IMG/VR virus record: IMGVR_UViG_3300042890_001480
Coordinates: 1 to 58,796 of that record
Reading direction: 5' to 3' (one strand)
DNA: 58,796 nt
Origin: a virus
In this document: positions 1 to 58,796 of the stretch, in pieces
Numbering within the stretch: the stretch's first letter is position 1
Layout: every line of letters begins with the position of its first letter
The notes under the pieces: generated by a model
Told to the model about the DNA's origin: nothing
The model's database searches: none
The model's input: the letters and a program-made list of their open reading frames with translations, nothing else
Translations under genes and position numbers: made by a program

Positions 1-72
1 CTTGATACCGCCATGATTATATTCGAACAATAGTTCGTTATAGATTAAGTCTAGGTTAGACATGTTAGACAT
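1..72 (-). CDS. Small hypothetical protein, cut by window edge
   Basis: An open frame starts with ATG at position 72 on the minus strand and runs off the left edge after 24 codons, so only the N-terminus (MSNMSNLDLIYNELLFEY...) is visible. The start overlaps the stop of the upstream 35-residue gene as TAATG, which suggests translational coupling. A second ATG lies at codon 4. I do not recognise the product. Confidence 0.5.
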   Translation of the reverse strand, partial: MSNMSNLDLIYNELLFEYNHGGIK

Positions 73-179
73 TAAGACACCTTCCAATTCTTAGCGATAC
101 AATTATCGCATATAGCAGGGATAGATGATTTAGATACCATAGCGGTATCATTACATGATATACATTTTTTATTTATCAT
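72..179 (-). CDS. 35-residue zinc-ribbon peptide
   Basis: This short minus-strand frame encodes 35 residues with two CxxC pairs (C6/C9 and C24/C27), the spacing of a minimal zinc ribbon. An AAAGGA ribosome binding site lies eight bases before the ATG, and the stop overlaps the next gene as TAATG. Small CxxC-CxxC proteins are common in phage early regions, but their targets are usually unknown. The four cysteines, the Shine-Dalgarno sequence and the coupling to the next gene make it more likely a real gene than a chance frame. No specific function can be assigned. Confidence 0.6.
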   Translation of the reverse strand: MINKKCISCNDTAMVSKSSIPAICDNCIAKNWKVS

Positions 180-218
180 TTTTAGTTATCCTTTCTAAGA
201 TACTTTCGTGGAGAGCGG

Positions 219-262
219 TTATTTGCTAGGCTCACCCTTTCGGGATTATTTGCTAGGCTCAC
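219..262. repeat. 17-bp direct repeat with hairpin spacer
   Basis: TTATTTGCTAGGCTCAC occurs at 219-235 and again at 246-262. The 10-base spacer CCCTTTCGGG can form a 3-bp stem with a 4-base loop. The pair lies 40-85 bases upstream of the minus-strand zinc-ribbon gene, so it is in its leader or promoter region. An operator or RNA regulatory element is the likeliest role; this is inference. Confidence 0.6.
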
Positions 263-482
263 GCTCTAATTCTTTATTTAATTTGTTATACTATAATCCT
301 AACAGGGGGGACTGACATTTTGCCTATCACAAATCGGACATGTCGGACATTTTGTAAATTAGTTTCAGAAATTAGGGTGATATACCTCACATATGGTCGC
401 TCTATCTGGACAAATCGGACATTTTAAATATGTGTATCATACAAATTAAAATTATATTAACATTTTCATAAATCTAAATTAG

Positions 483-511
483 TAGTCAACTAGGATTATA
501 AATGTTATAAT
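483..511 (+). promoter_or_regulatory. Promoter for the tRNA pair
   Basis: A perfect TATAAT (506-511) lies ten bases upstream of tRNA-Asn, so transcription would start within a few bases of the mature 5' end. TAGTCA (483-488) sits 17 bases upstream of it as a -35. It is part of the TAGTCAACTA element found again at 983 and 1334. Confidence 0.6.
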
Positions 512-520
512 AAATAAATT

Positions 521-591
521 GGAGATTAGCTCAGCAGGCAGAGCGGGAAGCTGTTAACTTCTAGGTCCTAGGTTCGAATCCTAGATCTCCA
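521..591 (+). tRNA. tRNA-Asn(GTT)
   Basis: The cloverleaf can be folded by eye. The 7-bp acceptor stem pairs GGAGATT with GATCTCC. The anticodon stem GGAAG/CTTCT encloses loop CTGTTAA with anticodon GTT. The T arm CTAGG/CCTAG encloses TTCGAAT. Position 591 is discriminator A and the CCA end is not encoded. It lies 12 bases before tRNA-Gly, probably in one transcript. Confidence 0.93.
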
Positions 592-603
592 GCTATTACA
601 TTT

Positions 604-674
604 GCGAATATTGCATAGTGGTAGTGCGTAACCTTGCCAAGGTTAATGTGAGAGTTCGATTCTCTCTATTCGCT
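604..674 (+). tRNA. tRNA-Gly(GCC)
   Basis: The acceptor stem GCGAATA/TATTCGC, the anticodon stem TAACC/GGTTA with loop TTGCCAA (anticodon GCC), and a GTTCGAT T loop with short flanking stem fit tRNA-Gly. The CCA end is not encoded. Glycine is very frequent in the fibre proteins of this window, so a phage copy may help late translation; that is inference. Confidence 0.92.
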
Positions 675-1036
675 CTCTTGACCTAACAAAATCTATTATG
701 CTACAATTCTAACCTTGGATAGTTTTCGGAGATAATATCAAGGGGTTAAACTCCAAGTGCGACAATGACGGAAGTGTTATTAGTCTTGGCTTATATATCC
801 AGTATAAGTTCAACCGATGAATTGCGGGTTTACTACCTTTAGACAATTTCGGGGGATCCTTAAAAGATTTAAGGGGTGTAGGGGTTGTATGCTCTAAATC
901 TGGAAGTATCCAATAAAAAGAAAATATAAGATATATACTTAAAAATAAAAATTCTATTAACATTTAATATCATCTAATATTCTAGTCAACTAAGATATAT
1001 ATCCAGATTATAATAATTAAAAGATATACTTAGTCT
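675..1036. other. Region without a convincing gene; possible promoter and hairpin
   Basis: A promoter-like pair, TTGACC (678-683) and TACAAT (702-707) with an 18-base spacer, follows the tRNA-Gly gene directly. Downstream there is no ORF with a ribosome binding site on the plus strand. A perfect 7-bp hairpin, CCTTAAA/TTTAAGG with a 3-base loop, lies at 858-874. A non-coding RNA or untranslated leader is possible. The second TAGTCAACTA element lies at 983-992. Confidence 0.35.
983..1014 (+). promoter_or_regulatory. Promoter-like element upstream of HNH gene
   Basis: TAGTCAACTA (983-992) is followed by TATAAT at 1009-1014, 22 bases before the HNH start codon. The spacer from TAGTCA to TATAAT is 20 bases, longer than in the tRNA promoter, so the exact -35 is uncertain. 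The preceding bases (TATTAACATTT, ATCTAA) also match those before the first copy. Confidence 0.5.
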
Positions 1037-1324
1037 ATGAAGTCGGATAAGACGACTGATCGAAAACATAAAGCTCATCTGATAAAGTATATTCAGGAGT
1101 TAAAATCTTCTACTCCTTGCTTAGATTGTAAAATATCCTATCCATACTATGTTATGGACTTTGACCATGTTAGAGGAACTAAGCAAGCAAATGTGGCGGA
1201 ATTGATTAATACCTTATCCAAGAAGAAAATAGATCTAGAGATAGCTAAATGTGAGATAGTATGTTCTAATTGTCATCGTATTAGAACTCATCATAGGAAA
1301 ATTAAGAAAAAGGATAAATCTTAG
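1037..1324 (+). CDS. HNH endonuclease-like protein
   Basis: This 95-residue protein has the pattern of small phage HNH nucleases: a first zinc pair C28-x2-C31, the catalytic strand DFDH (D41-H44), and a second zinc pair with the following histidine, C76-x2-C79-H80, then a basic tail. In this family the DFDH histidine acts as general base and the cysteines hold a structural zinc. It stands alone between two TAGTCAACTA promoter-like elements and has no obvious Shine-Dalgarno; its leader would be about 15 bases. Stand-alone HNH proteins in phages are homing endonucleases or packaging or recombination nucleases. With no intron or terminase next to it, the homing type is the better guess. Confidence 0.8.
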   Translation: MKSDKTTDRKHKAHLIKYIQELKSSTPCLDCKISYPYYVMDFDHVRGTKQANVAELINTLSKKKIDLEIAKCEIVCSNCHRIRTHHRKIKKKDKS

Positions 1325-1333
1325 TATTTATTC

Positions 1334-1361
1334 TAGTCAACTAGGATATAGATAGTACTAT
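1334..1361 (+). promoter_or_regulatory. Third TAGTCAACTA promoter-like element, no gene downstream
   Basis: TAGTCAACTA (1334-1343) is followed by TACTAT (1356-1361), a 16-base spacer from TAGTCA. The copy sits within the palindrome CTAGT-CA-ACTAG. There is no plus-strand gene downstream before 3194, so any transcript would run antisense to the small minus-strand genes. The element may instead act as a protein-binding operator. Confidence 0.4.
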
Positions 1362-1419
1362 TAGCAAATAATAGGCTATAGAGATTATAGCAATTGAAAT
1401 CATTATCCTAGATATCATA

Positions 1420-1740
1420 TTAACTCTTATAAACAATAAATGGATATGTATTTAGGGCGGGTAGACGAAGTCTCTTTGCTAATGTATTATATTGGCTAAC
1501 TAGATTCTCTATGTTAGAGTTAGCTTTAGCCAAATCATACTCGTGTGCAGCTCTAGAATGAGTTAAATCTGTAGATCCTTTGATCATAATGTCAGAGGTA
1601 TATTTAATACAATACTGAGCGGAGGACAATGAAGTCTTTCTTGCGTACTGCAACTCATCATTAATAATAACTAAGCTCAATCCCATAAGCATGATTATTG
1701 CAGCTAGTGCTAGGTTTAATTTATTATATTTATTTTTCAT
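1420..1740 (-). CDS. Small membrane-anchored protein
   Basis: This 106-residue protein has a basic N-terminus (MKNKYNK) followed by one hydrophobic segment at about residues 8-26, then a polar, mostly helical region. That is the topology of a single-span membrane protein with its C-terminus outside, or of an uncleaved signal anchor. A strong promoter ends nine bases before the ATG and there is no Shine-Dalgarno, so the mRNA is probably leaderless. It lies downstream of the muralytic gene operon but behind that operon's terminator, so it is transcribed separately. A lysis accessory role (spanin- or antiholin-like) is possible from position alone; I do not recognise the family. Confidence 0.6.
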   Translation of the reverse strand: MKNKYNKLNLALAAIIMLMGLSLVIINDELQYARKTSLSSAQYCIKYTSDIMIKGSTDLTHSRAAHEYDLAKANSNIENLVSQYNTLAKRLRLPALNTYPFIVYKS

Positions 1741-1749
1741 CCTGTATAT

Positions 1750-1778
1750 AGTATATTATTTATATTGGACAAAGTCAA
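1750..1778 (-). promoter_or_regulatory. Minus-strand promoter giving a leaderless mRNA
   Basis: On the minus strand TTGACT (1778-1773) and TATACT (1755-1750) are separated by exactly 17 bases. Only nine bases separate the -10 from the ATG at 1740, so the start site would fall within about three bases of the start codon. Confidence 0.7.
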
Positions 1779-1969
1779 AGGATTTCTTCCCCTACCCCGC
1801 TTTTTCTAAAATAGCCCATATCGGCCTTCTAAGGCCCTTATGGCAAATGTTTAGGGATAGATGGTGGGTTATATGTGGAATGTGGGGAAAGGGGTCTCTA
1901 TCTCGCCGAAGCACTTTTTTCGCACTTTATTTTTTTCGCAATGCACTGTATTTAAAATATGTGTCTAAT

Positions 1970-2005
1970 AAACACAAAACCCAATCAGAGGCGGATCCGA
2001 TTGGG
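1970..2005 (-). terminator. Terminator of the minus-strand lysis operon
   Basis: CCCAATC (1980-1986) pairs with GATTGGG (1999-2005). Two further inner pairs are possible after one mismatch. Read leftwards, the stem is followed by TTTTGTGTTT. It lies about 75 bases past the stop of the last gene of the operon. Confidence 0.7.
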
Positions 2006-2081
2006 CAGTGCTAGTTCTTGCGAACTAAGTATGGGGAACATTGTGGGATGCTACGACCCATACGTAATCATTATAAAATAC

Positions 2082-2327
2082 TTATTTTTCTAAGTCAAGG
2101 ATATCTTGAACAAATTCTGTATCAGATTCATCAGAACCTTCTTGGGGTGTAAATGAAGGGGAGGGTCCAAGTAGGTAACCTTCTTCATGGTACTTAATCA
2201 TTTTTTCAGTTTTTTCAGGATCTACCTTATTAGCCATAATGGTTAATATGTCATAAATTCTATGAAGCATAATGTAATTAACCATAGGTAGGTTATCTTC
2301 TAAGTTTTGAGATTGTTGATCAGACAT
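2082..2327 (-). CDS. Hypothetical protein, 81 residues
   Basis: The protein is acidic, with a probable helix at residues 15-45 (including RIYDILTIMANK) and an acidic C-terminal tail. There is no signal or membrane segment. It overlaps the upstream zinc-ribbon gene by eight bases, so the two are probably made together. It is the last gene before the leftward terminator. I do not recognise a function. Small acidic proteins of this size next to a phage muralytic gene are often of unknown role. Confidence 0.65.
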   Translation of the reverse strand: MSDQQSQNLEDNLPMVNYIMLHRIYDILTIMANKVDPEKTEKMIKYHEEGYLLGPSPSFTPQEGSDESDTEFVQDILDLEK

Positions 2328-2538
2328 TTTCTGATACCTTTATTTTTTCTAGGATATCTTCATAGAACTTAATTCCTATGAAATTTTGATAATTACAGGA
2401 CAAACAATATAGAAATTCTTTATCATCTAAAGTTAGATTAGGCATCAGAAGGCCCTGATCCATTGGACATTCAAGTCTAGGAACAAGGCCCTCTTCTGAC
2501 AAAGCTATATATCTAGATACGTTCTGTATCTTTCCCAA
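2320..2538 (-). CDS. Small zinc-finger-like protein
   Basis: This 72-residue product carries C24-x2-D27 and C45-x2-C48, a zinc-ribbon layout in which one ligand is an aspartate or is missing. It starts with TTG at 2538 behind an AAGGAG site five bases upstream, nine bases after the muralytic enzyme's stop codon, and overlaps the next gene by eight bases. The operon position is clear but the function is not. Confidence 0.65.
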   Translation of the reverse strand: MGKIQNVSRYIALSEEGLVPRLECPMDQGLLMPNLTLDDKEFLYCLSCNYQNFIGIKFYEDILEKIKVSENV

Positions 2539-2547
2539 TATTGCTCC

Positions 2548-3114
2548 TTATGATTCTGGAAACTCTCCTACGAGAGCTTTGGCCTTGCCCGTTGAGGCAG
2601 ACCATGCTGACCAGTCTTTTCCGCCTTTGGTCATATAGTACGTTATCTCTGCGTTTGTTACTGGATCAAATAATTCCTTATTTGAAACTAAATTGAACTT
2701 TTCTTTTCTTGCTATACCAAGTTCCCCTAGCATGTTGATTTGAAAAATTCCGTAAGATTTATCGCCAGTTGATTTGTTGTCGTTTAGAGCAAGTGGTCTC
2801 CCATTGGACTCTATTCTAGCAACAGACCAAGCTGTTTTTAAAGCAGTTCCTTCAAATCCTACAGCCCATAATAAATCTTTTAAATCTTCGTCTGTAAGCA
2901 TTTCTGAACTCTTATAAGTATCATTGCTGAACTTATTTATTATTTCTCTTTTTAGTTGTTTTTCGGTTTTTTGTACCACTTCTGGTACAGTTGTTAATGC
3001 TTGAGTTACAGTTGGTCCAGGCTGGACGGAAAATAAGAATAATGTTATCATTCCTATGTACGTCCAATTATGGGCAACATCGCTCAAACGTTGTTTGATT
3101 CTCTCCATTGGCAT
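2548..3114 (-). CDS. SLT-type lytic transglycosylase or lysozyme, membrane-anchored
   Basis: Residues 95-180 look like a soluble lytic transglycosylase/goose-lysozyme domain: a candidate catalytic glutamate in ARIESNG (E102), then SYGIFQIN (120-127), the core motif of this fold, and a C-terminal YYMTKGGKDWSAWS segment. The family cleaves the glycan strand of peptidoglycan. A hydrophobic stretch at residues 18-36 can act as signal or anchor, and residues 40-70 look helical. An AAAGGAGG site lies only two bases before the first ATG but eight bases before the ATG at codon 3, so translation may start at 3108. A strong minus-strand promoter lies just upstream. It is probably the endolysin; a virion-borne enzyme is the alternative. 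Confidence 0.85.
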   Translation of the reverse strand: MPMERIKQRLSDVAHNWTYIGMITLFLFSVQPGPTVTQALTTVPEVVQKTEKQLKREIINKFSNDTYKSSEMLTDEDLKDLLWAVGFEGTALKTAWSVARIESNGRPLALNDNKSTGDKSYGIFQINMLGELGIARKEKFNLVSNKELFDPVTNAEITYYMTKGGKDWSAWSASTGKAKALVGEFPES

Positions 3115-3141
3115 TTCCTCCTTTAGAGATAACGAACTATA

Positions 3142-3171
3142 ATAGTAGCATTAACTAGCAAAGCGTGTCAA
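3142..3171 (-). promoter_or_regulatory. Strong minus-strand promoter of the lysis operon
   Basis: On the minus strand a consensus TTGACA (3171-3166) and TACTAT (3147-3142) are 18 bases apart. The start site would be about 20 bases before the muralytic gene. It lies in the short divergent gap to the glycosyltransferase gene, and TATAAT (3138-3143) on the plus strand overlaps it. Confidence 0.75.
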
Positions 3172-3193
3172 CCCAGTTGACCAGAAAGAATTA

Positions 3194-4183
3194 ATGAATA
3201 TTTCATTTTCAACACCAACTGTTAACATAAAAGGTGAAAATGGATATGGCTATGCGGGAAGAAATATAGTTCATTCATTAAATTCATTAGGACATTTTGT
3301 CCCATTTCAAGATCCTAAATCTTTAGTTCAATTAAATTTTTCACAACCAGATCTTTTTAAATTACACAGGAAACAATATCAAATTGGATATACTCCATGG
3401 GAGTCAACAGTTATTCCAAAAAGATGGCACGAGAACATAAGACATTGCGATGAGTTTTGGACAACATCGGACTGGTGTGCAAATGTATTTGATGATAATG
3501 GATTTAGCAATATCAAAGTATTCCCGCATGGGATAGATCCAATGTGGACTCCTAAAAAAAGAGAACAAAAAGAGACTTTAAAGTTTTTACACATAGGAGA
3601 ACCATCTTCAAGAAAAGGTGGGCAAATAGCAGTAGATGCATTTTTACAACTATTTGGAAATAAACCAGGATACTCTTTAACAATAAAAGCATTTAACTAT
3701 AGCACTGTTAGGGTATTTAATAATTATATAGATAAAAATATTATAGGCCTGCCCCATGAAATGTATAACAATGTGTTTTTAAATAATTCTGTATTAAATG
3801 ACGAAGAGCTTGTTAGACTTTATCATGATCATGATGTTTTAATTTATCCTAGTTATGGAGAAGGTTTTGGGTTTATCCCGCTTCAAGCTCTAGCAACAGG
3901 AATGCCTACAATATCTACATTCGATTGGGCACAATATAAAAAATATATTGGTCCGCTAAAATTAAAATCAGAATTAATAGATTCTCCCTGGGACTATATG
4001 CACGAAGGCAAAGTCTATGAGCCAGACTATCAACACTTACTTGAGCTTATGAGAGATGTAAGTTTAAATTTTAAAGCATATTCATCTTATTATTACACTC
4101 AGTCAACTAAAATTCATGAAGAATATAATTGGTTGCGGTTGACTAATAATGCGTTTGACCATATTTTTAAAAAATTCTCATAA
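3194..4183 (+). CDS. GT-B family glycosyltransferase (GT4-like)
   Basis: The 329-residue protein has the two-domain layout of a GT-B glycosyltransferase. The C-terminal nucleotide-sugar domain contains FLHIGEPSSRKGG (131-143) and the signature YPSYGEGFGFIPLQALATG (218-236). In retaining GT4 enzymes this region is E-x7-E; here the first glutamate is E223 and the second position is glutamine (Q231), which may reduce or change activity. The enzyme would transfer a sugar from a nucleotide donor to DNA, a virion protein or a host glycan; nothing here tells which. It runs opposite to the lysis operon and precedes the ribonucleotide reductase gene, suggesting a nucleotide or DNA-modification context. 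Confidence 0.8.
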   Translation: MNISFSTPTVNIKGENGYGYAGRNIVHSLNSLGHFVPFQDPKSLVQLNFSQPDLFKLHRKQYQIGYTPWESTVIPKRWHENIRHCDEFWTTSDWCANVFDDNGFSNIKVFPHGIDPMWTPKKREQKETLKFLHIGEPSSRKGGQIAVDAFLQLFGNKPGYSLTIKAFNYSTVRVFNNYIDKNIIGLPHEMYNNVFLNNSVLNDEELVRLYHDHDVLIYPSYGEGFGFIPLQALATGMPTISTFDWAQYKKYIGPLKLKSELIDSPWDYMHEGKVYEPDYQHLLELMRDVSLNFKAYSSYYYTQSTKIHEEYNWLRLTNNAFDHIFKKFS

Positions 4184-4267
4184 TCTCTTTCCATTATAAA
4201 TAAAGTTTGATACACTTATACTTCATTAAAAAAACAATCAAGCCGCTGGGCGGAGAAAAAGGTCTAT

Positions 4268-6202
4268 ATGTCAACAGTTATTGAAAACCCATATGAAAAT
4301 TTTATTGCATTGTCTCGTTACGCAAGGTGGATTCCAGAAGATAATCGCAGAGAAACTTGGGGAGAAACAGTAGATCGTTATTTTACTTTTATGCTTGATC
4401 ATTTATTTAAAGAGTATTCTTATGAACCATCAAGCAAATTAATCCAGGAATTAAAAGAAGCAGTTCTTAATAGAAATGTTATGCCCTCAATGAGAGCGGT
4501 AATGACATCTGGTGCAGCATTAGAAAGAGATCATGTCGCAGGATACAACTGTTCTTTTATTCCAGTAGATTCACCAAGATCATTTGATGAAACAATGTAT
4601 ATTCTTATGTGTGGAACTGGAGTAGGATTTTCTGTAGAGTATAAGTATATTAATAAACTTCCTTCCGTTCCAGAATCTTTAGAAAAATCAACAACAGTTA
4701 TTTCTGTAGAGGATTCAAAACAGGGTTGGGCAAAAGCATATCGTGAATTACTAGCGCTACTTTGGTCTGGACAAATTCCAGCAATTGATGTAACTAAACT
4801 TAGGCCAGCAGGAGCAAGACTTAAAACTATGGGTGGAAGATCTTCTGGTCCACAACCACTTATTAATCTTTTTGATTTTACAATTAAAATATTTAAAAAC
4901 TCAGTTGGAAGAAATTTAAAGCCAATTGAATGCCACGACATTATGTGTAAAATTGGAGAAGTTGTTGTAGTTGGCGGAGTCCGTAGATCTGCAATGATTT
5001 CACTATCTAACATTAATGACATTGAAATGGCGGCAGCTAAATCAGGAAATTGGTGGGAAAATAGTCCACAGAGAGCGTTATCAAATAACTCAGTTGCTTA
5101 TTCTAGAAAACCAGAAATGGCACAATTTATCACAGAATGGAAAAATCTTTATGACTCAAAATCTGGAGAGCGTGGAATCTACAATGTTGCCGCTGCTCAA
5201 GCGCAAGCAGCTAAATATGGAAGACGGGATCCTGAAATACACTATGGAACAAACCCTTGTTCGGAAATTATTTTGCGTCCTTATCAGTTTTGTAATCTTT
5301 CAGAAGTCGTATTACGTGAAAAAGATACAGTTGAGGATGTCGAGAATAAAGTAAGACTTGCTACTATTTTAGGAACATGGCAATCAACATTAACAGACTT
5401 TAAATATCTACGTAAAATTTGGAAAGATAATACAGAAGAAGAAAGACTATTAGGGGTATCTCTAACTGGTCAATTTGGACACAAGTTCTTCTCTGGAAAA
5501 CAAGGCCTAGATAAACTAGAATCTACACTAGTATCTCTTCGTGAGCAGGCAAGAAAAACAAATAAAGAAGAGGCTAAAAAAATTGGCATACAGGAGTCTG
5601 CGGCAATTACCTGTGTAAAGCCTTCGGGAACAGTATCTCAATTAGTAGGGGTTTCTTCAGGAATGCACCCATGGCACTCTAGGTATTATATTCGTACGGT
5701 TCGTGGCTCTAAAGGAGATCCAATTTCTACATTTTTAAAAGAGGTTGGAATACCAGTAGAAGATGATGTTATGAAACCAACAGATACTTATGTATTTTCA
5801 TTTCCTATAAAAGCACCAGAAGATGCAATTGTAAGAAACGACCTAACGGCTATTGATCACCTAAACACTTGGCTAGTATATCAAAGAGCATGGTGTGAGC
5901 ATAAGCCATCAATTACAGTTTCAGTAAAAGAAGATGAGTGGATGGAAGTTGGGGCATGGGTATATAAAAACTTTGATGAAGTTTCTGGTATTTCGTTTTT
6001 GCCGTCTTCAGATCACTCATACAAACAAGCACCATATCAGGAAGTAACAAAAGAGGAATACGAAGACTTGTTATCTAAGATGCCAAGATCTATTCGTTGG
6101 GAAGATTTATCTTTTTATGAAACTGAAGATGGAACATCTACAAATGCTACGTTGGCCTGTAGTTCAGACGGCAATTGTGAGCTTGTTGATATTTCTGCTT
6201 AA
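4268..6202 (+). CDS. nrdJ: Adenosylcobalamin-dependent ribonucleoside-triphosphate reductase (class II)
   Basis: The 644-residue protein matches the monomeric class II ribonucleotide reductase, which reduces ribonucleoside triphosphates to deoxynucleotides with B12 as radical source. GYNCSF (C95) and FCNLSEV (C342) hold the redox cysteine pair. TNPCSEI holds the thiyl-radical cysteine C331 with N329 and E333. The 11-residue gap between C331 and C342 equals that of the Lactobacillus enzyme. The C-terminal CSSDGNC (C631, C637) is the re-reducing pair. It is about 95 residues shorter than the Lactobacillus enzyme, as is usual in phages. The phage can therefore make dNTPs without oxygen or a small subunit, but depends on host cobalamin. 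A GGAG/AAAAGG site precedes the ATG. Confidence 0.95.
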   Translation: MSTVIENPYENFIALSRYARWIPEDNRRETWGETVDRYFTFMLDHLFKEYSYEPSSKLIQELKEAVLNRNVMPSMRAVMTSGAALERDHVAGYNCSFIPVDSPRSFDETMYILMCGTGVGFSVEYKYINKLPSVPESLEKSTTVISVEDSKQGWAKAYRELLALLWSGQIPAIDVTKLRPAGARLKTMGGRSSGPQPLINLFDFTIKIFKNSVGRNLKPIECHDIMCKIGEVVVVGGVRRSAMISLSNINDIEMAAAKSGNWWENSPQRALSNNSVAYSRKPEMAQFITEWKNLYDSKSGERGIYNVAAAQAQAAKYGRRDPEIHYGTNPCSEIILRPYQFCNLSEVVLREKDTVEDVENKVRLATILGTWQSTLTDFKYLRKIWKDNTEEERLLGVSLTGQFGHKFFSGKQGLDKLESTLVSLREQARKTNKEEAKKIGIQESAAITCVKPSGTVSQLVGVSSGMHPWHSRYYIRTVRGSKGDPISTFLKEVGIPVEDDVMKPTDTYVFSFPIKAPEDAIVRNDLTAIDHLNTWLVYQRAWCEHKPSITVSVKEDEWMEVGAWVYKNFDEVSGISFLPSSDHSYKQAPYQEVTKEEYEDLLSKMPRSIRWEDLSFYETEDGTSTNATLACSSDGNCELVDISA

Positions 6203-6213
6203 AGGAGTATAAT
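6186..6213 (+). promoter_or_regulatory. Promoter at the end of the reductase gene
   Basis: TTGATA (6186-6191) and TATAAT (6208-6213) are 16 bases apart. The -35 lies inside the last codons of the reductase gene and the start site would be near 6220, giving a structured leader for the holin candidate. Confidence 0.6.
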
Positions 6214-6265
6214 GGAATTGGGGTAAAACCCAAAATTCCTGGGCACAGGGCCCAGAAATAGGAGG
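6214..6265 (+). promoter_or_regulatory. Structured leader of the holin candidate
   Basis: Two hairpins lie between the reductase and the next gene: GGAATT-GGG paired with CCC-AATTCC (6214-6239), and CTGGGC/GCCCAG (6239-6255). They are followed by an AGGAGG site (6260-6265) five bases before the ATG. A four-codon frame (ATG at 6211, MELG, stop) sits directly behind an AAAGGAG. This could be a regulatory leader or an RNA-processing site. Confidence 0.45.
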
Positions 6266-6270
6266 ATCTA

Positions 6271-6498
6271 ATGTCAAAACAAGATCTAAATAATGATGGA
6301 AAGGTAACTATGCAAGAGAAAATTCTCGCAGCATTGTCAAGCTATGGTCGCCACTTTTTAGGTGCGTCTATTGCTCTTTACATGACTGGAAATACTGACC
6401 CAGGAGATTTACTTAAGGGTGGAATTGCAGCATGTCTGCCAGTTATTTTAAAAGCACTTAATAGTAATGAGCCAGCTTTTGGCTTTACAAAAAAGTAA
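6271..6498 (+). CDS. Candidate holin with N-terminal EF-hand loop
   Basis: The 75-residue protein begins with DLNNDGKVTMQE (residues 5-16), which matches a 12-position EF-hand calcium loop (D1, N3, D5, G6, E12). Two moderately hydrophobic segments follow (about 27-42 and 48-64) and the tail is basic. Short two-segment proteins like this are commonly annotated as holins in phages of Gram-positive bacteria. It has a strong AGGAGG site. It lies after the reductase and is separated from the fibre genes by a terminator, away from the muralytic gene at 2548. The holin call rests on size and topology. Confidence 0.55.
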   Translation: MSKQDLNNDGKVTMQEKILAALSSYGRHFLGASIALYMTGNTDPGDLLKGGIAACLPVILKALNSNEPAFGFTKK

Positions 6499-6522
6499 TA
6501 ATTAAATAACGAATTAGGATTG

Positions 6523-6552
6523 CTCCTGTGCTAAAATAAGCATAGGAGTTTT
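6523..6552 (+). terminator. Rho-independent terminator after the holin candidate
   Basis: CTCCTGTGCT (6523-6532) pairs over ten positions with AGCATAGGAG (6539-6548), including one G-T pair, around the loop AAAATA. TTTT follows. The short U-tract suggests partial termination, since no clear promoter is seen before the next gene at 6574. Confidence 0.7.
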
Positions 6553-6573
6553 CCTATTTAGGAGTACTAGCAA

Positions 6574-6921
6574 ATGGCAGGACAAAAAAATTTCGAAGTG
6601 GATCAAAATACCACTTTTACTTTCATTGTTGAATATAAAGACAATGCGGGAGTCCCTATTGTTTTAACTGGGGCAAGCGCTAAACTGCAGGTCCGTGATA
6701 CAAAAGGCGGAACCAAATTAGCTTTTACTCTAACATCACCATCTGGTGGAATTACAATAGATGCTCCTAACGGTAAGTTAACGGTTAGGATGACTCCAAC
6801 CCAAACAAATAAATTATTTTATCCAAAGTCCTCTTATGACCTAATGCTTACCGATTCCAATTCAATTAAGACAAAACTTCTAGAAGGATTTTTGTCTCTT
6901 AGCAGGTCGGTAACAATATGA
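6574..6921 (+). CDS. BppU-like immunoglobulin-fold tail protein
   Basis: The 115-residue protein resembles the N-terminal Ig-like domain of upper baseplate proteins: an opening strand FEVDQNTTFTF, a central GASAKLQVRDTKGGTKLAFT, and a LTVRMTPTQTNKL strand. In lactococcal phages this domain attaches receptor-binding proteins to the baseplate. The AGGAG site is eleven bases before the ATG. It is the first gene of the fibre operon and overlaps the next by four bases (ATGA), which fits a role as the anchor of the adhesin set. Confidence 0.7.
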   Translation: MAGQKNFEVDQNTTFTFIVEYKDNAGVPIVLTGASAKLQVRDTKGGTKLAFTLTSPSGGITIDAPNGKLTVRMTPTQTNKLFYPKSSYDLMLTDSNSIKTKLLEGFLSLSRSVTI

Positions 6922-7382
6922 CAGAATCAGTAATAGTAACACAAGTTGTAAATGATGTAATAGTAACACAAGCCGTAAACGATGTAATTATATCCTCCCC
7001 TGGACCGCAAGGCCCAAGAGGTAAAACTATATTAAATGGCAATGGAGTTCCAGCAGAAAATTTTGGATTAGAAGGCGACTTCTATTATGATAAAAATACA
7101 ACAAGATTTTATGGCCCAAAACTTTCTGATGCTACTTGGACTGGTGCCACAAATTACCTTCTAAATGTATCTACCCTAACCTATCCTTTTTCTATTAATC
7201 AGGTAGTTGCTGTAGGAAACTATTATGCTATTGCTATACCTCACAATTTGGGATACAACCCCAATGTTACTGTAAAAAACAGCGCTGGCGACATATTAGA
7301 AACAGGAATAGATTATAATAGTATTAACCAAATTACACTGACAATGGCTCAACCATTCGGTGGGACAGCTTACCTGTCCTAA
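6918..7382 (+). CDS. Short tail fibre protein with collagen-like turn
   Basis: Residues 4-26 are a two-and-a-half-fold repeat of VIVTQVVND. A short PGPQGPRGK collagen-like stretch follows at about 29-37, then a globular region with the GDFYYDKNTTRFYGPK motif typical of fibre necks, and a C-terminal beta domain (HNLGYNPNVTVKNSAGD). That C-terminus resembles the end of the next protein (HNLGSRTVVVNVYDS), so the two genes share a capping domain. It overlaps its upstream neighbour by four bases. Probably a small trimeric fibre or fibre tip. Confidence 0.7.
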   Translation: MTESVIVTQVVNDVIVTQAVNDVIISSPGPQGPRGKTILNGNGVPAENFGLEGDFYYDKNTTRFYGPKLSDATWTGATNYLLNVSTLTYPFSINQVVAVGNYYAIAIPHNLGYNPNVTVKNSAGDILETGIDYNSINQITLTMAQPFGGTAYLS

Positions 7383-7395
7383 AGGAGAATAGAAA

Positions 7396-8598
7396 ATGGC
7401 AAGATTATTTGTAACTGATATCAATCTTAACAAGAATGAACTTCAGAACGCAAGAATTCAGGGATTAGCTTCAGCACCATCAGCCCCTGTAAACGGGCAG
7501 ATTTATTATGACACATCAAATAACACGATGTACTACCACAATGGACTAGCATCACCAAACGGTCCATGGGTAGCAATGAATGCTTCTCAAGAAGTAATTC
7601 AAGACACCATTGGTGCTTCCGTTGAAGGCGGAGTTGGCTTAACAAGAACATACGTTGACTCAACTGGAGTCACAACAATAGATTTAGATAACACAGCAGT
7701 AACAGCAGGATCTTATGGTTCCTCAACACAAATTCCTACTTTCACAGTAGATGCCCAAGGTCGTTTGACTGCAGCATCAACAGTAACAGTAGCAACAAAT
7801 CTTTCAATTGCTGCAGATACTGGAACAGCTGATACGGTAAGTCTTTTAACAGACACATTTACAATTAGCGGTGGCGAAGGAATTGACACTGCCGTAACAA
7901 ACAATACAATTACAATATCTGGAGAAGATGCAACTACCACTAATAAGGGTATTGCCTCATTTGCAGATGCAGACTTTACAGTAACAACTGGTGCAGTAAC
8001 AATCAAGAATGTTAACCTTGCTACACAGACAACTGGAAACTATATTGCAACTATTGCTGGAACAGCAAATGAAGTTGAAGTTTCAGGTTCAGGTTCAGAA
8101 AACTCTGCAGTAACAATTGGTCTTCCAAATGATGTAACAATCACTAACAACCTTACAGTTGGCGGTAACTTAAACGTAACTGGAACAATCAACTCAGTAA
8201 ACACCACTCAGGTAAATATTGTTGATAATAAGATTAACCTTAATACAGACTTTACAGGAACTCCAACAGCAGATGCTGGTGTCCGTGTAGAGCGTGGAGA
8301 CGGTGCAGATGTTGAAATTCTATGGAATGAAACAAATGATAACTGGACACTTACAAATGATGGTACAAATTACCACGCAATTACACGCAAGTTTACTTCA
8401 ACTGTTGGTAACGGATCATTAACTCAGATTCCAGTAACACACAATTTAGGATCTAGAACAGTAGTTGTAAATGTTTATGATTCAGCAACATATGACACCG
8501 TAGAGTGTGATGTTGTTAGAACTTCAACAACTGTTGTAACACTAGGATTTACAGTCGCACCAGCAGCTGGAGCATATACGGTAGTAATTATAGGTTAA
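7396..8598 (+). CDS. Tail fibre protein
   Basis: This 400-residue protein starts with a conserved fibre N-terminus containing GQIYYDTSNNTMYYHNG, then a beta-rich shaft of threonine, glycine and asparagine. It also has the segment NLTVGGNLNVTGTINSVNTT followed by a DxxxGVRVERG...W region. That segment occurs twice in related form in the 2,204-residue fibre. The C-terminus is a compact beta domain shared with the preceding gene. An AAAGGAG site lies seven bases upstream. No signal or enzyme motif is seen. It is probably a trimeric receptor-binding fibre. Confidence 0.8.
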   Translation: MARLFVTDINLNKNELQNARIQGLASAPSAPVNGQIYYDTSNNTMYYHNGLASPNGPWVAMNASQEVIQDTIGASVEGGVGLTRTYVDSTGVTTIDLDNTAVTAGSYGSSTQIPTFTVDAQGRLTAASTVTVATNLSIAADTGTADTVSLLTDTFTISGGEGIDTAVTNNTITISGEDATTTNKGIASFADADFTVTTGAVTIKNVNLATQTTGNYIATIAGTANEVEVSGSGSENSAVTIGLPNDVTITNNLTVGGNLNVTGTINSVNTTQVNIVDNKINLNTDFTGTPTADAGVRVERGDGADVEILWNETNDNWTLTNDGTNYHAITRKFTSTVGNGSLTQIPVTHNLGSRTVVVNVYDSATYDTVECDVVRTSTTVVTLGFTVAPAAGAYTVVIIG

Positions 8599-8609
8599 GG
8601 GGGCAGTAA

Positions 8610-8849
8610 ATGTCTGTAAAAAGATTAGTCCCTCTTAATGCAGTAGAACTATCCACAGACCCAACGGGTGCACGTCGTGGAGACATTTATTATAATACTG
8701 CTGTAGAAGAACTTAGAGTATATGATGGCGTGTCCTGGACTCCAATATCAGGATTAGCAGACCATCTTCATACGTACGACGGTGCAATTTATTCAGTGGG
8801 CAATATAACCTATCCAATGGATCCTGTAATTGATGGCGGCACTCCATAA
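8610..8849 (+). CDS. Small fibre-associated protein
   Basis: The 79-residue product contains ARRGDIYYNTAVEELRVYDGVSWT, a variant of the neck motif found near the start of many phage fibres (compare GQIYYDTSNNTMYYHNG in the previous gene). It has no shaft, so it looks like a detached fibre N-terminus or adaptor. Its stop overlaps the start of the giant fibre gene (TAATG), so it is probably made in step with it and may link it to the tail. Confidence 0.65.
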   Translation: MSVKRLVPLNAVELSTDPTGARRGDIYYNTAVEELRVYDGVSWTPISGLADHLHTYDGAIYSVGNITYPMDPVIDGGTP

Positions 8850-11800
8850 TGGCTACTAATTACCCTAACTCATTAGATAACTTTACAAATCCAACTTCTG
8901 CCAGCCCAATAAATAGTCCATCTCATTCAGAGCAACATGCAAATGCTAATGATGCAATAGAAGCTATTGAAGGTGAATTAGGAACTAATCCAAAGGGTGC
9001 GAAAGCAACAGTTAAAGTTCGTCTTGATGATGTTGATACTGCAATTGCTACTAAAGCACCTATTGATTCCCCAACATTTACTGGCACAGTAACAATTCCA
9101 TCAGGTTCAGCAATTACTGGTGTTCCGTATCTTGCTACCGCCAATACTTTTACTGGAAATAATACTTTTGCTTCACCAATTGTAGGTTTTGTTGGAACTG
9201 GTGGCACATATTCATCTGCAGCCGTATCTGCATATAACATAATACATTTAAGCCAGGGAATGATTCTTATAAATAGTCAAACTGGTGGCGACTATAACTT
9301 GGCTACAAATACTTATTATAATTCAGGATGGAAATATTTTGAAAGTTCCCCATCAACTCTTTTAAATTTTGGTAATGGAAACATTGACTTTAATACTGCT
9401 GCATCTGGAACTGCTGGAAATACAATAACTTTTACAAGTAAAATGAAAATCAACAATTCTGGAAATGTTACTATAAATGGTTTTGGTGCATCTACCGTAG
9501 GTTTAATTGTAAAAGGCGCAACCTCCCAAACTGCAGATTATTTCCAAATTCAAAATTCATCAGGGACAGTTGTAGTTAAGGCTGATTCCTCAAACAGTAT
9601 TGCAGTGCCATTTGGCCAAATTAGTGCAGCATCAGGATTAATCGGCTCAGGCACAACAAGACTTGGAACTGCAGGCGTTACTGCTTATGCAAGTGCAGCC
9701 ACTAGCAATGGAATTATTGTTCGTGGTGCAGCCTCCCAAACTGCCAAACTTCAGGAATGGCAAAACTCAGCTGGAACTGTCGTTGCAAGTACCAGCGTAG
9801 AAGGTAACGGATATTTTCAAGCAAATTTAAATGCCGCATCTATAGGCGCAGGAAATAATATAGGAGGAGCAAGCTTAACCGCATCTCCTTGGAGTGCTGT
9901 AACTACCGTTTCTATAATTAGAGGATATCCATCTCAGTCTGCCGATTTAACTAAATGGCAAAACTCAGATGGGACTGTGTTGTCTGGAATCAGCCCCATC
10001 GGACAATCTTTTGTTCAGACTACTGCACCCATTACGGCAAGTGCTATATCTCAAAGCATTACTGCTGTTTCATTTACATCAACAACTGCAACATATACAT
10101 TTTCGGCTACTGAACAAACTATTTCTATTGGTGAATACGTTACAGTTTATGGAATAACTCCATCAGGATACAATGGCACATATCAGGTTACAGCAGTTGC
10201 CACTGTTTCTGGTGGTACTTCTTATTCATTCACCGTTGCAAATACCACAAATGCTACTGTCACAGTTGGAACAGGGTACTTTTTTCCCTCTGCTTCTGTA
10301 AGTATTTCAACTAAAAATAAAGCACATACTGGTTTAATTATTAAGGCAGTATCAGGACAAACAGCATCTGTGCTGGAACTTCAAAATTCATTAGGTCAGC
10401 CCGCTACTTGGTTTGATTCAACAGGTGGAATGACAGCATCACAAGCCGTAGTATCAACATTGTATTCAGGTGGATTTATGAATACAGGAACGCTTGGATA
10501 TTTTAATGCTACAACATTTAGTTCATCAGTAATACCAGTAGTAGTTCGTGGAACCACCTCACAGGCAACAGATTTAACTCAATGGCAGAACAGTTCTGGT
10601 ACTTCTTTAGCAAGAATTTCTAATACAGGTATTTTTGTAGGCGGCTCCTTTTCATCTAATGGTTCACAAGCAGCAGGAACAAATATTGCGTCTCAATTTG
10701 GTTCAACATCTGCTACACGTATACCTATGGTTGTATATGGTGCAGCATCACAAACTGCCAACCTTCAGGAGTGGCAGGACAGTGCTGGAGCTGTACTTTC
10801 TAGCATTTCAGCATCTGGAGGATTTACAGTTCCTTCTTTGACGGTTTCTGGAGACTTAACTGTAAACGGAACCACTACAAATATTAATTCTACTAATCTT
10901 GTTATAGAAGATAAAAACATTGTGCTTGGAGATACAACAACTCCAACAGATATAACTGCCGATGGCGGAGGTATTACACTTAAAGGCACAACCGATAAAA
11001 CATTCAACTGGGTTGACTCCACAGACTCTTGGACTTCATCAGAACATTTAAATCTTGCTTCAGGAAAGTCACTATATTTAAACGGAACACTGTTAAAAGA
11101 TGCTACAGAAACTTTAACTAATAAGACTCTTACATCCCCAAAAATTAATGAAGATGTAGCAGTTACAGCAACAGCAACAGAGATTAATGTATTAGATGGG
11201 ATTACTTCAACTACCGCAGAACTTAATATTTTAGACGGGGTAACATCAACAGCAGCAGAACTTAATATTTTAGACGGGGTAACATCAACAGCAGCAGAAC
11301 TTAATATTTTAGATGGAGTTACAGCGACAGCTTTAGAGATAAACGTTCTTGATGGAATTACATCATCTACCGCAGAGATTAATATCCTTGACGGAGTTAC
11401 AGCAGACTATACCGAATTAAATATACTTGATGGAGCAACTCTTTCTACAACTGAATTAAATTATGTAGATGGCGTAACATCATCAATTCAAACTCAGATA
11501 GATACCAAGGCTCCACTTGCTTCTCCTACTTTTACTGGTACCGTCACAATTCCAGCAAATTCAGCAATTACTGGTGTTCCTTATCTTGATACCGCTAATA
11601 CTTTTACCAATAGCCCACAAGAGATTGCAAATACAAGCACAAGCGCTATCCAATTAATTTTAAGAACAAATAGTGGACAAACAGCAGATAATTTCCAAAT
11701 AAAAAATATTACCAACACTGTAAACTTTCGCATCTTTGGTGGTTCATTTGGTGCTGACGGAGTCGCTTCAATCGGTAACGCAACATTACCAACAACGTCG

Positions 11801-14800
11801 CAACTTTACGTACAAGACAATAACGCTGCTAGAGTAGGTTTAATTATTCGTGGCGCTACATCTCAAACTGCTAGCCTACAAGAATGGCACAACTCTGCGG
11901 GAAGTGCGTTGGCTTATGTTGATAGCTCTGGTACTATTCGTTCTGCAATTTTTGGCTCGCTTTCAGCAGGTCTTACGACTATGCGAACAAATTATGATAC
12001 TAACGGAATTGGATTTCAAATAGGTAGCGCTGGTCAAAAAGGATTGGTTATCCGTGGCTTCGCCTCACAAACTGAAAATCTTCAGGAGTGGCAGAACAGT
12101 AGTGGTACGTTGCTGTCCTGGATTCACCCTGCTGGATACCTTACACTAGGTTCTGCAACTACTATTGGTGGAGTTCTTGGTATAAGCACGGGTGTCTCAA
12201 CTGCCAGAGGTATTGTTGTCCGAGGTGCTGCCTCACAATCTGTCAATCTTCAAGAGTGGCAAAACAGTGCTGGAGGGGTAATTGCTTCAATTGGTCCTGC
12301 TGGAAGCATAACAACAAATAGTAATATTACTCAAGGCACTTCTGGAAGAACATTTATCGGTGGAGCAGCAGACGCTGGTGCATTTTTAAATGTAGGTAGT
12401 GCAACGACAACAAGGCAAGTAATTGTAGCACGTCCAAATTTTGCGACACAATCCGCTAGTCTCCAAGAATGGCAAAACTCGGCTGGGACCGTTCTTTCAG
12501 GAATTAATGCTGCTGGACAAATTCATACAGGCACTACTACAAGCATTAATGGTTCAATAACAGGGACAATTATATCGACTACTTATGTATCAAGCACAGT
12601 TGCCACCTTTGAATACAATGGCACATCACTTGTGCAAGTAGGACAGAGAGTAACAATTGGAGATCCTTACGGCAATTATAGTGGTAATGGATTTGCTGGA
12701 ACTTGGACAGTCACAGCAGTTACATCAAATACTTTCACAGTACTTGGCTCAGGGTTTTCAGATTATATTGTTGCGCCAGAAGCAGAGGATGGAACATTTA
12801 CTTTATCTGCCGCTGGAAGTTTTGTTGCTAATACTGCTGTAACTACTCCAGTGGTTGTCAAGGGAGTTACATCACAAACCGCTAATCTTCAGGAGTGGCA
12901 GAACAGTGCTGGTGGAGCTTTACTTAATATAGATTCAACAGGCAATTTAGATATAGGTGCTGGCTCTAGCAATATATGGAAAATAAAAAACCAAACCTCA
13001 GCAGTAATGGAATGGCAACCAAGTCAAGGATTTATGTTTTTGCCATATGGATCATCTAATAGACCCGTAACAATTAAAGGCGCAGCAAGTCAAACAGCCA
13101 ACCTAACCGAATGGCAGGATAGCACTGGAGCTGTACTTTCTAGCATTTCAGCATCTGGAGGATTTACAATACCTTCTCTTACAGTATCTGGAGACTTTAC
13201 TGTAAATGGTACAACAACAAATATAAATACAACTAATTTAATTGTAGAAGATAAAAATATTACTATTGCAGATGTTGCTACTCCTACTGATACTACCGCC
13301 GATGGAGCGGGAATTACAATAAAAGGCGCTACAGATAAAACACTTAATTGGGTACAATCAACAGGCTCATTTACATCATCAGAACCGTTTATAATAAATA
13401 CAAATTCAACAACTAAGCAAAATCTTATTGTTAAAGGAATTGCATCCCAAACTGCTAATCTTCAAGAATGGCAAAATAGTGCTGGCAATGTGATAGCCTC
13501 TGTCTATAAAGATGGCATTTCAATTCAAAACAATGAGACAAACTTTCCACGAGGACTTACTATTACGCAGTCCACCAATAATATTGCAGCAGCAGCATTT
13601 ATTGCACGAAAAAGTAGGGGTACAAATGAATCACCTGTTGTTGTTAATACGGGAGATATTGTTGGTGCCTTTGGATTCACTTCGTATAACGGTACTACTT
13701 ACCCTATAGATACCACACTATTTGGTGCAGCGGTAACAGATAAAAGTGGTTCTACTATCTCACAAAGCCTTTACTTTACTACTGGATCAAACAGTAATGG
13801 TAATTATGTTCCTAATTTACTGGTTTATCATGATGGAAGAGTAGGCGTAGGTGCAGGCTTTGGAAATATAACTTCAACAATTAATCAACCATCTGCTACT
13901 TTGCACATTGGTTCGCTAGCCGCTAACACAGTTGTCGCTCTAGTCAAAGGCGCAGCGTCACAATCAGTTAGCCTTCAAGAGTGGCAGAATAATTCTGGTA
14001 CAGCGTTGGCATCAATCGGAGCAACTGGTGCTTTACGTATTTCAGGTTCATTAGGGTATATGGGAGGCGGAGGAAGTCAATTAGTATTTCAAGCAGGAAA
14101 TAATGCTGCCTATTTTACTGTCACATCTTTGGCGGGGGCGTATCCATCCTTAATCATAAGAAGTATTACATCTCAAACTTCTAATCTTCAACAATGGCAA
14201 AACTCGGCTGGAACTATTTTTTCAGGAATAAATGCCGCTGGACAAATATTCGCAGGGACTACCACAAGCATCAATGGTTCAACTACTACGGAAATCACAT
14301 CGGCTGCATTTACATCAGCTACAGTTGCGGTCTTCACCTATGGCGGCACATCACTTGTGCAAGCAGGACAGGCAGTTACAGTTGCAGGTGTAACAGGTGG
14401 TACATACAACGGTACTTGGACAGTTACAGCAGTTACATCAACAACTTTCACGGTCCTTGGTTCAGGATTTACAGATGTAGCAGGTACAGGTGGAACATTT
14501 ACTTTGTCTGCCGTTGGAAGTTTTGTTTCAGGTACGGCAGCAATTACTCCAATAGTTGTTCGTGGCGCAGCATCACAAACTGCCAATCTCCAAGAGTGGC
14601 AGAATTCTGCAGGGACTATATTGCCAAGCATTGGTCCAAATGGAACAATGAATTTAAAGTCTGTAAGTTCAGCCAATCTTGTAACTTTCTTTAATGGTAC
14701 AAGCGGATTCGGCGCAGGAAACATAAGTTATAATGGAATATTTAATATTAATGCTGCAAATATGGGATTTCCATATACAGCATCTGGCGCAACGCTTTCT

Positions 14801-15463
14801 GTAAATGCAACATCAGCAACAGTAGTTCCAATTACTTCTAGAGGCTTTGCCTCACAAACTGGTGACTTACAGCAATGGCAAAATAGTGCTGGCACTGTAT
14901 TAGCTTCTGTTGCTAGTGGTGGCGGTATTTTGGCAAATTCTTTTAGCGCTGTTAATGGTATTGTAACAGGTTCATTATCGTTTTCTAGCATTTCTTATAA
15001 CGGATTTTCCAATCCTGCTGGAATTCTAACTAATCCAACTGTAGTAATACGAGGAATAGCCTCACAAACTGGTGACTTACAGCAATGGCGGGGTAGTGCC
15101 AATACAATACTTGCAAAAGTTGATGTAAATGGTAATTTTTCTGCAATCTCAAAGTCATTTGATATCCCTCACCCAACAAAAGAAAATATGCGTCTTCGTT
15201 ATGCATCTCTTGAAGGAAATGAGCATGGAATATATGTTCGTGGAATTACAAAAGAAAAAATTATTGAATTGCCAGAATATTGGACTAATTTAGTAGATGA
15301 GTCTACTATTACTGTTTCTCTAACTTCTATTGGTAAATTCCAAAAAGTTTATGTAGAAAAAATTGAAGGTAATAAAATTTATATCGGCGGGAGAGTTAAA
15401 GAAATCTCCTATGCAGTATTTGGAGAGCGTAAAGATATAGATAAACTAATAGTGGAGTACTAA
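8849..15463 (+). CDS. Giant repeat-containing tail fibre, 2,204 residues
   Basis: The N-terminus (to about residue 100) is a fibre attachment region containing SPSHSEQHANANDAIEAIE. The shaft carries about nineteen copies, some degenerate, of a roughly 25-residue unit of the form VVRGAASQTANLQEWQNSAG. They are separated by variable beta-rich inserts and small FTV-type beta modules (GYNGTYQVTAV..., NGTWTVTAV...FTVLGSGF). Near residues 770-885 there are eight LDG repeats (type TAELNILDGVTS). The last 90 residues form a different domain, MRLRYASLEGNEHGIYVRG...IELPEYWTNLVD, which resembles C-terminal domains of marine phage fibres. The protein is probably a long trimeric adhesin with spaced binding sites. 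It overlaps both neighbours by one base. Confidence 0.85.
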   Translation: MATNYPNSLDNFTNPTSASPINSPSHSEQHANANDAIEAIEGELGTNPKGAKATVKVRLDDVDTAIATKAPIDSPTFTGTVTIPSGSAITGVPYLATANTFTGNNTFASPIVGFVGTGGTYSSAAVSAYNIIHLSQGMILINSQTGGDYNLATNTYYNSGWKYFESSPSTLLNFGNGNIDFNTAASGTAGNTITFTSKMKINNSGNVTINGFGASTVGLIVKGATSQTADYFQIQNSSGTVVVKADSSNSIAVPFGQISAASGLIGSGTTRLGTAGVTAYASAATSNGIIVRGAASQTAKLQEWQNSAGTVVASTSVEGNGYFQANLNAASIGAGNNIGGASLTASPWSAVTTVSIIRGYPSQSADLTKWQNSDGTVLSGISPIGQSFVQTTAPITASAISQSITAVSFTSTTATYTFSATEQTISIGEYVTVYGITPSGYNGTYQVTAVATVSGGTSYSFTVANTTNATVTVGTGYFFPSASVSISTKNKAHTGLIIKAVSGQTASVLELQNSLGQPATWFDSTGGMTASQAVVSTLYSGGFMNTGTLGYFNATTFSSSVIPVVVRGTTSQATDLTQWQNSSGTSLARISNTGIFVGGSFSSNGSQAAGTNIASQFGSTSATRIPMVVYGAASQTANLQEWQDSAGAVLSSISASGGFTVPSLTVSGDLTVNGTTTNINSTNLVIEDKNIVLGDTTTPTDITADGGGITLKGTTDKTFNWVDSTDSWTSSEHLNLASGKSLYLNGTLLKDATETLTNKTLTSPKINEDVAVTATATEINVLDGITSTTAELNILDGVTSTAAELNILDGVTSTAAELNILDGVTATALEINVLDGITSSTAEINILDGVTADYTELNILDGATLSTTELNYVDGVTSSIQTQIDTKAPLASPTFTGTVTIPANSAITGVPYLDTANTFTNSPQEIANTSTSAIQLILRTNSGQTADNFQIKNITNTVNFRIFGGSFGADGVASIGNATLPTTSQLYVQDNNAARVGLIIRGATSQTASLQEWHNSAGSALAYVDSSGTIRSAIFGSLSAGLTTMRTNYDTNGIGFQIGSAGQKGLVIRGFASQTENLQEWQNSSGTLLSWIHPAGYLTLGSATTIGGVLGISTGVSTARGIVVRGAASQSVNLQEWQNSAGGVIASIGPAGSITTNSNITQGTSGRTFIGGAADAGAFLNVGSATTTRQVIVARPNFATQSASLQEWQNSAGTVLSGINAAGQIHTGTTTSINGSITGTIISTTYVSSTVATFEYNGTSLVQVGQRVTIGDPYGNYSGNGFAGTWTVTAVTSNTFTVLGSGFSDYIVAPEAEDGTFTLSAAGSFVANTAVTTPVVVKGVTSQTANLQEWQNSAGGALLNIDSTGNLDIGAGSSNIWKIKNQTSAVMEWQPSQGFMFLPYGSSNRPVTIKGAASQTANLTEWQDSTGAVLSSISASGGFTIPSLTVSGDFTVNGTTTNINTTNLIVEDKNITIADVATPTDTTADGAGITIKGATDKTLNWVQSTGSFTSSEPFIINTNSTTKQNLIVKGIASQTANLQEWQNSAGNVIASVYKDGISIQNNETNFPRGLTITQSTNNIAAAAFIARKSRGTNESPVVVNTGDIVGAFGFTSYNGTTYPIDTTLFGAAVTDKSGSTISQSLYFTTGSNSNGNYVPNLLVYHDGRVGVGAGFGNITSTINQPSATLHIGSLAANTVVALVKGAASQSVSLQEWQNNSGTALASIGATGALRISGSLGYMGGGGSQLVFQAGNNAAYFTVTSLAGAYPSLIIRSITSQTSNLQQWQNSAGTIFSGINAAGQIFAGTTTSINGSTTTEITSAAFTSATVAVFTYGGTSLVQAGQAVTVAGVTGGTYNGTWTVTAVTSTTFTVLGSGFTDVAGTGGTFTLSAVGSFVSGTAAITPIVVRGAASQTANLQEWQNSAGTILPSIGPNGTMNLKSVSSANLVTFFNGTSGFGAGNISYNGIFNINAANMGFPYTASGATLSVNATSATVVPITSRGFASQTGDLQQWQNSAGTVLASVASGGGILANSFSAVNGIVTGSLSFSSISYNGFSNPAGILTNPTVVIRGIASQTGDLQQWRGSANTILAKVDVNGNFSAISKSFDIPHPTKENMRLRYASLEGNEHGIYVRGITKEKIIELPEYWTNLVDESTITVSLTSIGKFQKVYVEKIEGNKIYIGGRVKEISYAVFGERKDIDKLIVEY
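10745..11045 (+). repeat. Internal segmental repeat of the giant fibre, copy 1
   Basis: This segment encodes GAVLSSISASGGFTVPSLTV...DKTFNWVDSTDSWTSSE. It is closely matched by the segment at about 13075-13385 (GAVLSSISASGGFTIPSLTV...DKTLNWVQSTGSFTSSE). The DNA is identical over the first stretch (agctgtactttctagcattt and onward). It marks an internal duplication or gene conversion. Confidence 0.7.
11170..11495 (+). repeat. Eight LDG repeats with a perfect 39-bp tandem unit
   Basis: Eight successive 13-residue units of the type TSTAAELNILDGV are encoded here. Two neighbouring units are identical in DNA over 39 bases (11221-11259 and 11260-11298) and a third begins at 11299. This suggests recent expansion by slippage or recombination. 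Confidence 0.8.
13075..13385 (+). repeat. Internal segmental repeat of the giant fibre, copy 2
   Basis: This is the second copy of the segment described at 10745-11045, with the same order of motifs (GGFTIPSLTVSGDFTVNGT, TNLIVEDKNI, GITIKGATDKTLNWV). The differences are scattered, so this is an older duplication with a locally identical start. Confidence 0.7.
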
Positions 15464-16167
15464 TGGCTACTAACTATAATCCTAGCATAGTTAAAAGCGG
15501 ATTGGTTCTTTGTTTAGATCCCGCAAATCCTAGATCATACTCAGGATCTGGTACTACAATAACCGACATAAGCAATTCTGAAAATAATGGAACTTTTAGT
15601 GGCGGCGGACCAGCTTATAGTGCATCAAATAATGGAACATTAGTATTTGATGGCTCTGATGACACTATTACTGTTACAACCAGTAATGGATTTGGAAATT
15701 CTTCATTACCCCCAAATCAATCTATGTCTTTTTGGTATAAGCATGATGACAACAATCAATATGATTTTTTATGTGGATTTAGAAATAATGCAAATTATGA
15801 TTTTTATACTTTAATTGTTGATCAGGCTGGAGGAGACTTCCTTGAAGTAAGAACAAGAACTGGTGGCGGTGGTGCGGCCGATACAAACATTGCCTGGCCA
15901 GCTGCATATAATAATGTTTGGAAACATATATCTGTAACTGCATCTGGATCCCTTGTTACTCTTTATTTAGATGGCATACAAGCAAATTCATCAAATAGTC
16001 TTTCTGGAAATTACGGAGCATCTTCTGGTAATTTTACAGTAGGTAGGTATGCATTCGGTTTTCCAATGAAAGGTTCTATGGGACAAATATTGTTTTATAA
16101 TAGAGCGATAACTGCAGCAGAAGTAAGACAAAATTTTAATGCTACAAAAGGCAGGTATGGATTATGA
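15463..16167 (+). CDS. LamG-like adhesin 1
   Basis: The 234-residue protein is one concanavalin A-like (LamG/laminin-G type) domain. It has the opening GLVLCLDPANPRSYSGSGTT, a NGTLVFDGSDDTITV strand, the MSFWYKHDD strand, a VTLYLDGIQANSS strand and the closing ILFYNRAITAAEVRQNFNATKGRY. Phage LamG domains are usually carbohydrate-binding. It overlaps the giant fibre gene by one base and the next LamG gene by four (ATGA). It has no attachment domain of its own, so it may decorate another fibre. Confidence 0.8.
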   Translation: MATNYNPSIVKSGLVLCLDPANPRSYSGSGTTITDISNSENNGTFSGGGPAYSASNNGTLVFDGSDDTITVTTSNGFGNSSLPPNQSMSFWYKHDDNNQYDFLCGFRNNANYDFYTLIVDQAGGDFLEVRTRTGGGGAADTNIAWPAAYNNVWKHISVTASGSLVTLYLDGIQANSSNSLSGNYGASSGNFTVGRYAFGFPMKGSMGQILFYNRAITAAEVRQNFNATKGRYGL

Positions 16168-16772
16168 GCCTTTCACATTCACCTCAAATTGTTAGAGATG
16201 GTTTAATACTTTGTGTAGATCCAGATAACATGAGGTCTTACAATGGGAGTGGAATCAGTATATTAAATCTAGTAGACGGAACAAGTCAAACACTTAATGG
16301 TACATTTTCAAAGCCAAGCTTAGGAATAAGACTAACAAATACTAATATATCTGGATCTTCAAATATATCGAGGCTAAATATAAACTCTTACGCATCAATC
16401 AGAACAATAGGTGTGTGGGTTAACATAGTTGATAATATAACTGGTAATTACATATTTGATGCAAGAAATGGTGCAGGCGCAGATGGATACGTTTGGAATG
16501 GTGGAATTGGAAGTTTTTGGTCAGGTCTTTCTGTAAACGGACAAAATAAAACAACTCCAACTATTGGGGACTCCTTTGCTACTGGATCTTGGAGATTTTT
16601 GACATATGAAAGTTCTGCTAGTTTTACTGATAACGTAACTATGTTTTCTAGATTTACTAATATTGAAGGCTTAAATTGTACATTTGGACAAATTTTATTT
16701 TATAATAGGGTACTTACAAATGCAGAAATAAATAAGAACTTTAACGCATTAAAAGGCAGGTATTCATTATGA
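16164..16772 (+). CDS. LamG-like adhesin 2
   Basis: This 202-residue paralogue keeps the family ends: GLILCVDPDNMRSYNGSG at the start and QILFYNRVLTNAEINKNFNALKGRY at the end. The middle is shorter and diverged, with the FDG strand poorly conserved. It starts in a four-base overlap with the preceding gene and ends in one with the next, so it is part of a translationally coupled run. Its role is probably binding of a surface glycan. Confidence 0.75.
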   Translation: MSLSHSPQIVRDGLILCVDPDNMRSYNGSGISILNLVDGTSQTLNGTFSKPSLGIRLTNTNISGSSNISRLNINSYASIRTIGVWVNIVDNITGNYIFDARNGAGADGYVWNGGIGSFWSGLSVNGQNKTTPTIGDSFATGSWRFLTYESSASFTDNVTMFSRFTNIEGLNCTFGQILFYNRVLTNAEINKNFNALKGRYSL

Positions 16773-17533
16773 CAAATGAAGCAGGACCTAATATTGTTTA
16801 TAATGGATTGGTGCTTTATTTAGATGCCGCCAATTCAAGATCTTATCCTGGAACAGGAGCAACTTGGACGGACTTAAGCGGAAACTTACAAAATTTTACA
16901 TTATACAACTCTCCAACATTTTCTAGCAACAATGGCGGAGAAATTTTATTTTCTGGAACAAACGATTATGCTAGAATAAGAAATAGCAGCTCTATAGATC
17001 TGTTATCATCAAATGGTACAGTTGAAATTTGGTTTAGATCTATAGGCGGTACTTTAGGCGGAAACTATGCAAGACTAATAAGTTTTTCAAATGAAACAGG
17101 GACTGGCTCCGATACAACATTAACGCAAGGAGTACTTAATGATTTTATCAACTACTTCTGTTTAGTACAAAATCAAACTACACAAAGACTTGCTGTTTGG
17201 TATAAAGATAATCCACAAGGATTTGGATCATCAACTCCAGTTAATACAAACAATTATTTTAATGCTGTAATATCTTGGTCTACTAATGGAGCATCAATGA
17301 CTTTTAATTTTTATTTAAATGGTGTAGTTGCAAATACAACAACTGTTACTCAATCAGGATATAACGCAGATGCATCAACTATAACATTAGGACAAAATGC
17401 AAATGGTGCACTATCTGCCCCAAGTGAAAATTCTTCATGTGCATTTTCATCTGTAAAAATGTACAATAGATCGCTTTTAGCATCAGAAATCTTACAAAAC
17501 TATGCTGCTCTAAAAGGGAGGTATGAATTATAA
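16769..17533 (+). CDS. LamG-like adhesin 3
   Basis: This 254-residue protein is the most canonical of the run: GLVLYLDAANSRSYPGTGAT, WTDLSGN, GEILFSGTNDYARI, the GTVEIWFRS strand, FNFYLNGVVANTT, and the closing VKMYNRSLLASEILQNYAAL. Such single-domain LamG proteins bind sugars in other systems. It overlaps the preceding gene by four bases and the fibrinogen-like gene by one base. Confidence 0.8.
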   Translation: MTNEAGPNIVYNGLVLYLDAANSRSYPGTGATWTDLSGNLQNFTLYNSPTFSSNNGGEILFSGTNDYARIRNSSSIDLLSSNGTVEIWFRSIGGTLGGNYARLISFSNETGTGSDTTLTQGVLNDFINYFCLVQNQTTQRLAVWYKDNPQGFGSSTPVNTNNYFNAVISWSTNGASMTFNFYLNGVVANTTTVTQSGYNADASTITLGQNANGALSAPSENSSCAFSSVKMYNRSLLASEILQNYAALKGRYEL

Positions 17534-18306
17534 TGTCTGTTACATATAATGAAACATTTAAAGGATATAGAACAGCAAAAGAATTATTAATTGCTAAACC
17601 CGAACTTTTAAATAAAGATGGCATTTACCCATTGTGTCCAGATGGAACTTTAAATTCATTAACTAGAGTGTATTGTGATATGACTACAGATGGTGGCGGG
17701 TGGATGCTTGTTGCTAGAAGCAATCAACACGGCTCTGTTGCATTAGGCAAGTGGGGATGGCTTGGAACGGGCACTGGAGAATTAGAAGATTTTTCACAAC
17801 CATATCAAGAGTCGTGGTATACAAAATGGCATTTAAATTCAAATACGTTTACAGAATTTATTTTTGGAAATAGATTAAATGTTTACAATAATAAATGGGG
17901 ACCATTTATATACAAGCACACAATAAACTACACAAATTTATTTACAGTAGATGGCGTTGTGCTGCCAAGTTCAAGGACTGTTTTAAAATTTGATTTATCT
18001 GTATACAACACATCTGAATTTCCAGTAATGCACCAGTATACAGGATATTCTTTATCGGCTCTTTCAGATAATTCTTTTTATTTAAGAGATTCTCCAGGAA
18101 TTGGATATGGCGGATACCCAAACTTCATGAGAACAACATATGTTAATCATACAAATTCATGGCATATTTCTGGACCTTGGGGGGTAACTGGAACTACTGT
18201 ATCTACGTCGCTTACAAGAGGATATGATTCAAATGGTGACTATATTCAAAAAAGCGGTGATACCAATTATGGAGGGGTCAGTCAATATATGATTATGGTA
18301 AGATAA
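17533..18306 (+). CDS. Fibrinogen-like (FReD) domain protein
   Basis: After a short N-terminal helix (residues 1-30), residues 32-66 read DGIYPLCPDGTLNSLTRVYC and then DMTTDGGGWMLVARS. The pattern GxYxLxPxG...VYCDMTTDGGGW is the N-terminal signature of fibrinogen-related domains and intelectins, best known in animals as lectins for acetylated or microbial sugars. Later segments are aromatic and glycine-rich (IGYGGYPNF, YVNHTNSWHISGPWG, ending GVSQYMIMVR). The usual C-terminal calcium-site and disulfide pattern is not clear to me. It sits within the LamG run, coupled to both neighbours by one-base overlaps. A sugar-binding role is inferred. Confidence 0.75.
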   Translation: MSVTYNETFKGYRTAKELLIAKPELLNKDGIYPLCPDGTLNSLTRVYCDMTTDGGGWMLVARSNQHGSVALGKWGWLGTGTGELEDFSQPYQESWYTKWHLNSNTFTEFIFGNRLNVYNNKWGPFIYKHTINYTNLFTVDGVVLPSSRTVLKFDLSVYNTSEFPVMHQYTGYSLSALSDNSFYLRDSPGIGYGGYPNFMRTTYVNHTNSWHISGPWGVTGTTVSTSLTRGYDSNGDYIQKSGDTNYGGVSQYMIMVR

Positions 18307-19550
18307 TGGCATTAACTCATTCAACCTCTAATATAAACACCAATGGATTGTTGTTGTATCTTGATGCTGCTAATAATAAAAGCTGGACTGCTAATACTAA
18401 AAACCTCATTCAGTTAAACCCAACTCCAACATCTGCATCTGGCCATCTTGCGGGTGGAGGATCTGGAAGTATAACTTATGACTCTGCAAATCAAGCAGTT
18501 TTATTTACAAGAGGAGAATATTCTTCCTGGGGGGTATATTTTTATAACAATCAAGTTTTTTCAGGAAACATAGATTCTACTAAAACACATACAGCTTCTT
18601 TTGAATGGTATTCTGAAAGCGATCCTGGTATAGGATATAGGTGGGAGTTGGTTAGGGGGGATTCAGTTGGCACAACAGCTTTTGCAGACGTCTTAGCAAA
18701 TAGCGTTCCTATAGGTAATAACTGGTACAGATTTTCATATACATTTACTCCATTAAATAACGGAAACAATGCTCATTTTAGAGTTATAACACTAATTCCT
18801 AATTTTCAAGGTGCTGCTTTAGAAAGACGTAAAACTTATTTTATGTGGAGAAAATTACAATTAGAACAAAATTCTGTAAGAACAGATTTTGTAGATGGCA
18901 CACAGGCAACAAGTTGGAACGATGTTAGTGGCAACGGAAGGTCTCTGGCAAACTCAAGCTTAAAAGATTATGCTACATTTAATGGTGGCTGCGTTTGGTT
19001 CAGAGGGGATTTTGCAACTAATGGATTCACAATTCCTTCTTCTATGATAGATCTTGAAGCACTTGGGCAAACAAGGAATTTTACCGTTATGTTTGGAGTT
19101 AGAAAAAAATATTATGGTTTTAGTGGCAATAATACTGGTAACGGAGTTATTCTAAATGGCGCAGGAAGTGGTTATGGTCAAGGATGGAGAATAATTGAAG
19201 AAGTTTATGGATCGCCTGGTGCTGTATTTTCTGGAACGTATGGAGTTGGCTTAGCTACTGGAGGGGTTGGTCAAGGAATCATTATATCTGACACTGTTGC
19301 AGATAGACCTGCAATTGTCGCATTTAGCGTTAGTCCTACAACCATTTATGCATTTCTCAATCAAAATTCTGCATCAGTAGCGACCCCAACATATATACCT
19401 GGGTTTCATTTAGGACAAATTGGTACTACAAATTTTGGCGTGGGAGCATTTGCTGGAGATTTTTATTTTATGATGATATATAATCGTGCATTATCTGCTG
19501 CAGAAATATTAGAAAATTACAATGCTTTAAAACTAAGGTACGGATTATGA
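18306..19550 (+). CDS. LamG-like adhesin with inserted carbohydrate-binding-like domain
   Basis: The 414-residue protein begins like its LamG neighbours (TNGLLLYLDAANNKSWTANT) and ends with FYFMMIYNRALSAAEILENYNALKLRY. Between the opening motif and the SWNDVSGNGRSLANSSL strand lies an extra beta-rich block of about 150 residues (about 35-190; GVYFYNNQVF...YRFSYTFTPLN...YFMWRKLQLEQNS). It resembles the carbohydrate-binding-module-like inserts of phage adhesins and also occurs in the next gene. So this is a two-domain adhesin. It is coupled to both neighbours. Confidence 0.75.
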   Translation: MALTHSTSNINTNGLLLYLDAANNKSWTANTKNLIQLNPTPTSASGHLAGGGSGSITYDSANQAVLFTRGEYSSWGVYFYNNQVFSGNIDSTKTHTASFEWYSESDPGIGYRWELVRGDSVGTTAFADVLANSVPIGNNWYRFSYTFTPLNNGNNAHFRVITLIPNFQGAALERRKTYFMWRKLQLEQNSVRTDFVDGTQATSWNDVSGNGRSLANSSLKDYATFNGGCVWFRGDFATNGFTIPSSMIDLEALGQTRNFTVMFGVRKKYYGFSGNNTGNGVILNGAGSGYGQGWRIIEEVYGSPGAVFSGTYGVGLATGGVGQGIIISDTVADRPAIVAFSVSPTTIYAFLNQNSASVATPTYIPGFHLGQIGTTNFGVGAFAGDFYFMMIYNRALSAAEILENYNALKLRYGL

Positions 19551-20731
19551 GTGTAGAATCGGGTCCTAATATTGTTAATGATGGATTATTACTTAATTTA
19601 GATGCCGCAAATTCTAAATCTCATAATCCATCCGAAAATTTAATTCTTGATAGTCAATCATTTGACAATTGGTCTGTTTCTAATACCAAAGTAGCAGCAA
19701 ATCAAATAGAAGCACCAGATGGAACAGTGACTGCGGACTTAGTAAGTAATACTCAATTTCAAATTTCTTCTATTAGTAAAATCGTGGCATTAAGTCAAAG
19801 CACAACATACACATTTAGTCTTTATGTTAAGCCAATAACAATAAATAAAATTGTTGCTATACAGTTTGATACAAGCGGAACTGGAGCAAATTTTACTGTG
19901 CCAATTTTTGACTTAAGCACATTAACATCAAGTGGTGGGGGAACTAACCAAACCATAACTGATGTTGGAAATGGTTGGTACAGAATTGCTGCCACTATTA
20001 CTACTTTAACTGGAGCCAATCCAAACGGCCCTTCCATTTTCCTTGGATCATATGGAACTACAGGAAATTTCGTTCAAATGTATTTTTGGGGAGCACAACT
20101 AACAAGGTCTTTAGGACAAATAGCATACGTAGCAACAACTACAAGTGCTATATCAAGATCAACTGCATGGTCTGACTTAAGCGATAATGGTAACAATGGC
20201 ACAATCACAAATGGATCAACTTATGATCCTTCTAGCCAAGGTTCATTAGTTTTTAATGGAAGTAGTCAATATGTAAATATAAAATCAAATGCTAGAATAT
20301 TATCTAACCTTACATATACAAAACAAGTTTGGTTTAATACAAATAATACAAGTGCATTAAATAATTTAGTTTCAAGCACTCTAGGAGAACATTTTTTATA
20401 TTTAAATGGATTAGCAAGGCCATGGGCTGGGCATCCTCCACAATTTAATTCAGTAGTAAGCGCTACAATTCTTTTAGCAAATACTTGGTATAACGTTGCA
20501 GTAACATTTGATTCTTCAGTTGGCTGGAAAATGTATATAAACGGAGTATTAAATGCTTCAAGTGCCAATCTAAATACTTTTACTCAATTTTCAGACGTAG
20601 CCATTGGAGCGTATCAAGGCGGTGCTTCATTTGCTGGAAACATAAGCAATGCATTAGTATATAACAGAGTACTAACAGACTCAGAAGTACTACAAAATTT
20701 TAACGCTTTAAGGGGCAGATATGGAATTTAA
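19547..20731 (+). CDS. LamG-like adhesin with inserted carbohydrate-binding-like domain (paralogue)
   Basis: The 394-residue protein has the same plan as its upstream neighbour: LamG opening GLLLNLDAANSKSHNPSEN, an insert at about 30-190 (LSQSTTYTFSLYVKP, GNGWYRIAATIT, VQMYFWGAQLTRS), then WSDLSDNGNNGTI, GSLVFNGSSQYVNI, VGWKMYINGVLNASS and the closing SNALVYNRVLTDSEVLQNFNALRGRY. It ends the coupled LamG run that began at 15463. A promoter-like TATAAT and a new ribosome binding site follow. Confidence 0.78.
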   Translation: MSVESGPNIVNDGLLLNLDAANSKSHNPSENLILDSQSFDNWSVSNTKVAANQIEAPDGTVTADLVSNTQFQISSISKIVALSQSTTYTFSLYVKPITINKIVAIQFDTSGTGANFTVPIFDLSTLTSSGGGTNQTITDVGNGWYRIAATITTLTGANPNGPSIFLGSYGTTGNFVQMYFWGAQLTRSLGQIAYVATTTSAISRSTAWSDLSDNGNNGTITNGSTYDPSSQGSLVFNGSSQYVNIKSNARILSNLTYTKQVWFNTNNTSALNNLVSSTLGEHFLYLNGLARPWAGHPPQFNSVVSATILLANTWYNVAVTFDSSVGWKMYINGVLNASSANLNTFTQFSDVAIGAYQGGASFAGNISNALVYNRVLTDSEVLQNFNALRGRYGI

Positions 20732-20740
20732 TGGTATAAT
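20732..20740 (+). promoter_or_regulatory. Extended -10 promoter candidate
   Basis: TGG followed directly by TATAAT (20735-20740) forms an extended -10. There is no convincing -35. An AAAGGAGGG ribosome binding site follows and the next gene starts at 20758. Confidence 0.5.
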
Positions 20741-20757
20741 TATAAAGGAGGGTTTAA

Positions 20758-21513
20758 ATGGCTAACTCAGATAAAAATATATTAATAGTTCCTAACATTG
20801 CTTCAGCAACAGGAACCTATCCAAACATAAAATTTACTGGGGCAAATAACTCCCCAATTACTTTAAACGTCCTTGACGACAGCAGTATGACATTCTCTGG
20901 ATCATCTGGACAATTATTTTCAATTGTAAATAGCATGTCTGGTACTATATTTTCCGTCAACGATGTTTCTGGTGTTCCTTCTATTGAAGTGCTAGATACT
21001 GGCTTAATTAAATTAGCACAATATAGTGGAAATGTTGCAATTGGAACATCTGCCTCAACAGCAAGAGTCACAATTAAAGCAAATAATACGATAAACAATA
21101 TTCAAGAATGGCAAAACACTTCAGGAGAAGTTGTAGCAAGCATAAATTCGGCTGGTGTTCCAGGAGGAGCAGGATTTGACATCTACCCCCTAGATGATAT
21201 TAGCCTATATTTTGATGGAAGAGAAAAGAGATTTTTACCTAGATACCAAGGAGTTCAAATAACCCCTTTAAATGGCTTTAGGCTTTTGTTAACAGTAAAT
21301 GGTATAATTCAATCAGTAGATACTCCAGAGTATGTATGGCAGTCTATGTTACCAAGATATGGGTTCTTTATAGATTCCGACGGGTTCATAGCATTTCATG
21401 AGCAGGTTGCCCAAGGCTCCAGCTTTGACGCTAGACTACTTCCTGGATCATTAACAACAAAAGTAACAAAAAATTATCCGTTTAAAGCAGCGGACATATT
21501 ATTAGGAGTATAA
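20758..21513 (+). CDS. Structural fibre protein, cyanophage-like
   Basis: The 251-residue protein has two parts. Residues 20-130 hold fibre strands, including SSGQLFSIVNSMSGTIFSVN (a motif also present in the 590-residue fibre at 24554) and one degenerate EWQN repeat (NNIQEWQNTSGEVVASI). Residues 140-251 form a compact domain, DDISLYFDGREKRFLPRYQG...RLLLTVNGIIQ, which resembles domains seen in virion proteins of marine T4-like phages. An AAGGAGGG site gives a strong start. Probably a fibre or fibre-anchoring protein. The family resemblance is from memory. Confidence 0.7.
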   Translation: MANSDKNILIVPNIASATGTYPNIKFTGANNSPITLNVLDDSSMTFSGSSGQLFSIVNSMSGTIFSVNDVSGVPSIEVLDTGLIKLAQYSGNVAIGTSASTARVTIKANNTINNIQEWQNTSGEVVASINSAGVPGGAGFDIYPLDDISLYFDGREKRFLPRYQGVQITPLNGFRLLLTVNGIIQSVDTPEYVWQSMLPRYGFFIDSDGFIAFHEQVAQGSSFDARLLPGSLTTKVTKNYPFKAADILLGV

Positions 21514-21514
21514 C

Positions 21515-24500
21515 ATGGCAAGAAAAGTATTATTAGAAACTGGATATACATTTAATGCGTCAACCAGAACAATCACTATTCCAAGAATTATTCGTCGTGA
21601 TAGACTGGCACTTATCACAAACACTACCGCAAATCAGGTAATTTATAATTTTTCAGATCCAAGCCTAAGAGCAACAACGTACACAGTAACCCCTGTCGGT
21701 AGCTCTGGATCAACAACTATTGTCCTTAGCTATAATACTACAACCATGTCTAATGCAGACACACTCCAAATTATTATTGATGAATATGATGAGAAATTTA
21801 GCCCATCAGAAACATTTACAGACCCAGTAAGCAGAATGCGAATATCTCAGGGTCAATCTTTAATTGATACAGATTTTGAATACGGTCAACAGACAACAAA
21901 GTGGGAAAACCTAGCCCTTGTTAATAATAGACCGTGGTCATTTGAAGGACAAACAACTTTATCTAACGTAACTGCTATTACAATGTCAGCAGGATCAAGA
22001 ACTGTAACTGTAGCAACAGTAACTCCGCCAGCAGTCGGCACACCAGTATTTATTCGTGATACTAACTTACTCTTTGCAAATGGTAACTTCATAGTAGAAT
22101 CAGTATCATCAGGCACCAGCTTTACATACACTGCCCGTGCTGCAAACTATACATCAATAACAGCACTTTTTGATTCATCTAAAACAGTAGTTACTGCAGG
22201 CTCTCTTTATACACAAGCAGCAATTGGCGGAGCTCCAACATTTACAGTATCGGGAACAGATTTAAGGGTATCAGTAACAACAACAGTCCCACATGGATTA
22301 ATGCCAGGAAATGAAATTGCTGTAGTTGGTATAACTGGAACAAATCCTCCAAATGGTAACTTCTATGTATCTACAGTAACATCACCAACAGCATTTGTAT
22401 ATTATGCAAACTCTTCAGTTGGTAATCCAGCATCATTAACTACAACTTCGGCAATACTTTATGTAAGACCAACATCACTATTTATGCACAGACCATTTGA
22501 CGGAGGAGTACTTTTTGGATCAAATAGCGCATCTCCAAATGTTAGCTCAATTCGTCAAACACGTAGACAGTTTAGATATCAGTCTGGTAAAGGATTACAG
22601 ATTTCATCTGGAAGCTTAATGCGACCTTATTCAACTGTAGATCAACTAACATCTTCAGGAACTACAGTAACTGTTCGTACTCGTGAAGCACATAACATTC
22701 AGCCAGGAGCTCAAGTAATTGTTTCTGGAGCAGTGGAAACAGCATACAACGGAACATTTACAGTAGTATCTGCTCCAAGATTTAATACATTTACTTATAC
22801 TGCAGCAGCAACCCCATCAGCAACACCAGCATCTGGAGACCCTGTTGTTTCAGTTTCTTCTTGGTCTGGTGCAAAAACAAGACTTGGAGCATTTGATAAT
22901 CAAAACGGAGTATTTTGGGAATACGATGGCGCAGTATTGTATGCCGTACGTAGATCTTCTATTTTACAAATTGGCGGAAGAGTATCAGTAACAGCTGGAT
23001 CTAGCACTGTAACACAAACAGATGCAGAATATCCAACCTCATTTGCTAAGCAATTAAGAATTGGAGACATGATTACACTTCGTGGACAATCTTATAAAGT
23101 TATAAATATTGCTTCAGACACATCTATGACGATTAATCCATCATATCGTGGCATATCAAACGTCACATTTGGAACCGTAACAAAAATGGTTGAAACAAAA
23201 ATTGCACAATCAGCATTTAATATTGACAGACTCGACGGAACAGGACCTTCAGGATATGTATTAAACCTAGGTACAATGCAAATGTTTTATGTCGATTATT
23301 CATGGTATGGGGCAGGAACAATTCGTTGGGGAGTTAGAGGCTCTGACGGTAATATAATTTATTGCCACAGAATGTCTAACAATAACATAAACTCTGAAGC
23401 ATATATGAGATCAGGAAACCTTCCTGCTCGTTATGAGACAACCACAGACACCCCAGTTACATTTTTAACAGCTACATTAGCTCAGGCTGCAACATCAATG
23501 ACAGTTAGCAGCACAGCAGATTTTCCAAATAGCGGAGTTTTAATGGTTCGCAATGGAACAATTTCAGAAGGAGTTACTTATACTGGTAAAACAGGAACTA
23601 CATTTACTGGCTTAACTCGTGGACAAGCAGGTTCAGCAGTTGCTGGAGTTACAACAACCTGGGCTTCAGGAGCAGTATCTGGAACAGTTTCTTCAGCATC
23701 AGGTATTCAAATTGGACAACGTGTACATTCATCCACGAGTCCAAATCCAGTTCCAGACGGAACATTTGTGACAGGAATATCAGGAACAACAATTACATTA
23801 AATGAAGCAGTTACAGCTGCTAACCCAAATTTAATATTTGCCCCAATGGGAGTAACAGACTCAGCATTTACTTTTTCTGCTACAGCCCCAACTTCGGTTG
23901 AATTGGCTTACCCAACATTTTCTCCATCAATATCACACTGGGGAACAGCAGCAATTATGGACGGAAGATTTGATGATGATAAGTCACTTGTCTTTACTTT
24001 TGGAACCCCGTCAGCTACAACAGTTGGAGCAGGAGCATCAATTGCTCTTATGTCAATTCGTGTAGCACCATCTGTTGATAACGGACAGATTGGAAACTTT
24101 GGTGCTCGTGAAGTTATAAATAGAATGCAACTTAAACTAGAGTCATTTGGTTTTGTTCAAACTGGAACACCGCAACCTCTACTTATTACATTATTACTTA
24201 ATGGAGTACCATCAACATCTACTGTATGGACAAATGCAGTTGGTAACGCCGTATCTCAAAACTCATCACTTGCTCAAATTGCATCTTTTGCTGCAGGATC
24301 AACTACAATGACTGGTGGTGAAGTTGCTGGAGGTTTCTTTACTGGAGGCACAACAGATAGACTTGATTTGTCAGAAGTTCGTGATCTAGGTAACTCAATA
24401 TTAGGTGGTGGCGGACCAAACGCTAATACAAACGTTTATCCTGACGGCCCAGATACAATGACAGTTCTTGTTAGAAACTTAGGATCAGCTTCCGCAACAG

Positions 24501-24538
24501 TATTCGGACGCTTAGGCTGGACAGAAGCACAAGCGTAA
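21515..24538 (+). CDS. Large fibre protein with DTDFEYG domain, 1,007 residues
   Basis: Residues 1-150 contain MARKVLLETGYTFNASTRTI, then DPVSRMRISQGQSLIDTDFEYG and TTKWENLALVNNRPW, motifs I associate with large virion proteins of marine myoviruses. The rest is a chain of small beta modules of the type VTVATVTPPAVGTPVFIRDTN or AQVIVSGAVETAYNGTFTVV. A larger globular region at about 440-640 includes WEYDGAVLYAVRRSSILQIGGRV and YSWYGAGTIRWGVRG. The C-terminus carries a glycine-rich GEVAGGFFTGGTTDRLDL stretch. It starts one base after the preceding stop. Probably a major adhesin. Confidence 0.75.
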   Translation: MARKVLLETGYTFNASTRTITIPRIIRRDRLALITNTTANQVIYNFSDPSLRATTYTVTPVGSSGSTTIVLSYNTTTMSNADTLQIIIDEYDEKFSPSETFTDPVSRMRISQGQSLIDTDFEYGQQTTKWENLALVNNRPWSFEGQTTLSNVTAITMSAGSRTVTVATVTPPAVGTPVFIRDTNLLFANGNFIVESVSSGTSFTYTARAANYTSITALFDSSKTVVTAGSLYTQAAIGGAPTFTVSGTDLRVSVTTTVPHGLMPGNEIAVVGITGTNPPNGNFYVSTVTSPTAFVYYANSSVGNPASLTTTSAILYVRPTSLFMHRPFDGGVLFGSNSASPNVSSIRQTRRQFRYQSGKGLQISSGSLMRPYSTVDQLTSSGTTVTVRTREAHNIQPGAQVIVSGAVETAYNGTFTVVSAPRFNTFTYTAAATPSATPASGDPVVSVSSWSGAKTRLGAFDNQNGVFWEYDGAVLYAVRRSSILQIGGRVSVTAGSSTVTQTDAEYPTSFAKQLRIGDMITLRGQSYKVINIASDTSMTINPSYRGISNVTFGTVTKMVETKIAQSAFNIDRLDGTGPSGYVLNLGTMQMFYVDYSWYGAGTIRWGVRGSDGNIIYCHRMSNNNINSEAYMRSGNLPARYETTTDTPVTFLTATLAQAATSMTVSSTADFPNSGVLMVRNGTISEGVTYTGKTGTTFTGLTRGQAGSAVAGVTTTWASGAVSGTVSSASGIQIGQRVHSSTSPNPVPDGTFVTGISGTTITLNEAVTAANPNLIFAPMGVTDSAFTFSATAPTSVELAYPTFSPSISHWGTAAIMDGRFDDDKSLVFTFGTPSATTVGAGASIALMSIRVAPSVDNGQIGNFGAREVINRMQLKLESFGFVQTGTPQPLLITLLLNGVPSTSTVWTNAVGNAVSQNSSLAQIASFAAGSTTMTGGEVAGGFFTGGTTDRLDLSEVRDLGNSILGGGGPNANTNVYPDGPDTMTVLVRNLGSASATVFGRLGWTEAQA

Positions 24539-24553
24539 AAGGAGGAGACATAA

Positions 24554-26326
24554 TTGCCTCTAAATACAGTAAATTTAATAAGCCCCGTAGTTACCAGCTT
24601 ATCTTCCGTTAGACCAGAAAATATACAAAGATGGGTTTATAACGGATCAGATGTAGCAGCAATAACACCAACTGGAATGTTAGATTTAAGATCTTCCACA
24701 ACTGGAACGCTTCCATCTAATTCCACTCTTGGAAGTTTAGGAACAAAAATAGTTTTCTATTCAGCAGATGCTATAAATCCAACTTGGGGTTTTGGATTAC
24801 AAAGCGGAAGACTTGTGGCTTTGATTGATTCATCAAACCCTGGAAACTCATTTTCAATACGATCATCAATTGGCGGATCGGATATAATTAGATTCCAGAA
24901 TGACGGAAACATAGGCGCAAGATTTTTAGACTCTATTAATAATAATGGGGCATATATTGATATGGGACCTGGCGGATCTGGGATTCTCGTTGCCAATCGT
25001 ACTCCTTCACATATTACTATTTCAGTTAGAGGCGCAGCCTCACAAACTGCCAATCTAGAAGAGTGGCAAAATAGCGCTGGAGCTATTCTTGCAAGGGTTT
25101 CATCAGCAGGTGGAATATTTTCTACTGCTAACAGCGTATTATCTGGCGGATTATCAGTTTCAGGTAATTATGGCGGAAGTAATACAATGGAGATTCCAAA
25201 TAGCCAAAATATTATTGGGCTTACAATAAGAGGATTTTCAACTCAAACAGCTAATTTACAAGAATGGCGAAATAGCGCTTCGGTATTATTAGCTTCAATA
25301 AATCCTTCTGGATTTTTAAGTACTCCTAGAATTAATTTTACAGGCGGAACCTCAACAGTATCAGCATTAGCATTATCTGATGGCACACTATCATTTGAAA
25401 GCACAGCAGGACAATTATTTTCAATATCTAACTCCCTTACTGGAACAATATTCTCAGTTAATGATATATCAGGATTGCCAATTGTAGAGGCAACAGATTT
25501 AGGTATAGTTAAAATTAATGAGCTTTTTGGACAAACAGTAGTTGGATCGGGCACACCAACTTCAAACACAATGTTAACATCAATTGCAAGAACAGCAACA
25601 AGTGTTCCAATTGTTGCAAAAGGTGCAGCCTCCCAAACTGCAAACCTGCAAGAATGGCACAGTTCTGATGGAACTGCAAGAGCAACCTTAAGATCTAGTG
25701 GCGCACTAAATCTTGGAACCTTAATAACAGGAACACAATTATCAGTAATCCCATTCAGCAACACTACTATTGGAATAGTTGTGAGAGGCGCTGCCTCCCA
25801 AACTGCAAATCTTATGGAATGGCAGAATAGTTCTGGTACTGTATTGGCTAAAATTAATGCAGACGGAGGAGCCAATTTTTCAGGTACAAATGTTGATATA
25901 CGTGATGGCAGTGGAAACTTTACAATTAGAAACGCTGGTACTACTGCCTACTTTACAAACTCATCATTATTAGTTGGAACAGGATACTCAGCGGGAATTG
26001 GTGTAATTATTCGTGGTAATGGTTCACAAACCGCCGACCTTCAACAATGGCAAGATAGTGCTGGTACGGTGTTGGCAAAGGTTGATACATATGGTTATTT
26101 AACATCATATGGTGCGGTGTTGCATAGCGGTAATGGAAGTTTTGAATCTGCTTACGGCGGAGCATTTATGGGAATGAAAAAAACATCATCTGCTGTTGCA
26201 AATCCTGGGGCAGACATTGCCCGCATATACCTTGTTGCTGGAACCACCGCAGGAACTCTCAAACTGGTAGTGCGTGCAGGAGCGTCAGGCGCAGAAACTA
26301 CTATTTTGGACAATATACCACAGTAG
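24554..26326 (+). CDS. Repeat-containing tail fibre, 590 residues
   Basis: Translation starts at TTG behind GGAGGAG. The N-terminus (RPENIQRWVYNGSDVAAITP) is a fibre neck. The shaft holds five copies of the unit VVRGAASQTANLQEWQNSAG, the same as in the giant fibre, plus SAGQLFSISNSLTGTIFSVN, shared with the 251-residue protein at 20758. The C-terminus (GGAFMGMKKTSSAVANPGADIARIYLVAG...KLVVRAGASGAETTILDNIP) is a different tip domain. It is probably a shorter paralogue of the 2,204-residue fibre, with another receptor tip. Confidence 0.8.
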   Translation: MPLNTVNLISPVVTSLSSVRPENIQRWVYNGSDVAAITPTGMLDLRSSTTGTLPSNSTLGSLGTKIVFYSADAINPTWGFGLQSGRLVALIDSSNPGNSFSIRSSIGGSDIIRFQNDGNIGARFLDSINNNGAYIDMGPGGSGILVANRTPSHITISVRGAASQTANLEEWQNSAGAILARVSSAGGIFSTANSVLSGGLSVSGNYGGSNTMEIPNSQNIIGLTIRGFSTQTANLQEWRNSASVLLASINPSGFLSTPRINFTGGTSTVSALALSDGTLSFESTAGQLFSISNSLTGTIFSVNDISGLPIVEATDLGIVKINELFGQTVVGSGTPTSNTMLTSIARTATSVPIVAKGAASQTANLQEWHSSDGTARATLRSSGALNLGTLITGTQLSVIPFSNTTIGIVVRGAASQTANLMEWQNSSGTVLAKINADGGANFSGTNVDIRDGSGNFTIRNAGTTAYFTNSSLLVGTGYSAGIGVIIRGNGSQTADLQQWQDSAGTVLAKVDTYGYLTSYGAVLHSGNGSFESAYGGAFMGMKKTSSAVANPGADIARIYLVAGTTAGTLKLVVRAGASGAETTILDNIPQ

Positions 26327-26353
26327 CCACTTCCATCTTAGGCTAAAATATAG

Positions 26354-26397
26354 TACAATAGAATTCATAGTTCCCAGGGGACTATGTTTACGTAAAC
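26354..26397 (+). promoter_or_regulatory. Possible promoter, hairpin and palindrome before 26416
   Basis: TACAAT (26354-26359) with a weak TTCCAT 17 bases upstream is followed by the hairpin CATAGTTCC/GGGACTATG (26366-26387) and a perfect 12-base palindrome GTTTACGTAAAC (26386-26397). This arrangement could attenuate or regulate the small gene downstream. Confidence 0.4.
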
Positions 26398-26415
26398 AAA
26401 AACAAGGAGAAAAAT

Positions 26416-26655
26416 ATGTCAATTGACTATTCAGGTCTATTAACCGATGAGCAAAAACGTTCAATCTTGTCACAAAGATTGACGCAGTTTGCCGCAGAAG
26501 CATATCAGCACGAGATCAATAAAAAGATCGCTGATGATTCAGATAATGAAGAGGGCGTTAAGGCAGCAAATGATGCTCTTGCAATTCTTGATTCAGCAAT
26601 TACAGTTCACCAAGCTGAAATAGCTAAGCTTCCTGCACAAGCAGAAGCAGAATAA
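26416..26655 (+). CDS. Small helical protein of the fibre region
   Basis: The 79-residue protein is predicted by eye to be helical and highly charged (LTDEQKRSILSQRLTQFAAEAYQHEINKKIADDSD...). It has no signal or membrane segment. It has its own leader with a hairpin and palindrome and an AAGGAG site, and is followed by a perfect hairpin. It resembles in size and style the 102-residue helical gene at 29873; both sit beside beta-rich fibre genes. A fibre-assembly chaperone is conceivable, but the family is not recognised. Confidence 0.65.
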   Translation: MSIDYSGLLTDEQKRSILSQRLTQFAAEAYQHEINKKIADDSDNEEGVKAANDALAILDSAITVHQAEIAKLPAQAEAE

Positions 26656-26667
26656 CTAATATCATTC

Positions 26668-26691
26668 AGCATAGGCCTTCGGGCCTATGCT
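26668..26691 (+). terminator. Perfect 10-bp UUCG-type hairpin
   Basis: AGCATAGGCC (26668-26677) pairs perfectly with GGCCTATGCT (26682-26691) around a TTCG tetraloop. It is followed by AAATATAT rather than a T-run, so it may be an mRNA-stabilising or processing hairpin as well as a terminator. Confidence 0.6.
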
Positions 26692-26732
26692 AAATATATA
26701 TATTACATGTCATAAAATAAGAGTGTGAGAAA

Positions 26733-28400
26733 ATGTCCAGTAAAATTCTACTAAGAAGAGGTACGGCGGCTGAATGGTCTTCAGCTAACCCAATCTTGGG
26801 AACTGGCGAACTTGGAATAGAAACAGATACACTTAAAATAAAAATTGGTAATGGATCTAGCACATGGTCACAATTATCTAGTTACGCAAACGTAACACCA
26901 GCACAATTAACTTCTCAAATAAATAGCCTTATAAGCGCAGCCCCTTCAACCCTTGATACATTAAATGAGTTAGCGGCGGCAATAAATAATGATGCTTCTT
27001 TTTCAACTACAGTAAATAATCTTTTAACAGGTAAAGTATCTAAATCAGGTGGAGATACAATTACATCTAGTACGGCATCCACGGTTGGCTTAATTATCAA
27101 AGGCGCAACCTCTCAAACTGCCAACCTTCAAGAGTGGCAGGACTCTGCTGGAACTGCGCTTCTACGAGTAAATAGTGCTGGACAAATACAAGCACCATTA
27201 GATACATCAGTTGGTTTAGTAGTAAGGGCAGCAACTGGAAACGCAACTGCAACAATTACTAGCGCATCTGGTTCTGGAACAACAGTTACTTACACCGCTA
27301 CAAATACTTTTACTGCTGGTCAGGCTGTAACAATTACTGGTGTAAACCCATCGGCTTACAATTTATCTTTTGTTACAATTGCAACTGCTAATGCAACAAC
27401 TTTTACAGTTACTAATGCCGCAACTGGAACTTATGTTTCAGGTGGAACTGCAACTATTCAACAATCTGGAAACTTGCAACAATGGCAGACTGCTGCGGGA
27501 ACCATTCATACACGTATAACTGGACTTGGTACATTACAGACTAATAACAACGGCTCATTTGATATGGCAGTTTTTGCTGGTAGTGCTGGAGCTACTCAAA
27601 TTCTTGCTGGTGGATCAATTCGCCAAAACTCAAATTTAAATAACAGTTTTGGTGGTGGAACTGCCACTGGCGTAATTATCAATCTTGGAACATTTGCTAC
27701 AACAAATGTTGGTCTTAGAATAAATGGTGTTGCCTCTCAAACCGCCAACCTTACAGAATGGCAGAATAGTGCTGGTACGGTGCTTGCAAAAGTTGATTCT
27801 ACTGGTGTCATGTCGGTTGCAGATTTAATAGTTAATAATCAAACTACATCTGCTACTTTAGCAGTAAAAGGTTCTTCAACTTCAGGAAAGTTTGTAGGAT
27901 TATTTGCTGAAAATGGAATTACTCCTCAAAACTCTACAATCGGGCCTACCATTGCAAACAGAATGGTAAGCGTTCAAGGCAACGGCGCTGCATTTTTTAT
28001 GGGCCGAGATGTTACAAATAGTATTGAATTTATCATGGGTACATCTAGTGTAGGTGCTGTTTTTGCTGGTGCTATGACAGCGCACGACTTGCATTTAAGA
28101 ACACAAAATACAACTAGGGCTTGGGTAAAAAGCGCTGGAAAATTTGCAATAGGGGCTGACATTTCAACAGGTCAATTAAATGTAACGCCTGCAAGTTCGG
28201 CAACAATTGGTTTAGTTGTCCAAGGCATAGCATCTCAAACTGGCAACCTTCAAGAGTGGCAGAATAACAGCGGAACCGTATTAGCTAAAATTACTGCATC
28301 TGGAGCATTAGATGCAACAGCAATTACTGTAAATGGCGCAGCAATATCAACAGGATCAGCAAGTGGTTTATCAGATGCATTCATGTTAATGGGCGCATAA
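26733..28400 (+). CDS. Tail fibre with MTD-like N-terminus and phage tail repeat
   Basis: The 555-residue protein opens with ILLRRGTAAEWSSANPILGTGELGIETDT...KIGNGSSTWSQL, the conserved N-terminal fibre domain seen in hyaluronidase- and MTD-type fibres. Next comes the phage tail repeat SAAPSTLDTLNELAAAINND. Four EWQ-type repeats follow. The second is split: VVRAATGN is separated from SGNLQQWQTAAG by a beta module of about 70 residues (VTYTATNTFTAGQAVTITGV...VTNAATGTYVSGG). The C-terminal part (about 370-470) is globular with MVSVQGNGAAFFMGRD. It lacks a strong Shine-Dalgarno. It is probably a complete trimeric fibre with its own attachment domain. Confidence 0.8.
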   Translation: MSSKILLRRGTAAEWSSANPILGTGELGIETDTLKIKIGNGSSTWSQLSSYANVTPAQLTSQINSLISAAPSTLDTLNELAAAINNDASFSTTVNNLLTGKVSKSGGDTITSSTASTVGLIIKGATSQTANLQEWQDSAGTALLRVNSAGQIQAPLDTSVGLVVRAATGNATATITSASGSGTTVTYTATNTFTAGQAVTITGVNPSAYNLSFVTIATANATTFTVTNAATGTYVSGGTATIQQSGNLQQWQTAAGTIHTRITGLGTLQTNNNGSFDMAVFAGSAGATQILAGGSIRQNSNLNNSFGGGTATGVIINLGTFATTNVGLRINGVASQTANLTEWQNSAGTVLAKVDSTGVMSVADLIVNNQTTSATLAVKGSSTSGKFVGLFAENGITPQNSTIGPTIANRMVSVQGNGAAFFMGRDVTNSIEFIMGTSSVGAVFAGAMTAHDLHLRTQNTTRAWVKSAGKFAIGADISTGQLNVTPASSATIGLVVQGIASQTGNLQEWQNNSGTVLAKITASGALDATAITVNGAAISTGSASGLSDAFMLMGA

Positions 28401-28424
28401 TTTAAAAAATAAAGGAGGAATAAA

Positions 28425-28766
28425 ATGGCAACAACTTATAAGGTACTAGGACAAGTAAATCCAGCGGCAACAACTGCAGCTACTCTATATACAGTTCCTA
28501 CAGTTACAACACAGACAGTAGTTTCAACTATTGTAATAGCTAACTTATCTGCAGCAGCTGCAACTTTTAGAATTGCGATACGACCAGCGGGAGCAACATT
28601 AGCAAATCAACACTATATAGCTTATGATGTTACAGTAGGAGCATCAGATTCAACTACACTTACGTTAGGACTTACACTTAACTATGCGGCAGCAGGAGAT
28701 GTAATAACAGTATATGCTTCTTCAGCTAATTTAGCATTTAGTGCTTTTGGAAGCGAAATATCATAA
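28425..28766 (+). CDS. Small beta-sandwich structural protein
   Basis: The 113-residue protein (TYKVLGQVNPAATTAATLYTV...VSTIVIANLSAAAATFRIAIRPAG) reads as an eight-stranded beta sandwich like those of small fibre-tip or decoration proteins in marine phages. An AAAGGAGG site supports the start. It ends three bases before the first propeller-like gene. It may form the attachment point for that protein; this is inferred from order only. Confidence 0.65.
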   Translation: MATTYKVLGQVNPAATTAATLYTVPTVTTQTVVSTIVIANLSAAAATFRIAIRPAGATLANQHYIAYDVTVGASDSTTLTLGLTLNYAAAGDVITVYASSANLAFSAFGSEIS

Positions 28767-28769
28767 AAA

Positions 28770-29858
28770 ATGGCAATATCCAGCGTAAAGATTTCATCTA
28801 TAGTTAATGGTTTCCCTAAAGATAGATCTTTGCTTGCTGGAAATTTAACATCAGCAACACCATCTGGGTACGTAGCTGTAGCTTTAAGTAAAAGCCCATA
28901 TGTATATGTTTATAGATGGTACAATGCATTTGGCAGAAGATATTCTGATCCCGCTTCCCTTCCTTCTGGTAGCTCTGGCAGAGCAGTAAGATGGTCAAGA
29001 TCTGGAAATGATCTAGCCGTTACTAATTCTAATATAGTTACAATTTATTCTTGGAATAATTTAAATGGATTTGGAGCAAAGCATACTTCGTTTTCTGTAC
29101 CATCACTTGTTGATGTAGAGTTCAATCCTGGAGATACTGTATTAGCTGTTTCAGGAACTGTTACTCCTTATATATATGCCTACCCATTTACTTCTGGTGT
29201 AGGGGTAGGAACAAAATATGCTGATCCGTCAACTTTATCTAATATTGGACTAGGAATACACTGGTCTCCATCAGGTAATGCAATTGCAATAGGTCATAAT
29301 TTTCAATCCCCATTTATTTCCGTCTATTCATGGTCAAACGGTTTTGGGACAAAATATGCCAATCCAGCAACACTGCCAGTTAACAGTGTCTTTGACGCCG
29401 CCTGGTCCCCATCAGGAAATGATATTGCAGTTCCTTATACTGGTTCACCATTTATTTCCGTCTATCCATGGTCAAACGGTTTTGGGACAAAGTATGCCAA
29501 TCCAGCCATATTGCCGAGTGGAAGTGCTCATGCTGCAGCCTGGTCACCATCGGGAAATCAAATAGTAGTGACCCATAACGTTTCCCCGTTTATTTCAGCA
29601 TACGATTTTACATCTGGTACAGGTTTTGGAACTAAGTATGCAGATCCAATAACTTTAATTACAGGTGGAGCAATAGGTTTTGTAGGCGCTACTGTAAAGT
29701 GGCACTCTTCAGGAAATGCAATATTATTTGGTTGCGGCAATCCATCACGTATTGGCGCATACGCTTGGTCTGACGGATTCCAAAGAAAATATGATGATCC
29801 GATAGATGCAATTATAAACAATACACAAGGTGTTTCATCTAGTGTAGATCTAAAATAA
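28770..29858 (+). CDS. Beta-propeller-like (WD40-type) repeat adhesin 1
   Basis: The 362-residue protein contains about six to seven repeats of roughly 45 residues built on AWSPSGNDIAV...SPFISVYPWSNGFGTKYANP. WSPSGN followed by a strand and a closing Y/W is the pattern of WD40-like propeller blades, and six or seven blades would close a propeller. Propellers bind proteins or sugars. The first and last blades are degenerate (RWSRSGNDLAVTNSN; KWHSSGNAILFGCGN). It is a close paralogue of the gene at 30215. There is no signal peptide, as expected for a virion part. Confidence 0.8.
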   Translation: MAISSVKISSIVNGFPKDRSLLAGNLTSATPSGYVAVALSKSPYVYVYRWYNAFGRRYSDPASLPSGSSGRAVRWSRSGNDLAVTNSNIVTIYSWNNLNGFGAKHTSFSVPSLVDVEFNPGDTVLAVSGTVTPYIYAYPFTSGVGVGTKYADPSTLSNIGLGIHWSPSGNAIAIGHNFQSPFISVYSWSNGFGTKYANPATLPVNSVFDAAWSPSGNDIAVPYTGSPFISVYPWSNGFGTKYANPAILPSGSAHAAAWSPSGNQIVVTHNVSPFISAYDFTSGTGFGTKYADPITLITGGAIGFVGATVKWHSSGNAILFGCGNPSRIGAYAWSDGFQRKYDDPIDAIINNTQGVSSSVDLK

Positions 29859-29872
29859 AAAAGGAGAAAAAA

Positions 29873-30181
29873 ATGGAAAATAATCAAATGCAAGAAAATC
29901 AATTAACACCAATACAAGCTCGTCAAGCAGAAGTTAATGCTTACGCTGCAAATATTGTTAACTATGAAAGTATCTTGTCATCAATTAATGGTGACTGGGA
30001 TGCCGACCTACTTCAATTTAAAGGTCTAGATATGCAAGAAGCAGCTCGTCAATGCTCAATGGATCGTCTAGAGCGTCTTGGAGAGCTACAGTTACACGAT
30101 CAAGTAACAAATTTGCTAAAAACAGAAATTGTTGAACGCTTTAAAGCACAAACAATTTTAAATTCTTTATTAAATTCTTAA
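29873..30181 (+). CDS. Small helical protein between the two propeller genes
   Basis: The 102-residue protein is rich in glutamine and leucine and likely all-helical (QLTPIQARQAEVNAYAANIV...RLERLGELQLHDQVTNLL). It has an AAAAGGAG site and sits between two paralogous propeller-like adhesins. It resembles in type the 79-residue gene at 26416. A dedicated chaperone or connector for the neighbouring adhesins would fit. I do not recognise a family. Confidence 0.65.
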   Translation: MENNQMQENQLTPIQARQAEVNAYAANIVNYESILSSINGDWDADLLQFKGLDMQEAARQCSMDRLERLGELQLHDQVTNLLKTEIVERFKAQTILNSLLNS

Positions 30182-30214
30182 CATTTAATATAAATAAAAA
30201 AAGGAAAAAATAAA

Positions 30215-31279
30215 ATGGCAGTAATTAAAATTGGTAATTCTGGAATTAAAAAAATGAATAAAGGTATCTCTTTATTGGTAGGCAATATAGCATATACTCC
30301 TAATTTTATTGCCGTAGGTGTTGGTTCTAACAATGTTTTTATTTTTCCTTTTTATGAAGGTTCCTACATAGAAAAAGTTTTTCCTAATACAACCTCAAAT
30401 ATGTCGTTTGGCTATGATGTTTCCTGGTCGCCATCAGGAAATAATTTTATTCAAGGAGGACTTTCAACACCGTATGTATCTGTGTGGCCATGGAATGATA
30501 GTGCAGGTTTTGGAACAAAATATGCTAATCCAGCAACACTGCCACCTAGCACTACATACTCTGCAAGATTTTCTCCGTCAGGAAATGATGTTGCAATGGG
30601 ACATAGCAGTAGCCCTGAAATTTCAGCATATAGTTGGTCAAACGGTTTTGGGACAAAATATGCTAATCCAGCATCATTACCTACCTATATTACAGTAAAT
30701 TCTGTAAGATTTTCTCCATCAGGAAATGATATTGCACTTGCAAATTATTATATTCCAAACCTATCCGCATACCGATTTACATCTGGTACTGGATTTGGAA
30801 CAAAGTATGCAGATCCTGTTGGATTACCAAGTGGTATAGCAAATGGCGTGGCTTGGTCTCCGTCAGGAAATATTGTTGCTCATGCAACGGATTCTTCTCC
30901 GTACATATCTGCATATCCATTTACATCAGGTACTGGTTTTGGAACAAAATATGCTAATCCAGCAGCACTCCCAACGGGTCTTGGTAAAAGTGTGGCCTGG
31001 TCTCCATCAGGAAATAATATTGCAGTTGCACACACCACATCCCCATTTATTTCTGTCTATCCGTGGTCAAATGGCTTTGGAACAAAATATGCTAATCCAG
31101 CAACGCTTCCAACGGGCGACGGTAAAAGCGTGGCCTGGTCTCCATCAGGAAATACAATTGCAGTAGCACATTTAACATCACCATATTTATCAGTTTATAA
31201 ATGGTCAAATGGTTTTGGCACAAAATACGTAACTCCTGAATTTTCAACAAACAATGTTTTCAGCGTGGCATTCAGGTAA
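30215..31279 (+). CDS. Beta-propeller-like (WD40-type) repeat adhesin 2
   Basis: This 354-residue paralogue of the gene at 28770 has seven clearer repeats with the core WSPSGNNIAVAHTTSPFIS and VYPWSNGFGTKYANPATLP. Repeat units near 30870-31170 are also very similar to each other at DNA level, which suggests ongoing homogenisation. Position-specific changes concentrate at the end of each blade (TLPPSTTYS, SLPTYITVN, ALPTGLGKS), where a propeller would expose loops. It ends in a palindrome (GGTAAGCTTACC) that overlaps the stop codon. Probably an alternative receptor-binding tip. Confidence 0.8.
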   Translation: MAVIKIGNSGIKKMNKGISLLVGNIAYTPNFIAVGVGSNNVFIFPFYEGSYIEKVFPNTTSNMSFGYDVSWSPSGNNFIQGGLSTPYVSVWPWNDSAGFGTKYANPATLPPSTTYSARFSPSGNDVAMGHSSSPEISAYSWSNGFGTKYANPASLPTYITVNSVRFSPSGNDIALANYYIPNLSAYRFTSGTGFGTKYADPVGLPSGIANGVAWSPSGNIVAHATDSSPYISAYPFTSGTGFGTKYANPAALPTGLGKSVAWSPSGNNIAVAHTTSPFISVYPWSNGFGTKYANPATLPTGDGKSVAWSPSGNTIAVAHLTSPYLSVYKWSNGFGTKYVTPEFSTNNVFSVAFR

Positions 31280-31303
31280 GCTTACCGCATATTAACATTA
31301 AGG

Positions 31304-31309
31304 TATAAT
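31304..31309 (+). promoter_or_regulatory. TATAAT giving a leaderless start for the gene at 31316
   Basis: GGTATAAT (31302-31309) ends six bases before the ATG at 31316, and there is no separate Shine-Dalgarno. The -35 position (31281-31286) is weak and is covered by the right half of the palindrome GGTAAGCTTACC (31275-31286). Confidence 0.55.
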
Positions 31310-31315
31310 CTAATT

Positions 31316-33076
31316 ATGTCATATAAGCTAAAAGTTATAAAAGATGGCCCAGTAGGGTTTTGGATGTTGGATGAAACATCTGGAACTACCGCTACGGATA
31401 TATCTGGATGTGGCAACAATGGAATATATACTGGTGGATTGACTACAGGACTTATGCCACTAGTTCCTGGCGGAGTTAATGGAACTAATATAACATCTTC
31501 AAAAAGTATTTCTTTCCCTATAACAAAAGATTACTCAGGATCAATTTCTGGTGGAAATATTGCGGACAAATACTCCTTGGACAATGACTTTTCAATAGAG
31601 CTATGGCTATACCCTAAAATAACTACAACCAATCAAACTAGAATATTTGCAGATCCTACAAGCGAGGCAGGATTATACTATATCAAAGGAAGTATTTTAT
31701 TTAAAATAGGCACAGAAACAATATACTATACTCTTCCTAATTTAAAAAAAGCATATCACATAGTAGCGGTATATTCTGTAAATGCGCTAATATTATATTG
31801 TGACGGGGTAATTGTAGGATATAAAAATATAACATCTACAATAACACTATCTAATACATCTACTACATTTCAATCAGGACCTACCGCAAATGCAAATGAC
31901 TCTTTTACAATAGACGCCATTGCTTTATATAGATATTCTTTAAAACAAGAAACTGTATATTCTCACTTTACCTATGGACAACCTATAAATCCAATTCAAT
32001 TAGCTACCCCAGAAAATGGAATTTTATTTTCTTTAAATGATGAAAACGTAAGACGCATATTTGAATACTCATATCCATATAGCAAATCTTTAGAAAACTT
32101 TACAAATGACGATGTAGTATTTAATCAGGAAGATCAATCAATATCAATTATTCCTTCAACTACCGTAACTGCAAAATCTGCAGAGTTTTCTGACTATATA
32201 GTATTTCCTACTAATATTGGAATTACCAATTCTAAAATAGAATGGAGCGGAGAAAACGGAATAACCGTAGAAACCAGTATAGATGGATCAACCTATACAG
32301 CCTGCGTAAATGGACAAAATATTCCTCAGTACGCACAAGAATCTTTTGCGACGGGTGGAAAAATTTATATTAAATTTACTTTAAGTACAGAAGATGCTAG
32401 TAAATATATCCCAAAACTATTATATCTTAATATATCACTTTTTAGATCTATAAATTTAAGAGCAGATAACTCAGGATATGCCCTAACCCCAGTAGATGAG
32501 GAGTACTATTTGGGTCGTAAGAATTATAATATTTTATCAAGAGATTATAGAAATGGACTAAGATGTCAGGCAGATGGCGGATTTAATATTAATACCGATA
32601 TGCTGGTAAAGACTATAGAGTTCTTTTATACCCCCACCGCATATACCGATAGCGGCCTTATATCCTCATTAGCGGACACAACTTATTTTGCCTCTAACTA
32701 TTCATGGAGAAACTCTGGAACGGTCTCTAAAACCAATATAGCAGCGATTTACGTTAATGGGGTGAATAAAACCTCTGAGACGGCGGTGGCAAATGTATTT
32801 ACCTTAAATGAATTACACCACGTACTTATTGTCTATACTGAGCCTATTTCTAATGATATTAAATTTAATTCATCATTATATGGATCAGAAGAGTCTTTAT
32901 ATAAGAATATTATAATCTATCCCACAGCTTTTGATTCTACAAAGGCTTTAAAACACTATAACTTATATATTCAGAATGCAGCAGAGGTAATTTATGCCAA
33001 TACTTCTGACGTCACCTTGACAGAATCCGCTTTGGATGTATATAATAATGACTGGATATTGGTTCAAAGCAGTTAA
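31316..33076 (+). CDS. Large LamG-containing structural protein
   Basis: The 586-residue protein starts with a LamG domain (GPVGFWMLDETSGTTATDIS, FSIELWLYPKITT, NALILYCDGVIVGYKN, ALYRYSLKQETVYSHF; to about residue 225). A beta region follows (230-370; FSLNDENVRRIFEYSYPYSKSL). The second half is another LamG-like domain (about 395-560; RNGLRCQADGGFNI, TIEFFYTPTAYTDSG, LYKNIIIYPTAF). Two sugar-binding domains in one chain suggest a fibre or spike. It is transcribed from its own promoter, apparently as a leaderless mRNA. It is the last adhesin before the head genes. Confidence 0.75.
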   Translation: MSYKLKVIKDGPVGFWMLDETSGTTATDISGCGNNGIYTGGLTTGLMPLVPGGVNGTNITSSKSISFPITKDYSGSISGGNIADKYSLDNDFSIELWLYPKITTTNQTRIFADPTSEAGLYYIKGSILFKIGTETIYYTLPNLKKAYHIVAVYSVNALILYCDGVIVGYKNITSTITLSNTSTTFQSGPTANANDSFTIDAIALYRYSLKQETVYSHFTYGQPINPIQLATPENGILFSLNDENVRRIFEYSYPYSKSLENFTNDDVVFNQEDQSISIIPSTTVTAKSAEFSDYIVFPTNIGITNSKIEWSGENGITVETSIDGSTYTACVNGQNIPQYAQESFATGGKIYIKFTLSTEDASKYIPKLLYLNISLFRSINLRADNSGYALTPVDEEYYLGRKNYNILSRDYRNGLRCQADGGFNINTDMLVKTIEFFYTPTAYTDSGLISSLADTTYFASNYSWRNSGTVSKTNIAAIYVNGVNKTSETAVANVFTLNELHHVLIVYTEPISNDIKFNSSLYGSEESLYKNIIIYPTAFDSTKALKHYNLYIQNAAEVIYANTSDVTLTESALDVYNNDWILVQSS

Positions 33077-33101
33077 ATTTGTCATTTGTCTGGACAAAAT
33101 C

Positions 33102-33130
33102 TGGACTTTAACCTAAAAGAATGGTAAAAT
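33102..33130 (+). promoter_or_regulatory. Promoter of the head gene operon
   Basis: TGGACT (33102-33107) and TAAAAT (33125-33130) are 17 bases apart, and TGG precedes the -10 as an extended element. Only nine bases separate the -10 from the ATG at 33140, so the mRNA would be nearly leaderless. A second TGGAC lies at 33091-33095. Confidence 0.7.
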
Positions 33131-33139
33131 TAATACCTA

Positions 33140-33475
33140 ATGGATATTAAAAGAGTTAAGCAATCGGTAGTAGAAGAAACAACCCTAGGAATTTATGTGT
33201 GGGAAGTTGACGGTAAATGGGTTGGCGATGATGATGGTAATTATCTTTCTGTAACCTCCAAAAAAGGAAATAGAGAAAAGATTGAAATGCTTAGGAAAGC
33301 CGTTGCCCACTATGGCGTAAATATAGGAGAGCCAAAGTTTTTGGCGGGACGTAGAAAAATTGATGACGAAGAATTTGAGTATCAGCAACAAAGGTTGAAA
33401 TGGGGTCTAACTCCAGATCCACTAGATATTGGCGAATACAAGGATCAAGTTAGAGCAGCAAAGGGAGCTAGATAA
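33140..33475 (+). CDS. Hypothetical protein preceding the portal
   Basis: The 111-residue protein has the segment TTLGIYVWEVDGKWVGDDDGNYLSV, then a helical region around KIEMLRKAVAHYG and a basic end. No membrane segment or catalytic motif is seen. It is the first gene of the head operon and its stop abuts the portal start codon directly. This position is often held by a terminase subunit or portal accessory, but its size and sequence do not show a terminase. I do not recognise it. Confidence 0.65.
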   Translation: MDIKRVKQSVVEETTLGIYVWEVDGKWVGDDDGNYLSVTSKKGNREKIEMLRKAVAHYGVNIGEPKFLAGRRKIDDEEFEYQQQRLKWGLTPDPLDIGEYKDQVRAAKGAR

Positions 33476-35056
33476 ATGGAATTTATAAACGACGAAGAGT
33501 CATCAGATCAAATTTTTATATCAAACGATTCCGATTGGATTAAATTTAATAAAAAGCCAGTTGTAGAAAATGATCCATTTAAAATTGAAGGCGCAGAATT
33601 AAAAAAAGTTAATGGACTAGGTTCATCATTTAGACGTAAAGTCTCAAGAGATTTACAAAAAAGATTTGTAGGTCAAGACGACACAGGAACACAGCAAAAT
33701 TTATTAGCACAAGCAGTAACTGGCTATGCGATGTTCGATCTTATTGAGCCTCCATATAATTTAGAATATCTTTCTAGGATTTATGAAATATCTCCATACA
33801 ACTATGCAGCAATTAATGCAAAGGTTGCAAACATTGTCGGATTAGGATTTTCTTTTGTAGAAACTCGTAAAGCAAACGAAGCACTTGATAGCATTTCAGA
33901 TGGAAGACAGTTAGAGAGAGCACGTCGTAAATTAAATAAACTTCGTCAGGACCTAGATTCTTGGCTAGAAGAAGTAAATGAAGAAGAAACATTTACAGAA
34001 ACATTAATTAAAGCTTATGTGGATTTAGAAGCAACAGGAAACGGCTACATCGAAATAGGCAGAACAACTGCTGGCAACATTGGATATATTGGTCATATTC
34101 CTGCAAAGACAATGCGGGTACGCAGACTTCGTGACGGCTTTATTCAATTGCTTTATGGCAAGGCAGTATACTTTAGAAACTTTGGAGATCAAGAAACTGA
34201 GAATCCAATTGCAGATGGATCAGATCGTCCAAATGAAATTATTCACCTAAAGAAATATACCCCTATGAATAACTATTACGGAATACCAGACATTATTGCA
34301 GCACAAAATGCAATGGCAGGTAACGAGTTTGCTGGAAAGTATAACTTAGATTACTTTGAAAACAAAGCAGTCCCAAGATATATCATTACAGTTAAGGGTG
34401 CTAAATTAGCTCCAGAGTCAGAACGGAAGTTATTAGAATTTTTCCAAGTAGGACTTAAGGGTAAAAATCACAGATCTCTATACGTACCACTTCCAGCTGA
34501 TAGCGCAGACTCAAAGGTTGAATTTAAAATGGAACCAATCGAGGCAAACTCTCAAGAGTCTTCATTTAATGTATATCGTAAATCAAATAGAGATGAAATA
34601 CTTTTGGCTCATAGAGTTCCAATTAGCAAAATCGGATTACCTGAAGGAGTCAATTTGGCTTCAGCTAGAGACTCAGATAAAATGTTTAAAGAGCAGGTAT
34701 GCCGTCCAGCACAGGATATTTTAGAAAAGAAATTAAATAAAATAGTTGAAGAAAAAACAGATGTGCTATTAATTAAATTTAATGAATTAACCCTGACCGA
34801 TGAAGATACTCAGTCTAAAATAGACGAGAGATATTTAAGAATGCAGGTAATTACCCCTAATGAAGTTAGAATTAGAAAGGGCATGGTCCCAATCGATGGC
34901 GGAGATTCAATTGTTCAATTAAAGCCACAACAGGCTGCTGAGCAAACTGCACAGGCTATGAATTCTCGTCAAAGAACTCAAGATCGGGATGCTAATTCTC
35001 CAGATATTTCTGGGGAGGCTAGAAATCCAAAAGGCGAGGGTAGAGTAACCTCTTAA
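33476..35056 (+). CDS. Portal protein
   Basis: The 526-residue protein matches phage portal proteins of the PBSX/HK97-like group. It has LEYLSRIYEISPYNYAAINAK (about 95-115), an amphipathic block, YVDLEATGNGYIEIGR (about 182-197), IIHLKKYTPMNNYYGIPDI (about 255-273) and AHRVPISKIGLPEG (about 380-393). In this family twelve copies form the ring through which DNA enters the capsid, and which carries the connector. It directly follows the hypothetical gene and precedes the protease. The C-terminal 50 residues are glutamine-rich and probably disordered. Confidence 0.92.
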   Translation: MEFINDEESSDQIFISNDSDWIKFNKKPVVENDPFKIEGAELKKVNGLGSSFRRKVSRDLQKRFVGQDDTGTQQNLLAQAVTGYAMFDLIEPPYNLEYLSRIYEISPYNYAAINAKVANIVGLGFSFVETRKANEALDSISDGRQLERARRKLNKLRQDLDSWLEEVNEEETFTETLIKAYVDLEATGNGYIEIGRTTAGNIGYIGHIPAKTMRVRRLRDGFIQLLYGKAVYFRNFGDQETENPIADGSDRPNEIIHLKKYTPMNNYYGIPDIIAAQNAMAGNEFAGKYNLDYFENKAVPRYIITVKGAKLAPESERKLLEFFQVGLKGKNHRSLYVPLPADSADSKVEFKMEPIEANSQESSFNVYRKSNRDEILLAHRVPISKIGLPEGVNLASARDSDKMFKEQVCRPAQDILEKKLNKIVEEKTDVLLIKFNELTLTDEDTQSKIDERYLRMQVITPNEVRIRKGMVPIDGGDSIVQLKPQQAAEQTAQAMNSRQRTQDRDANSPDISGEARNPKGEGRVTS

Positions 35057-35075
35057 TTATTAGGCAACTAGTTAT

Positions 35076-36446
35076 TTGCCTTTTGACGTATACAAGTATA
35101 AAATTAAGCATATGAATATTGAAAAATCTAATTGGTCTTCTAATGGCGATAATATTATTTTATCTGTTCCATTCACAAAAGTTAATCGTGAAAAAAGAAC
35201 AGTTTCTGGATTTGCCACACTAGACAATCTAGATCAAACAGGCGACGTAGTAACAGCAGATGCAAGCCTTAAAGCTTTTGAAAACTTTAGAGGAAATCTC
35301 CGTGAGATGCATCAACCAGTTGCAGTGGGCAAGGTAGTTTCTTTTAAACCAGAAACATTTTATGACCCAGCAACAAAAGAATTTTTTAATGGAGTGTATG
35401 TAGACGCATATATTTCAAAAGGCGCCCAGGATACTTGGGAAAAGGTTTTAGACGGAACCCTTCAAGGTTTCTCAATTGGCGGTAAAATAATTGAGTCAGA
35501 CAATGAAGTAAATAAATCAACAGGTAAGACTGTTAGATTTATTAAAGACTATGACTTGATGGAGTTATCAATTGTAGATTCTCCAGCGAATGAATTATGC
35601 AGCATTGTTTCAATTCAAAAAGTTAATGGACAGCTAGTATTTAAAGGAATGGCCGCAGAAGTTGTAACAGAAAATATTTTTTACTGTACAGAAAGCGACT
35701 CTGTTTTTATTTCAACAGAGAAGACATATGAATCACCAGTAACTGGTAAACCAGCAGAGCTAATCGGTTGGGTAGAAAGTTCAGATGTCAATAAAGGAAA
35801 AGAAATAGATAGAATTCTTGCTTCATTTAAGAAGTCAAGATTACCGTTGCCTGCAATACAAACAATTGCAAAACAGGCAAACGCAGAAGGAGGTAATGAA
35901 GTGTCAGAAAACACAGAAAACGTAGTTGTAGAAGATGCAGCAGCAGAAGTTGCAGCACCAGAAACAGCCGTAGAAACTCCAGCAGTTGCAGAAGATGCAG
36001 CAGTTGAAGAAGCACCTGTAGAGAATACAGTTGCAGACGCTTCTGCCGAAACTCTGGAAAAGGCAGCCGACGTATCAGAAGTTGAGGTTGATGAACCTGA
36101 TTTTGCAAAGATGCTAGGTGACCTAAAAGGCTTTTTCTCAGAAACTTTAACAAAAGCTTCTGAAGCAAATGCTATTCAGGTTTCAACAATTAAAGATACT
36201 GTTGAAACATTTAGCAAGAGCGTTGAAGGCCGAATTTCAGAATTGGCAGAGAAACACACAGCACTAAGTAATGCTGTAACAGAAATACGCAACACCATCA
36301 ATGGTGTAGAAAAGCGTGTCGATGCAGTAGAATCAGAGACTGCAATTAAGAAGTCCTCAGACCTTGGCGGGTCTCAGGAAGTAACAATTAAAAAATCTAA
36401 ATGGAACGGTTCTTTCCTCGGTTCCGTACAGGAAATTTTCAATTAA
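35076..36446 (+). CDS. Prohead protease with C-terminal scaffold (XkdF-like)
   Basis: The 456-residue protein has an N-terminal phage serine-protease domain of the XkdF/HK97 prohead type (about 20-195). Features are VSGFATLDNLDQTGDVV, NLREMHQPVAVGKVV with the likely catalytic histidine H80, and the closing YDLMELSIVDSPAN with the likely serine. A linker and an alanine/glutamate-rich region (276-330) follow, then a coiled-coil-like scaffold (340-456). The family digests the scaffold before DNA entry. The predicted start is TTG at 35076 without a clear ribosome binding site; ATG at 35112 (codon 13) is the alternative. An internal in-frame GTG can start a scaffold-only product (see 35901). Confidence 0.88.
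   Translation: MPFDVYKYKIKHMNIEKSNWSSNGDNIILSVPFTKVNREKRTVSGFATLDNLDQTGDVVTADASLKAFENFRGNLREMHQPVAVGKVVSFKPETFYDPATKEFFNGVYVDAYISKGAQDTWEKVLDGTLQGFSIGGKIIESDNEVNKSTGKTVRFIKDYDLMELSIVDSPANELCSIVSIQKVNGQLVFKGMAAEVVTENIFYCTESDSVFISTEKTYESPVTGKPAELIGWVESSDVNKGKEIDRILASFKKSRLPLPAIQTIAKQANAEGGNEVSENTENVVVEDAAAEVAAPETAVETPAVAEDAAVEEAPVENTVADASAETLEKAADVSEVEVDEPDFAKMLGDLKGFFSETLTKASEANAIQVSTIKDTVETFSKSVEGRISELAEKHTALSNAVTEIRNTINGVEKRVDAVESETAIKKSSDLGGSQEVTIKKSKWNGSFLGSVQEIFN
35901..36446 (+). CDS. Nested scaffold protein from an internal in-frame start
   Basis: AAGGAGG (35887-35893) lies seven bases before a GTG at 35901 that is in frame with the protease gene (codon 276). Translation from it would give a 181-residue protein, MSENTENVVVEDAAAEVAAP and onward, ending at the same stop. 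The product is acidic, alanine-rich, then probably coiled coil, as scaffolds are. The layout is that of lambda C/Nu3, where the scaffold is the C-terminal part of the protease gene. The Shine-Dalgarno is better than that of the full-length start. The in-frame placement is seen in the sequence; expression is inferred. Confidence 0.72.
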   Translation: MSENTENVVVEDAAAEVAAPETAVETPAVAEDAAVEEAPVENTVADASAETLEKAADVSEVEVDEPDFAKMLGDLKGFFSETLTKASEANAIQVSTIKDTVETFSKSVEGRISELAEKHTALSNAVTEIRNTINGVEKRVDAVESETAIKKSSDLGGSQEVTIKKSKWNGSFLGSVQEIFN

Positions 36447-36465
36447 AAAAAGGGTAGGTAAAACT

Positions 36466-37515
36466 ATGAGTAATGAAACATTAGAAAAGGCAGTAGCCGC
36501 TAATACTTCCGTAACCACTAACATGACTGGGTCTGCAGTAGCAAACACAGGCGTACATATTGGTTCCGAAGGTGAAGGTGGATTACTTAATCCAGAGCAA
36601 TCAGCTCGATTCTTAGACTATATGTTCGACGCAACCGTAATTGGTAAAGTTGCACGTACAGTAAGAATGAAGTCTGATACAACTGAAATTGATCGTATGT
36701 CCGTAGGCGAGAAGCTTATGAAACTTGCGACAGAAGCAGATGATACCTCAGCAAATGCTGCAGTATCTTTCTCAAAAATTTCTTTGACAACAAAGAAGTT
36801 ACGCCTAGATTGGGAACTATCAACAGAGTCTCTAGAAGACAATATTGAGGGTCCAGATCTAGAAGACCACATTGCACGCATGATGGCAACACAAGCAGGA
36901 AACGATATCGAGGATGTAGTTCTTAACGGAAATACAGCTCTAACATCAGATGCTTTGTACAAGTCATTTGACGGTGTAGTAAAGAAAGCAAAAACAAACG
37001 GTCGTGTTGTTGATGCTGGTGGAGCTGCAGTAAGCCGTGCTGTATTTAACAGCGCCCTTAAGGCTATGCCACGTAAGTACAAGCAACGTCGTTCAGACCT
37101 TCGCTTTTTAGCAGGATCAAACCTAATTCAGGATTTCCTATATGCTAACAGCATTGGTACAAACCAAACAATTCCACAAGATATTGCTTCAAGCATTATC
37201 CGTGGAGCAACAGAGCCACTAGGTGGACCTGCAGGATATGTGGCACCATTCGCATTCGGTATTCCGATTGTTGAAGTTCCACTTCTTCCAGAGGCACAAG
37301 ATGGTGACTACTCAGGAGAGACTGGTAATCACGGAGATATCCACTTAACATTCCCAAATAACGTAGTTATTGGTGTTAAGCGTGATGTAACTGTTTACCG
37401 ATTCTTCTGGCCACGTAAGGACTCTATTGAGTACACAATGTATACTCGTGTAGGCGTTCAAATCGAACAAGCTGATGCTTGGGTTGTAGTAAAGAACGTT
37501 AAGGTTGCTTCATAA
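36466..37515 (+). CDS. Major capsid protein (HK97 fold)
   Basis: The 349-residue protein has the order expected of an HK97-fold capsid subunit. It has a disordered N-terminus, GEGGLLNPEQSARFLDYMF (about 36-54), the E-loop region (KLMKLATEADDTSAN and onward), then DWELSTESLEDNIEGPDLEDHIARMMA (about 124-150) of the spine helix, and the P and A domains with KYKQRRSDLRFLAGSN. It follows the protease-scaffold gene by 19 bases and is followed at once by the strongest terminator of the window, as expected for a very abundant protein. No separate decoration protein is evident. Confidence 0.9.
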   Translation: MSNETLEKAVAANTSVTTNMTGSAVANTGVHIGSEGEGGLLNPEQSARFLDYMFDATVIGKVARTVRMKSDTTEIDRMSVGEKLMKLATEADDTSANAAVSFSKISLTTKKLRLDWELSTESLEDNIEGPDLEDHIARMMATQAGNDIEDVVLNGNTALTSDALYKSFDGVVKKAKTNGRVVDAGGAAVSRAVFNSALKAMPRKYKQRRSDLRFLAGSNLIQDFLYANSIGTNQTIPQDIASSIIRGATEPLGGPAGYVAPFAFGIPIVEVPLLPEAQDGDYSGETGNHGDIHLTFPNNVVIGVKRDVTVYRFFWPRKDSIEYTMYTRVGVQIEQADAWVVVKNVKVAS

Positions 37516-37536
37516 GTAATCTTTAATAATTAAGTT

Positions 37537-37565
37537 GGGCCTGGCAATAGCCAGGCCCTTCTTAT
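37537..37565 (+). terminator. Strong terminator after the capsid gene
   Basis: GGGCCTGGC (37537-37545) pairs perfectly with GCCAGGCCC (37550-37558) around AATA, and TTCTTATTTT follows. It separates the capsid transcript from the connector genes. Confidence 0.9.
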
Positions 37566-37602
37566 TTTATATTTATATGCCCTTCCCCTTTAATTCCTTT
37601 AA

Positions 37603-37611
37603 TGCTATAAT
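37603..37611 (+). promoter_or_regulatory. Extended -10 promoter for the connector operon
   Basis: TGC followed directly by TATAAT (37606-37611) is an extended -10. No good -35 is seen. An AAAGGAGA site and the GTG start at 37639 follow. Confidence 0.6.
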
Positions 37612-37638
37612 AAATATACTTGAACAAAGGAGATTATT

Positions 37639-38037
37639 GTGTCATTTGAGACATTAAAAATATCTGAACTAAAAAAGGTAGCCGAAGATTTCGGTGTAGG
37701 TACAGAAGAATTAAAAAACAAGACTGACATTATTGCTGCACTTTCAGAAGAAGGCGTAACCTGGGCCGTGTATCAAAAAACAATTAAAGACATTGAAGAC
37801 AATTTAGTGGAAGCTCCAGAGCAACCAGTTAAATTTGATCCGAAGAAAGAACTATCTGAAGATAGCGTTTTAGTCAAAATGACTAGAGCAAACTTTAGAT
37901 ACGACATTATGGGATTTACTTTTACAAAAGAACACCCATTTGTTGCAATGACTAAGGATAAAGCGCAGTCAATTTTTGATAAGGAGGAAGGTTTTAGATT
38001 AGCTAACCCAACAGAGGTACAAAGTTTTTATAGCTAA
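37639..38037 (+). CDS. Capsid-adjacent protein with SAP/HeH-like N-terminus
   Basis: The 132-residue protein starts at GTG. Residues 5-35 (TLKISELKKVAEDFGVGTEE...KTDIIAALSEEGVTW) match a small helix-extension-helix (SAP/HeH/LEM) motif that binds nucleic acids. Residues 72-130 (DSVLVKMTRANFRYDIMGFTF... HPFVAMTKDKAQSIFD) form a beta/alpha domain that, from memory, is found in a similar position in actinobacterial phages. It stands between the capsid gene and the head-tail connectors. A head decoration, completion or DNA-contacting role is likely but not proven. Confidence 0.7.
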   Translation: MSFETLKISELKKVAEDFGVGTEELKNKTDIIAALSEEGVTWAVYQKTIKDIEDNLVEAPEQPVKFDPKKELSEDSVLVKMTRANFRYDIMGFTFTKEHPFVAMTKDKAQSIFDKEEGFRLANPTEVQSFYS

Positions 38038-38050
38038 TTAAAATCTTAAT

Positions 38051-39040
38051 ATGGCAGAGATTTATGTAAACAGTAACACCCCAATTAAAACAAAAATATA
38101 TTGGGAAGGTGAACTCGTAGAGCCTAGCGGTAACGTAACTGCTGCCATATATGATATTACAGAAGATCCTGCTATTAGTCCAGCAATTCTTCCAACAACT
38201 ATTTTAACAACACTTACGGCAACAGCTGTAGAAACAGATATAGGAACATATCAGATAGTTCTGCCATTTTCTTATTCTGTAAGAAATAGAAAATTTAAAG
38301 TTGTCTGGTCTTATACGGTCAACTCAATTGCTGGAACCCATACTGCATATGTTGATGTTGTAACTCCATATATAAATTTTGGAGACACAATAGATACTTT
38401 AAATTTTGGTTCCGATCCAAGCGATCCAAATTATAAAACTTATAGAGAATTGCAAATAGCAGAAAAATATGCACGTAAACTTATTGAAGATTATACCAAT
38501 CAAGAATTTTATTTATATAATGACACTGAAGTGGTTTATGGAATGAATTCGGATATTCTTCCGCTTCCATATAAAATAAATACAGTTTATAAACTGTATT
38601 CAAACGATATTTTATTAATAGACAATAATACAAGTCCAGTTACAAACAACTGGACATATACTCCAATTATTTCAGAAACTGGATTTGGTATTAGAGTAGA
38701 CAGAACTTACCTAATTGACAATACAGTATATGTTGCTAATGGAATGGTTCCCCCAACAATTAATGATAATATAAACGGCGCTTTTGCAAAAAATGTTAGA
38801 TATAAAGTAGTTGGAAAATATGGCTGGGACAGAGTTCCAGACAATGTTCAGCAAGCCTGCGTAGAGCTAATGAAAGATTACTTTGCCAAGGACAACATTT
38901 GGAAAAATAAATATGTCAAAAACATTCAAACATTTGACTGGCAATTTGAATATGATTCAAACGCATATCGTGGAACAGGAAATGCATATGCAGATCAACT
39001 GCTTAATCAATATGTCATAAATGGAATGGTTGTTGTTTAA
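38051..39040 (+). CDS. Head-tail connector fused to an Ig-like domain
   Basis: Residues 1-105 (NSNTPIKTKIYWEGELVEPSG...DIGTYQIVLPFSYS...FKVVWSYTVNSIAGTHTAYVD) look like the BppU-type Ig fold also seen at 6574. From about 115 on (NFGSDPSDPNYKTYRELQIAEKYARKLIED, then VPDNVQQACVELMKDYFAKD) the protein looks like the alpha-helical adaptor that binds below the portal. Typical adaptors are about 100-130 residues, so the Ig part is an added domain exposed at the neck. It overlaps the next gene by one base. Confidence 0.7.
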   Translation: MAEIYVNSNTPIKTKIYWEGELVEPSGNVTAAIYDITEDPAISPAILPTTILTTLTATAVETDIGTYQIVLPFSYSVRNRKFKVVWSYTVNSIAGTHTAYVDVVTPYINFGDTIDTLNFGSDPSDPNYKTYRELQIAEKYARKLIEDYTNQEFYLYNDTEVVYGMNSDILPLPYKINTVYKLYSNDILLIDNNTSPVTNNWTYTPIISETGFGIRVDRTYLIDNTVYVANGMVPPTINDNINGAFAKNVRYKVVGKYGWDRVPDNVQQACVELMKDYFAKDNIWKNKYVKNIQTFDWQFEYDSNAYRGTGNAYADQLLNQYVINGMVVV

Positions 39041-39468
39041 TGCAAGATTTAATCCAGTCAGTTCTACCAATGAAACTGGATGTGTATAGACAGCTAGACG
39101 CACAAGATCCAGATACTGGAGCGATCAAAAAAGAATGGTTATTTTATAAAAGCGTGGACTGTCATGCTAAGGGTGTTATAAGCAACTCGGCAACTACCAG
39201 AAGTAGCGACAAACAGATATTTAATAATAAATATGTTAACGATCAAATAATTCAAGTTAGAACAGAAGTCAGATTAACAACACGGGAAAAGGTTACAAAT
39301 ATACGTGACATGAGTGGCAACTATATTTGGGTAGAATTAGACTTCCCTACAGAAACTCCTACCGTATTTGAAGTTATGGGCACTACACCATTAACCGACC
39401 CATTTGGCAGAGTTATTGGATATAACTCATCTATGAAAAGATCGGAGAACCAGCAAATTGGACTCTAG
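39040..39468 (+). CDS. Head closure / stopper-like protein
   Basis: The 142-residue protein is beta-rich (MKLDVYRQLDAQDPDTGAIK...FYKSVDCHAKGVISN...REKVTNIRDMSGNYIWVELDFP) and has the size and order of the head-closure ring in siphoviruses, between adaptor and tail-completion proteins. It overlaps the preceding gene by one base and the next by eleven. Identification is by length, predicted fold and position. Confidence 0.6.
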   Translation: MQDLIQSVLPMKLDVYRQLDAQDPDTGAIKKEWLFYKSVDCHAKGVISNSATTRSSDKQIFNNKYVNDQIIQVRTEVRLTTREKVTNIRDMSGNYIWVELDFPTETPTVFEVMGTTPLTDPFGRVIGYNSSMKRSENQQIGL

Positions 39469-40246
39469 TGTTATGTTGTTGTCTGCAGCCTCAGGTCTTG
39501 AAAGACTTATGATTGGCAGCCGCAGCGATGGCGTTTTAAAAGATAGCAATGTTGCCCAAATATCGGCAGCCCTATATTACCAATCTAATGTTATTGCAAA
39601 ATTAACAACAAGCACTCAATTTAAAAATAAATTTAAAAAAACTATATATACTCAAATAAATAAAGATTTTGGAGAATATATGGATGCTCAGGCTAGATCA
39701 AAACCTAGAAGCTTTCACCATGTTTATGAATGGAAAAAGTCTGGACTTTCTACGGCTAGATTATTTAAATTAAAAATGATAGATACAACAGGAATTTCTT
39801 TTAAAATAGATTTTGAATTTACCCCATCTAAATCTGCTGTTCCAACCTCAAAAGGCAGAAGAAGACATGTATTTGTAAGCAAAGCATCTGTGATGGAGGC
39901 TGGAATGCCCCTAACAATTGCCCCAAGGGCCGCAGAGCGCCTAGTATTTGAAACTGATACTGGAACAGTGTTTATGCCTAAAGGGGCCTCTGTGACCGTT
40001 AAAAGGCCAGGAGGGCCTGGTGTAAAAAATCAATTTACTTTATATTACAGCAGATGGTTTAGTAGCAATTTAGTAAATCTATCAATTAAAAGATCTGGAT
40101 TCCAACAAATATTTAATTCAGCAATGTCTAAATCACTAAGACTGCCATCATCAATTAAAAAGATTCAATATTCATTCTCCCCAAATTCAATTAGACAAAT
40201 GGCTGATGCGTCAGTAGAGTCGTCATTTGGAGGGGCAATGATATGA
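39458..40246 (+). CDS. Tail-completion/neck protein (gp10-type)
   Basis: The 262-residue product starts at TTG, eight bases after a CGGAG site and inside the previous gene. N-terminal helices (about 50-85) carry TQINKDFGEYMDAQARSKPR; the region FHHVYEWKKSG...ARLFKLKMIDTTGISFKIDF follows. This pattern is common in HK97-gp10-like neck proteins, here with an extra C-terminal part. It overlaps the next gene by four bases (ATGA). The assignment rests mainly on gene order. Confidence 0.55.
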   Translation: MDSSVMLLSAASGLERLMIGSRSDGVLKDSNVAQISAALYYQSNVIAKLTTSTQFKNKFKKTIYTQINKDFGEYMDAQARSKPRSFHHVYEWKKSGLSTARLFKLKMIDTTGISFKIDFEFTPSKSAVPTSKGRRRHVFVSKASVMEAGMPLTIAPRAAERLVFETDTGTVFMPKGASVTVKRPGGPGVKNQFTLYYSRWFSSNLVNLSIKRSGFQQIFNSAMSKSLRLPSSIKKIQYSFSPNSIRQMADASVESSFGGAMI

Positions 40247-40755
40247 CGGCTAATTATAAATTAGACGCAATGCTAGAGCTAAGAAAGTTCCTTTGGAGTA
40301 AATTATTAGCAGCATCAATATTTGAAGATACAGAATATTACAGTGATAATATTGGGGATACAGTTATTCCAATTATTCCAATACAGCAGTCGGCGGAAAT
40401 GAATCAATTTTTAAGCGGGAAAAAGCACATAGTCTATGACAAAATAGGAATGTCTTACGAGGACAATTGGCTCATATGTTGTGAGCAGATATTGTTTACT
40501 ATATATTCAACAGACGTTTCAGATATAAATGAGATTAGAAACTTTATGACTGATCAATTTAGAAGGATGGACGCCTCGGCAAAAGACGTAAACGGCTTTG
40601 CTACCCTATCTAATAAATTCAAATTCCACAGCATTTTTATTGCTGATATCTCTCCAACTGCTCCATCAGAAGAGCTACAGGGATTTTTATCGGCAGATGT
40701 AATATTAGAGGTTAAATATTCTCGTATTACAGACACCGTAGGCCGATTTGCGTAA
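40243..40755 (+). CDS. Tail terminator-like protein
   Basis: The 170-residue protein lies directly before the tail tube gene and has the alpha/beta pattern of tail terminators: an N-terminal helix (YKLDAMLELRKFLWSKLLA), the strands ICCEQILFTIYSTDVSDINE, helix IRNFMTDQFRRMD, and a final ADVILEVKYSRI strand. The tail terminator stops tail polymerisation and joins it to the head. The call is based on order and predicted structure. Confidence 0.6.
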   Translation: MTANYKLDAMLELRKFLWSKLLAASIFEDTEYYSDNIGDTVIPIIPIQQSAEMNQFLSGKKHIVYDKIGMSYEDNWLICCEQILFTIYSTDVSDINEIRNFMTDQFRRMDASAKDVNGFATLSNKFKFHSIFIADISPTAPSEELQGFLSADVILEVKYSRITDTVGRFA

Positions 40756-40865
40756 TTTGCCTTATAGCCCAAAATGGCCTATTATTGGATATGAGGAAAG
40801 AAAAGCCTAGCCAGCTTAGATTTTTTAAATATATATATATATTTAATATAGGAGGAAAATAAACT
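40756..40865 (+). promoter_or_regulatory. AT-rich leader of the tail tube gene
   Basis: This 110-base gap ends in a run of alternating A and T with palindrome TTTAAATATATATATATATT (from about 40827), then an ATAGGAGGAAAAT ribosome binding site before the ATG at 40866. A promoter is likely here because the tube protein is abundant, but no clear -35/-10 pair stands out. Confidence 0.4.
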
Positions 40866-41573
40866 ATGGCACAATCCGTAGGTAATGCTAAAAATATTCT
40901 TGTTGGTGCATCTCCATTGTTCTTGTCAACAATTGACGTAAACGATGCAGATTACATTCAGAATGCAGTCCCAGGTGTAGCAATTGCTGCTGGAGCTAAT
41001 AACGCAGCTATTCCAGCTTTTGCACCATCAGTATCGTACACAGACTCACTAAATGCAGTGGATCAAACAGCAGGAAAGTTTGGATACCGTAACGTTGGTT
41101 TTACTAACAATGGTCTTCAGATTACGTACAACCCAACATATGATTCAGTAACCGTAGATCAGTTACTTGATACAGCTAAACTGTTCAAGTCTGCTATGGA
41201 GGTTATGATTGCAACAGAAATGTCAGAAGGTACACTCGAGAACATCGTAGCTGTATTTGGACAAAATGCATCATCTCTAACAACAACAGGATCTACAACA
41301 ACAAAGCAAGACATCCTTGGTCTTGAAGCAGGTTCTTTAGGAGCAGCCCCAACAGAGCGTCAATTAATCGCCGTTGGCCAAGCCCCTACATCATCTTCAA
41401 CAAGCTCTGAGCGTGTGTACTATGCACGTCGAGTATTGTCTGTACAACAGTCACAATTCTCACTTGCCCGTACCACTCCAACTACATTTCCAGTGACTTT
41501 CCGTCTTCTACCAGATGCTAACTATTCTGGCCAAGAATACGGCAAGATTATTGACCGTGTATTAGTAGTATAA
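40866..41573 (+). CDS. Major tail tube protein
   Basis: The 235-residue protein fits a siphovirus tube subunit: beta-rich, with repeated strands (VGFTNNGLQITYNPTYDSVTVDQL, MEVMIATEMSEGTLENIVAVFG) and a closing VTFRLLPDANYSGQEYGKIIDRVLVV. It is followed immediately by a strong terminator and then by the tail chaperone gene with its frameshift, the usual order of tube, chaperone, tape measure. A GGAGG site is present nine bases before the ATG. Confidence 0.85.
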   Translation: MAQSVGNAKNILVGASPLFLSTIDVNDADYIQNAVPGVAIAAGANNAAIPAFAPSVSYTDSLNAVDQTAGKFGYRNVGFTNNGLQITYNPTYDSVTVDQLLDTAKLFKSAMEVMIATEMSEGTLENIVAVFGQNASSLTTTGSTTTKQDILGLEAGSLGAAPTERQLIAVGQAPTSSSTSSERVYYARRVLSVQQSQFSLARTTPTTFPVTFRLLPDANYSGQEYGKIIDRVLVV

Positions 41574-41595
41574 TAAATTTAATTTATTAATAGGA

Positions 41596-41617
41596 CCCCC
41601 AAGAAATTGGGGGTTTT
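41596..41617 (+). terminator. Strong terminator after the tail tube gene
   Basis: CCCCCAA (41596-41602) pairs with TTGGGGG (41607-41613) around a GAAA tetraloop, and TTTTC follows. It limits the abundant tube transcript before the low-level chaperone and tape measure genes. Confidence 0.9.
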
Positions 41618-41621
41618 CTAT

Positions 41622-41650
41622 TTGTGTTAGTAATATGGTTTTGTTATAAT
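41622..41650 (+). promoter_or_regulatory. Promoter for chaperone and tape measure genes
   Basis: TATAAT (41645-41650) is preceded by TGT (extended -10), and TTGTGT (41622-41627) lies 17 bases upstream. The start site would be near 41657, about 20 bases before the TTG start with an AAGGAGG site. Confidence 0.65.
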
Positions 41651-41678
41651 AATTAAGACTATCCAAGGAGGATATAAA

Positions 41679-42011
41679 TTGGCTACAACCATATATAACG
41701 TAGAAGAAATCGAGCTTCAAAATGGAGCTAAGGTTAAGTTAAAACCATTGACAATCAAAGAACTAAGAAAGTTCATGGCTGCAATTCAAAAGACTTCAGA
41801 GTCAAAAACAGAAAACGAAACATTAACAATCCTTATTGATGCCTGTGCAGTGGCATTAGAAAAACAATTACCAGATTTGGTAAAAGATCGAGATGCATTA
41901 GAAGATGCTCTGGACGTACCCACAATCAATCGCATACTTGAAGTATGTGGTGGGATTAAGATGGACGACCCAAACCTTCTAGCGGCAGCGGTTCTGGCTG
42001 GTCAGAACTAG
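41679..42011 (+). CDS. Tail assembly chaperone, short (G-type) product
   Basis: The 110-residue protein starts at TTG behind AAGGAGG. It is helical and charged (VKLKPLTIKELRKFMAAIQKT, LTILIDACAVALEKQLPDLV) and ends IKMDDPNLLAAAVLAGQN. In siphoviruses the short chaperone binds the tape measure and helps tube polymerisation. It carries a C CCA AAC slippery site (41969-41975) near its end, from which ribosomes can shift to the -1 frame and make the longer product listed separately. Confidence 0.85.
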   Translation: MATTIYNVEEIELQNGAKVKLKPLTIKELRKFMAAIQKTSESKTENETLTILIDACAVALEKQLPDLVKDRDALEDALDVPTINRILEVCGGIKMDDPNLLAAAVLAGQN

Positions 42012-42334
42012 ATTTAGCCGCTCTATTAGGGGAAGTTTTTCTTTTAGGTAATTGGAAAAATTACGAAGAACTAGAAGAAAGTCTTTCAATGCCAGAGTTA
42101 ATACAAACTTTTAAGTCGATGCAGAAAACTGAAGAAGAGAAAAGAAAATTCTTGGCTATGCTTCAGGGCGTTAACTTAGAAGAAGAAAAAACAGAAGGTC
42201 CAACCTTTGAAGATGTAAGAAGAAAGGCGCTAGGCATAAATGCTAGTGGAGACGACATATTGTCACTACAAGGCCAGTTTGCCTCAGAGTCTGGATTTGG
42301 AATCGGAGCAGGATTAGGATACTCTAAGGAGTAG
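41679..42334 (+). CDS. Tail assembly chaperone, long (G-T-type) product by -1 frameshift
   Basis: The -1 frame is open from 41960 to the stop at 42332-42334. A slip at C CCA AAC (41969-41975) fuses the first 99 residues to PSSGSGSGWSELDLAALLG and onward, giving about 218 residues. GWSELDLAAL is the usual opening of the T part in actinobacterial and related phages. The T part ends in a helical, acidic region (SMQKTEEEKRKFLAMLQGVN, then GLGYSKE). The T region has no own start before 42089 that could make this conserved segment, so frameshifting is the natural reading. Confidence 0.85.
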
Positions 42335-42344
42335 AATATAATAA

Positions 42345-45300
42345 ATGGCTGACGAAAATATAGTCACGAATATAGTCGCTAAAGCCGACTTTTCAAATCT
42401 TATTGCAGATCTTAATAAGGTTTCATTTTCGTTAAGTAAATTACAAGATCAGCTAGTAGCTTCTAACAAAATGTTGGCAGCTCAAGTTGGTGTAATGAAT
42501 AGGTCATTTGCCGATACTTTAAGAAGTACTGGTCAATTTTCTACCCACTTTGTTAGCCTTTCATCTGATGTAGAAAAATTTGGTTCTCAGCTAGATAGAG
42601 GCCAGATGAGACTTGGAAAGTTTTTCCAAGTTTATCGTCAACACGCAACTTCTACTGGCGGATTAGTAAGAGATTTAGCAAAGCAACAAGTACAATTACA
42701 AAACGCAATTATGCAACCCTTGGGCAAAAATGCTCAAGGGTTAATGCAATATAATGTTCATATTCCAAGAGGCTTAGATTTAATAAAAAATAAATCTTTA
42801 ATAGCAAGACAAGAACTACAAATTATGAATAAGGTAGTTCAAGAAGGCGCTAATTCATTAATTAACTGGGGTAAAAATACTCAATGGGCAGGACGTCAGT
42901 TAACAGTAGGATTAACCGTACCACTAGCAGCATTTGGGAAAGCATCAGCAGATGCATTTAAGCAAGCAGATGAACAATTAGTTCGTTTAACAAAGGTTTA
43001 TGGCGGAGTAGCAGCAGTATCAGCACAAGAACTTGGAAAAGTAAGAGCTGACGTTTCAAAAACTGCAGAAGATTTAGCAAAGTCATACGGCTCATCATTT
43101 AAAGATACAATTGCTTTAGCTGCAGATATTGCAGCAACTGGAAAACAGGGTAATGATTTATTAGGATCTATACGGGAAACAACACGTCTAGCCGTCCTTG
43201 GTGAAGTTGATAGACAAGATGCAATGAAGGCTACTCTAGCAATTCAAACAGCATTCAAACAAAATACAGAAGAATTAGCAGAATCAATTAACTTTTTAAA
43301 CGCAGTTGAAAACCAAACATCAACTACCCTTAATGACTTAGTAGAAGCAATTCCAAAGGCTGGACCAATTATTAAAGGACTTGGCGGGAGCATACAAGAT
43401 TTGGCATTATATTTAACAGCAATGCGTGAAGGTGGAATTAATGCTTCTGAAGGAGCTAATGCTTTAAAGTCAGGTCTTGCCTCGCTTATTAACCCAACTA
43501 AAGTTGCAAAAGATTTATTTAACGGATTTGGAATATCTTTAACAGATATTGTTCAAAAAAATGCAGGAAATACAACTGCAACAATATTAGAATTACAAGC
43601 AGCATTAGAAACATTAAACCCGCTTCAAAAGCAACAGGCACTAGAACAATTATTTGGTAAATTCCAGTTTGCTCGTATGAATGCTTTGTTTGAAAATTTA
43701 GGAAAACAAGGAAGCCAGACTTTGCAAGTATTAGATTTAATGAAGGCTAGCTCCCAAGAATTAGGGGCATTGGCTACTCGAGAATTAGGACAAGTAACAG
43801 AATCGGCATCTGGTAAATATCGTAGAGCGGTAGAAGGATTAAAGGCAGATTTAGCTGGAATTGGAGAGCAGTTCTTAAAGATTAATACAAGTCTTATTAA
43901 TTTTGTTGATGGAATAATTAAGTTTGTTCAAAAATTACCAGATCCAATTAAACAAGCATTAGGATTTATGGGAATGTTAACGGCGGCGGCTGGACCATTA
44001 ATCATGTTAACTGGTGTACTCGGAAACTTCTTTGGTTATATTATTAAAGGTGCTTATCATTTTAAATCATTATTTAAAGGTGGAGAAGGATGGAGGCTAT
44101 TAACTCCAGAAATTTTAGCAGCACAAAAAGCTGGTAATTTAGTAGAACAAACATTTTATAGTGATGCTAAAGCAGCAGCGGTATTAAAACAAGCAATTGC
44201 TGGACTAACTGCAGAGTTTACAATATTACAACAAAAAGCATCATCTGCTGCAATGTCAGTTAATCCCGCCATATCAACAACTGCTGGTAATGTTATAGTT
44301 GCAGGCCCAAGAGTTGTAAATCCTAACCATCCGCTTGTAGGCAAAATAGACACAAGAGCTGCTACACACCATAATCCAAGAGGATTGATGAATCAAGCAC
44401 AAAGAGATGCCCAAACAATTCACTCTGTTACTCCTGGATCAATTGATGTAAATCAAAAAATAGGAACTGTTCCTCAAATATTTATGGCAGGAGATATGCC
44501 AAAAATTGAAGGATTAACATCTTCAAGAGGTGCTTCTACGGGAATAGTGGCTGGAGAGGCAGCAAAGTGGCATGCGCTTATGGGATCCCTATCTATGTTA
44601 AGTAAAAGAGAAGTTGCTACATTAAAGAAAGAAATTGCAAGAACTGGAACCTTTAGCGAAGATATAAGTAACACTTTTAGTCAATTGTTAGTGCCAATGA
44701 CAGATATAACTACAAATGCTGCTAATAGATCTGCTCAAATAGTTGCTCAATTACAATCTGGAAAAATTACAATGGAAGCTGCTCGTGCAAAAATTATTGC
44801 ATTAAATACAGAAATAGAAGCAATGATGGCTGCGGCAACAACGCAAGTTGCAACATCGTTAGGCAGAACTGCAAGTTTAACTCAAGTCCCTCTTACTTCA
44901 CAAGCCATTGTAAGTAATACTGGAAAAGCAAACTTAAAAGAAATATTTAGGCCTGGCAGAAAAGGTAAAACAATAGTTGATACTATTGCCAGGGCCCTTG
45001 GAGTAAGAACATATGGCGCTGGATATTCAACAGAAACAACAATGCCAAAGAAACTTGCAACAGGCGGAATGGTTGTTCCTGGACCAAGATCGGACACAAC
45101 AGATACTCAATTTATGAATTTAATAGAGGGAGATGTCGTATTAAATAGAAAAGCATCAGATGCCTTAATGGGATATAACAAGGGCGGCAGAGTAGTACCA
45201 GCAATGGTAACTCCTGGAGAAATTATAGTTAACAATCCAACACCAGAAGAAGCTGAAATGCTTTTAGCCTACAATAATCAATTTGCAGTCGGCGGCAGGG

Positions 45301-48300
45301 TAATGGCTTCAAAAAATAATTATGGAAATCCACCAATAGGTCTTGTTCTAAAACAATTAATGACTAGAAGAAATGCTGGAACAAGAGCTAGAGCAGAAAC
45401 AAGAATGGGCGAATACAGAGGTCATTCTTGGTTAGCTCAAGGAAATGCTACAAAAACAGCAATTGATAATTATTTATCTGGTATACCAAAAAATAAAAGA
45501 TTAGAGGCAGCACGGGCAATTGAATCTTTTGGATTTAAGTTAAAATCAACTGGTGGAAGAAATAAAGATATAACTGCAAGTACACATTCTAGAAGCGCTA
45601 AAACTTTAGAGACTAAGCATTTAATAGATGGAGATTTATCTAAAGATTTAACAAAAATTACAGGAGTAAGCCCTAGTGATGCACTTGGGGCCATGACTCA
45701 TGCTACACATTTAACTAAAGCTAAAATAATTAATGGTAAGAGAATGGTAAGCAGATATACAGTAGACTATGATGCCTCATCAAATTTGCAAGCTAATACT
45801 GGTTCTTTAAAGGTTGGAGATTTTATTTCAAGAAATCTTGAAAGACTTGATAAATACAACGTTCAAATGAATGCTGCTGGCGTACCACTTGATAAAAATA
45901 TTAGAAAAAAAATAGAAAAAAATATAGATAAAAATATTAAGTCATATTTATTAGCTAAATCTGGTGGCAATAAAGATATGCTTATGAGTGATAATAAACC
46001 AGGAACTATTAATTTAGAAGAATTAATTCCATTTATTGATAATGAAATAATATCTAATGGTGGAAATGCGGTTAATTTAAATAAATTAAAAAATTTAACA
46101 CAAGTTAGAAAACAATATAATTTAGGCGGAATGGTTGGGAAGGCTTTAGCTCCAAAATTTAAATCACAATTAAATAAAAAATTAGGTATTACATGGGGAC
46201 AAGGATTAGCTGGAGACGGTCTTACAAACAATCCCCCAACCTCAGGATACGGAAACCTTGCTCTTCAAATTGGAATGGGTAAAAAATTATTTGGTGGATC
46301 TGGTTTAACTCCTAGAGCACAAAACTTAATGTACGATGCTTTAGCAAAAGAACTTGAACAAACAACTCCTGATACTTACCTAAAAGTTCAAGGTGTTAGA
46401 GGACCAAAATTAGCAAGAGCAATGGATCCAAGTCAAACAAACGGAATGTTATTTGGTGCCGCTTCTACAGTAGCAGGGCATCGTGGAATTAGTAAAAAAG
46501 ATAGAGAAATACTTGCATTATGGTCTTCTGATCCATTTAAAAACAATTATCCAAAAGGATTGCTCAGTAAAATAACTGGAAAAATGTTTGGATATAATCG
46601 TGGCGGAATGGTTTCAATGCCGCCACAAATTCCAATTCCAGCCCAAGATGGAAAATATAATATGGGTGGAGTTGTTGGCGGAAGAGTACGTAGTGGAAAA
46701 CATAATTATGGAATACCAGGACTAGACATTTCTGGATTAAATCAACCTGCACTAATTGAACAAATGGGCCTACAGTCGGCAGAGAGACAGGGACCATTAT
46801 CTGCATTTACATCTGGACTTAGAAACCCTTATGGGAAATCTGCATTTATTAATCGCCAAATGCCAAAAATGGGTATGGGAGCCTCAATGGGAATTGGAAT
46901 GGGCGGTATGATGGCGGGAAGCATAATTGGCGGTGGTGCAGGACAAGCCGTGATGCTTGCATCTAGCATAGCATCAATGCTTCCTTATTTTGGAGGACTT
47001 TCTAAAGGAATAGGAATAGTTACAAAACTTGCTTCCGTACTTGGAAAATTAACAATTCCAGGAGCTTTAATTGGCAGCCTGGCTTTTGTAGGAAAATTAA
47101 TTTTAGATGCTAAAAATAATGCTGAAGATTTAGGAAAAGCAAATAGACTAGCATTTGGCGGTACACAGGAATCCTTTGCCTCTGTAGGAATTACAAAGTT
47201 TAAAACACTATCAGACAGAATGAAAGAAGTTAACGAACAAATAGACTTAAATAAAGCAAAAGCTCAATCTGCTTATGAACAATACACAAAAGGTGGTCCT
47301 ACAGGAATTACATTAAGTATAGCAGAGTTAAATGAGGCTATTGAAAATGCTAAAAAGAATCAAACTGAATACATAAACGCATTTAACAACATTGATAGTG
47401 GCGGAGTAAATAAATATGCTGCCGACCTTAAAGCACAATTTGTTGCTATGGGACTATCTGCATCAGAAGCATCTAATCAAATATATGCAATGGTAAAGGC
47501 TTCTGAAAAAGCAGGACAGGCATTGTCTGCAGTAACAACTAGCGATTTTAGAAACATTATAGATCAGACTACTGCTTTAACTAGACTATTTGACAATCTT
47601 GGAAAAGCATCAACTGTTAATAATTTTAATGTAGAAGAATTTGCAACAGGTCTAGATACATTAACAAGTTCAGTTATAGCATATCAAGAGGGTTTAATTA
47701 AAATAGATAAAATAGATCCTTCAAAATCAGTAGATTCTGCAAAATCCTTACAAATGACTATGGAAAAAATTGTAAAAATAGATGGCTCTAGGAGTACTTT
47801 AGGTATAAAACAGGTAGAAAGTTTAAAACAACAAAACGTTATTTATGCATCTATTTTAAAAGATACAGAATCTTTAGCAAGCATCACTGCAAAAATATTG
47901 TTATATCATAATGAATTAGGCAGAATAGTTGATTTATCTGCTATATCTGGCCCAGCCGCTATAATAATGGCCCAAAACTATGCAGATGTTTTAAATGGCA
48001 TAAATAAAATTACAGAAGACTCTTCAGACAATAATCCACTTAAAGCCTTAATTGATCCAATTAATAAAGCTAAAAAAACAAGTGCAGATTATGCAAAAGT
48101 AATAAATTCTGCACAAAAACAAGATGAGTCATATTATTCTAAAAAAATAAAAGCGATTGATTTAGAAATTAAAAAAATTAAAGATGCTGCAAATGAAAGA
48201 AGAAAAGCTTTGCAAGAACAGCAAAGCATGGAATCTACTGAGTTAGAAATTAAAAAGAAACAAATAGAGTATCAAGATGCCGTTGCTTCAGGAAATATGT

Positions 48301-49508
48301 CTGCTGCCGCACAAGCACAATTAAGTTTACAACAATTAGTTAAAGAACAGCAATTAAAAAATGCAATATCTGCTATTGATAAAAAAGAAGAAAAAGATTT
48401 AGAGACACAAGAAAATAAAATAGAAAAAATAAGAAAACAAGAAGAGGCATTTAAAAAAGGAATACAGTCTGCTACTACAAAATCTGCTGAATCTGCCACA
48501 AATGTTGCTAATTTAGAAAAGAATTTAGATAGACTTGAAAGGCTATCAGTATTGTATGCTGCATCTACAAGTTCTAAAGCAAGACAAGATTTTGCTAAAG
48601 AAGCACAATCTATTATATTTGCTATGAAATCTGGGACAAGCGAAGAAAAACAAGCAGCATCCGATCTTGAAAAACAATATAATATTCCTGTATCAAAACC
48701 TCAAAGCCTTAATTTATATGGTGCCCCTACGGCAGCACAAGAAACTCTCAATCTGTATGGCGCTGCACAGGAAAGTACTGGACAAAAAGTTTTAGGAGCA
48801 ATGCAAAAAGAAATGGAAAGAAGGGGAATTTCAGACCAGGTATTTGGAAAAGCAGTGGCAAATTTTAAAGCAGCAGTAGAAGAATTTAAAGGGTCTACTG
48901 GCACAAAAAATGTTACAAAAAATTATAATCCAGGAAGAAGAGAAGGAGTTGATCCAAGTAACAAAGAGCTTGCAGATGTTATTTCAGGAGAAGGTTTAAA
49001 AGAAAAAGATATATTTACCTATCAGGGTAAAACTTATGAAGTTAAAAAAGATCTTCTTAGAAGGCTTTATGGCGCTCAAAAGAAAGCTATGGGCGGCCAA
49101 GTTAGAAATTATGAAATGGGATCATTTGGAGGGGTTAGAGGACCAGGAACTGCTACATCTGATTCAATTCCAGCTATGCTTTCAAACGGAGAATATGTAT
49201 TAAGAGCGTCTGCAGTAGATGCAATTGGCGTACCGATGCTTGATCAAATAAATAAAATGGCCATGGGTGGGTTGGCCACAAGGTATAATGTTTCAAAACA
49301 AATGTCTATGCCTTCAAATACAATGGGATATAATAAGGGTGGACCAATTCATTATTACAACGTGGGAGGACTTGCAGTAAATGCTGCAGATGGACAAAGT
49401 CCTATAGAAATTGCTAGAATGACTATGGCAATGATGAATTCTGTAAGTACAAATCAGGCTAAGGCAGTGGGGCCTTCTAAATTAGTTGGAAGAGGTTATT
49501 TAGCATAA
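42345..49508 (+). CDS. Tape measure protein, 2,387 residues
   Basis: This is the largest gene of the window and follows the chaperone. The N-terminal half has long helices and the TP901-type core (AFGKASADAFKQADEQLVRLTKVYG, GNDLLGSIRETTRLAV, LREGGINASEGANALKSGLASLI by pattern). Hydrophobic segments lie near residues 530-560 (FMGMLTAAAGPLIMLTGVLG) and 1510-1590 (glycine/methionine-rich). A 1,900-2,050 coiled coil is lysine/glutamate-rich. Repeated hinge motifs (GGMVVPGPRSDTTDT, KGGRVVPAMVTPGE, VGGRV, RGGMV, MGGQV) separate modules. If length scales at about 0.15 nm per residue, the tail would be roughly 350 nm; extra modules could shorten this. Confidence 0.92.
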   Translation: MADENIVTNIVAKADFSNLIADLNKVSFSLSKLQDQLVASNKMLAAQVGVMNRSFADTLRSTGQFSTHFVSLSSDVEKFGSQLDRGQMRLGKFFQVYRQHATSTGGLVRDLAKQQVQLQNAIMQPLGKNAQGLMQYNVHIPRGLDLIKNKSLIARQELQIMNKVVQEGANSLINWGKNTQWAGRQLTVGLTVPLAAFGKASADAFKQADEQLVRLTKVYGGVAAVSAQELGKVRADVSKTAEDLAKSYGSSFKDTIALAADIAATGKQGNDLLGSIRETTRLAVLGEVDRQDAMKATLAIQTAFKQNTEELAESINFLNAVENQTSTTLNDLVEAIPKAGPIIKGLGGSIQDLALYLTAMREGGINASEGANALKSGLASLINPTKVAKDLFNGFGISLTDIVQKNAGNTTATILELQAALETLNPLQKQQALEQLFGKFQFARMNALFENLGKQGSQTLQVLDLMKASSQELGALATRELGQVTESASGKYRRAVEGLKADLAGIGEQFLKINTSLINFVDGIIKFVQKLPDPIKQALGFMGMLTAAAGPLIMLTGVLGNFFGYIIKGAYHFKSLFKGGEGWRLLTPEILAAQKAGNLVEQTFYSDAKAAAVLKQAIAGLTAEFTILQQKASSAAMSVNPAISTTAGNVIVAGPRVVNPNHPLVGKIDTRAATHHNPRGLMNQAQRDAQTIHSVTPGSIDVNQKIGTVPQIFMAGDMPKIEGLTSSRGASTGIVAGEAAKWHALMGSLSMLSKREVATLKKEIARTGTFSEDISNTFSQLLVPMTDITTNAANRSAQIVAQLQSGKITMEAARAKIIALNTEIEAMMAAATTQVATSLGRTASLTQVPLTSQAIVSNTGKANLKEIFRPGRKGKTIVDTIARALGVRTYGAGYSTETTMPKKLATGGMVVPGPRSDTTDTQFMNLIEGDVVLNRKASDALMGYNKGGRVVPAMVTPGEIIVNNPTPEEAEMLLAYNNQFAVGGRVMASKNNYGNPPIGLVLKQLMTRRNAGTRARAETRMGEYRGHSWLAQGNATKTAIDNYLSGIPKNKRLEAARAIESFGFKLKSTGGRNKDITASTHSRSAKTLETKHLIDGDLSKDLTKITGVSPSDALGAMTHATHLTKAKIINGKRMVSRYTVDYDASSNLQANTGSLKVGDFISRNLERLDKYNVQMNAAGVPLDKNIRKKIEKNIDKNIKSYLLAKSGGNKDMLMSDNKPGTINLEELIPFIDNEIISNGGNAVNLNKLKNLTQVRKQYNLGGMVGKALAPKFKSQLNKKLGITWGQGLAGDGLTNNPPTSGYGNLALQIGMGKKLFGGSGLTPRAQNLMYDALAKELEQTTPDTYLKVQGVRGPKLARAMDPSQTNGMLFGAASTVAGHRGISKKDREILALWSSDPFKNNYPKGLLSKITGKMFGYNRGGMVSMPPQIPIPAQDGKYNMGGVVGGRVRSGKHNYGIPGLDISGLNQPALIEQMGLQSAERQGPLSAFTSGLRNPYGKSAFINRQMPKMGMGASMGIGMGGMMAGSIIGGGAGQAVMLASSIASMLPYFGGLSKGIGIVTKLASVLGKLTIPGALIGSLAFVGKLILDAKNNAEDLGKANRLAFGGTQESFASVGITKFKTLSDRMKEVNEQIDLNKAKAQSAYEQYTKGGPTGITLSIAELNEAIENAKKNQTEYINAFNNIDSGGVNKYAADLKAQFVAMGLSASEASNQIYAMVKASEKAGQALSAVTTSDFRNIIDQTTALTRLFDNLGKASTVNNFNVEEFATGLDTLTSSVIAYQEGLIKIDKIDPSKSVDSAKSLQMTMEKIVKIDGSRSTLGIKQVESLKQQNVIYASILKDTESLASITAKILLYHNELGRIVDLSAISGPAAIIMAQNYADVLNGINKITEDSSDNNPLKALIDPINKAKKTSADYAKVINSAQKQDESYYSKKIKAIDLEIKKIKDAANERRKALQEQQSMESTELEIKKKQIEYQDAVASGNMSAAAQAQLSLQQLVKEQQLKNAISAIDKKEEKDLETQENKIEKIRKQEEAFKKGIQSATTKSAESATNVANLEKNLDRLERLSVLYAASTSSKARQDFAKEAQSIIFAMKSGTSEEKQAASDLEKQYNIPVSKPQSLNLYGAPTAAQETLNLYGAAQESTGQKVLGAMQKEMERRGISDQVFGKAVANFKAAVEEFKGSTGTKNVTKNYNPGRREGVDPSNKELADVISGEGLKEKDIFTYQGKTYEVKKDLLRRLYGAQKKAMGGQVRNYEMGSFGGVRGPGTATSDSIPAMLSNGEYVLRASAVDAIGVPMLDQINKMAMGGLATRYNVSKQMSMPSNTMGYNKGGPIHYYNVGGLAVNAADGQSPIEIARMTMAMMNSVSTNQAKAVGPSKLVGRGYLA

Positions 49509-50176
49509 TGACAACAACATATTTACCAGTAGGATCATTAATATATTTAAATAATACATTAAAACTATCTGAGCATAATAGACAGCCTATATCAATTGAA
49601 ACTAATAGAATTGAAAAAACACAAAGAATGTCCAACGGCACACTGCGTAAATTTTTTATAGTAGATAAAAAATCGATAAATATTTCCTGGAACATGCTGC
49701 CATCATTTTCTACATTTACATTAGATGGCGGATATGGCGCATTAGATGTTAGATCTTTTTACGAAGGAACTGCCTCTAAGGCATCTGGAGCATTATCTGG
49801 AAATAGCACATTTGATGTTACACTAAGATATGGTGGCCCATCGACCATAACAAATGTTTCAGGTAACGGTACAACAATAACTTATACAGCTTCAAACAAT
49901 TTTTCTACAGGAGATAAAGTTACTGTTTATGGAGTAAATCCCTCTGGATATAATTTATCAAATGCTACTATAGCATCTGCATCTTCAAGCCAGTTTACAA
50001 TTACAAATGCTGCAACAGGCTCATTTGTTTCTGGCGGTCAAGCTTTTAAAACACAAACATTAAATATGATATTCACATCCTGTTCATTTGAATTAGTAAA
50101 GAGAAATGTTAAACAGGTCTCAGGTGATTCAGCACAGGAGTTTTGGAACGTATCTCTTTCTATGGAAGAGGTATAA
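49508..50176 (+). CDS. Distal-tail-like protein with an inserted beta module
   Basis: The 222-residue protein directly follows the tape measure, the place of the distal tail protein. Its ends (LPVGSLIYLNNTLKLSEHN, KKSINISWNMLPS, GGYGALDVRSFYEG; MIFTSCSFELVKRNVKQVSG, EFWNVSLSMEEV) form one beta domain. Residues about 112-182 are an inserted module, ITNVSGNGTTITYTASNNFS to ITNAATGSFVSGG. It closely matches the insert in the fibre at 26733 (ITSASGSGTTVTYTATNTFT to VTNAATGTYVSGG). It overlaps both neighbours by one base. The insert would decorate the tail tip. Confidence 0.75.
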   Translation: MTTTYLPVGSLIYLNNTLKLSEHNRQPISIETNRIEKTQRMSNGTLRKFFIVDKKSINISWNMLPSFSTFTLDGGYGALDVRSFYEGTASKASGALSGNSTFDVTLRYGGPSTITNVSGNGTTITYTASNNFSTGDKVTVYGVNPSGYNLSNATIASASSSQFTITNAATGSFVSGGQAFKTQTLNMIFTSCSFELVKRNVKQVSGDSAQEFWNVSLSMEEV

Positions 50177-52155
50177 TGCTTCAGTCAACAAATACTAATC
50201 TTCAAAATGTATTAAAGCAAAATTCATCCGTTAGAATAGATTCGGGATGTTATGTAGAATACAATATGAATATGCTTACAAATTTAACTAGCTCTAGCAT
50301 AACTGGTCCAGCATATAAAACATTTGCTAATGGCAGACAACCATTTAAAAAATTATTTCCAATAGAAACAATTATTAAATCTTTTAGGCCAAATGGGGCA
50401 GGAATTAAGTATGCAATTCTGGGCGACATGACATATGGAGAATATAGAGATCCAACCTCAGTTGATTATAATTTAAATTATAGGTTATACTATCCTGGCC
50501 TAGACACATATTATAAATATTGGGTAAGTAATATTGGAGAAGGCGGAACAATTACAATTACATATCCTAAAACTATTATAGCAAATAAAATAGTTTTAAA
50601 ATTTGAAATTTCACATGCGACCCCAGGAACTTGGACAATTTATGGAACACCAGCTGGCGGCAGCGAAGCAACTTTATTATCGGGGACTAATTCAAGCATA
50701 CCAGCATTTGGATCTGGAGTTTATAATGCAGGAGTGCTAACAATATACTATACGGGTTCTACCTGGACAACAGATGCATCATTGCATAATCCAGATACAT
50801 ATGTAAGCCTAACATCAATTAAAGCCACATTTGCTGGTGTATCTGCCAAGTATATTGGAGTTATTGAATTTGCACCAATTTGGGTAAAAGACATATCTTC
50901 AAATGTTGTAGATTTTTCTATTTCAAAAACATCGTCTTCAAATTCAGAAGGTCAACTACCAATAGGAATGGTAACCGCAAACCTTTTGTCTTTAAATATT
51001 AATAGCTACAACTCTTCTTCTATGGATATATTAAATTATGATAGGGCTAATAGTTATGTATTTAACGTAAATAAAATTTACATGTATAAACAAATTCAGT
51101 TAAAGCCATACTTTAAAATATATCATTCTAATGGGGCATACGGATCAGGTTCAGATAAATACGACAGAATAGATCAAGGTATATTTTATGTAGACAGCTG
51201 GGAAACTTCTGAGTTTAATGATGTTTCTATAACATGTTTAGATGCAGCAAAAATATTGCAGGAAACAATTCCACCGACCATACTTTGTGAAAACTATTCT
51301 GCAACAGCAATTTTTAGAAGACTTTTAGATAGCATAGGATTTACAACATATAAATTTAATACAATTACAAACGATCAATCTATAATATCTCCAAATTATT
51401 GGTGGGCAGACGACAATAAAACAGTCTGGCAATGTATTCAGGAGTTATGTACAGATACACAGATGCTGGCAAGCGTAGATGAAAATGGAGTATTACAATT
51501 TTATAGCAGAGACTATTTGTATACAACAAGATCAAGCGTGTGGGATCTTACAAGTGAAACCAGTAGCGGAACATTGCCAAATATAGCATCTTTAAATAAA
51601 AAAGATTTAGCTTCTGCTAATCAAGTTATTGTTAGATGGAGAAGCGCTGTAACATCTAATTATGAACAAAACTCAGATATTATTTGGAAATCAGATCCAA
51701 CATTTTTAGCTGCTGCGGCATTAACTCAAGATTTAAACGCCACAGATGTTTCAACATATGACTCAAATGGCGCAGCTACTTTGTCAAAGTATGTTTACCT
51801 TGAACCCATTACAACCAGTAACTATCAAAATGAGCAGGTGCTGTATTCATTTAGCGGCTACCTTGTAATTGAAGACGAAATAATAGAGTATGATGCTATT
51901 CAATATCAATATGACGCATTAGATAATTCTGGCATTAATTATGTAGATATAAAATCTAGCTCAGATTTATTTAAATATAGAGGACTTGCTAAATTAGGCT
52001 CTCAAAACTTTAAACCCAGTGGTTTATATAGAATAAAATCAAGAGGGGCTTTTGGAACAGGACCCACTTCTGGTAATCCAGGGTATCCTCATAGAGCGGG
52101 AACAGATCAACAACTTAATTCATGGACAATTAAGGAGGTTGTTTTTAAAAACTAA
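50176..52155 (+). CDS. Tail hub / tail-associated protein
   Basis: I place the start at ATG 50176, overlapping the preceding stop (TAATG), which gives 659 residues; a longer frame from 50143 would overlap the previous gene by 34 bases. Residues about 100-250 resemble a carbohydrate-binding-like beta sandwich (YKYWVSNIGEGGTITITYP, ISHATPGTWTIYGTPAGG). Residues 260-500 carry hub-like features (VDFSISKTSSSNSEGQLPIG, YRIDQGIFYVD-type strands, ITCLDAAKILQETIPP, WQCIQELCTDTQMLASVDEN). Such proteins form the tail hub at the tip and bind fibres. Confidence 0.72.
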   Translation: MLQSTNTNLQNVLKQNSSVRIDSGCYVEYNMNMLTNLTSSSITGPAYKTFANGRQPFKKLFPIETIIKSFRPNGAGIKYAILGDMTYGEYRDPTSVDYNLNYRLYYPGLDTYYKYWVSNIGEGGTITITYPKTIIANKIVLKFEISHATPGTWTIYGTPAGGSEATLLSGTNSSIPAFGSGVYNAGVLTIYYTGSTWTTDASLHNPDTYVSLTSIKATFAGVSAKYIGVIEFAPIWVKDISSNVVDFSISKTSSSNSEGQLPIGMVTANLLSLNINSYNSSSMDILNYDRANSYVFNVNKIYMYKQIQLKPYFKIYHSNGAYGSGSDKYDRIDQGIFYVDSWETSEFNDVSITCLDAAKILQETIPPTILCENYSATAIFRRLLDSIGFTTYKFNTITNDQSIISPNYWWADDNKTVWQCIQELCTDTQMLASVDENGVLQFYSRDYLYTTRSSVWDLTSETSSGTLPNIASLNKKDLASANQVIVRWRSAVTSNYEQNSDIIWKSDPTFLAAAALTQDLNATDVSTYDSNGAATLSKYVYLEPITTSNYQNEQVLYSFSGYLVIEDEIIEYDAIQYQYDALDNSGINYVDIKSSSDLFKYRGLAKLGSQNFKPSGLYRIKSRGAFGTGPTSGNPGYPHRAGTDQQLNSWTIKEVVFKN

Positions 52156-52157
52156 TT

Positions 52158-53990
52158 ATGGCACAAACACTACAAATATTAGAAGTTGGAAACTCTAGCA
52201 CAAATATAAATATTTTTAGCGTGGCTATTTTATTTAGTCAAACGTCCGCACAGATTGTTCTTTCTGCAAATAGCGGAAATCTTATTGGTAGTTATTCCTA
52301 TAAATTAGAAAGATTAACATACGTTGTAACTGGCGGAACAGCATTTAGCGCTTCTACTGTAGTAAACACTTTTTATAAATCAGGACCAGCAGCAATAATT
52401 CCACAAGCAAATCCACAACTTCATACCTTTACCTCATTAGTAAAAGGTGCCCAATATAGAATTACCGCTAGAACTTTTATTCAAGATGGTGGAGCAGGTC
52501 AAACTGGAAATTTAGTTTCTTATGATTTTACAATGGCCAAAGATTCAGCAGCAGCATCAATTATACAAACAGCTACCCCTACAAATCCATTATACGGAAG
52601 CCTAGTAGATATACAATTTGCTAATTCAACTTATGATCCAGTTTTAGGAACATTTGTTCCAGCTACAATAACTTCGGAAACTCCAGTTTTAGATCAGCCA
52701 TATTCTTCGGGAACAAACGTATTAAATAACAAAACATATTTTACACAAACAGGCAGCTATTTAAAAACTACAAAATCATTATTTAAATTATCTCAATCAA
52801 CAACAAATAATTACGCATATACCACTGCATATAAATCTTTTTCACAATTAAACACATCACAGTCCTACTACCTATTTGGAGCAAATCTATTTTTTGACGC
52901 CACGTTAGACAAGCCAAATCAGTCTGGAGGGGTATGTTTTTTTGTCTCTAATGACGGAATGGATGGGTATTATGCGGAATTACAAACTACTGCATCTTCA
53001 GCATCCTTATCTTCAAGCAAACAATTTCAAATTTTTAGAATTAAAAGTGGAGTTAAGTCTGCATTATTAGATACTCAAATTGGAATTACAAAAACTTTAG
53101 CGGGGGTATATGGTGGTCAAACTTATAAAATTGATATAAAGGTTGCTGTTGAAAGTACAAAAAGAACAATAACTGCTTATGTAAATGGATTTAAAATTAC
53201 AGCAGTTGATGATTCCGTAGACAGATTGCCAATAACTGATAAAGTGGCGATGGTATGCAGAATTGGAACAGTTTATTTTGACTACATTTATGGAATGCAT
53301 ATAGGCGTAGATTCTTATAATCAAGATTCTTTAATAAATGTGTATGAAGGAAAATATCCTAAAAATATAATTTCATTTTTATATGGAGAAAGAGTTAACA
53401 TAAATGATCCTGCCATTACCCCAATAAATTCTGGATTCATAGAAGAGTTCGGAGCTGTTGCAAGGGAGCTTAGGGTATTAAAAACTAAATATGAAAGTAG
53501 GCCAGCATTCCCTGTATACGCATCAACAGGAGTAAACTCATTTGCTAAAATTATAGGTCAAAGACTTTCTTCATCGGGAGCAGAGGTATATGTATTAAAT
53601 AATTCTGGAACCTATATTCCTTTAGACGACTCTCAATTTTATTCCTTCTATATTCTTGGAAATTATATTAGCCAGTCTGGAGAAATTGAATATATTGAAA
53701 ATAGCGCTGGAGAATACTCTTCTGCAGAACCAATCACATTTACATCTTCTTGGATACAAAAAAATTCAGACGTGATAGCTTTAGCAAACTGGATTAAAAA
53801 TGTATGGTCTAAAAAACAATCTATATTAGAAATTTCAATATTTGGAAATCCATTATTGACAGTTGGAGATGTCATATCTGTAAATTATCCATACCTAGAA
53901 TTAACTACAGCTCAAAAATTTTTAATAACAGATGTAAATCATTCATATAAGGAAGGACTAGAAACCAGTATAGTTTGTCGGACATTATAG
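52158..53990 (+). CDS. Minor tail protein with LamG-like domain
   Basis: The 610-residue protein starts with Ig/FN3-like strands (residues 10-130; IVLSANSGNLIGSYSYKLER). A LamG-like domain follows at about 205-395 (YYLFGANLFFDATLDKPNQS, GGVCFFVSNDGMDGYYAELQ, RTITAYVNGFKITAVDD). The C-terminal part (about 530-610; WIQKNSDVIALANWIKNVWS, VGDVISVNYPYLELTTAQKF, FLITDVNHSYKEGLETSIVC) resembles the hub-like C-terminus of minor tail proteins. So a sugar-binding domain appears to be built into a tail-tip protein. It starts two bases after the previous stop. Confidence 0.7.
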   Translation: MAQTLQILEVGNSSTNINIFSVAILFSQTSAQIVLSANSGNLIGSYSYKLERLTYVVTGGTAFSASTVVNTFYKSGPAAIIPQANPQLHTFTSLVKGAQYRITARTFIQDGGAGQTGNLVSYDFTMAKDSAAASIIQTATPTNPLYGSLVDIQFANSTYDPVLGTFVPATITSETPVLDQPYSSGTNVLNNKTYFTQTGSYLKTTKSLFKLSQSTTNNYAYTTAYKSFSQLNTSQSYYLFGANLFFDATLDKPNQSGGVCFFVSNDGMDGYYAELQTTASSASLSSSKQFQIFRIKSGVKSALLDTQIGITKTLAGVYGGQTYKIDIKVAVESTKRTITAYVNGFKITAVDDSVDRLPITDKVAMVCRIGTVYFDYIYGMHIGVDSYNQDSLINVYEGKYPKNIISFLYGERVNINDPAITPINSGFIEEFGAVARELRVLKTKYESRPAFPVYASTGVNSFAKIIGQRLSSSGAEVYVLNNSGTYIPLDDSQFYSFYILGNYISQSGEIEYIENSAGEYSSAEPITFTSSWIQKNSDVIALANWIKNVWSKKQSILEISIFGNPLLTVGDVISVNYPYLELTTAQKFLITDVNHSYKEGLETSIVCRTL

Positions 53991-54008
53991 CCGATGAAAT
54001 GGTATAAT
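53979..54008 (+). promoter_or_regulatory. Promoter of the last tip genes, leaderless
   Basis: CGGACA (53979-53984) and TATAAT (54003-54008), the latter preceded by TGG, are 18 bases apart. Seven bases separate the -10 from the ATG at 54016, so the mRNA should be leaderless. The -35 is the same TCGGACAT found three times near 334-422. It overlaps the end of the previous gene. Confidence 0.6.
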
Positions 54009-54015
54009 AAAAATT

Positions 54016-54405
54016 ATGGTAGCCCCAGAAGATAGAAAATCAACGCACTCGATTACAGGTGTTGCGCCAGCTACGGCATTAAGAACTAGTGCCGATGCTG
54101 GAATTGCAGATCCCTCAAAAATTAGACTATTATCTAACATAACACTTTCTCAATATAATACAGGAAATTTTTTAGACTTTGACCCTACAAATATTACAGG
54201 ATCAGCAACATTTAATTTATTAGATCCATTATTAGTTCCAAGATTAGAAGATGTTTCTATAGATAATATTGCAAGTGGTACCTATCTAGATGCTTCTGGT
54301 AAAACAAGAGCAAGGATTGTATTTAATATAAAAAATCCAGATACAACAAAAATAGTTGATGTAGATATAAGACAATCACTGACATCTACAGAAAGTGGTT
54401 TATGA
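54016..54405 (+). CDS. Hypothetical tail-tip protein
   Basis: The 129-residue protein has an unstructured start (MVAPEDRKSTHSITGVAPAT) and a beta domain with LEDVSIDNIASGTYLDASGK and RARIVFNIKNPDTTKIVDVD. No membrane segment or catalytic motif is seen. It is the first gene of a transcript with three further tip genes and overlaps the next gene by four bases (ATGA). It may be a small linker for the following fibres. Confidence 0.65.
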   Translation: MVAPEDRKSTHSITGVAPATALRTSADAGIADPSKIRLLSNITLSQYNTGNFLDFDPTNITGSATFNLLDPLLVPRLEDVSIDNIASGTYLDASGKTRARIVFNIKNPDTTKIVDVDIRQSLTSTESGL

Positions 54406-55361
54406 TGATAAAAGGTGAATATGTATTTTATGAAAATGGTCAAGAAATTTATAGGCAGCCCAACATAATAACAAATTTTGGTAAAAGATATATGACATCA
54501 TTTTTGGCTGGCACAGTATCTGGAGGAACAAAAGATATATGCTTAGGAATAGCTGATTCTACAGATTATACATTAGAGGCAGCAAATACTAGGCTAGGTT
54601 TTGAATTTTATAAGTTACCCGTTACTCTAGGAAGCATGGATATAAATACATCTACTCCCACATACGATGTTGTTTATAAAACAACAATTCCGCAAGATGT
54701 GGTGGGAGTTATAAAAGAAGTAGGAATTTATCCAGGCACTAGAACCTCAATTAATAACTATGACAGTAAATTTATTTCAGATTTTGAAATAGAAACAGAT
54801 TGGTATACAGCAGACACTAGTCAAAATCCAACATCTTTTACTTCTAGCCCAAGCCCAAGAATAGGTGCTTCTGTATTAGAATTTAAATTTGAAACAGGAG
54901 ACACTTCTAATACTACTAGAGAATATAAGTCTAATGTTGGTCTGCTAGATATTTCTGGATATAGCGCTAACGATAGCCTGACTTTGGCATATAATAGAGC
55001 CCACTCTAATTTAGCTTCTATAAAAATTAAATTTTATACATCATCAGGAAATTATTATTATGGAATTTTTACCCCAACTTCTGGAACTGGAAATAAAATA
55101 ACTTCAATAGATATGTCTGACATATTTACAAATACAGTTGGTACCCCAGATGCCTCATCAATAAGCACAATAGGTTTTGAATTGACAAGAACATCGGCAG
55201 CATCGGCAGCAACAGCCTACATGGAAGGGTTTAGAATAAATGATGAAGACACCTTTGACCCCAATTTTGGATTAATAAGTAGATCGGTTTTAGGCTCTGC
55301 AATAACCAAAACTGCTGGAAGAGCAATAGATATAGAGTATAAACTTAGTTTAGGATTTTAA
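54402..55361 (+). CDS. Tail fibre or tip protein with beta-sandwich insert
   Basis: The 319-residue protein starts with GEYVFYENGQEIYRQPNIIT and continues GKRYMTSFLAGT and CLGIADSTDYTLEAANTRLGFE, a common N-terminal domain of phage tip fibres (attachment part), to about residue 125. A galactose-binding-like beta sandwich with FETGDTSNTTREYKSNVGLL and FTNTVGTPDASSISTIGFEL follows (130-285), then the closing strand DIEYKLSLGF. The middle domain may bind a sugar. The start lies in a four-base overlap; the stop abuts the next ATG. Confidence 0.7.
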   Translation: MMIKGEYVFYENGQEIYRQPNIITNFGKRYMTSFLAGTVSGGTKDICLGIADSTDYTLEAANTRLGFEFYKLPVTLGSMDINTSTPTYDVVYKTTIPQDVVGVIKEVGIYPGTRTSINNYDSKFISDFEIETDWYTADTSQNPTSFTSSPSPRIGASVLEFKFETGDTSNTTREYKSNVGLLDISGYSANDSLTLAYNRAHSNLASIKIKFYTSSGNYYYGIFTPTSGTGNKITSIDMSDIFTNTVGTPDASSISTIGFELTRTSAASAATAYMEGFRINDEDTFDPNFGLISRSVLGSAITKTAGRAIDIEYKLSLGF

Positions 55362-56657
55362 ATGGCAGATACAAATATTTTTAGAAAAACGGTATCAAGT
55401 TTATATCCAGGTAAAACATATTATTTTCAATTTAGATGGAAATACGCAGATGGAACTTATGGAGATTGGTCTGCTACAAAAACCGAAATAGCTGCAGGAA
55501 TTTTACAGGTAGAAGCCCCCACTCTAGCAACTGGACTAACTGCAGCTCCCGCATCTTTTGGGGTTACAGTAGACTGGGATGGCACATATGCATCTTCAAC
55601 ATTTTTAGGATTTAAAGCAATTAATATTTATGCCAGCACATCAAATTTAGGATCCTCTACAACAACAAATTTGACTGCAAATTTAGTTGGAACTATGACG
55701 GTCGACCAAGTTAAAAATAGAATAACAATTGGCTCTACTTTATTAAAAAATGTTTTATCATTAACTTCTAGTAGTGTATATATTACAGATATGTATTTTT
55801 ATTTTATTACAATAAATGAAAATAATGAAGTTTATAAGTCTGGTGGAGTAGCAACATATACAAGAATAAATTCTTCTGCCATAAGACCAGCACAAGCAAA
55901 TAAAATAGATTTAGAAAATGGAACAATATCGATTGAAAATTTAGTGGCAGGAAATGGACAATTTACAGAATATTTAAGAGCTGGAATTAGGGCGGGAGAT
56001 GGAAGTGGTGCTAGAATTGAAATTAGTGGATCTAGCTCTAATATTACATCAACTAATGGCGGAACAATATTACCAGGACTTACAATTTATGATTCTGCTG
56101 GAGGACAATCTTTAAGAGCACCGTTGTCGGGTGGCCTAACAATAACTGGAACAATTACTGGTTCTACAATCACTGGTTCCAGTATTACCTCAACTGGAAT
56201 CGGACAATTTAATGGAACATTAACAATAAATGGCGGGTACATAGCGCATACAACTGGAGTTTGGTTAGATACTCCAGATTTTCAAGTTGGCACATTTTCT
56301 GGAAGTGTTGGATACTTTAGTTTAAGTAGTGCTGGATCTGCTTATTTAGGAAATACAAATGCTTCAAATTTAGCATTTAGAATAAATCAGTCATCTGCTG
56401 GGTTCACTGTATTTAAAGGAATTCAAATTCAATCTTTTGATAATAGCTATTATTCTCAAGCATCTTATAATACTAGATCTGAGGCTAGTGGTGGAATAAA
56501 TTCAAGCATAGCATTTAAAACAGTTGTTGTTGGAGATTACGGACACCTAATGCATGGAAGAGCTTTATATTACGGATCTGCTGGTACATCAGCTGCAATA
56601 GAAAGTGCAACTTCAGCAACATCAACTATAGGCGACATATTTTTTAGTACGAGTTGA
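55362..56657 (+). CDS. Tip fibre with FN3-like N-terminus
   Basis: Residues 5-50 (TVSSLYPGKTYYFQFRWKYADGTYGDWSATK) and 55-150 (APTLATGLTAAPASFGVTVDWDG and onward) read as two fibronectin type III-like domains. A shaft follows with ANKIDLENGTISIENLVAGNGQF and repeated TITGTITGSTITGSSITS strands, typical of fibre or baseplate-spike beta structure. The C-terminus is a globular tip (AYLGNTNASNLAFRINQSSAGFTVF and onward). It is the third gene of the tip transcript; the next gene starts four bases later. Confidence 0.72.
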   Translation: MADTNIFRKTVSSLYPGKTYYFQFRWKYADGTYGDWSATKTEIAAGILQVEAPTLATGLTAAPASFGVTVDWDGTYASSTFLGFKAINIYASTSNLGSSTTTNLTANLVGTMTVDQVKNRITIGSTLLKNVLSLTSSSVYITDMYFYFITINENNEVYKSGGVATYTRINSSAIRPAQANKIDLENGTISIENLVAGNGQFTEYLRAGIRAGDGSGARIEISGSSSNITSTNGGTILPGLTIYDSAGGQSLRAPLSGGLTITGTITGSTITGSSITSTGIGQFNGTLTINGGYIAHTTGVWLDTPDFQVGTFSGSVGYFSLSSAGSAYLGNTNASNLAFRINQSSAGFTVFKGIQIQSFDNSYYSQASYNTRSEASGGINSSIAFKTVVVGDYGHLMHGRALYYGSAGTSAAIESATSATSTIGDIFFSTS

Positions 56658-56661
56658 TAAA

Positions 56662-58796
56662 ATGAGCATATGGAGTAAAACTGGAAATAGCGCCTGGTCG
56701 AAAATTAATTCTCTTTTTATTAAAACTGGTAGCGTTACATGGACCGAGTTACTAGGTGCCTGGGTTAAAACTGGTTCCACTACATGGACAAAAGTATTTA
56801 CAAGATTTTTAGTTCCAGCTAATACTGTAGCCCCAGCTGTTACTGGAAGCGAGTACCTATATGGAACTTTGACTGGAACTTTAGGAAGTTGGACATCTCC
56901 AAATGGAGCAAACAGTTATAGTCGTCAATGGCAAAGCGCTGCAAATAATTCTGGATCTGCTGGTTCTTATGGAAACATATCAGGTGCAACATCTAGTACC
57001 TATACAACTACAATAAATGAAAATGGTAGGTGGGTTAGATTAAGAGTAACTGCAACAAATTTAAGTGGAGACTCTGTTGCATTTTCAAATGAAGTATTAA
57101 TTACAAAATATTCTCCAGTTTCTCTATTACCTTATACACTTTCTGGGACCCCAACTGTTGGCGGAACTTTAACAGCCCAAGAACAAATTGGTTCATGGAA
57201 AAGTACAACAACCAATACAGACGATACATATCCAGACACTTTTGAATATGAATGGAGCTGGTCAGATGGGACAATTAGACAGTCTACGGCATATAATTCC
57301 GTTAACAGTAGTAGTTATCTAATAGTTAATGCTGATTTAAATAATACAATTAGGGTAAGGGTTACAGGAACAAACTCGGCAATATTAGATTCCCCTAATC
57401 GTGGTGCAGGATCAGCCACAAGTAACTACACAACTTCTGGCACAATTACTTCACAGTATTCTTTTGCTTTTGGAAATACCCTGTACGTTGGATCTAATGG
57501 CTACATAACTTTAGATCAGGCCCCCTCGTCTGCAGTTGCAGCCCTACCAGCTGGAAACGGAAGAACTCTTAATATATGGAATGAAGATTTAGTTCAATAT
57601 AGACTTCAAGAGTATTCTGATAGCAGCAATTATCATTTATATTTTAGAGCATATAGATACCAGTCCCCCCTTGTTCAATCCGCAATTAATGCGTTAGATT
57701 ATCAAATTAAATTTTATACAAGCCAACCGTATTGTGATGTTTATTTATTTAGAAAAGGAAGTAGTGTTCCTGCATATATAAACAATCCAGGTTACTATTC
57801 AAACGGTTTATTCGGGACTTCTGGATTTTCTGGTACATTTACAGCAGGATCTGTTTTAAGAATTTATTTTAACGGAACCACCCCAGCAAACACATCTGTG
57901 GCAAGCTGGACCTCTATATCAAATTCATTATGGAAAGATATTACAACTACTCAAATAGATGACAGTTTTACCTCAGTTGTTACATCTGCAAATCAATCAT
58001 TTTCATTTACTTCTCCCACTCCTTCAAGTGTTACATATAGTGGTGGCGTGTTTACTATTAATTTTACAGGCGGATCTGGGCCATTTTACCAAGGTTGGTA
58101 TCAAACTGATAGCGGTGCAATAGGAACTCAACCCGCATTAACTGGAACAGTTGATTCTACTCCAGATGCACCACAAAGTGGTGGATCGTTTACATCTTCA
58201 CCTTTAACTAGAACACTAACTGGTACACCTGGATACACTTATTATTGGTGGGTAAGATCAGCAACATCTGCTACCATAACTGGTGCTGGTGAAGTAACAT
58301 CATGGTCTGGGCCAGTTTCAGTTACAATACCTAATGCAACAATGACTACTGCTCCAACCTATGGATCAGCAACTAGCACATCTGATGGGTTTACGGCAAG
58401 TATTAATAACACGCCAGACCCTTCTGGAGGAACATATGCCGTAGTATCAAATTCAAATGCTAATGCATCTACATCAATTACATCAGGTGGCGCAGTTACA
58501 GTTACTGGTCTTGCTGCATCAGCTTCAAATACAGTAACAGTAAGCTATGCAAAATTTGGATTTACTACAGTACAATTTACAGTTACTGGAACTGCATCAG
58601 CAGCAAATACCGCTCCAGGTGCAGTTAGAAATCTTAGTTATAGTTTAATTACTAGCGGGGCAAGGATAACTTGGGATGCTCCAACAAGTAATGGTGGATC
58701 AGCAATTACTAAGTATCAAATAAGAAGAGATTCGGCTAGTTTTTTTGATAATAGTCCATTGACCTCAACTACTTATGATTATACGCTTTCCCCTAA
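56662..58796 (+). CDS. Large tip adhesin with FN3 domain, cut by window edge
   Basis: An ATG at 56662 opens a frame that stays open to the end of the window (711 codons), so the C-terminus is missing. The N-terminus has tryptophan repeats of the type W-x-K-x-G-x3-W (SIWSKTGNSAWSKIN, FIKTGSVTWTEL, WVKTGSTTWTKVF). Bacterial-Ig-like modules follow (for example YSRQWQSAANNSGSAGSYGN, then LRVTATNLSGDS). A FN3 domain starts near the end (PGAVRNLSYSLITSGARITW, then DAPTSNGGSAITKYQIRRDS). The adhesive module chain suggests a long tip fibre. Confidence 0.75.
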   Translation, partial: MSIWSKTGNSAWSKINSLFIKTGSVTWTELLGAWVKTGSTTWTKVFTRFLVPANTVAPAVTGSEYLYGTLTGTLGSWTSPNGANSYSRQWQSAANNSGSAGSYGNISGATSSTYTTTINENGRWVRLRVTATNLSGDSVAFSNEVLITKYSPVSLLPYTLSGTPTVGGTLTAQEQIGSWKSTTTNTDDTYPDTFEYEWSWSDGTIRQSTAYNSVNSSSYLIVNADLNNTIRVRVTGTNSAILDSPNRGAGSATSNYTTSGTITSQYSFAFGNTLYVGSNGYITLDQAPSSAVAALPAGNGRTLNIWNEDLVQYRLQEYSDSSNYHLYFRAYRYQSPLVQSAINALDYQIKFYTSQPYCDVYLFRKGSSVPAYINNPGYYSNGLFGTSGFSGTFTAGSVLRIYFNGTTPANTSVASWTSISNSLWKDITTTQIDDSFTSVVTSANQSFSFTSPTPSSVTYSGGVFTINFTGGSGPFYQGWYQTDSGAIGTQPALTGTVDSTPDAPQSGGSFTSSPLTRTLTGTPGYTYYWWVRSATSATITGAGEVTSWSGPVSVTIPNATMTTAPTYGSATSTSDGFTASINNTPDPSGGTYAVVSNSNANASTSITSGGAVTVTGLAASASNTVTVSYAKFGFTTVQFTVTGTASAANTAPGAVRNLSYSLITSGARITWDAPTSNGGSAITKYQIRRDSASFFDNSPLTSTTYDYTLSP

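Follow-up and report, generated by a model that had tools for sequence, protein, structure and literature searches.

A predicted intelectin-like fibrinogen-related protein encoded within a LamG cassette array of an uncultivated tailed phage

The window analysed here is the whole 58,796-base contig of an uncultivated virus. Genes for portal, head protease, major head protein, minor tail proteins and a 2387-aa tape measure mark it as a tailed phage, and its head protein is 57-61% identical to those of Streptomyces phages, e.g. Faust and Mildred21. Between two conserved anchor genes lies a variable interval in which a repetitive fibre-like gene is followed by a row of overlapping genes, one of which encodes a protein with a fibrinogen-related domain (FReD). 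The features discussed below are as follows:

7396..8598, + strand: conserved gene, left anchor of the variable interval
8849..15463, + strand: repetitive fibre-like protein of 2204 aa that precedes the array and ends ...FGERKDIDKLIVEY
15463..16167, + strand: LamG cassette 1 (Pfam Laminin_G_3)
16164..16772, + strand: LamG-type cassette 2 (matches the array profile at 2e-39 but no LamG family of Pfam)
16769..17533, + strand: LamG cassette 3, directly upstream of the FReD gene (Pfam Laminin_G_3)
17512..17521, + strand: Shine-Dalgarno-like AAAAGGGAGG within the codons for KGRYEL at the C-terminus of LamG cassette 3, 11 nt 5' of the FReD start codon
17533..18306, + strand: FReD protein of 257 aa with a predicted intelectin-like fold (ORF list, Pfam, NCBIfam, predicted model)
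17611..17712, + strand: N-terminal segment of the FReD gene that is recognisable by sequence, GIYPLCPDG...VYCDMTTDGGGW (NF040941 match)
18306..19550, + strand: LamG-type cassette 4 (Laminin_G_3 17.9 bits, below the cut-off of 27.6)
19547..20731, + strand: LamG cassette 5 (NF048003 head-spike-fibre domain, 5.5e-27, and Laminin_G_3, 1.8e-19)
21515..24538, + strand: conserved virion structural protein (phrog_5838), right anchor of the interval

Upstream of the fibre region, the window also carries glycosyltransferase and ribonucleotide reductase genes (3194-4183 and 4268-6202), and another LamG domain (1.2e-11) is found outside the array in a 586-aa protein encoded at 31316-33076.

The FReD gene is an intact, ATG-started ORF that contains GIYPLCPDG...RVYCDMTTDGGGW, which confirms the stand-alone gene of 257 residues described in an earlier, sequence-only reading of this DNA. 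The same reading had assigned the product to the fibrinogen-related domains, and this assignment is borne out by two curated profiles and agrees with the predicted fold. The search with Pfam Fibrinogen_C (PF00147) that it had proposed yields E=2.2e-6 and 28.1 bits, above the cut-off of 22, with the match confined to profile positions 17-79 of 221; the stronger profile match is that of NCBIfam NF040941 (E=2.3e-12, 46.8 bits), which passes its curated cut-off of 30. When the PDB is searched with phmmer, the best match is tenascin-R (1.8e-9), and the matches to tenascin-R, XEEL, ficolins and fibrinogen all fall on the same N-terminal segment. Residues ~27-98 are thus the sole sequence-level match in profiles and PDB sequences alike and, as had been remarked, the C-terminal elements of fibrinogen are not obvious, the sequence match ending at about residue 98. 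A chance match to the DGGGW motif was considered and ruled out: because the curated Pfam and NCBIfam cut-offs are passed and full-length relatives exist, the FReD assignment goes beyond chance.

We modelled the protein with AlphaFold2 from a phage-dominated alignment of 22 sequences, with no templates, and compared the model with PDB structures by Foldseek and VIA-align. Model confidence is moderate (pLDDT 73.9, pTM 0.80), with low values at residues 203-228 and 241-248 and a poorly modelled C-terminal third; it is around these two stretches that the glycan sites of intelectins are expected. The matches listed consist entirely of FReDs and intelectins, their alignments to the model starting near residue 7 and ending at residue 257, and 152 of the 352 chains aligned to the model reach Z>=8. 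The best match is human intelectin-1 (Z 11.5, 3.8 Å rmsd over 200 residues, residues 7-257), with tenascins within 1 Z, i.e. tied, and ficolins also matching across residues 7-257; the comparison with ficolins and intelectins that had been suggested beforehand thus returns intelectins, tenascins and ficolins with Z up to 11.5. For the model of a homologue (L037), intelectins and the lamprey lectin reach Z 11.4-11.7 and the next FReD 9.4. In the window prediction, where AlphaFold may draw on learned FReD structures once prompted by the N-terminal segment, the FReD fold extends over the whole domain (aligned 7-257, Z 9-11, low pLDDT at 203-228), and we read the modelled protein as an intelectin-like FReD. 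Since it comprises 257 aa and the predicted fold covers residues 7-257, the domain as modelled is complete; a shortened FReD was ruled out on these grounds, and the idea of a shortened or ancestral form is unsupported.

PMC9682848 describes a fibrinogen-like domain in human intelectin-1 at residues 37-82 only. Hence, a sequence signal that fades past the N-terminal segment is expected, and an early end of the sequence match does not imply truncation, since the same holds for the human protein. The intelectin consensus for structural calcium, HENxxxGxCTxGD (PMC9682848), was looked for in the window protein after the GGGW segment and is absent; ARSNQHGSVALGKWGW stands there instead, and the phage family consensus at this position is ARSHPSTVNYNGxNWGW. 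Likewise, the C-terminal third of the family alignment contains no conserved glutamate. For these two reasons we do not file the protein as an intelectin and claim no ligand mechanism. With regard to the calcium site that FReDs have in their P subdomain, the window protein shows D-S-N-G-D at residues 229-233, a stretch that adjoins low-confidence parts of the model.

As to the neighbours, five LamG-type genes had been proposed. Those at 15463, 16769 and 19547 pass Laminin_G_3, while those at 16164 and 18306 miss the Pfam cut-off; a profile made from array genes, some of them from the window itself, matches all five (E 9e-65 to 4e-19). At its N-terminus, cassette 4 weakly resembles the phage head-spike-fibre domain NF048003, with a score below threshold. 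The one-base overlaps that had been noted hold at both FReD junctions (17533 and 18306), but not between LamG genes, where the overlaps are of 4 bases.

Tandem arrays of LamG and FReD genes occur in six or more other phage contigs besides the window. Laminin_G_3 matches number 7-12 in G010, G011, G013, G014, G016 and G018, each of which has at least one FReD gene. Several array contigs look T4-like from the translations of neighbouring genes (ribonucleotide reductase and clamp-loader-like genes, and a tail-sheath-like gene in L178), so the arrays would seem to occur in phages unlike the window's type. One array holds three divergent FReD-type genes (L174:2106-2864, 5647-6366 and 7956-8714), of which one scores under the cut-off of NF040941. 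Junctions within arrays are mainly ATGA or TAATG overlaps, and the codons of the conserved LamG C-terminus NFNALRGRYGI spell GGGAGG or GGAAG; both in the window (15463-20731) and in L171-L178, these dual-use RGRYG codons provide the Shine-Dalgarno sequence of the next overlapping gene. At the conserved C-terminal Arg, AGG is used in 28/55 cases vs 72/540 elsewhere in the same genes, and at the conserved Gly, GGG is used in 25/49 vs 185/2059. A Shine-Dalgarno sequence lies in the C-terminal codons of 44 of the 48 LamG genes that directly precede a gene, vs 1 of 10 others (Fisher p 6e-7, indicative only because the arrays are related).

The FReD genes themselves begin with LamG-type peptides (MSVFSGPN..., MSVTYN...). 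With a LamG set listed by hand, 11 of 13 FReD start peptides outscore all 378 background starts, and FReD N-termini score against background starts as LamG N-termini do (p ~1e-9, the sequences not being independent). LamG and FReD are moreover fused in single proteins of L006-L008, a fusion (~2951-4726) in which a further N-terminal domain (LKKGNFYIGT) is also shared. Altogether, the overlaps, the encoded Shine-Dalgarno sites, the shared start peptide and the fusions are consistent with whole genes being exchanged at LamG junctions.

Full-length phage relatives of the window protein (n=19; 34-48% identity over the whole length) are found in IMG/VR metagenomic contigs, and the family alignment comprises 20 phage members, the window included, and two bacterial ones (L091 and L092). 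In GTDB genomes, one pattern scan returned at least 320 loci that encode relatives; of the 80 loci kept, the majority share just ~50-60 residues. Close relatives in cultured phages were not found, as tblastn with the window protein gave 47-residue matches in Synechococcus phages only and the homologue L037 as query gave no match. The fibrinogen C-terminal domain appears in the names of proteins from Prochlorococcus phage P-SSM4 and Pseudomonas phage PaBG. To call the domain rare in bacteria and phages, as the sequence-only reading did, is thus too strong, given at least 320 GTDB loci, a curated bacterial NCBI model and cyanophage proteins that already bear the name. Considering the 19 full-length metagenomic relatives and the shorter matches in cultured cyanophages and many bacteria, the fold is already known in phages; in both phages and bacteria the domain is known but little described, neither rare nor unknown. 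Literature searches on phage FReDs yielded almost nothing specific: 'fibrinogen-like coiled coil' proteins are listed among the host-recognition genes of metaviromic islands (PMC3909814), and a roseophage 'fibrinogen protein' is confined to subgroups (PMC12629253).

The window copy has peculiarities of its own. Towards the C-terminus, all 19 of the other phage members have a cysteine in each of four alignment columns (230, 231, 252 and 265), in none of which the window protein has one; an N-terminal Cys is present in the relatives L006-L008. In many relatives, an ORF of ~76-86 aa, e.g. MKYTFQILTTQG...APFGYVPYR..., lies directly 3' of the FReD gene. We found this ~84-aa partner ORF in L001, L004, L030 (3756-4010, an example), L031, L035, L036, L037, L040-L043 and L046 and, in a diverged form, in L045. 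Its strong matches all lie directly after FReD genes and none after LamG genes, it has no significant match in Pfam or PHROG, and neither the window nor L002 contains it. At a guess, its product might be a dedicated assembly chaperone or subunit. The loss of these cysteines and of the partner gene could mark the window copy as a decaying cassette, perhaps a non-functional one. We consider this quite improbable, since the ORF is intact and retains the family-invariant residues, a strong Shine-Dalgarno sequence precedes it, and the CC pair is also missing in the two distant bacterial relatives. Little credence is likewise given to a fibrinogen homology limited to the first ~80 residues, with the other two thirds being an unrelated phage tip domain behind a GGGW cap. 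The significant sequence matches of the window protein do end early and its C-terminal third is poorly modelled; yet the structure alignments reach residue 257, with 200 residues superimposed, the full-length alignment is repeated on the homologue L037, and the longest Fibrinogen_C match among the FReD relatives, that of L003, runs from profile position 17 to 175.

A complete, intelectin-like FReD remains our reading of the predicted structure. The locus was compared among 80 relatives of the right anchor gene. LamG genes beside this anchor are sporadic among them, and no FReD was seen at any of the 80, some of the loci ending too short upstream to exclude one. Both anchors were located in 13 relatives, whose intervals measure 3.2-9.9 kb, vs ~14 kb in the window, and differ from it in content; in L181 (anchor 80% identical; 4256-8190) and L198 (5653-8708), tandem glycine-rich genes replace the LamG/FReD array. 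In L177 and L178, too, cassettes are preceded by C-termini similar to that of the 2204-aa fibre-like protein. For a host-recognition locus, one would expect tandem sets of surface-type proteins that change between related phages.

Since the FReD gene belongs to a series of interchangeable adhesin genes at a variable position, recognition of the host surface would be its most likely function, and glycan or cell-surface recognition appears a reasonable role. We thus propose that the complete, intelectin-like FReD is probably a virion-borne adhesin or receptor-binding module, carried as an exchangeable cassette in the LamG array at a variable locus, which the head-spike-fibre domain NF048003 in the cassette at 19547-20731 also supports. 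Judging by locus and neighbours, the protein would be displayed on the virion and bind a glycan of the host surface; cassettes would be exchanged in the array between the fibre gene and the conserved virion structural gene, and the several different cassettes per genome may broaden or hedge attachment. The same head-spike-fibre domain, which points to the head as the site of that protein, and the numerous parallel lectin cassettes per genome could also indicate that FReD and LamG proteins are a virion decoration that sticks phages to environmental glycans (mucus, extracellular polysaccharide) and enriches them close to hosts, rather than determinants of host specificity. This we regard as unlikely: the cassettes of the window, L177 and L178 lie directly 3' of a fibre gene, the varying content of the interval among related phages is more typical of host-recognition loci, and head spikes may themselves bind host receptors.

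As far as found, the phage family of full-length proteins, the intelectin-like fold predicted for it, the partner gene and the coupled cassette array are new. That they amount to one full-length, intelectin-type family of phage lectins, disseminated across unrelated tailed phages in cassettes that combine a LamG-type start peptide with a dedicated partner gene of ~84 aa, is conceivable, though on balance doubtful. Intelectins and ficolins are animal immune lectins for bacterial surface sugars. If phages choose bacteria with the same fold, new glycan binders could readily be drawn from the phage family, which would also offer a way to test ideas on the origins of animal lectins; for the lamprey lectin, a phage origin has already been proposed (PMC9682848). 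With the ribosome-binding site for each downstream gene written into the last LamG codons, inserting or deleting an adhesin gene would be nearly self-contained, and the layout of the array suggests how phages could reshuffle their attachment genes.

Among known systems, the animal FReDs (tenascin-C/R, ficolins, tachylectin 5A, fibrinogen) resemble the window model in fold, with Z 9.3-11.1. They have two conserved disulfides, which are variable outside animals and which cannot both form in the window copy, since Cys35 and Cys48 are its sole cysteines. The intelectins, or X-type lectins (human intelectin-1, 4wmq; XEEL, 4wmo; lamprey lectin, 7e1e), which bind exocyclic 1,2-diols in a calcium-dependent manner, are the best-scoring folds for both predicted models and share with the window protein a fibrinogen resemblance that is limited, by sequence, to the N-terminal segment; they differ from it in an identity of only ~13-17% and in their calcium consensus. 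The cyanophage FReDs (phrog_10681; S-ShM2 SShM2_035; P-SSM4 Q58LR8) have the N-terminal motif in common with the window protein, but sequence similarity is restricted to ~47 residues. In S-ShM2, the gene lies near a T4-like fibre, with no LamG array annotated in the region shown, and the predicted fold of its product resembles the window model (Foldseek E 2e-6). Finally, NF040941 (GGGWT_bact, fibrinogen-like YCDxxxxGGGW), against which the window protein scores well above the cut-off (46.8 vs 30 bits), spans only a 46-residue N-terminal segment, whereas the conserved unit of the phage family is 250 residues.

Follow-up and report, generated by a model that had tools for sequence, protein, structure and literature searches.

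What are the two paralogous, propeller-like proteins that flank a small helical gene beside the tail fibre genes of this virus, and what role do they play for it? The window analysed is the whole 58,796-base virus record IMGVR_UViG_3300042890_001480. Our main reading, with a probability of about 0.7, is that both proteins, P362 and P354, fold into closed WD40-type propellers of seven blades and form the heads with which tail fibres or spikes recognise the host. The placement of the propellers in the virion, their receptor binding, and the role of the small protein P102 as their partner are what we infer.

The gene cassette

The three open reading frames are found where the first-pass annotation had placed them, with P362 and P354 flanking P102; these, together with P113 and the Mtd_N fibre, lectin-domain, and portal genes described below, are on the plus strand. 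P362 (362 aa, 28770..29858) has a short N-terminal segment followed by seven WD40-like blades, and its ring region begins near residue 34 and takes up the rest of the chain (28869..29855, limited by the first and last matches of the blade HMM). P102 (102 aa, 29873..30181) is a member of an unnamed family of helical proteins. P354 (354 aa, 30215..31279) has its ring at residues 30-354 (30302..31276). Directly upstream of P362, and in the same cassette, is the small protein P113 (28425..28766), with weak matches to phrog_693 (a tail fibre family) and phrog_1276.

The cassette is preceded by fibre genes, the upstream neighbour being a tail fibre with an Mtd_N domain (26733..28400; PF18454, 51.4 bits at a cut-off of 26.3, along with tail fibre PHROGs). 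The downstream neighbour is a protein with a concanavalin/laminin-G-like lectin domain (31316..33076; PF13385, 41.4 bits, cut-off 27.6). The head genes begin after it with the portal protein (33476..35056; phrog_12, E 1.1e-59), followed by protease and capsid genes. The major capsid protein is matched by 214 phage records, and among the matches listed its closest named relatives are Streptomyces phages (57-61%). Three window proteins (8849-15463, 24554-26326, and 26733-28400) have in common a SQTANLQEWQ-type repeat, present in many copies. A 79-residue gene (26416-26655) is located behind a 590-residue fibre gene in the same arrangement as P102 behind P362; its product has no PHROG match and is possibly another fibre partner.

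Repeats, fold and ring closure

The repeat described for the two proteins exists, with a length of 46-48 residues rather than about 45, as given by the 138-144 nt period of the DNA repeat families D1-D7 in the propeller genes. P362 and P354 align with E 9.3e-44 over one stretch and with 3.3e-35 and 6.2e-16 over further ones, which bears out their paralogy and common repeat, and both the WSPSGN core and the SPFIS-YPWSNGFGTKYANP core occur exactly as claimed. The proposed number of about seven copies each was checked by a profile search. The blade HMM finds seven blades in P362 (scored on the identical L001 copy) and six in P354, where the first blade is degenerate by HMM, yet is a blade in the AlphaFold model. 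Against curated models, P354 is above the cut-off for ANAPC4_WD40 (26.5 bits, cut-off 22.9) and eIF2A (21.9, cut-off 20.5), and under it for WD40 PF00400 (20.7 bits, cut-off 27). The Pfam matches of P362 to WD40 propellers are weak (the best is 8.5e-07), every one below cut-off.

An alignment of 34 members of the family was the input for the AlphaFold model of P354, which shows four-stranded units along the chain (pLDDT 86.6, pTM 0.86), with pLDDT below 50 for residues 1-27. The top PDB match in Foldseek is a designed seven-bladed propeller, and PDB 2ymu and the WRAP designs are also among the top structure matches. Superposition in VIA-align on 7bid, a solved seven-bladed design, gives Z 38.7, with 283 residues of the range 30-354 aligned at an rmsd of 1.7. 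In the DSSP assignment of the model, residues 30-36, where the chain joins the ring, form strand b of blade 1, and the chain finishes with residues 348-353 as a strand a that would close the ring. A VAF-like terminal strand that would have the same effect is present in 131 of 149 proteins. WD40 propellers usually close the ring elsewhere than between strand a and strands b-c-d.

Blade numbers were counted in 153 distinct 5'-complete related ORFs: 128 ORFs contain seven blades, 15 contain 14, and a single one contains 21, so that 144 of the 153 contain a multiple of seven. The nine that deviate include three P354 orthologues, which show six matches plus the degenerate first blade; the others are L309 (nine blades), L190 (eight), L227 (six), L107 (five), the distant L082 (five), and L102, with six blades in an ORF at the contig end. 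In all 15 two-ring proteins, the spacing between blades 7 and 8 is 50-54 residues, while the remaining spacings are 46-48, with three exceptions (40, 41, and 50); the single three-ring protein has a spacing of 52 at both junctions. Such counts and junction spacings are not expected of a solenoid, and indicate closed seven-blade rings. The model of P354 likewise displays neither an extended solenoid nor an unclosed ring, and it supports the original proposal that this protein is a closed WD40-type seven-bladed propeller. P362, with its seven blade matches and its alignment with P354, would also be a seven-bladed propeller.

Variable and conserved faces

Column variability was computed over 1,098 blades from 140 clusters, and substitution rates were taken from 29 independent pairs of relatives. 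The most variable blade columns in the first set are 15, 46, 44, 16, and 8. In the second, the rates are 76% for column 15, 75% for 44, 70% for 46, 63% for 16, and 51% for 19, all of them within or bordering the b-c and d-a loops, while every column of the a-b and c-d loops is substituted in at most 33%. The loop after TKYANPA-LP, where variation had been said to concentrate, is the d-a loop and is variable indeed, but not alone: the b-c loop after the AVAH strand, located on the same face, is equally variable, and its first position is the top variable column overall.

The faces were assigned from strand order. A four-strand meander puts the b-c and d-a loops on one face, and consequently the a-b and c-d loops on the opposite one. 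As the chain begins with strand b and finishes with strand a, both of its ends are on the conserved face. This a-b/c-d face would point toward the virion, and the b-c/d-a face, to which each blade contributes some five to eight variable residues, would be the likely receptor-binding surface. Structural Gly, Phe, Tyr, Trp, and Pro residues, recurring in each blade, occupy the most conserved positions.

The conserved positions also bear on the alternative that the propeller is a virion enzyme, a depolymerase or a lactonase-like protein. 6-Phosphogluconolactonases do occur among the structure matches (Z about 33), and the endosialidases of coliphages K1F and phi92 carry trimeric propellers on a stem (excerpts of PMC4901313). 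However, WD40 designs and non-enzymes score equally high, no unique conserved catalytic residue stood out among the structural positions, and a hypervariable face suits binding better, which makes an enzyme quite improbable.

Relation to tail fibres

Of 150 complete ORFs for which downstream sequence is available, 38 have at least 90 residues ahead of the propeller; this share is biased because many of the 38 were retrieved with a query itself fused. A scan of nine of these N-terminal fusion stalks gave matches to PHROG tail families for seven and none for two. In L061, one of the seven, an Mtd_N domain (45.4 bits, cut-off 26.3) is joined to the propeller. Unlike these relatives, P362 and P354 are separate proteins adjoining fibre genes. 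In the Pararhodobacter sp. CCB-MM2 contig L106, a tail fibre gene lies before the propeller and an endolysin gene after it; the region resembles a prophage and also encodes a P102 homologue. The 'structural protein' of Agrobacterium phage 7-7-1 was considered as evidence for virion location and rejected, since the text of the paper makes no mention of a propeller.

The propellers could alternatively decorate the capsid or collar, sticking the virion to surfaces or mucus, instead of forming a receptor-binding tip. Most standalone members have merely short N-terminal segments, the window propeller genes are near the portal and protease genes, and in phage ZRG1 a distant relative is located between head genes and baseplate genes. 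Against this, fused relatives bear tail fibre stalks (seven of nine scanned) and, in one case, Mtd_N, and tail fibre genes adjoin the propellers both in the window and in Pararhodobacter; we regard decoration as unlikely. Host-recognising heads of fibres or spikes are the preferred reading, which draws on the computed fold, blade number, face-biased variation, gene linkage, and fibre-stalk fusions in relatives. The receptor-binding role suggested in the first-pass annotation is probable, with indirect support from the stalk fusions, the gene neighbourhood, and the hypervariable face.

The helical partner P102

The AlphaFold model of P102 (pLDDT 93.8) has two long and two short helices (residues 13-37, 44-49, 54-60, and 63-100). 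The invariant positions in its family are Arg, Glu, Tyr, Asn, Tyr, Glu, and Lys. Scanning 32 members of the family against PHROGs, Pfam, and NCBIfam gave no credible match, and a P102 fold search found nothing among solved structures at E 0.001 or better; neither points to a known chaperone family. Queries with single P102 sequences retrieved near relatives only.

The family co-occurs with propellers in 71 of 84 sequences. Among standalone propellers with enough downstream DNA, 96 of 112 have a P102-family gene within 300 nt. Five of the other 16 come from cellular contigs (L099, L101, L104 twice, and L107). For nine more the examined stretch contains a member at another place, and for L162 and L175 it contains none. 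A scan with a P102 DNA pattern, independent of propellers, gave 117 cases among the matches listed: 84 directly behind a propeller, 26 duplicates, four near an end, one without an ORF, and two members without an HMM propeller. Thus, 84 of the 86 judged among these matches are directly behind a propeller. Of the two exceptions, L385 shows blades by eye, and L394 stands behind a conventional-looking fibre tip, which suggests that P102 is a general fibre-tip partner.

A small gene is also found behind 34 of 38 stalk-fused propellers, recognised by HMM in 11 (10 of them weak) and by eye in 23 of the other 27. Comparison of this gene with the P102 family in hhalign gives E 0.00037 at a probability of just 36.5%. 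Mutual exclusion of P102 and fused stalks was considered and rejected, because the fused propellers carry this divergent small gene in the same place. In L035 (9947-10522) the P102-like partner continues into sequence that, we presume, resembles a phage tail assembly chaperone; the read-through is possibly a fusion or a frame artefact.

The middle gene had been proposed to be a chaperone or a stalk. The linkage in 96/112 and, among the matches listed, 84/86 cases upholds a conserved helical partner, and does not distinguish the two roles. P102 would be the dedicated partner of the propeller encoded just before it, with assembly chaperone or attachment protein as its most likely roles. It may be a permanent part of the virion, an adaptor attaching the propeller, rather than a transient chaperone: the gene order is the same nearly everywhere, and the predicted long helical hairpin could serve as a stalk. 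The small gene behind stalk-fused propellers, however, means that it is not a simple stalk replacement, and T4, Mu, and R-pyocins likewise have the genes of their fibre chaperones directly downstream (excerpts of PMC7289586). A permanent adaptor seems somewhat less likely than not.

Diversification of the blades

Over 14 pairs, pN/pS is 0.83 at eight variable columns, 0.19 in the rest, and 0.30 in the bottom loops; the eight columns were selected for variability, and the contrast with the rest is partly built in. Five pairs analysed in detail show values of 2.97, 2.13, 1.21, 0.49, and 0.46 at the variable columns (1.21 does not differ from the rest, p 0.25), and of 0.96, 0.83, 1.20, 0.65, and 0.33 in loops defined purely by structure. 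Diversifying selection throughout finds no support, as the ratio exceeds 1 in just three of the five detailed pairs and is 0.83 over the 14. In L264/L267, the variable codons have 53.5 N and 5.5 S changes versus 13 N and 43 S elsewhere (Fisher 7.7e-14). Two tandem propeller genes within one contig, L260 (2798-5047), also differ mainly at the variable codons, with 61.5 N and 9.5 S versus 24 N and 44 S (4.6e-10). When P354 of the window is compared with L002, amino-acid changes are not in excess on the variable face (pN/pS 0.49, p 0.33).

The DNA likeness of blades within a gene has a median of 0.749, versus a mean of 0.639 for random blades of other genes, and reaches at least 0.85 in 20 of 140 clusters. 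The blades of both genes are closer within the gene than blade-by-blade between the genes in 11 of 24 independent pairs. Codon bias alone is insufficient to account for this likeness, since 132 of 138 genes are above all 60 codon shuffles. The propeller genes of the window are under the median (0.702 and 0.593), and the blades of P354 are less alike within the gene (0.705) than blades of the same index between genes (0.915), i.e. without homogenisation. Blades appear homogenised within the gene, while the variable codons differ, in some relatives and not in the window. In L024 (7938-9026) the seven blades have almost identical codons except at the variable positions.

The variable codons are few and sharply placed, as might be expected if a diversity-generating retroelement mutated the propellers, and tail proteins are commonly targets of such elements (excerpts of PMC10743442). 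RVT_1, however, was not found in the window or in any of 19 further records (0 of 20, which are possibly fragments), and the mutation spectrum is mixed, with A involved in 38 of 59 and 41 of 71 variable-codon changes in the two clearest pairs and not in nearly all. A retroelement is extremely improbable and was dropped.

Spread and probable exchange of the cassette

The DNA identity between the window and L003 is 91.5% for P113, 73.1% for P102, 72.7% for P354, 64.7% for P362, 64.6% for the major capsid protein, and 62.1% for the portal. With L002 it is 93.3% for P113, 89.1% for P354, 75.4% for P102, 75.0% for the portal, and 65.1% for P362. P113 (28425-28766) keeps 91-93% DNA identity to its counterparts in L002 and L003 (92-93% in another comparison) despite widely differing neighbours. 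Part of the cassette, though not P362, is more similar between these records than the head genes are, a pattern that would be expected if host-recognition modules are exchanged (compare excerpts of PMC10579305).

The family is common in IMG/VR, with at least 599 stretches in each of three scans. WD40-like propellers as phage receptor-binding proteins had been called unusual, which agrees with the few named in print (excerpts of PMC4901313), but not with these numbers. Related propellers are also found in L099, L101, L104, and L107, contigs assigned to Dojkabacteria, Tepidiforma, Nitrosotalea, and Fimbriimonadales, respectively. None of the four has a P102 gene, and the fold is hence not tied to phage tails everywhere.

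Comparison with known systems

Propeller receptor-binding proteins have already been published for phi11, PRD1 (P2), and PhiKZ (gp131) (excerpts of PMC4901313). Gp45 of Staphylococcus phage phi11 is similar in having a beta-propeller domain on a stem in a host-recognition protein, but with five blades, in a trimeric mid-protein platform followed by a C-terminal tower (PMC4901313). Here, in contrast, seven WD40-like blades are C-terminal or form a separate protein, and proteins with two or three consecutive rings also occur. PhiKZ gp131C (PDB 4GBF) is seven-bladed and located at the baseplate periphery, and its receptor binding was proposed and is unconfirmed in the same source. PDB 4GBF is absent among the structure matches listed for P354, which is compatible with a relationship.

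The WD40 superfamily and highly repetitive propellers have the same blade motif, seven blades, and inter-blade amplification (excerpts of PMC9218822 and PMC6805158). The proteins described here differ in their presumed location on phage fibres, and in the place of ring closure, which lies between strand a and strands b-c-d. In the Alteromonas phages V22 and A5, a fibre gene and a small cognate gene form a module common to distant phages (excerpts of PMC7289586 and PMC10579305); P102 differs in being all-helical and having no match in the libraries scanned. The 'wD40 repeat protein' UOF80687 in the GenBank phage record MW202701 also belongs to this family, with two rings and a P102 homologue encoded behind it. 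It has 50.4% identity to P354 in the part that matches, and is annotated by name only; GenBank members of the family are labelled either so or as hypothetical. The open-licence literature searched yielded no account of the family, of its blade numbers fixed at multiples of seven, or of the variable face and the partner gene. Phage propeller receptor-binding proteins being known, this is a further family, not found described in that literature.

In its broadest form, our proposal is that the family comprises widespread phage tail tips with a fixed seven-bladed scaffold and their own helical partner, in which a hypervariable binding face is renewed by blade recombination and selection on a few codons, with no retroelement, making the family a viral equivalent of the WD40 incompatibility receptors of fungi. 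We hold this tentatively, at somewhat less than even odds. If true, hundreds of uncultured phages use one simple repeat scaffold for host recognition, the variable codons are legible from sequence so that host recognition could be tracked in metagenomes, and P102 represents a new, testable family of fibre partner proteins. It would also provide a phage case of the repeat homogenisation combined with hypervariable sites described for the fungal receptors (excerpts of PMC12222747). In HET-D and HET-E, and apparently in some relatives of the window propellers, concerted evolution maintains near-identical repeats and a few hypervariable sites occupy the interaction surface; those proteins, however, are fungal incompatibility receptors with a variable number of repeats, whereas the phage proteins have fixed multiples of seven (PMC12222747 for the fungal proteins).
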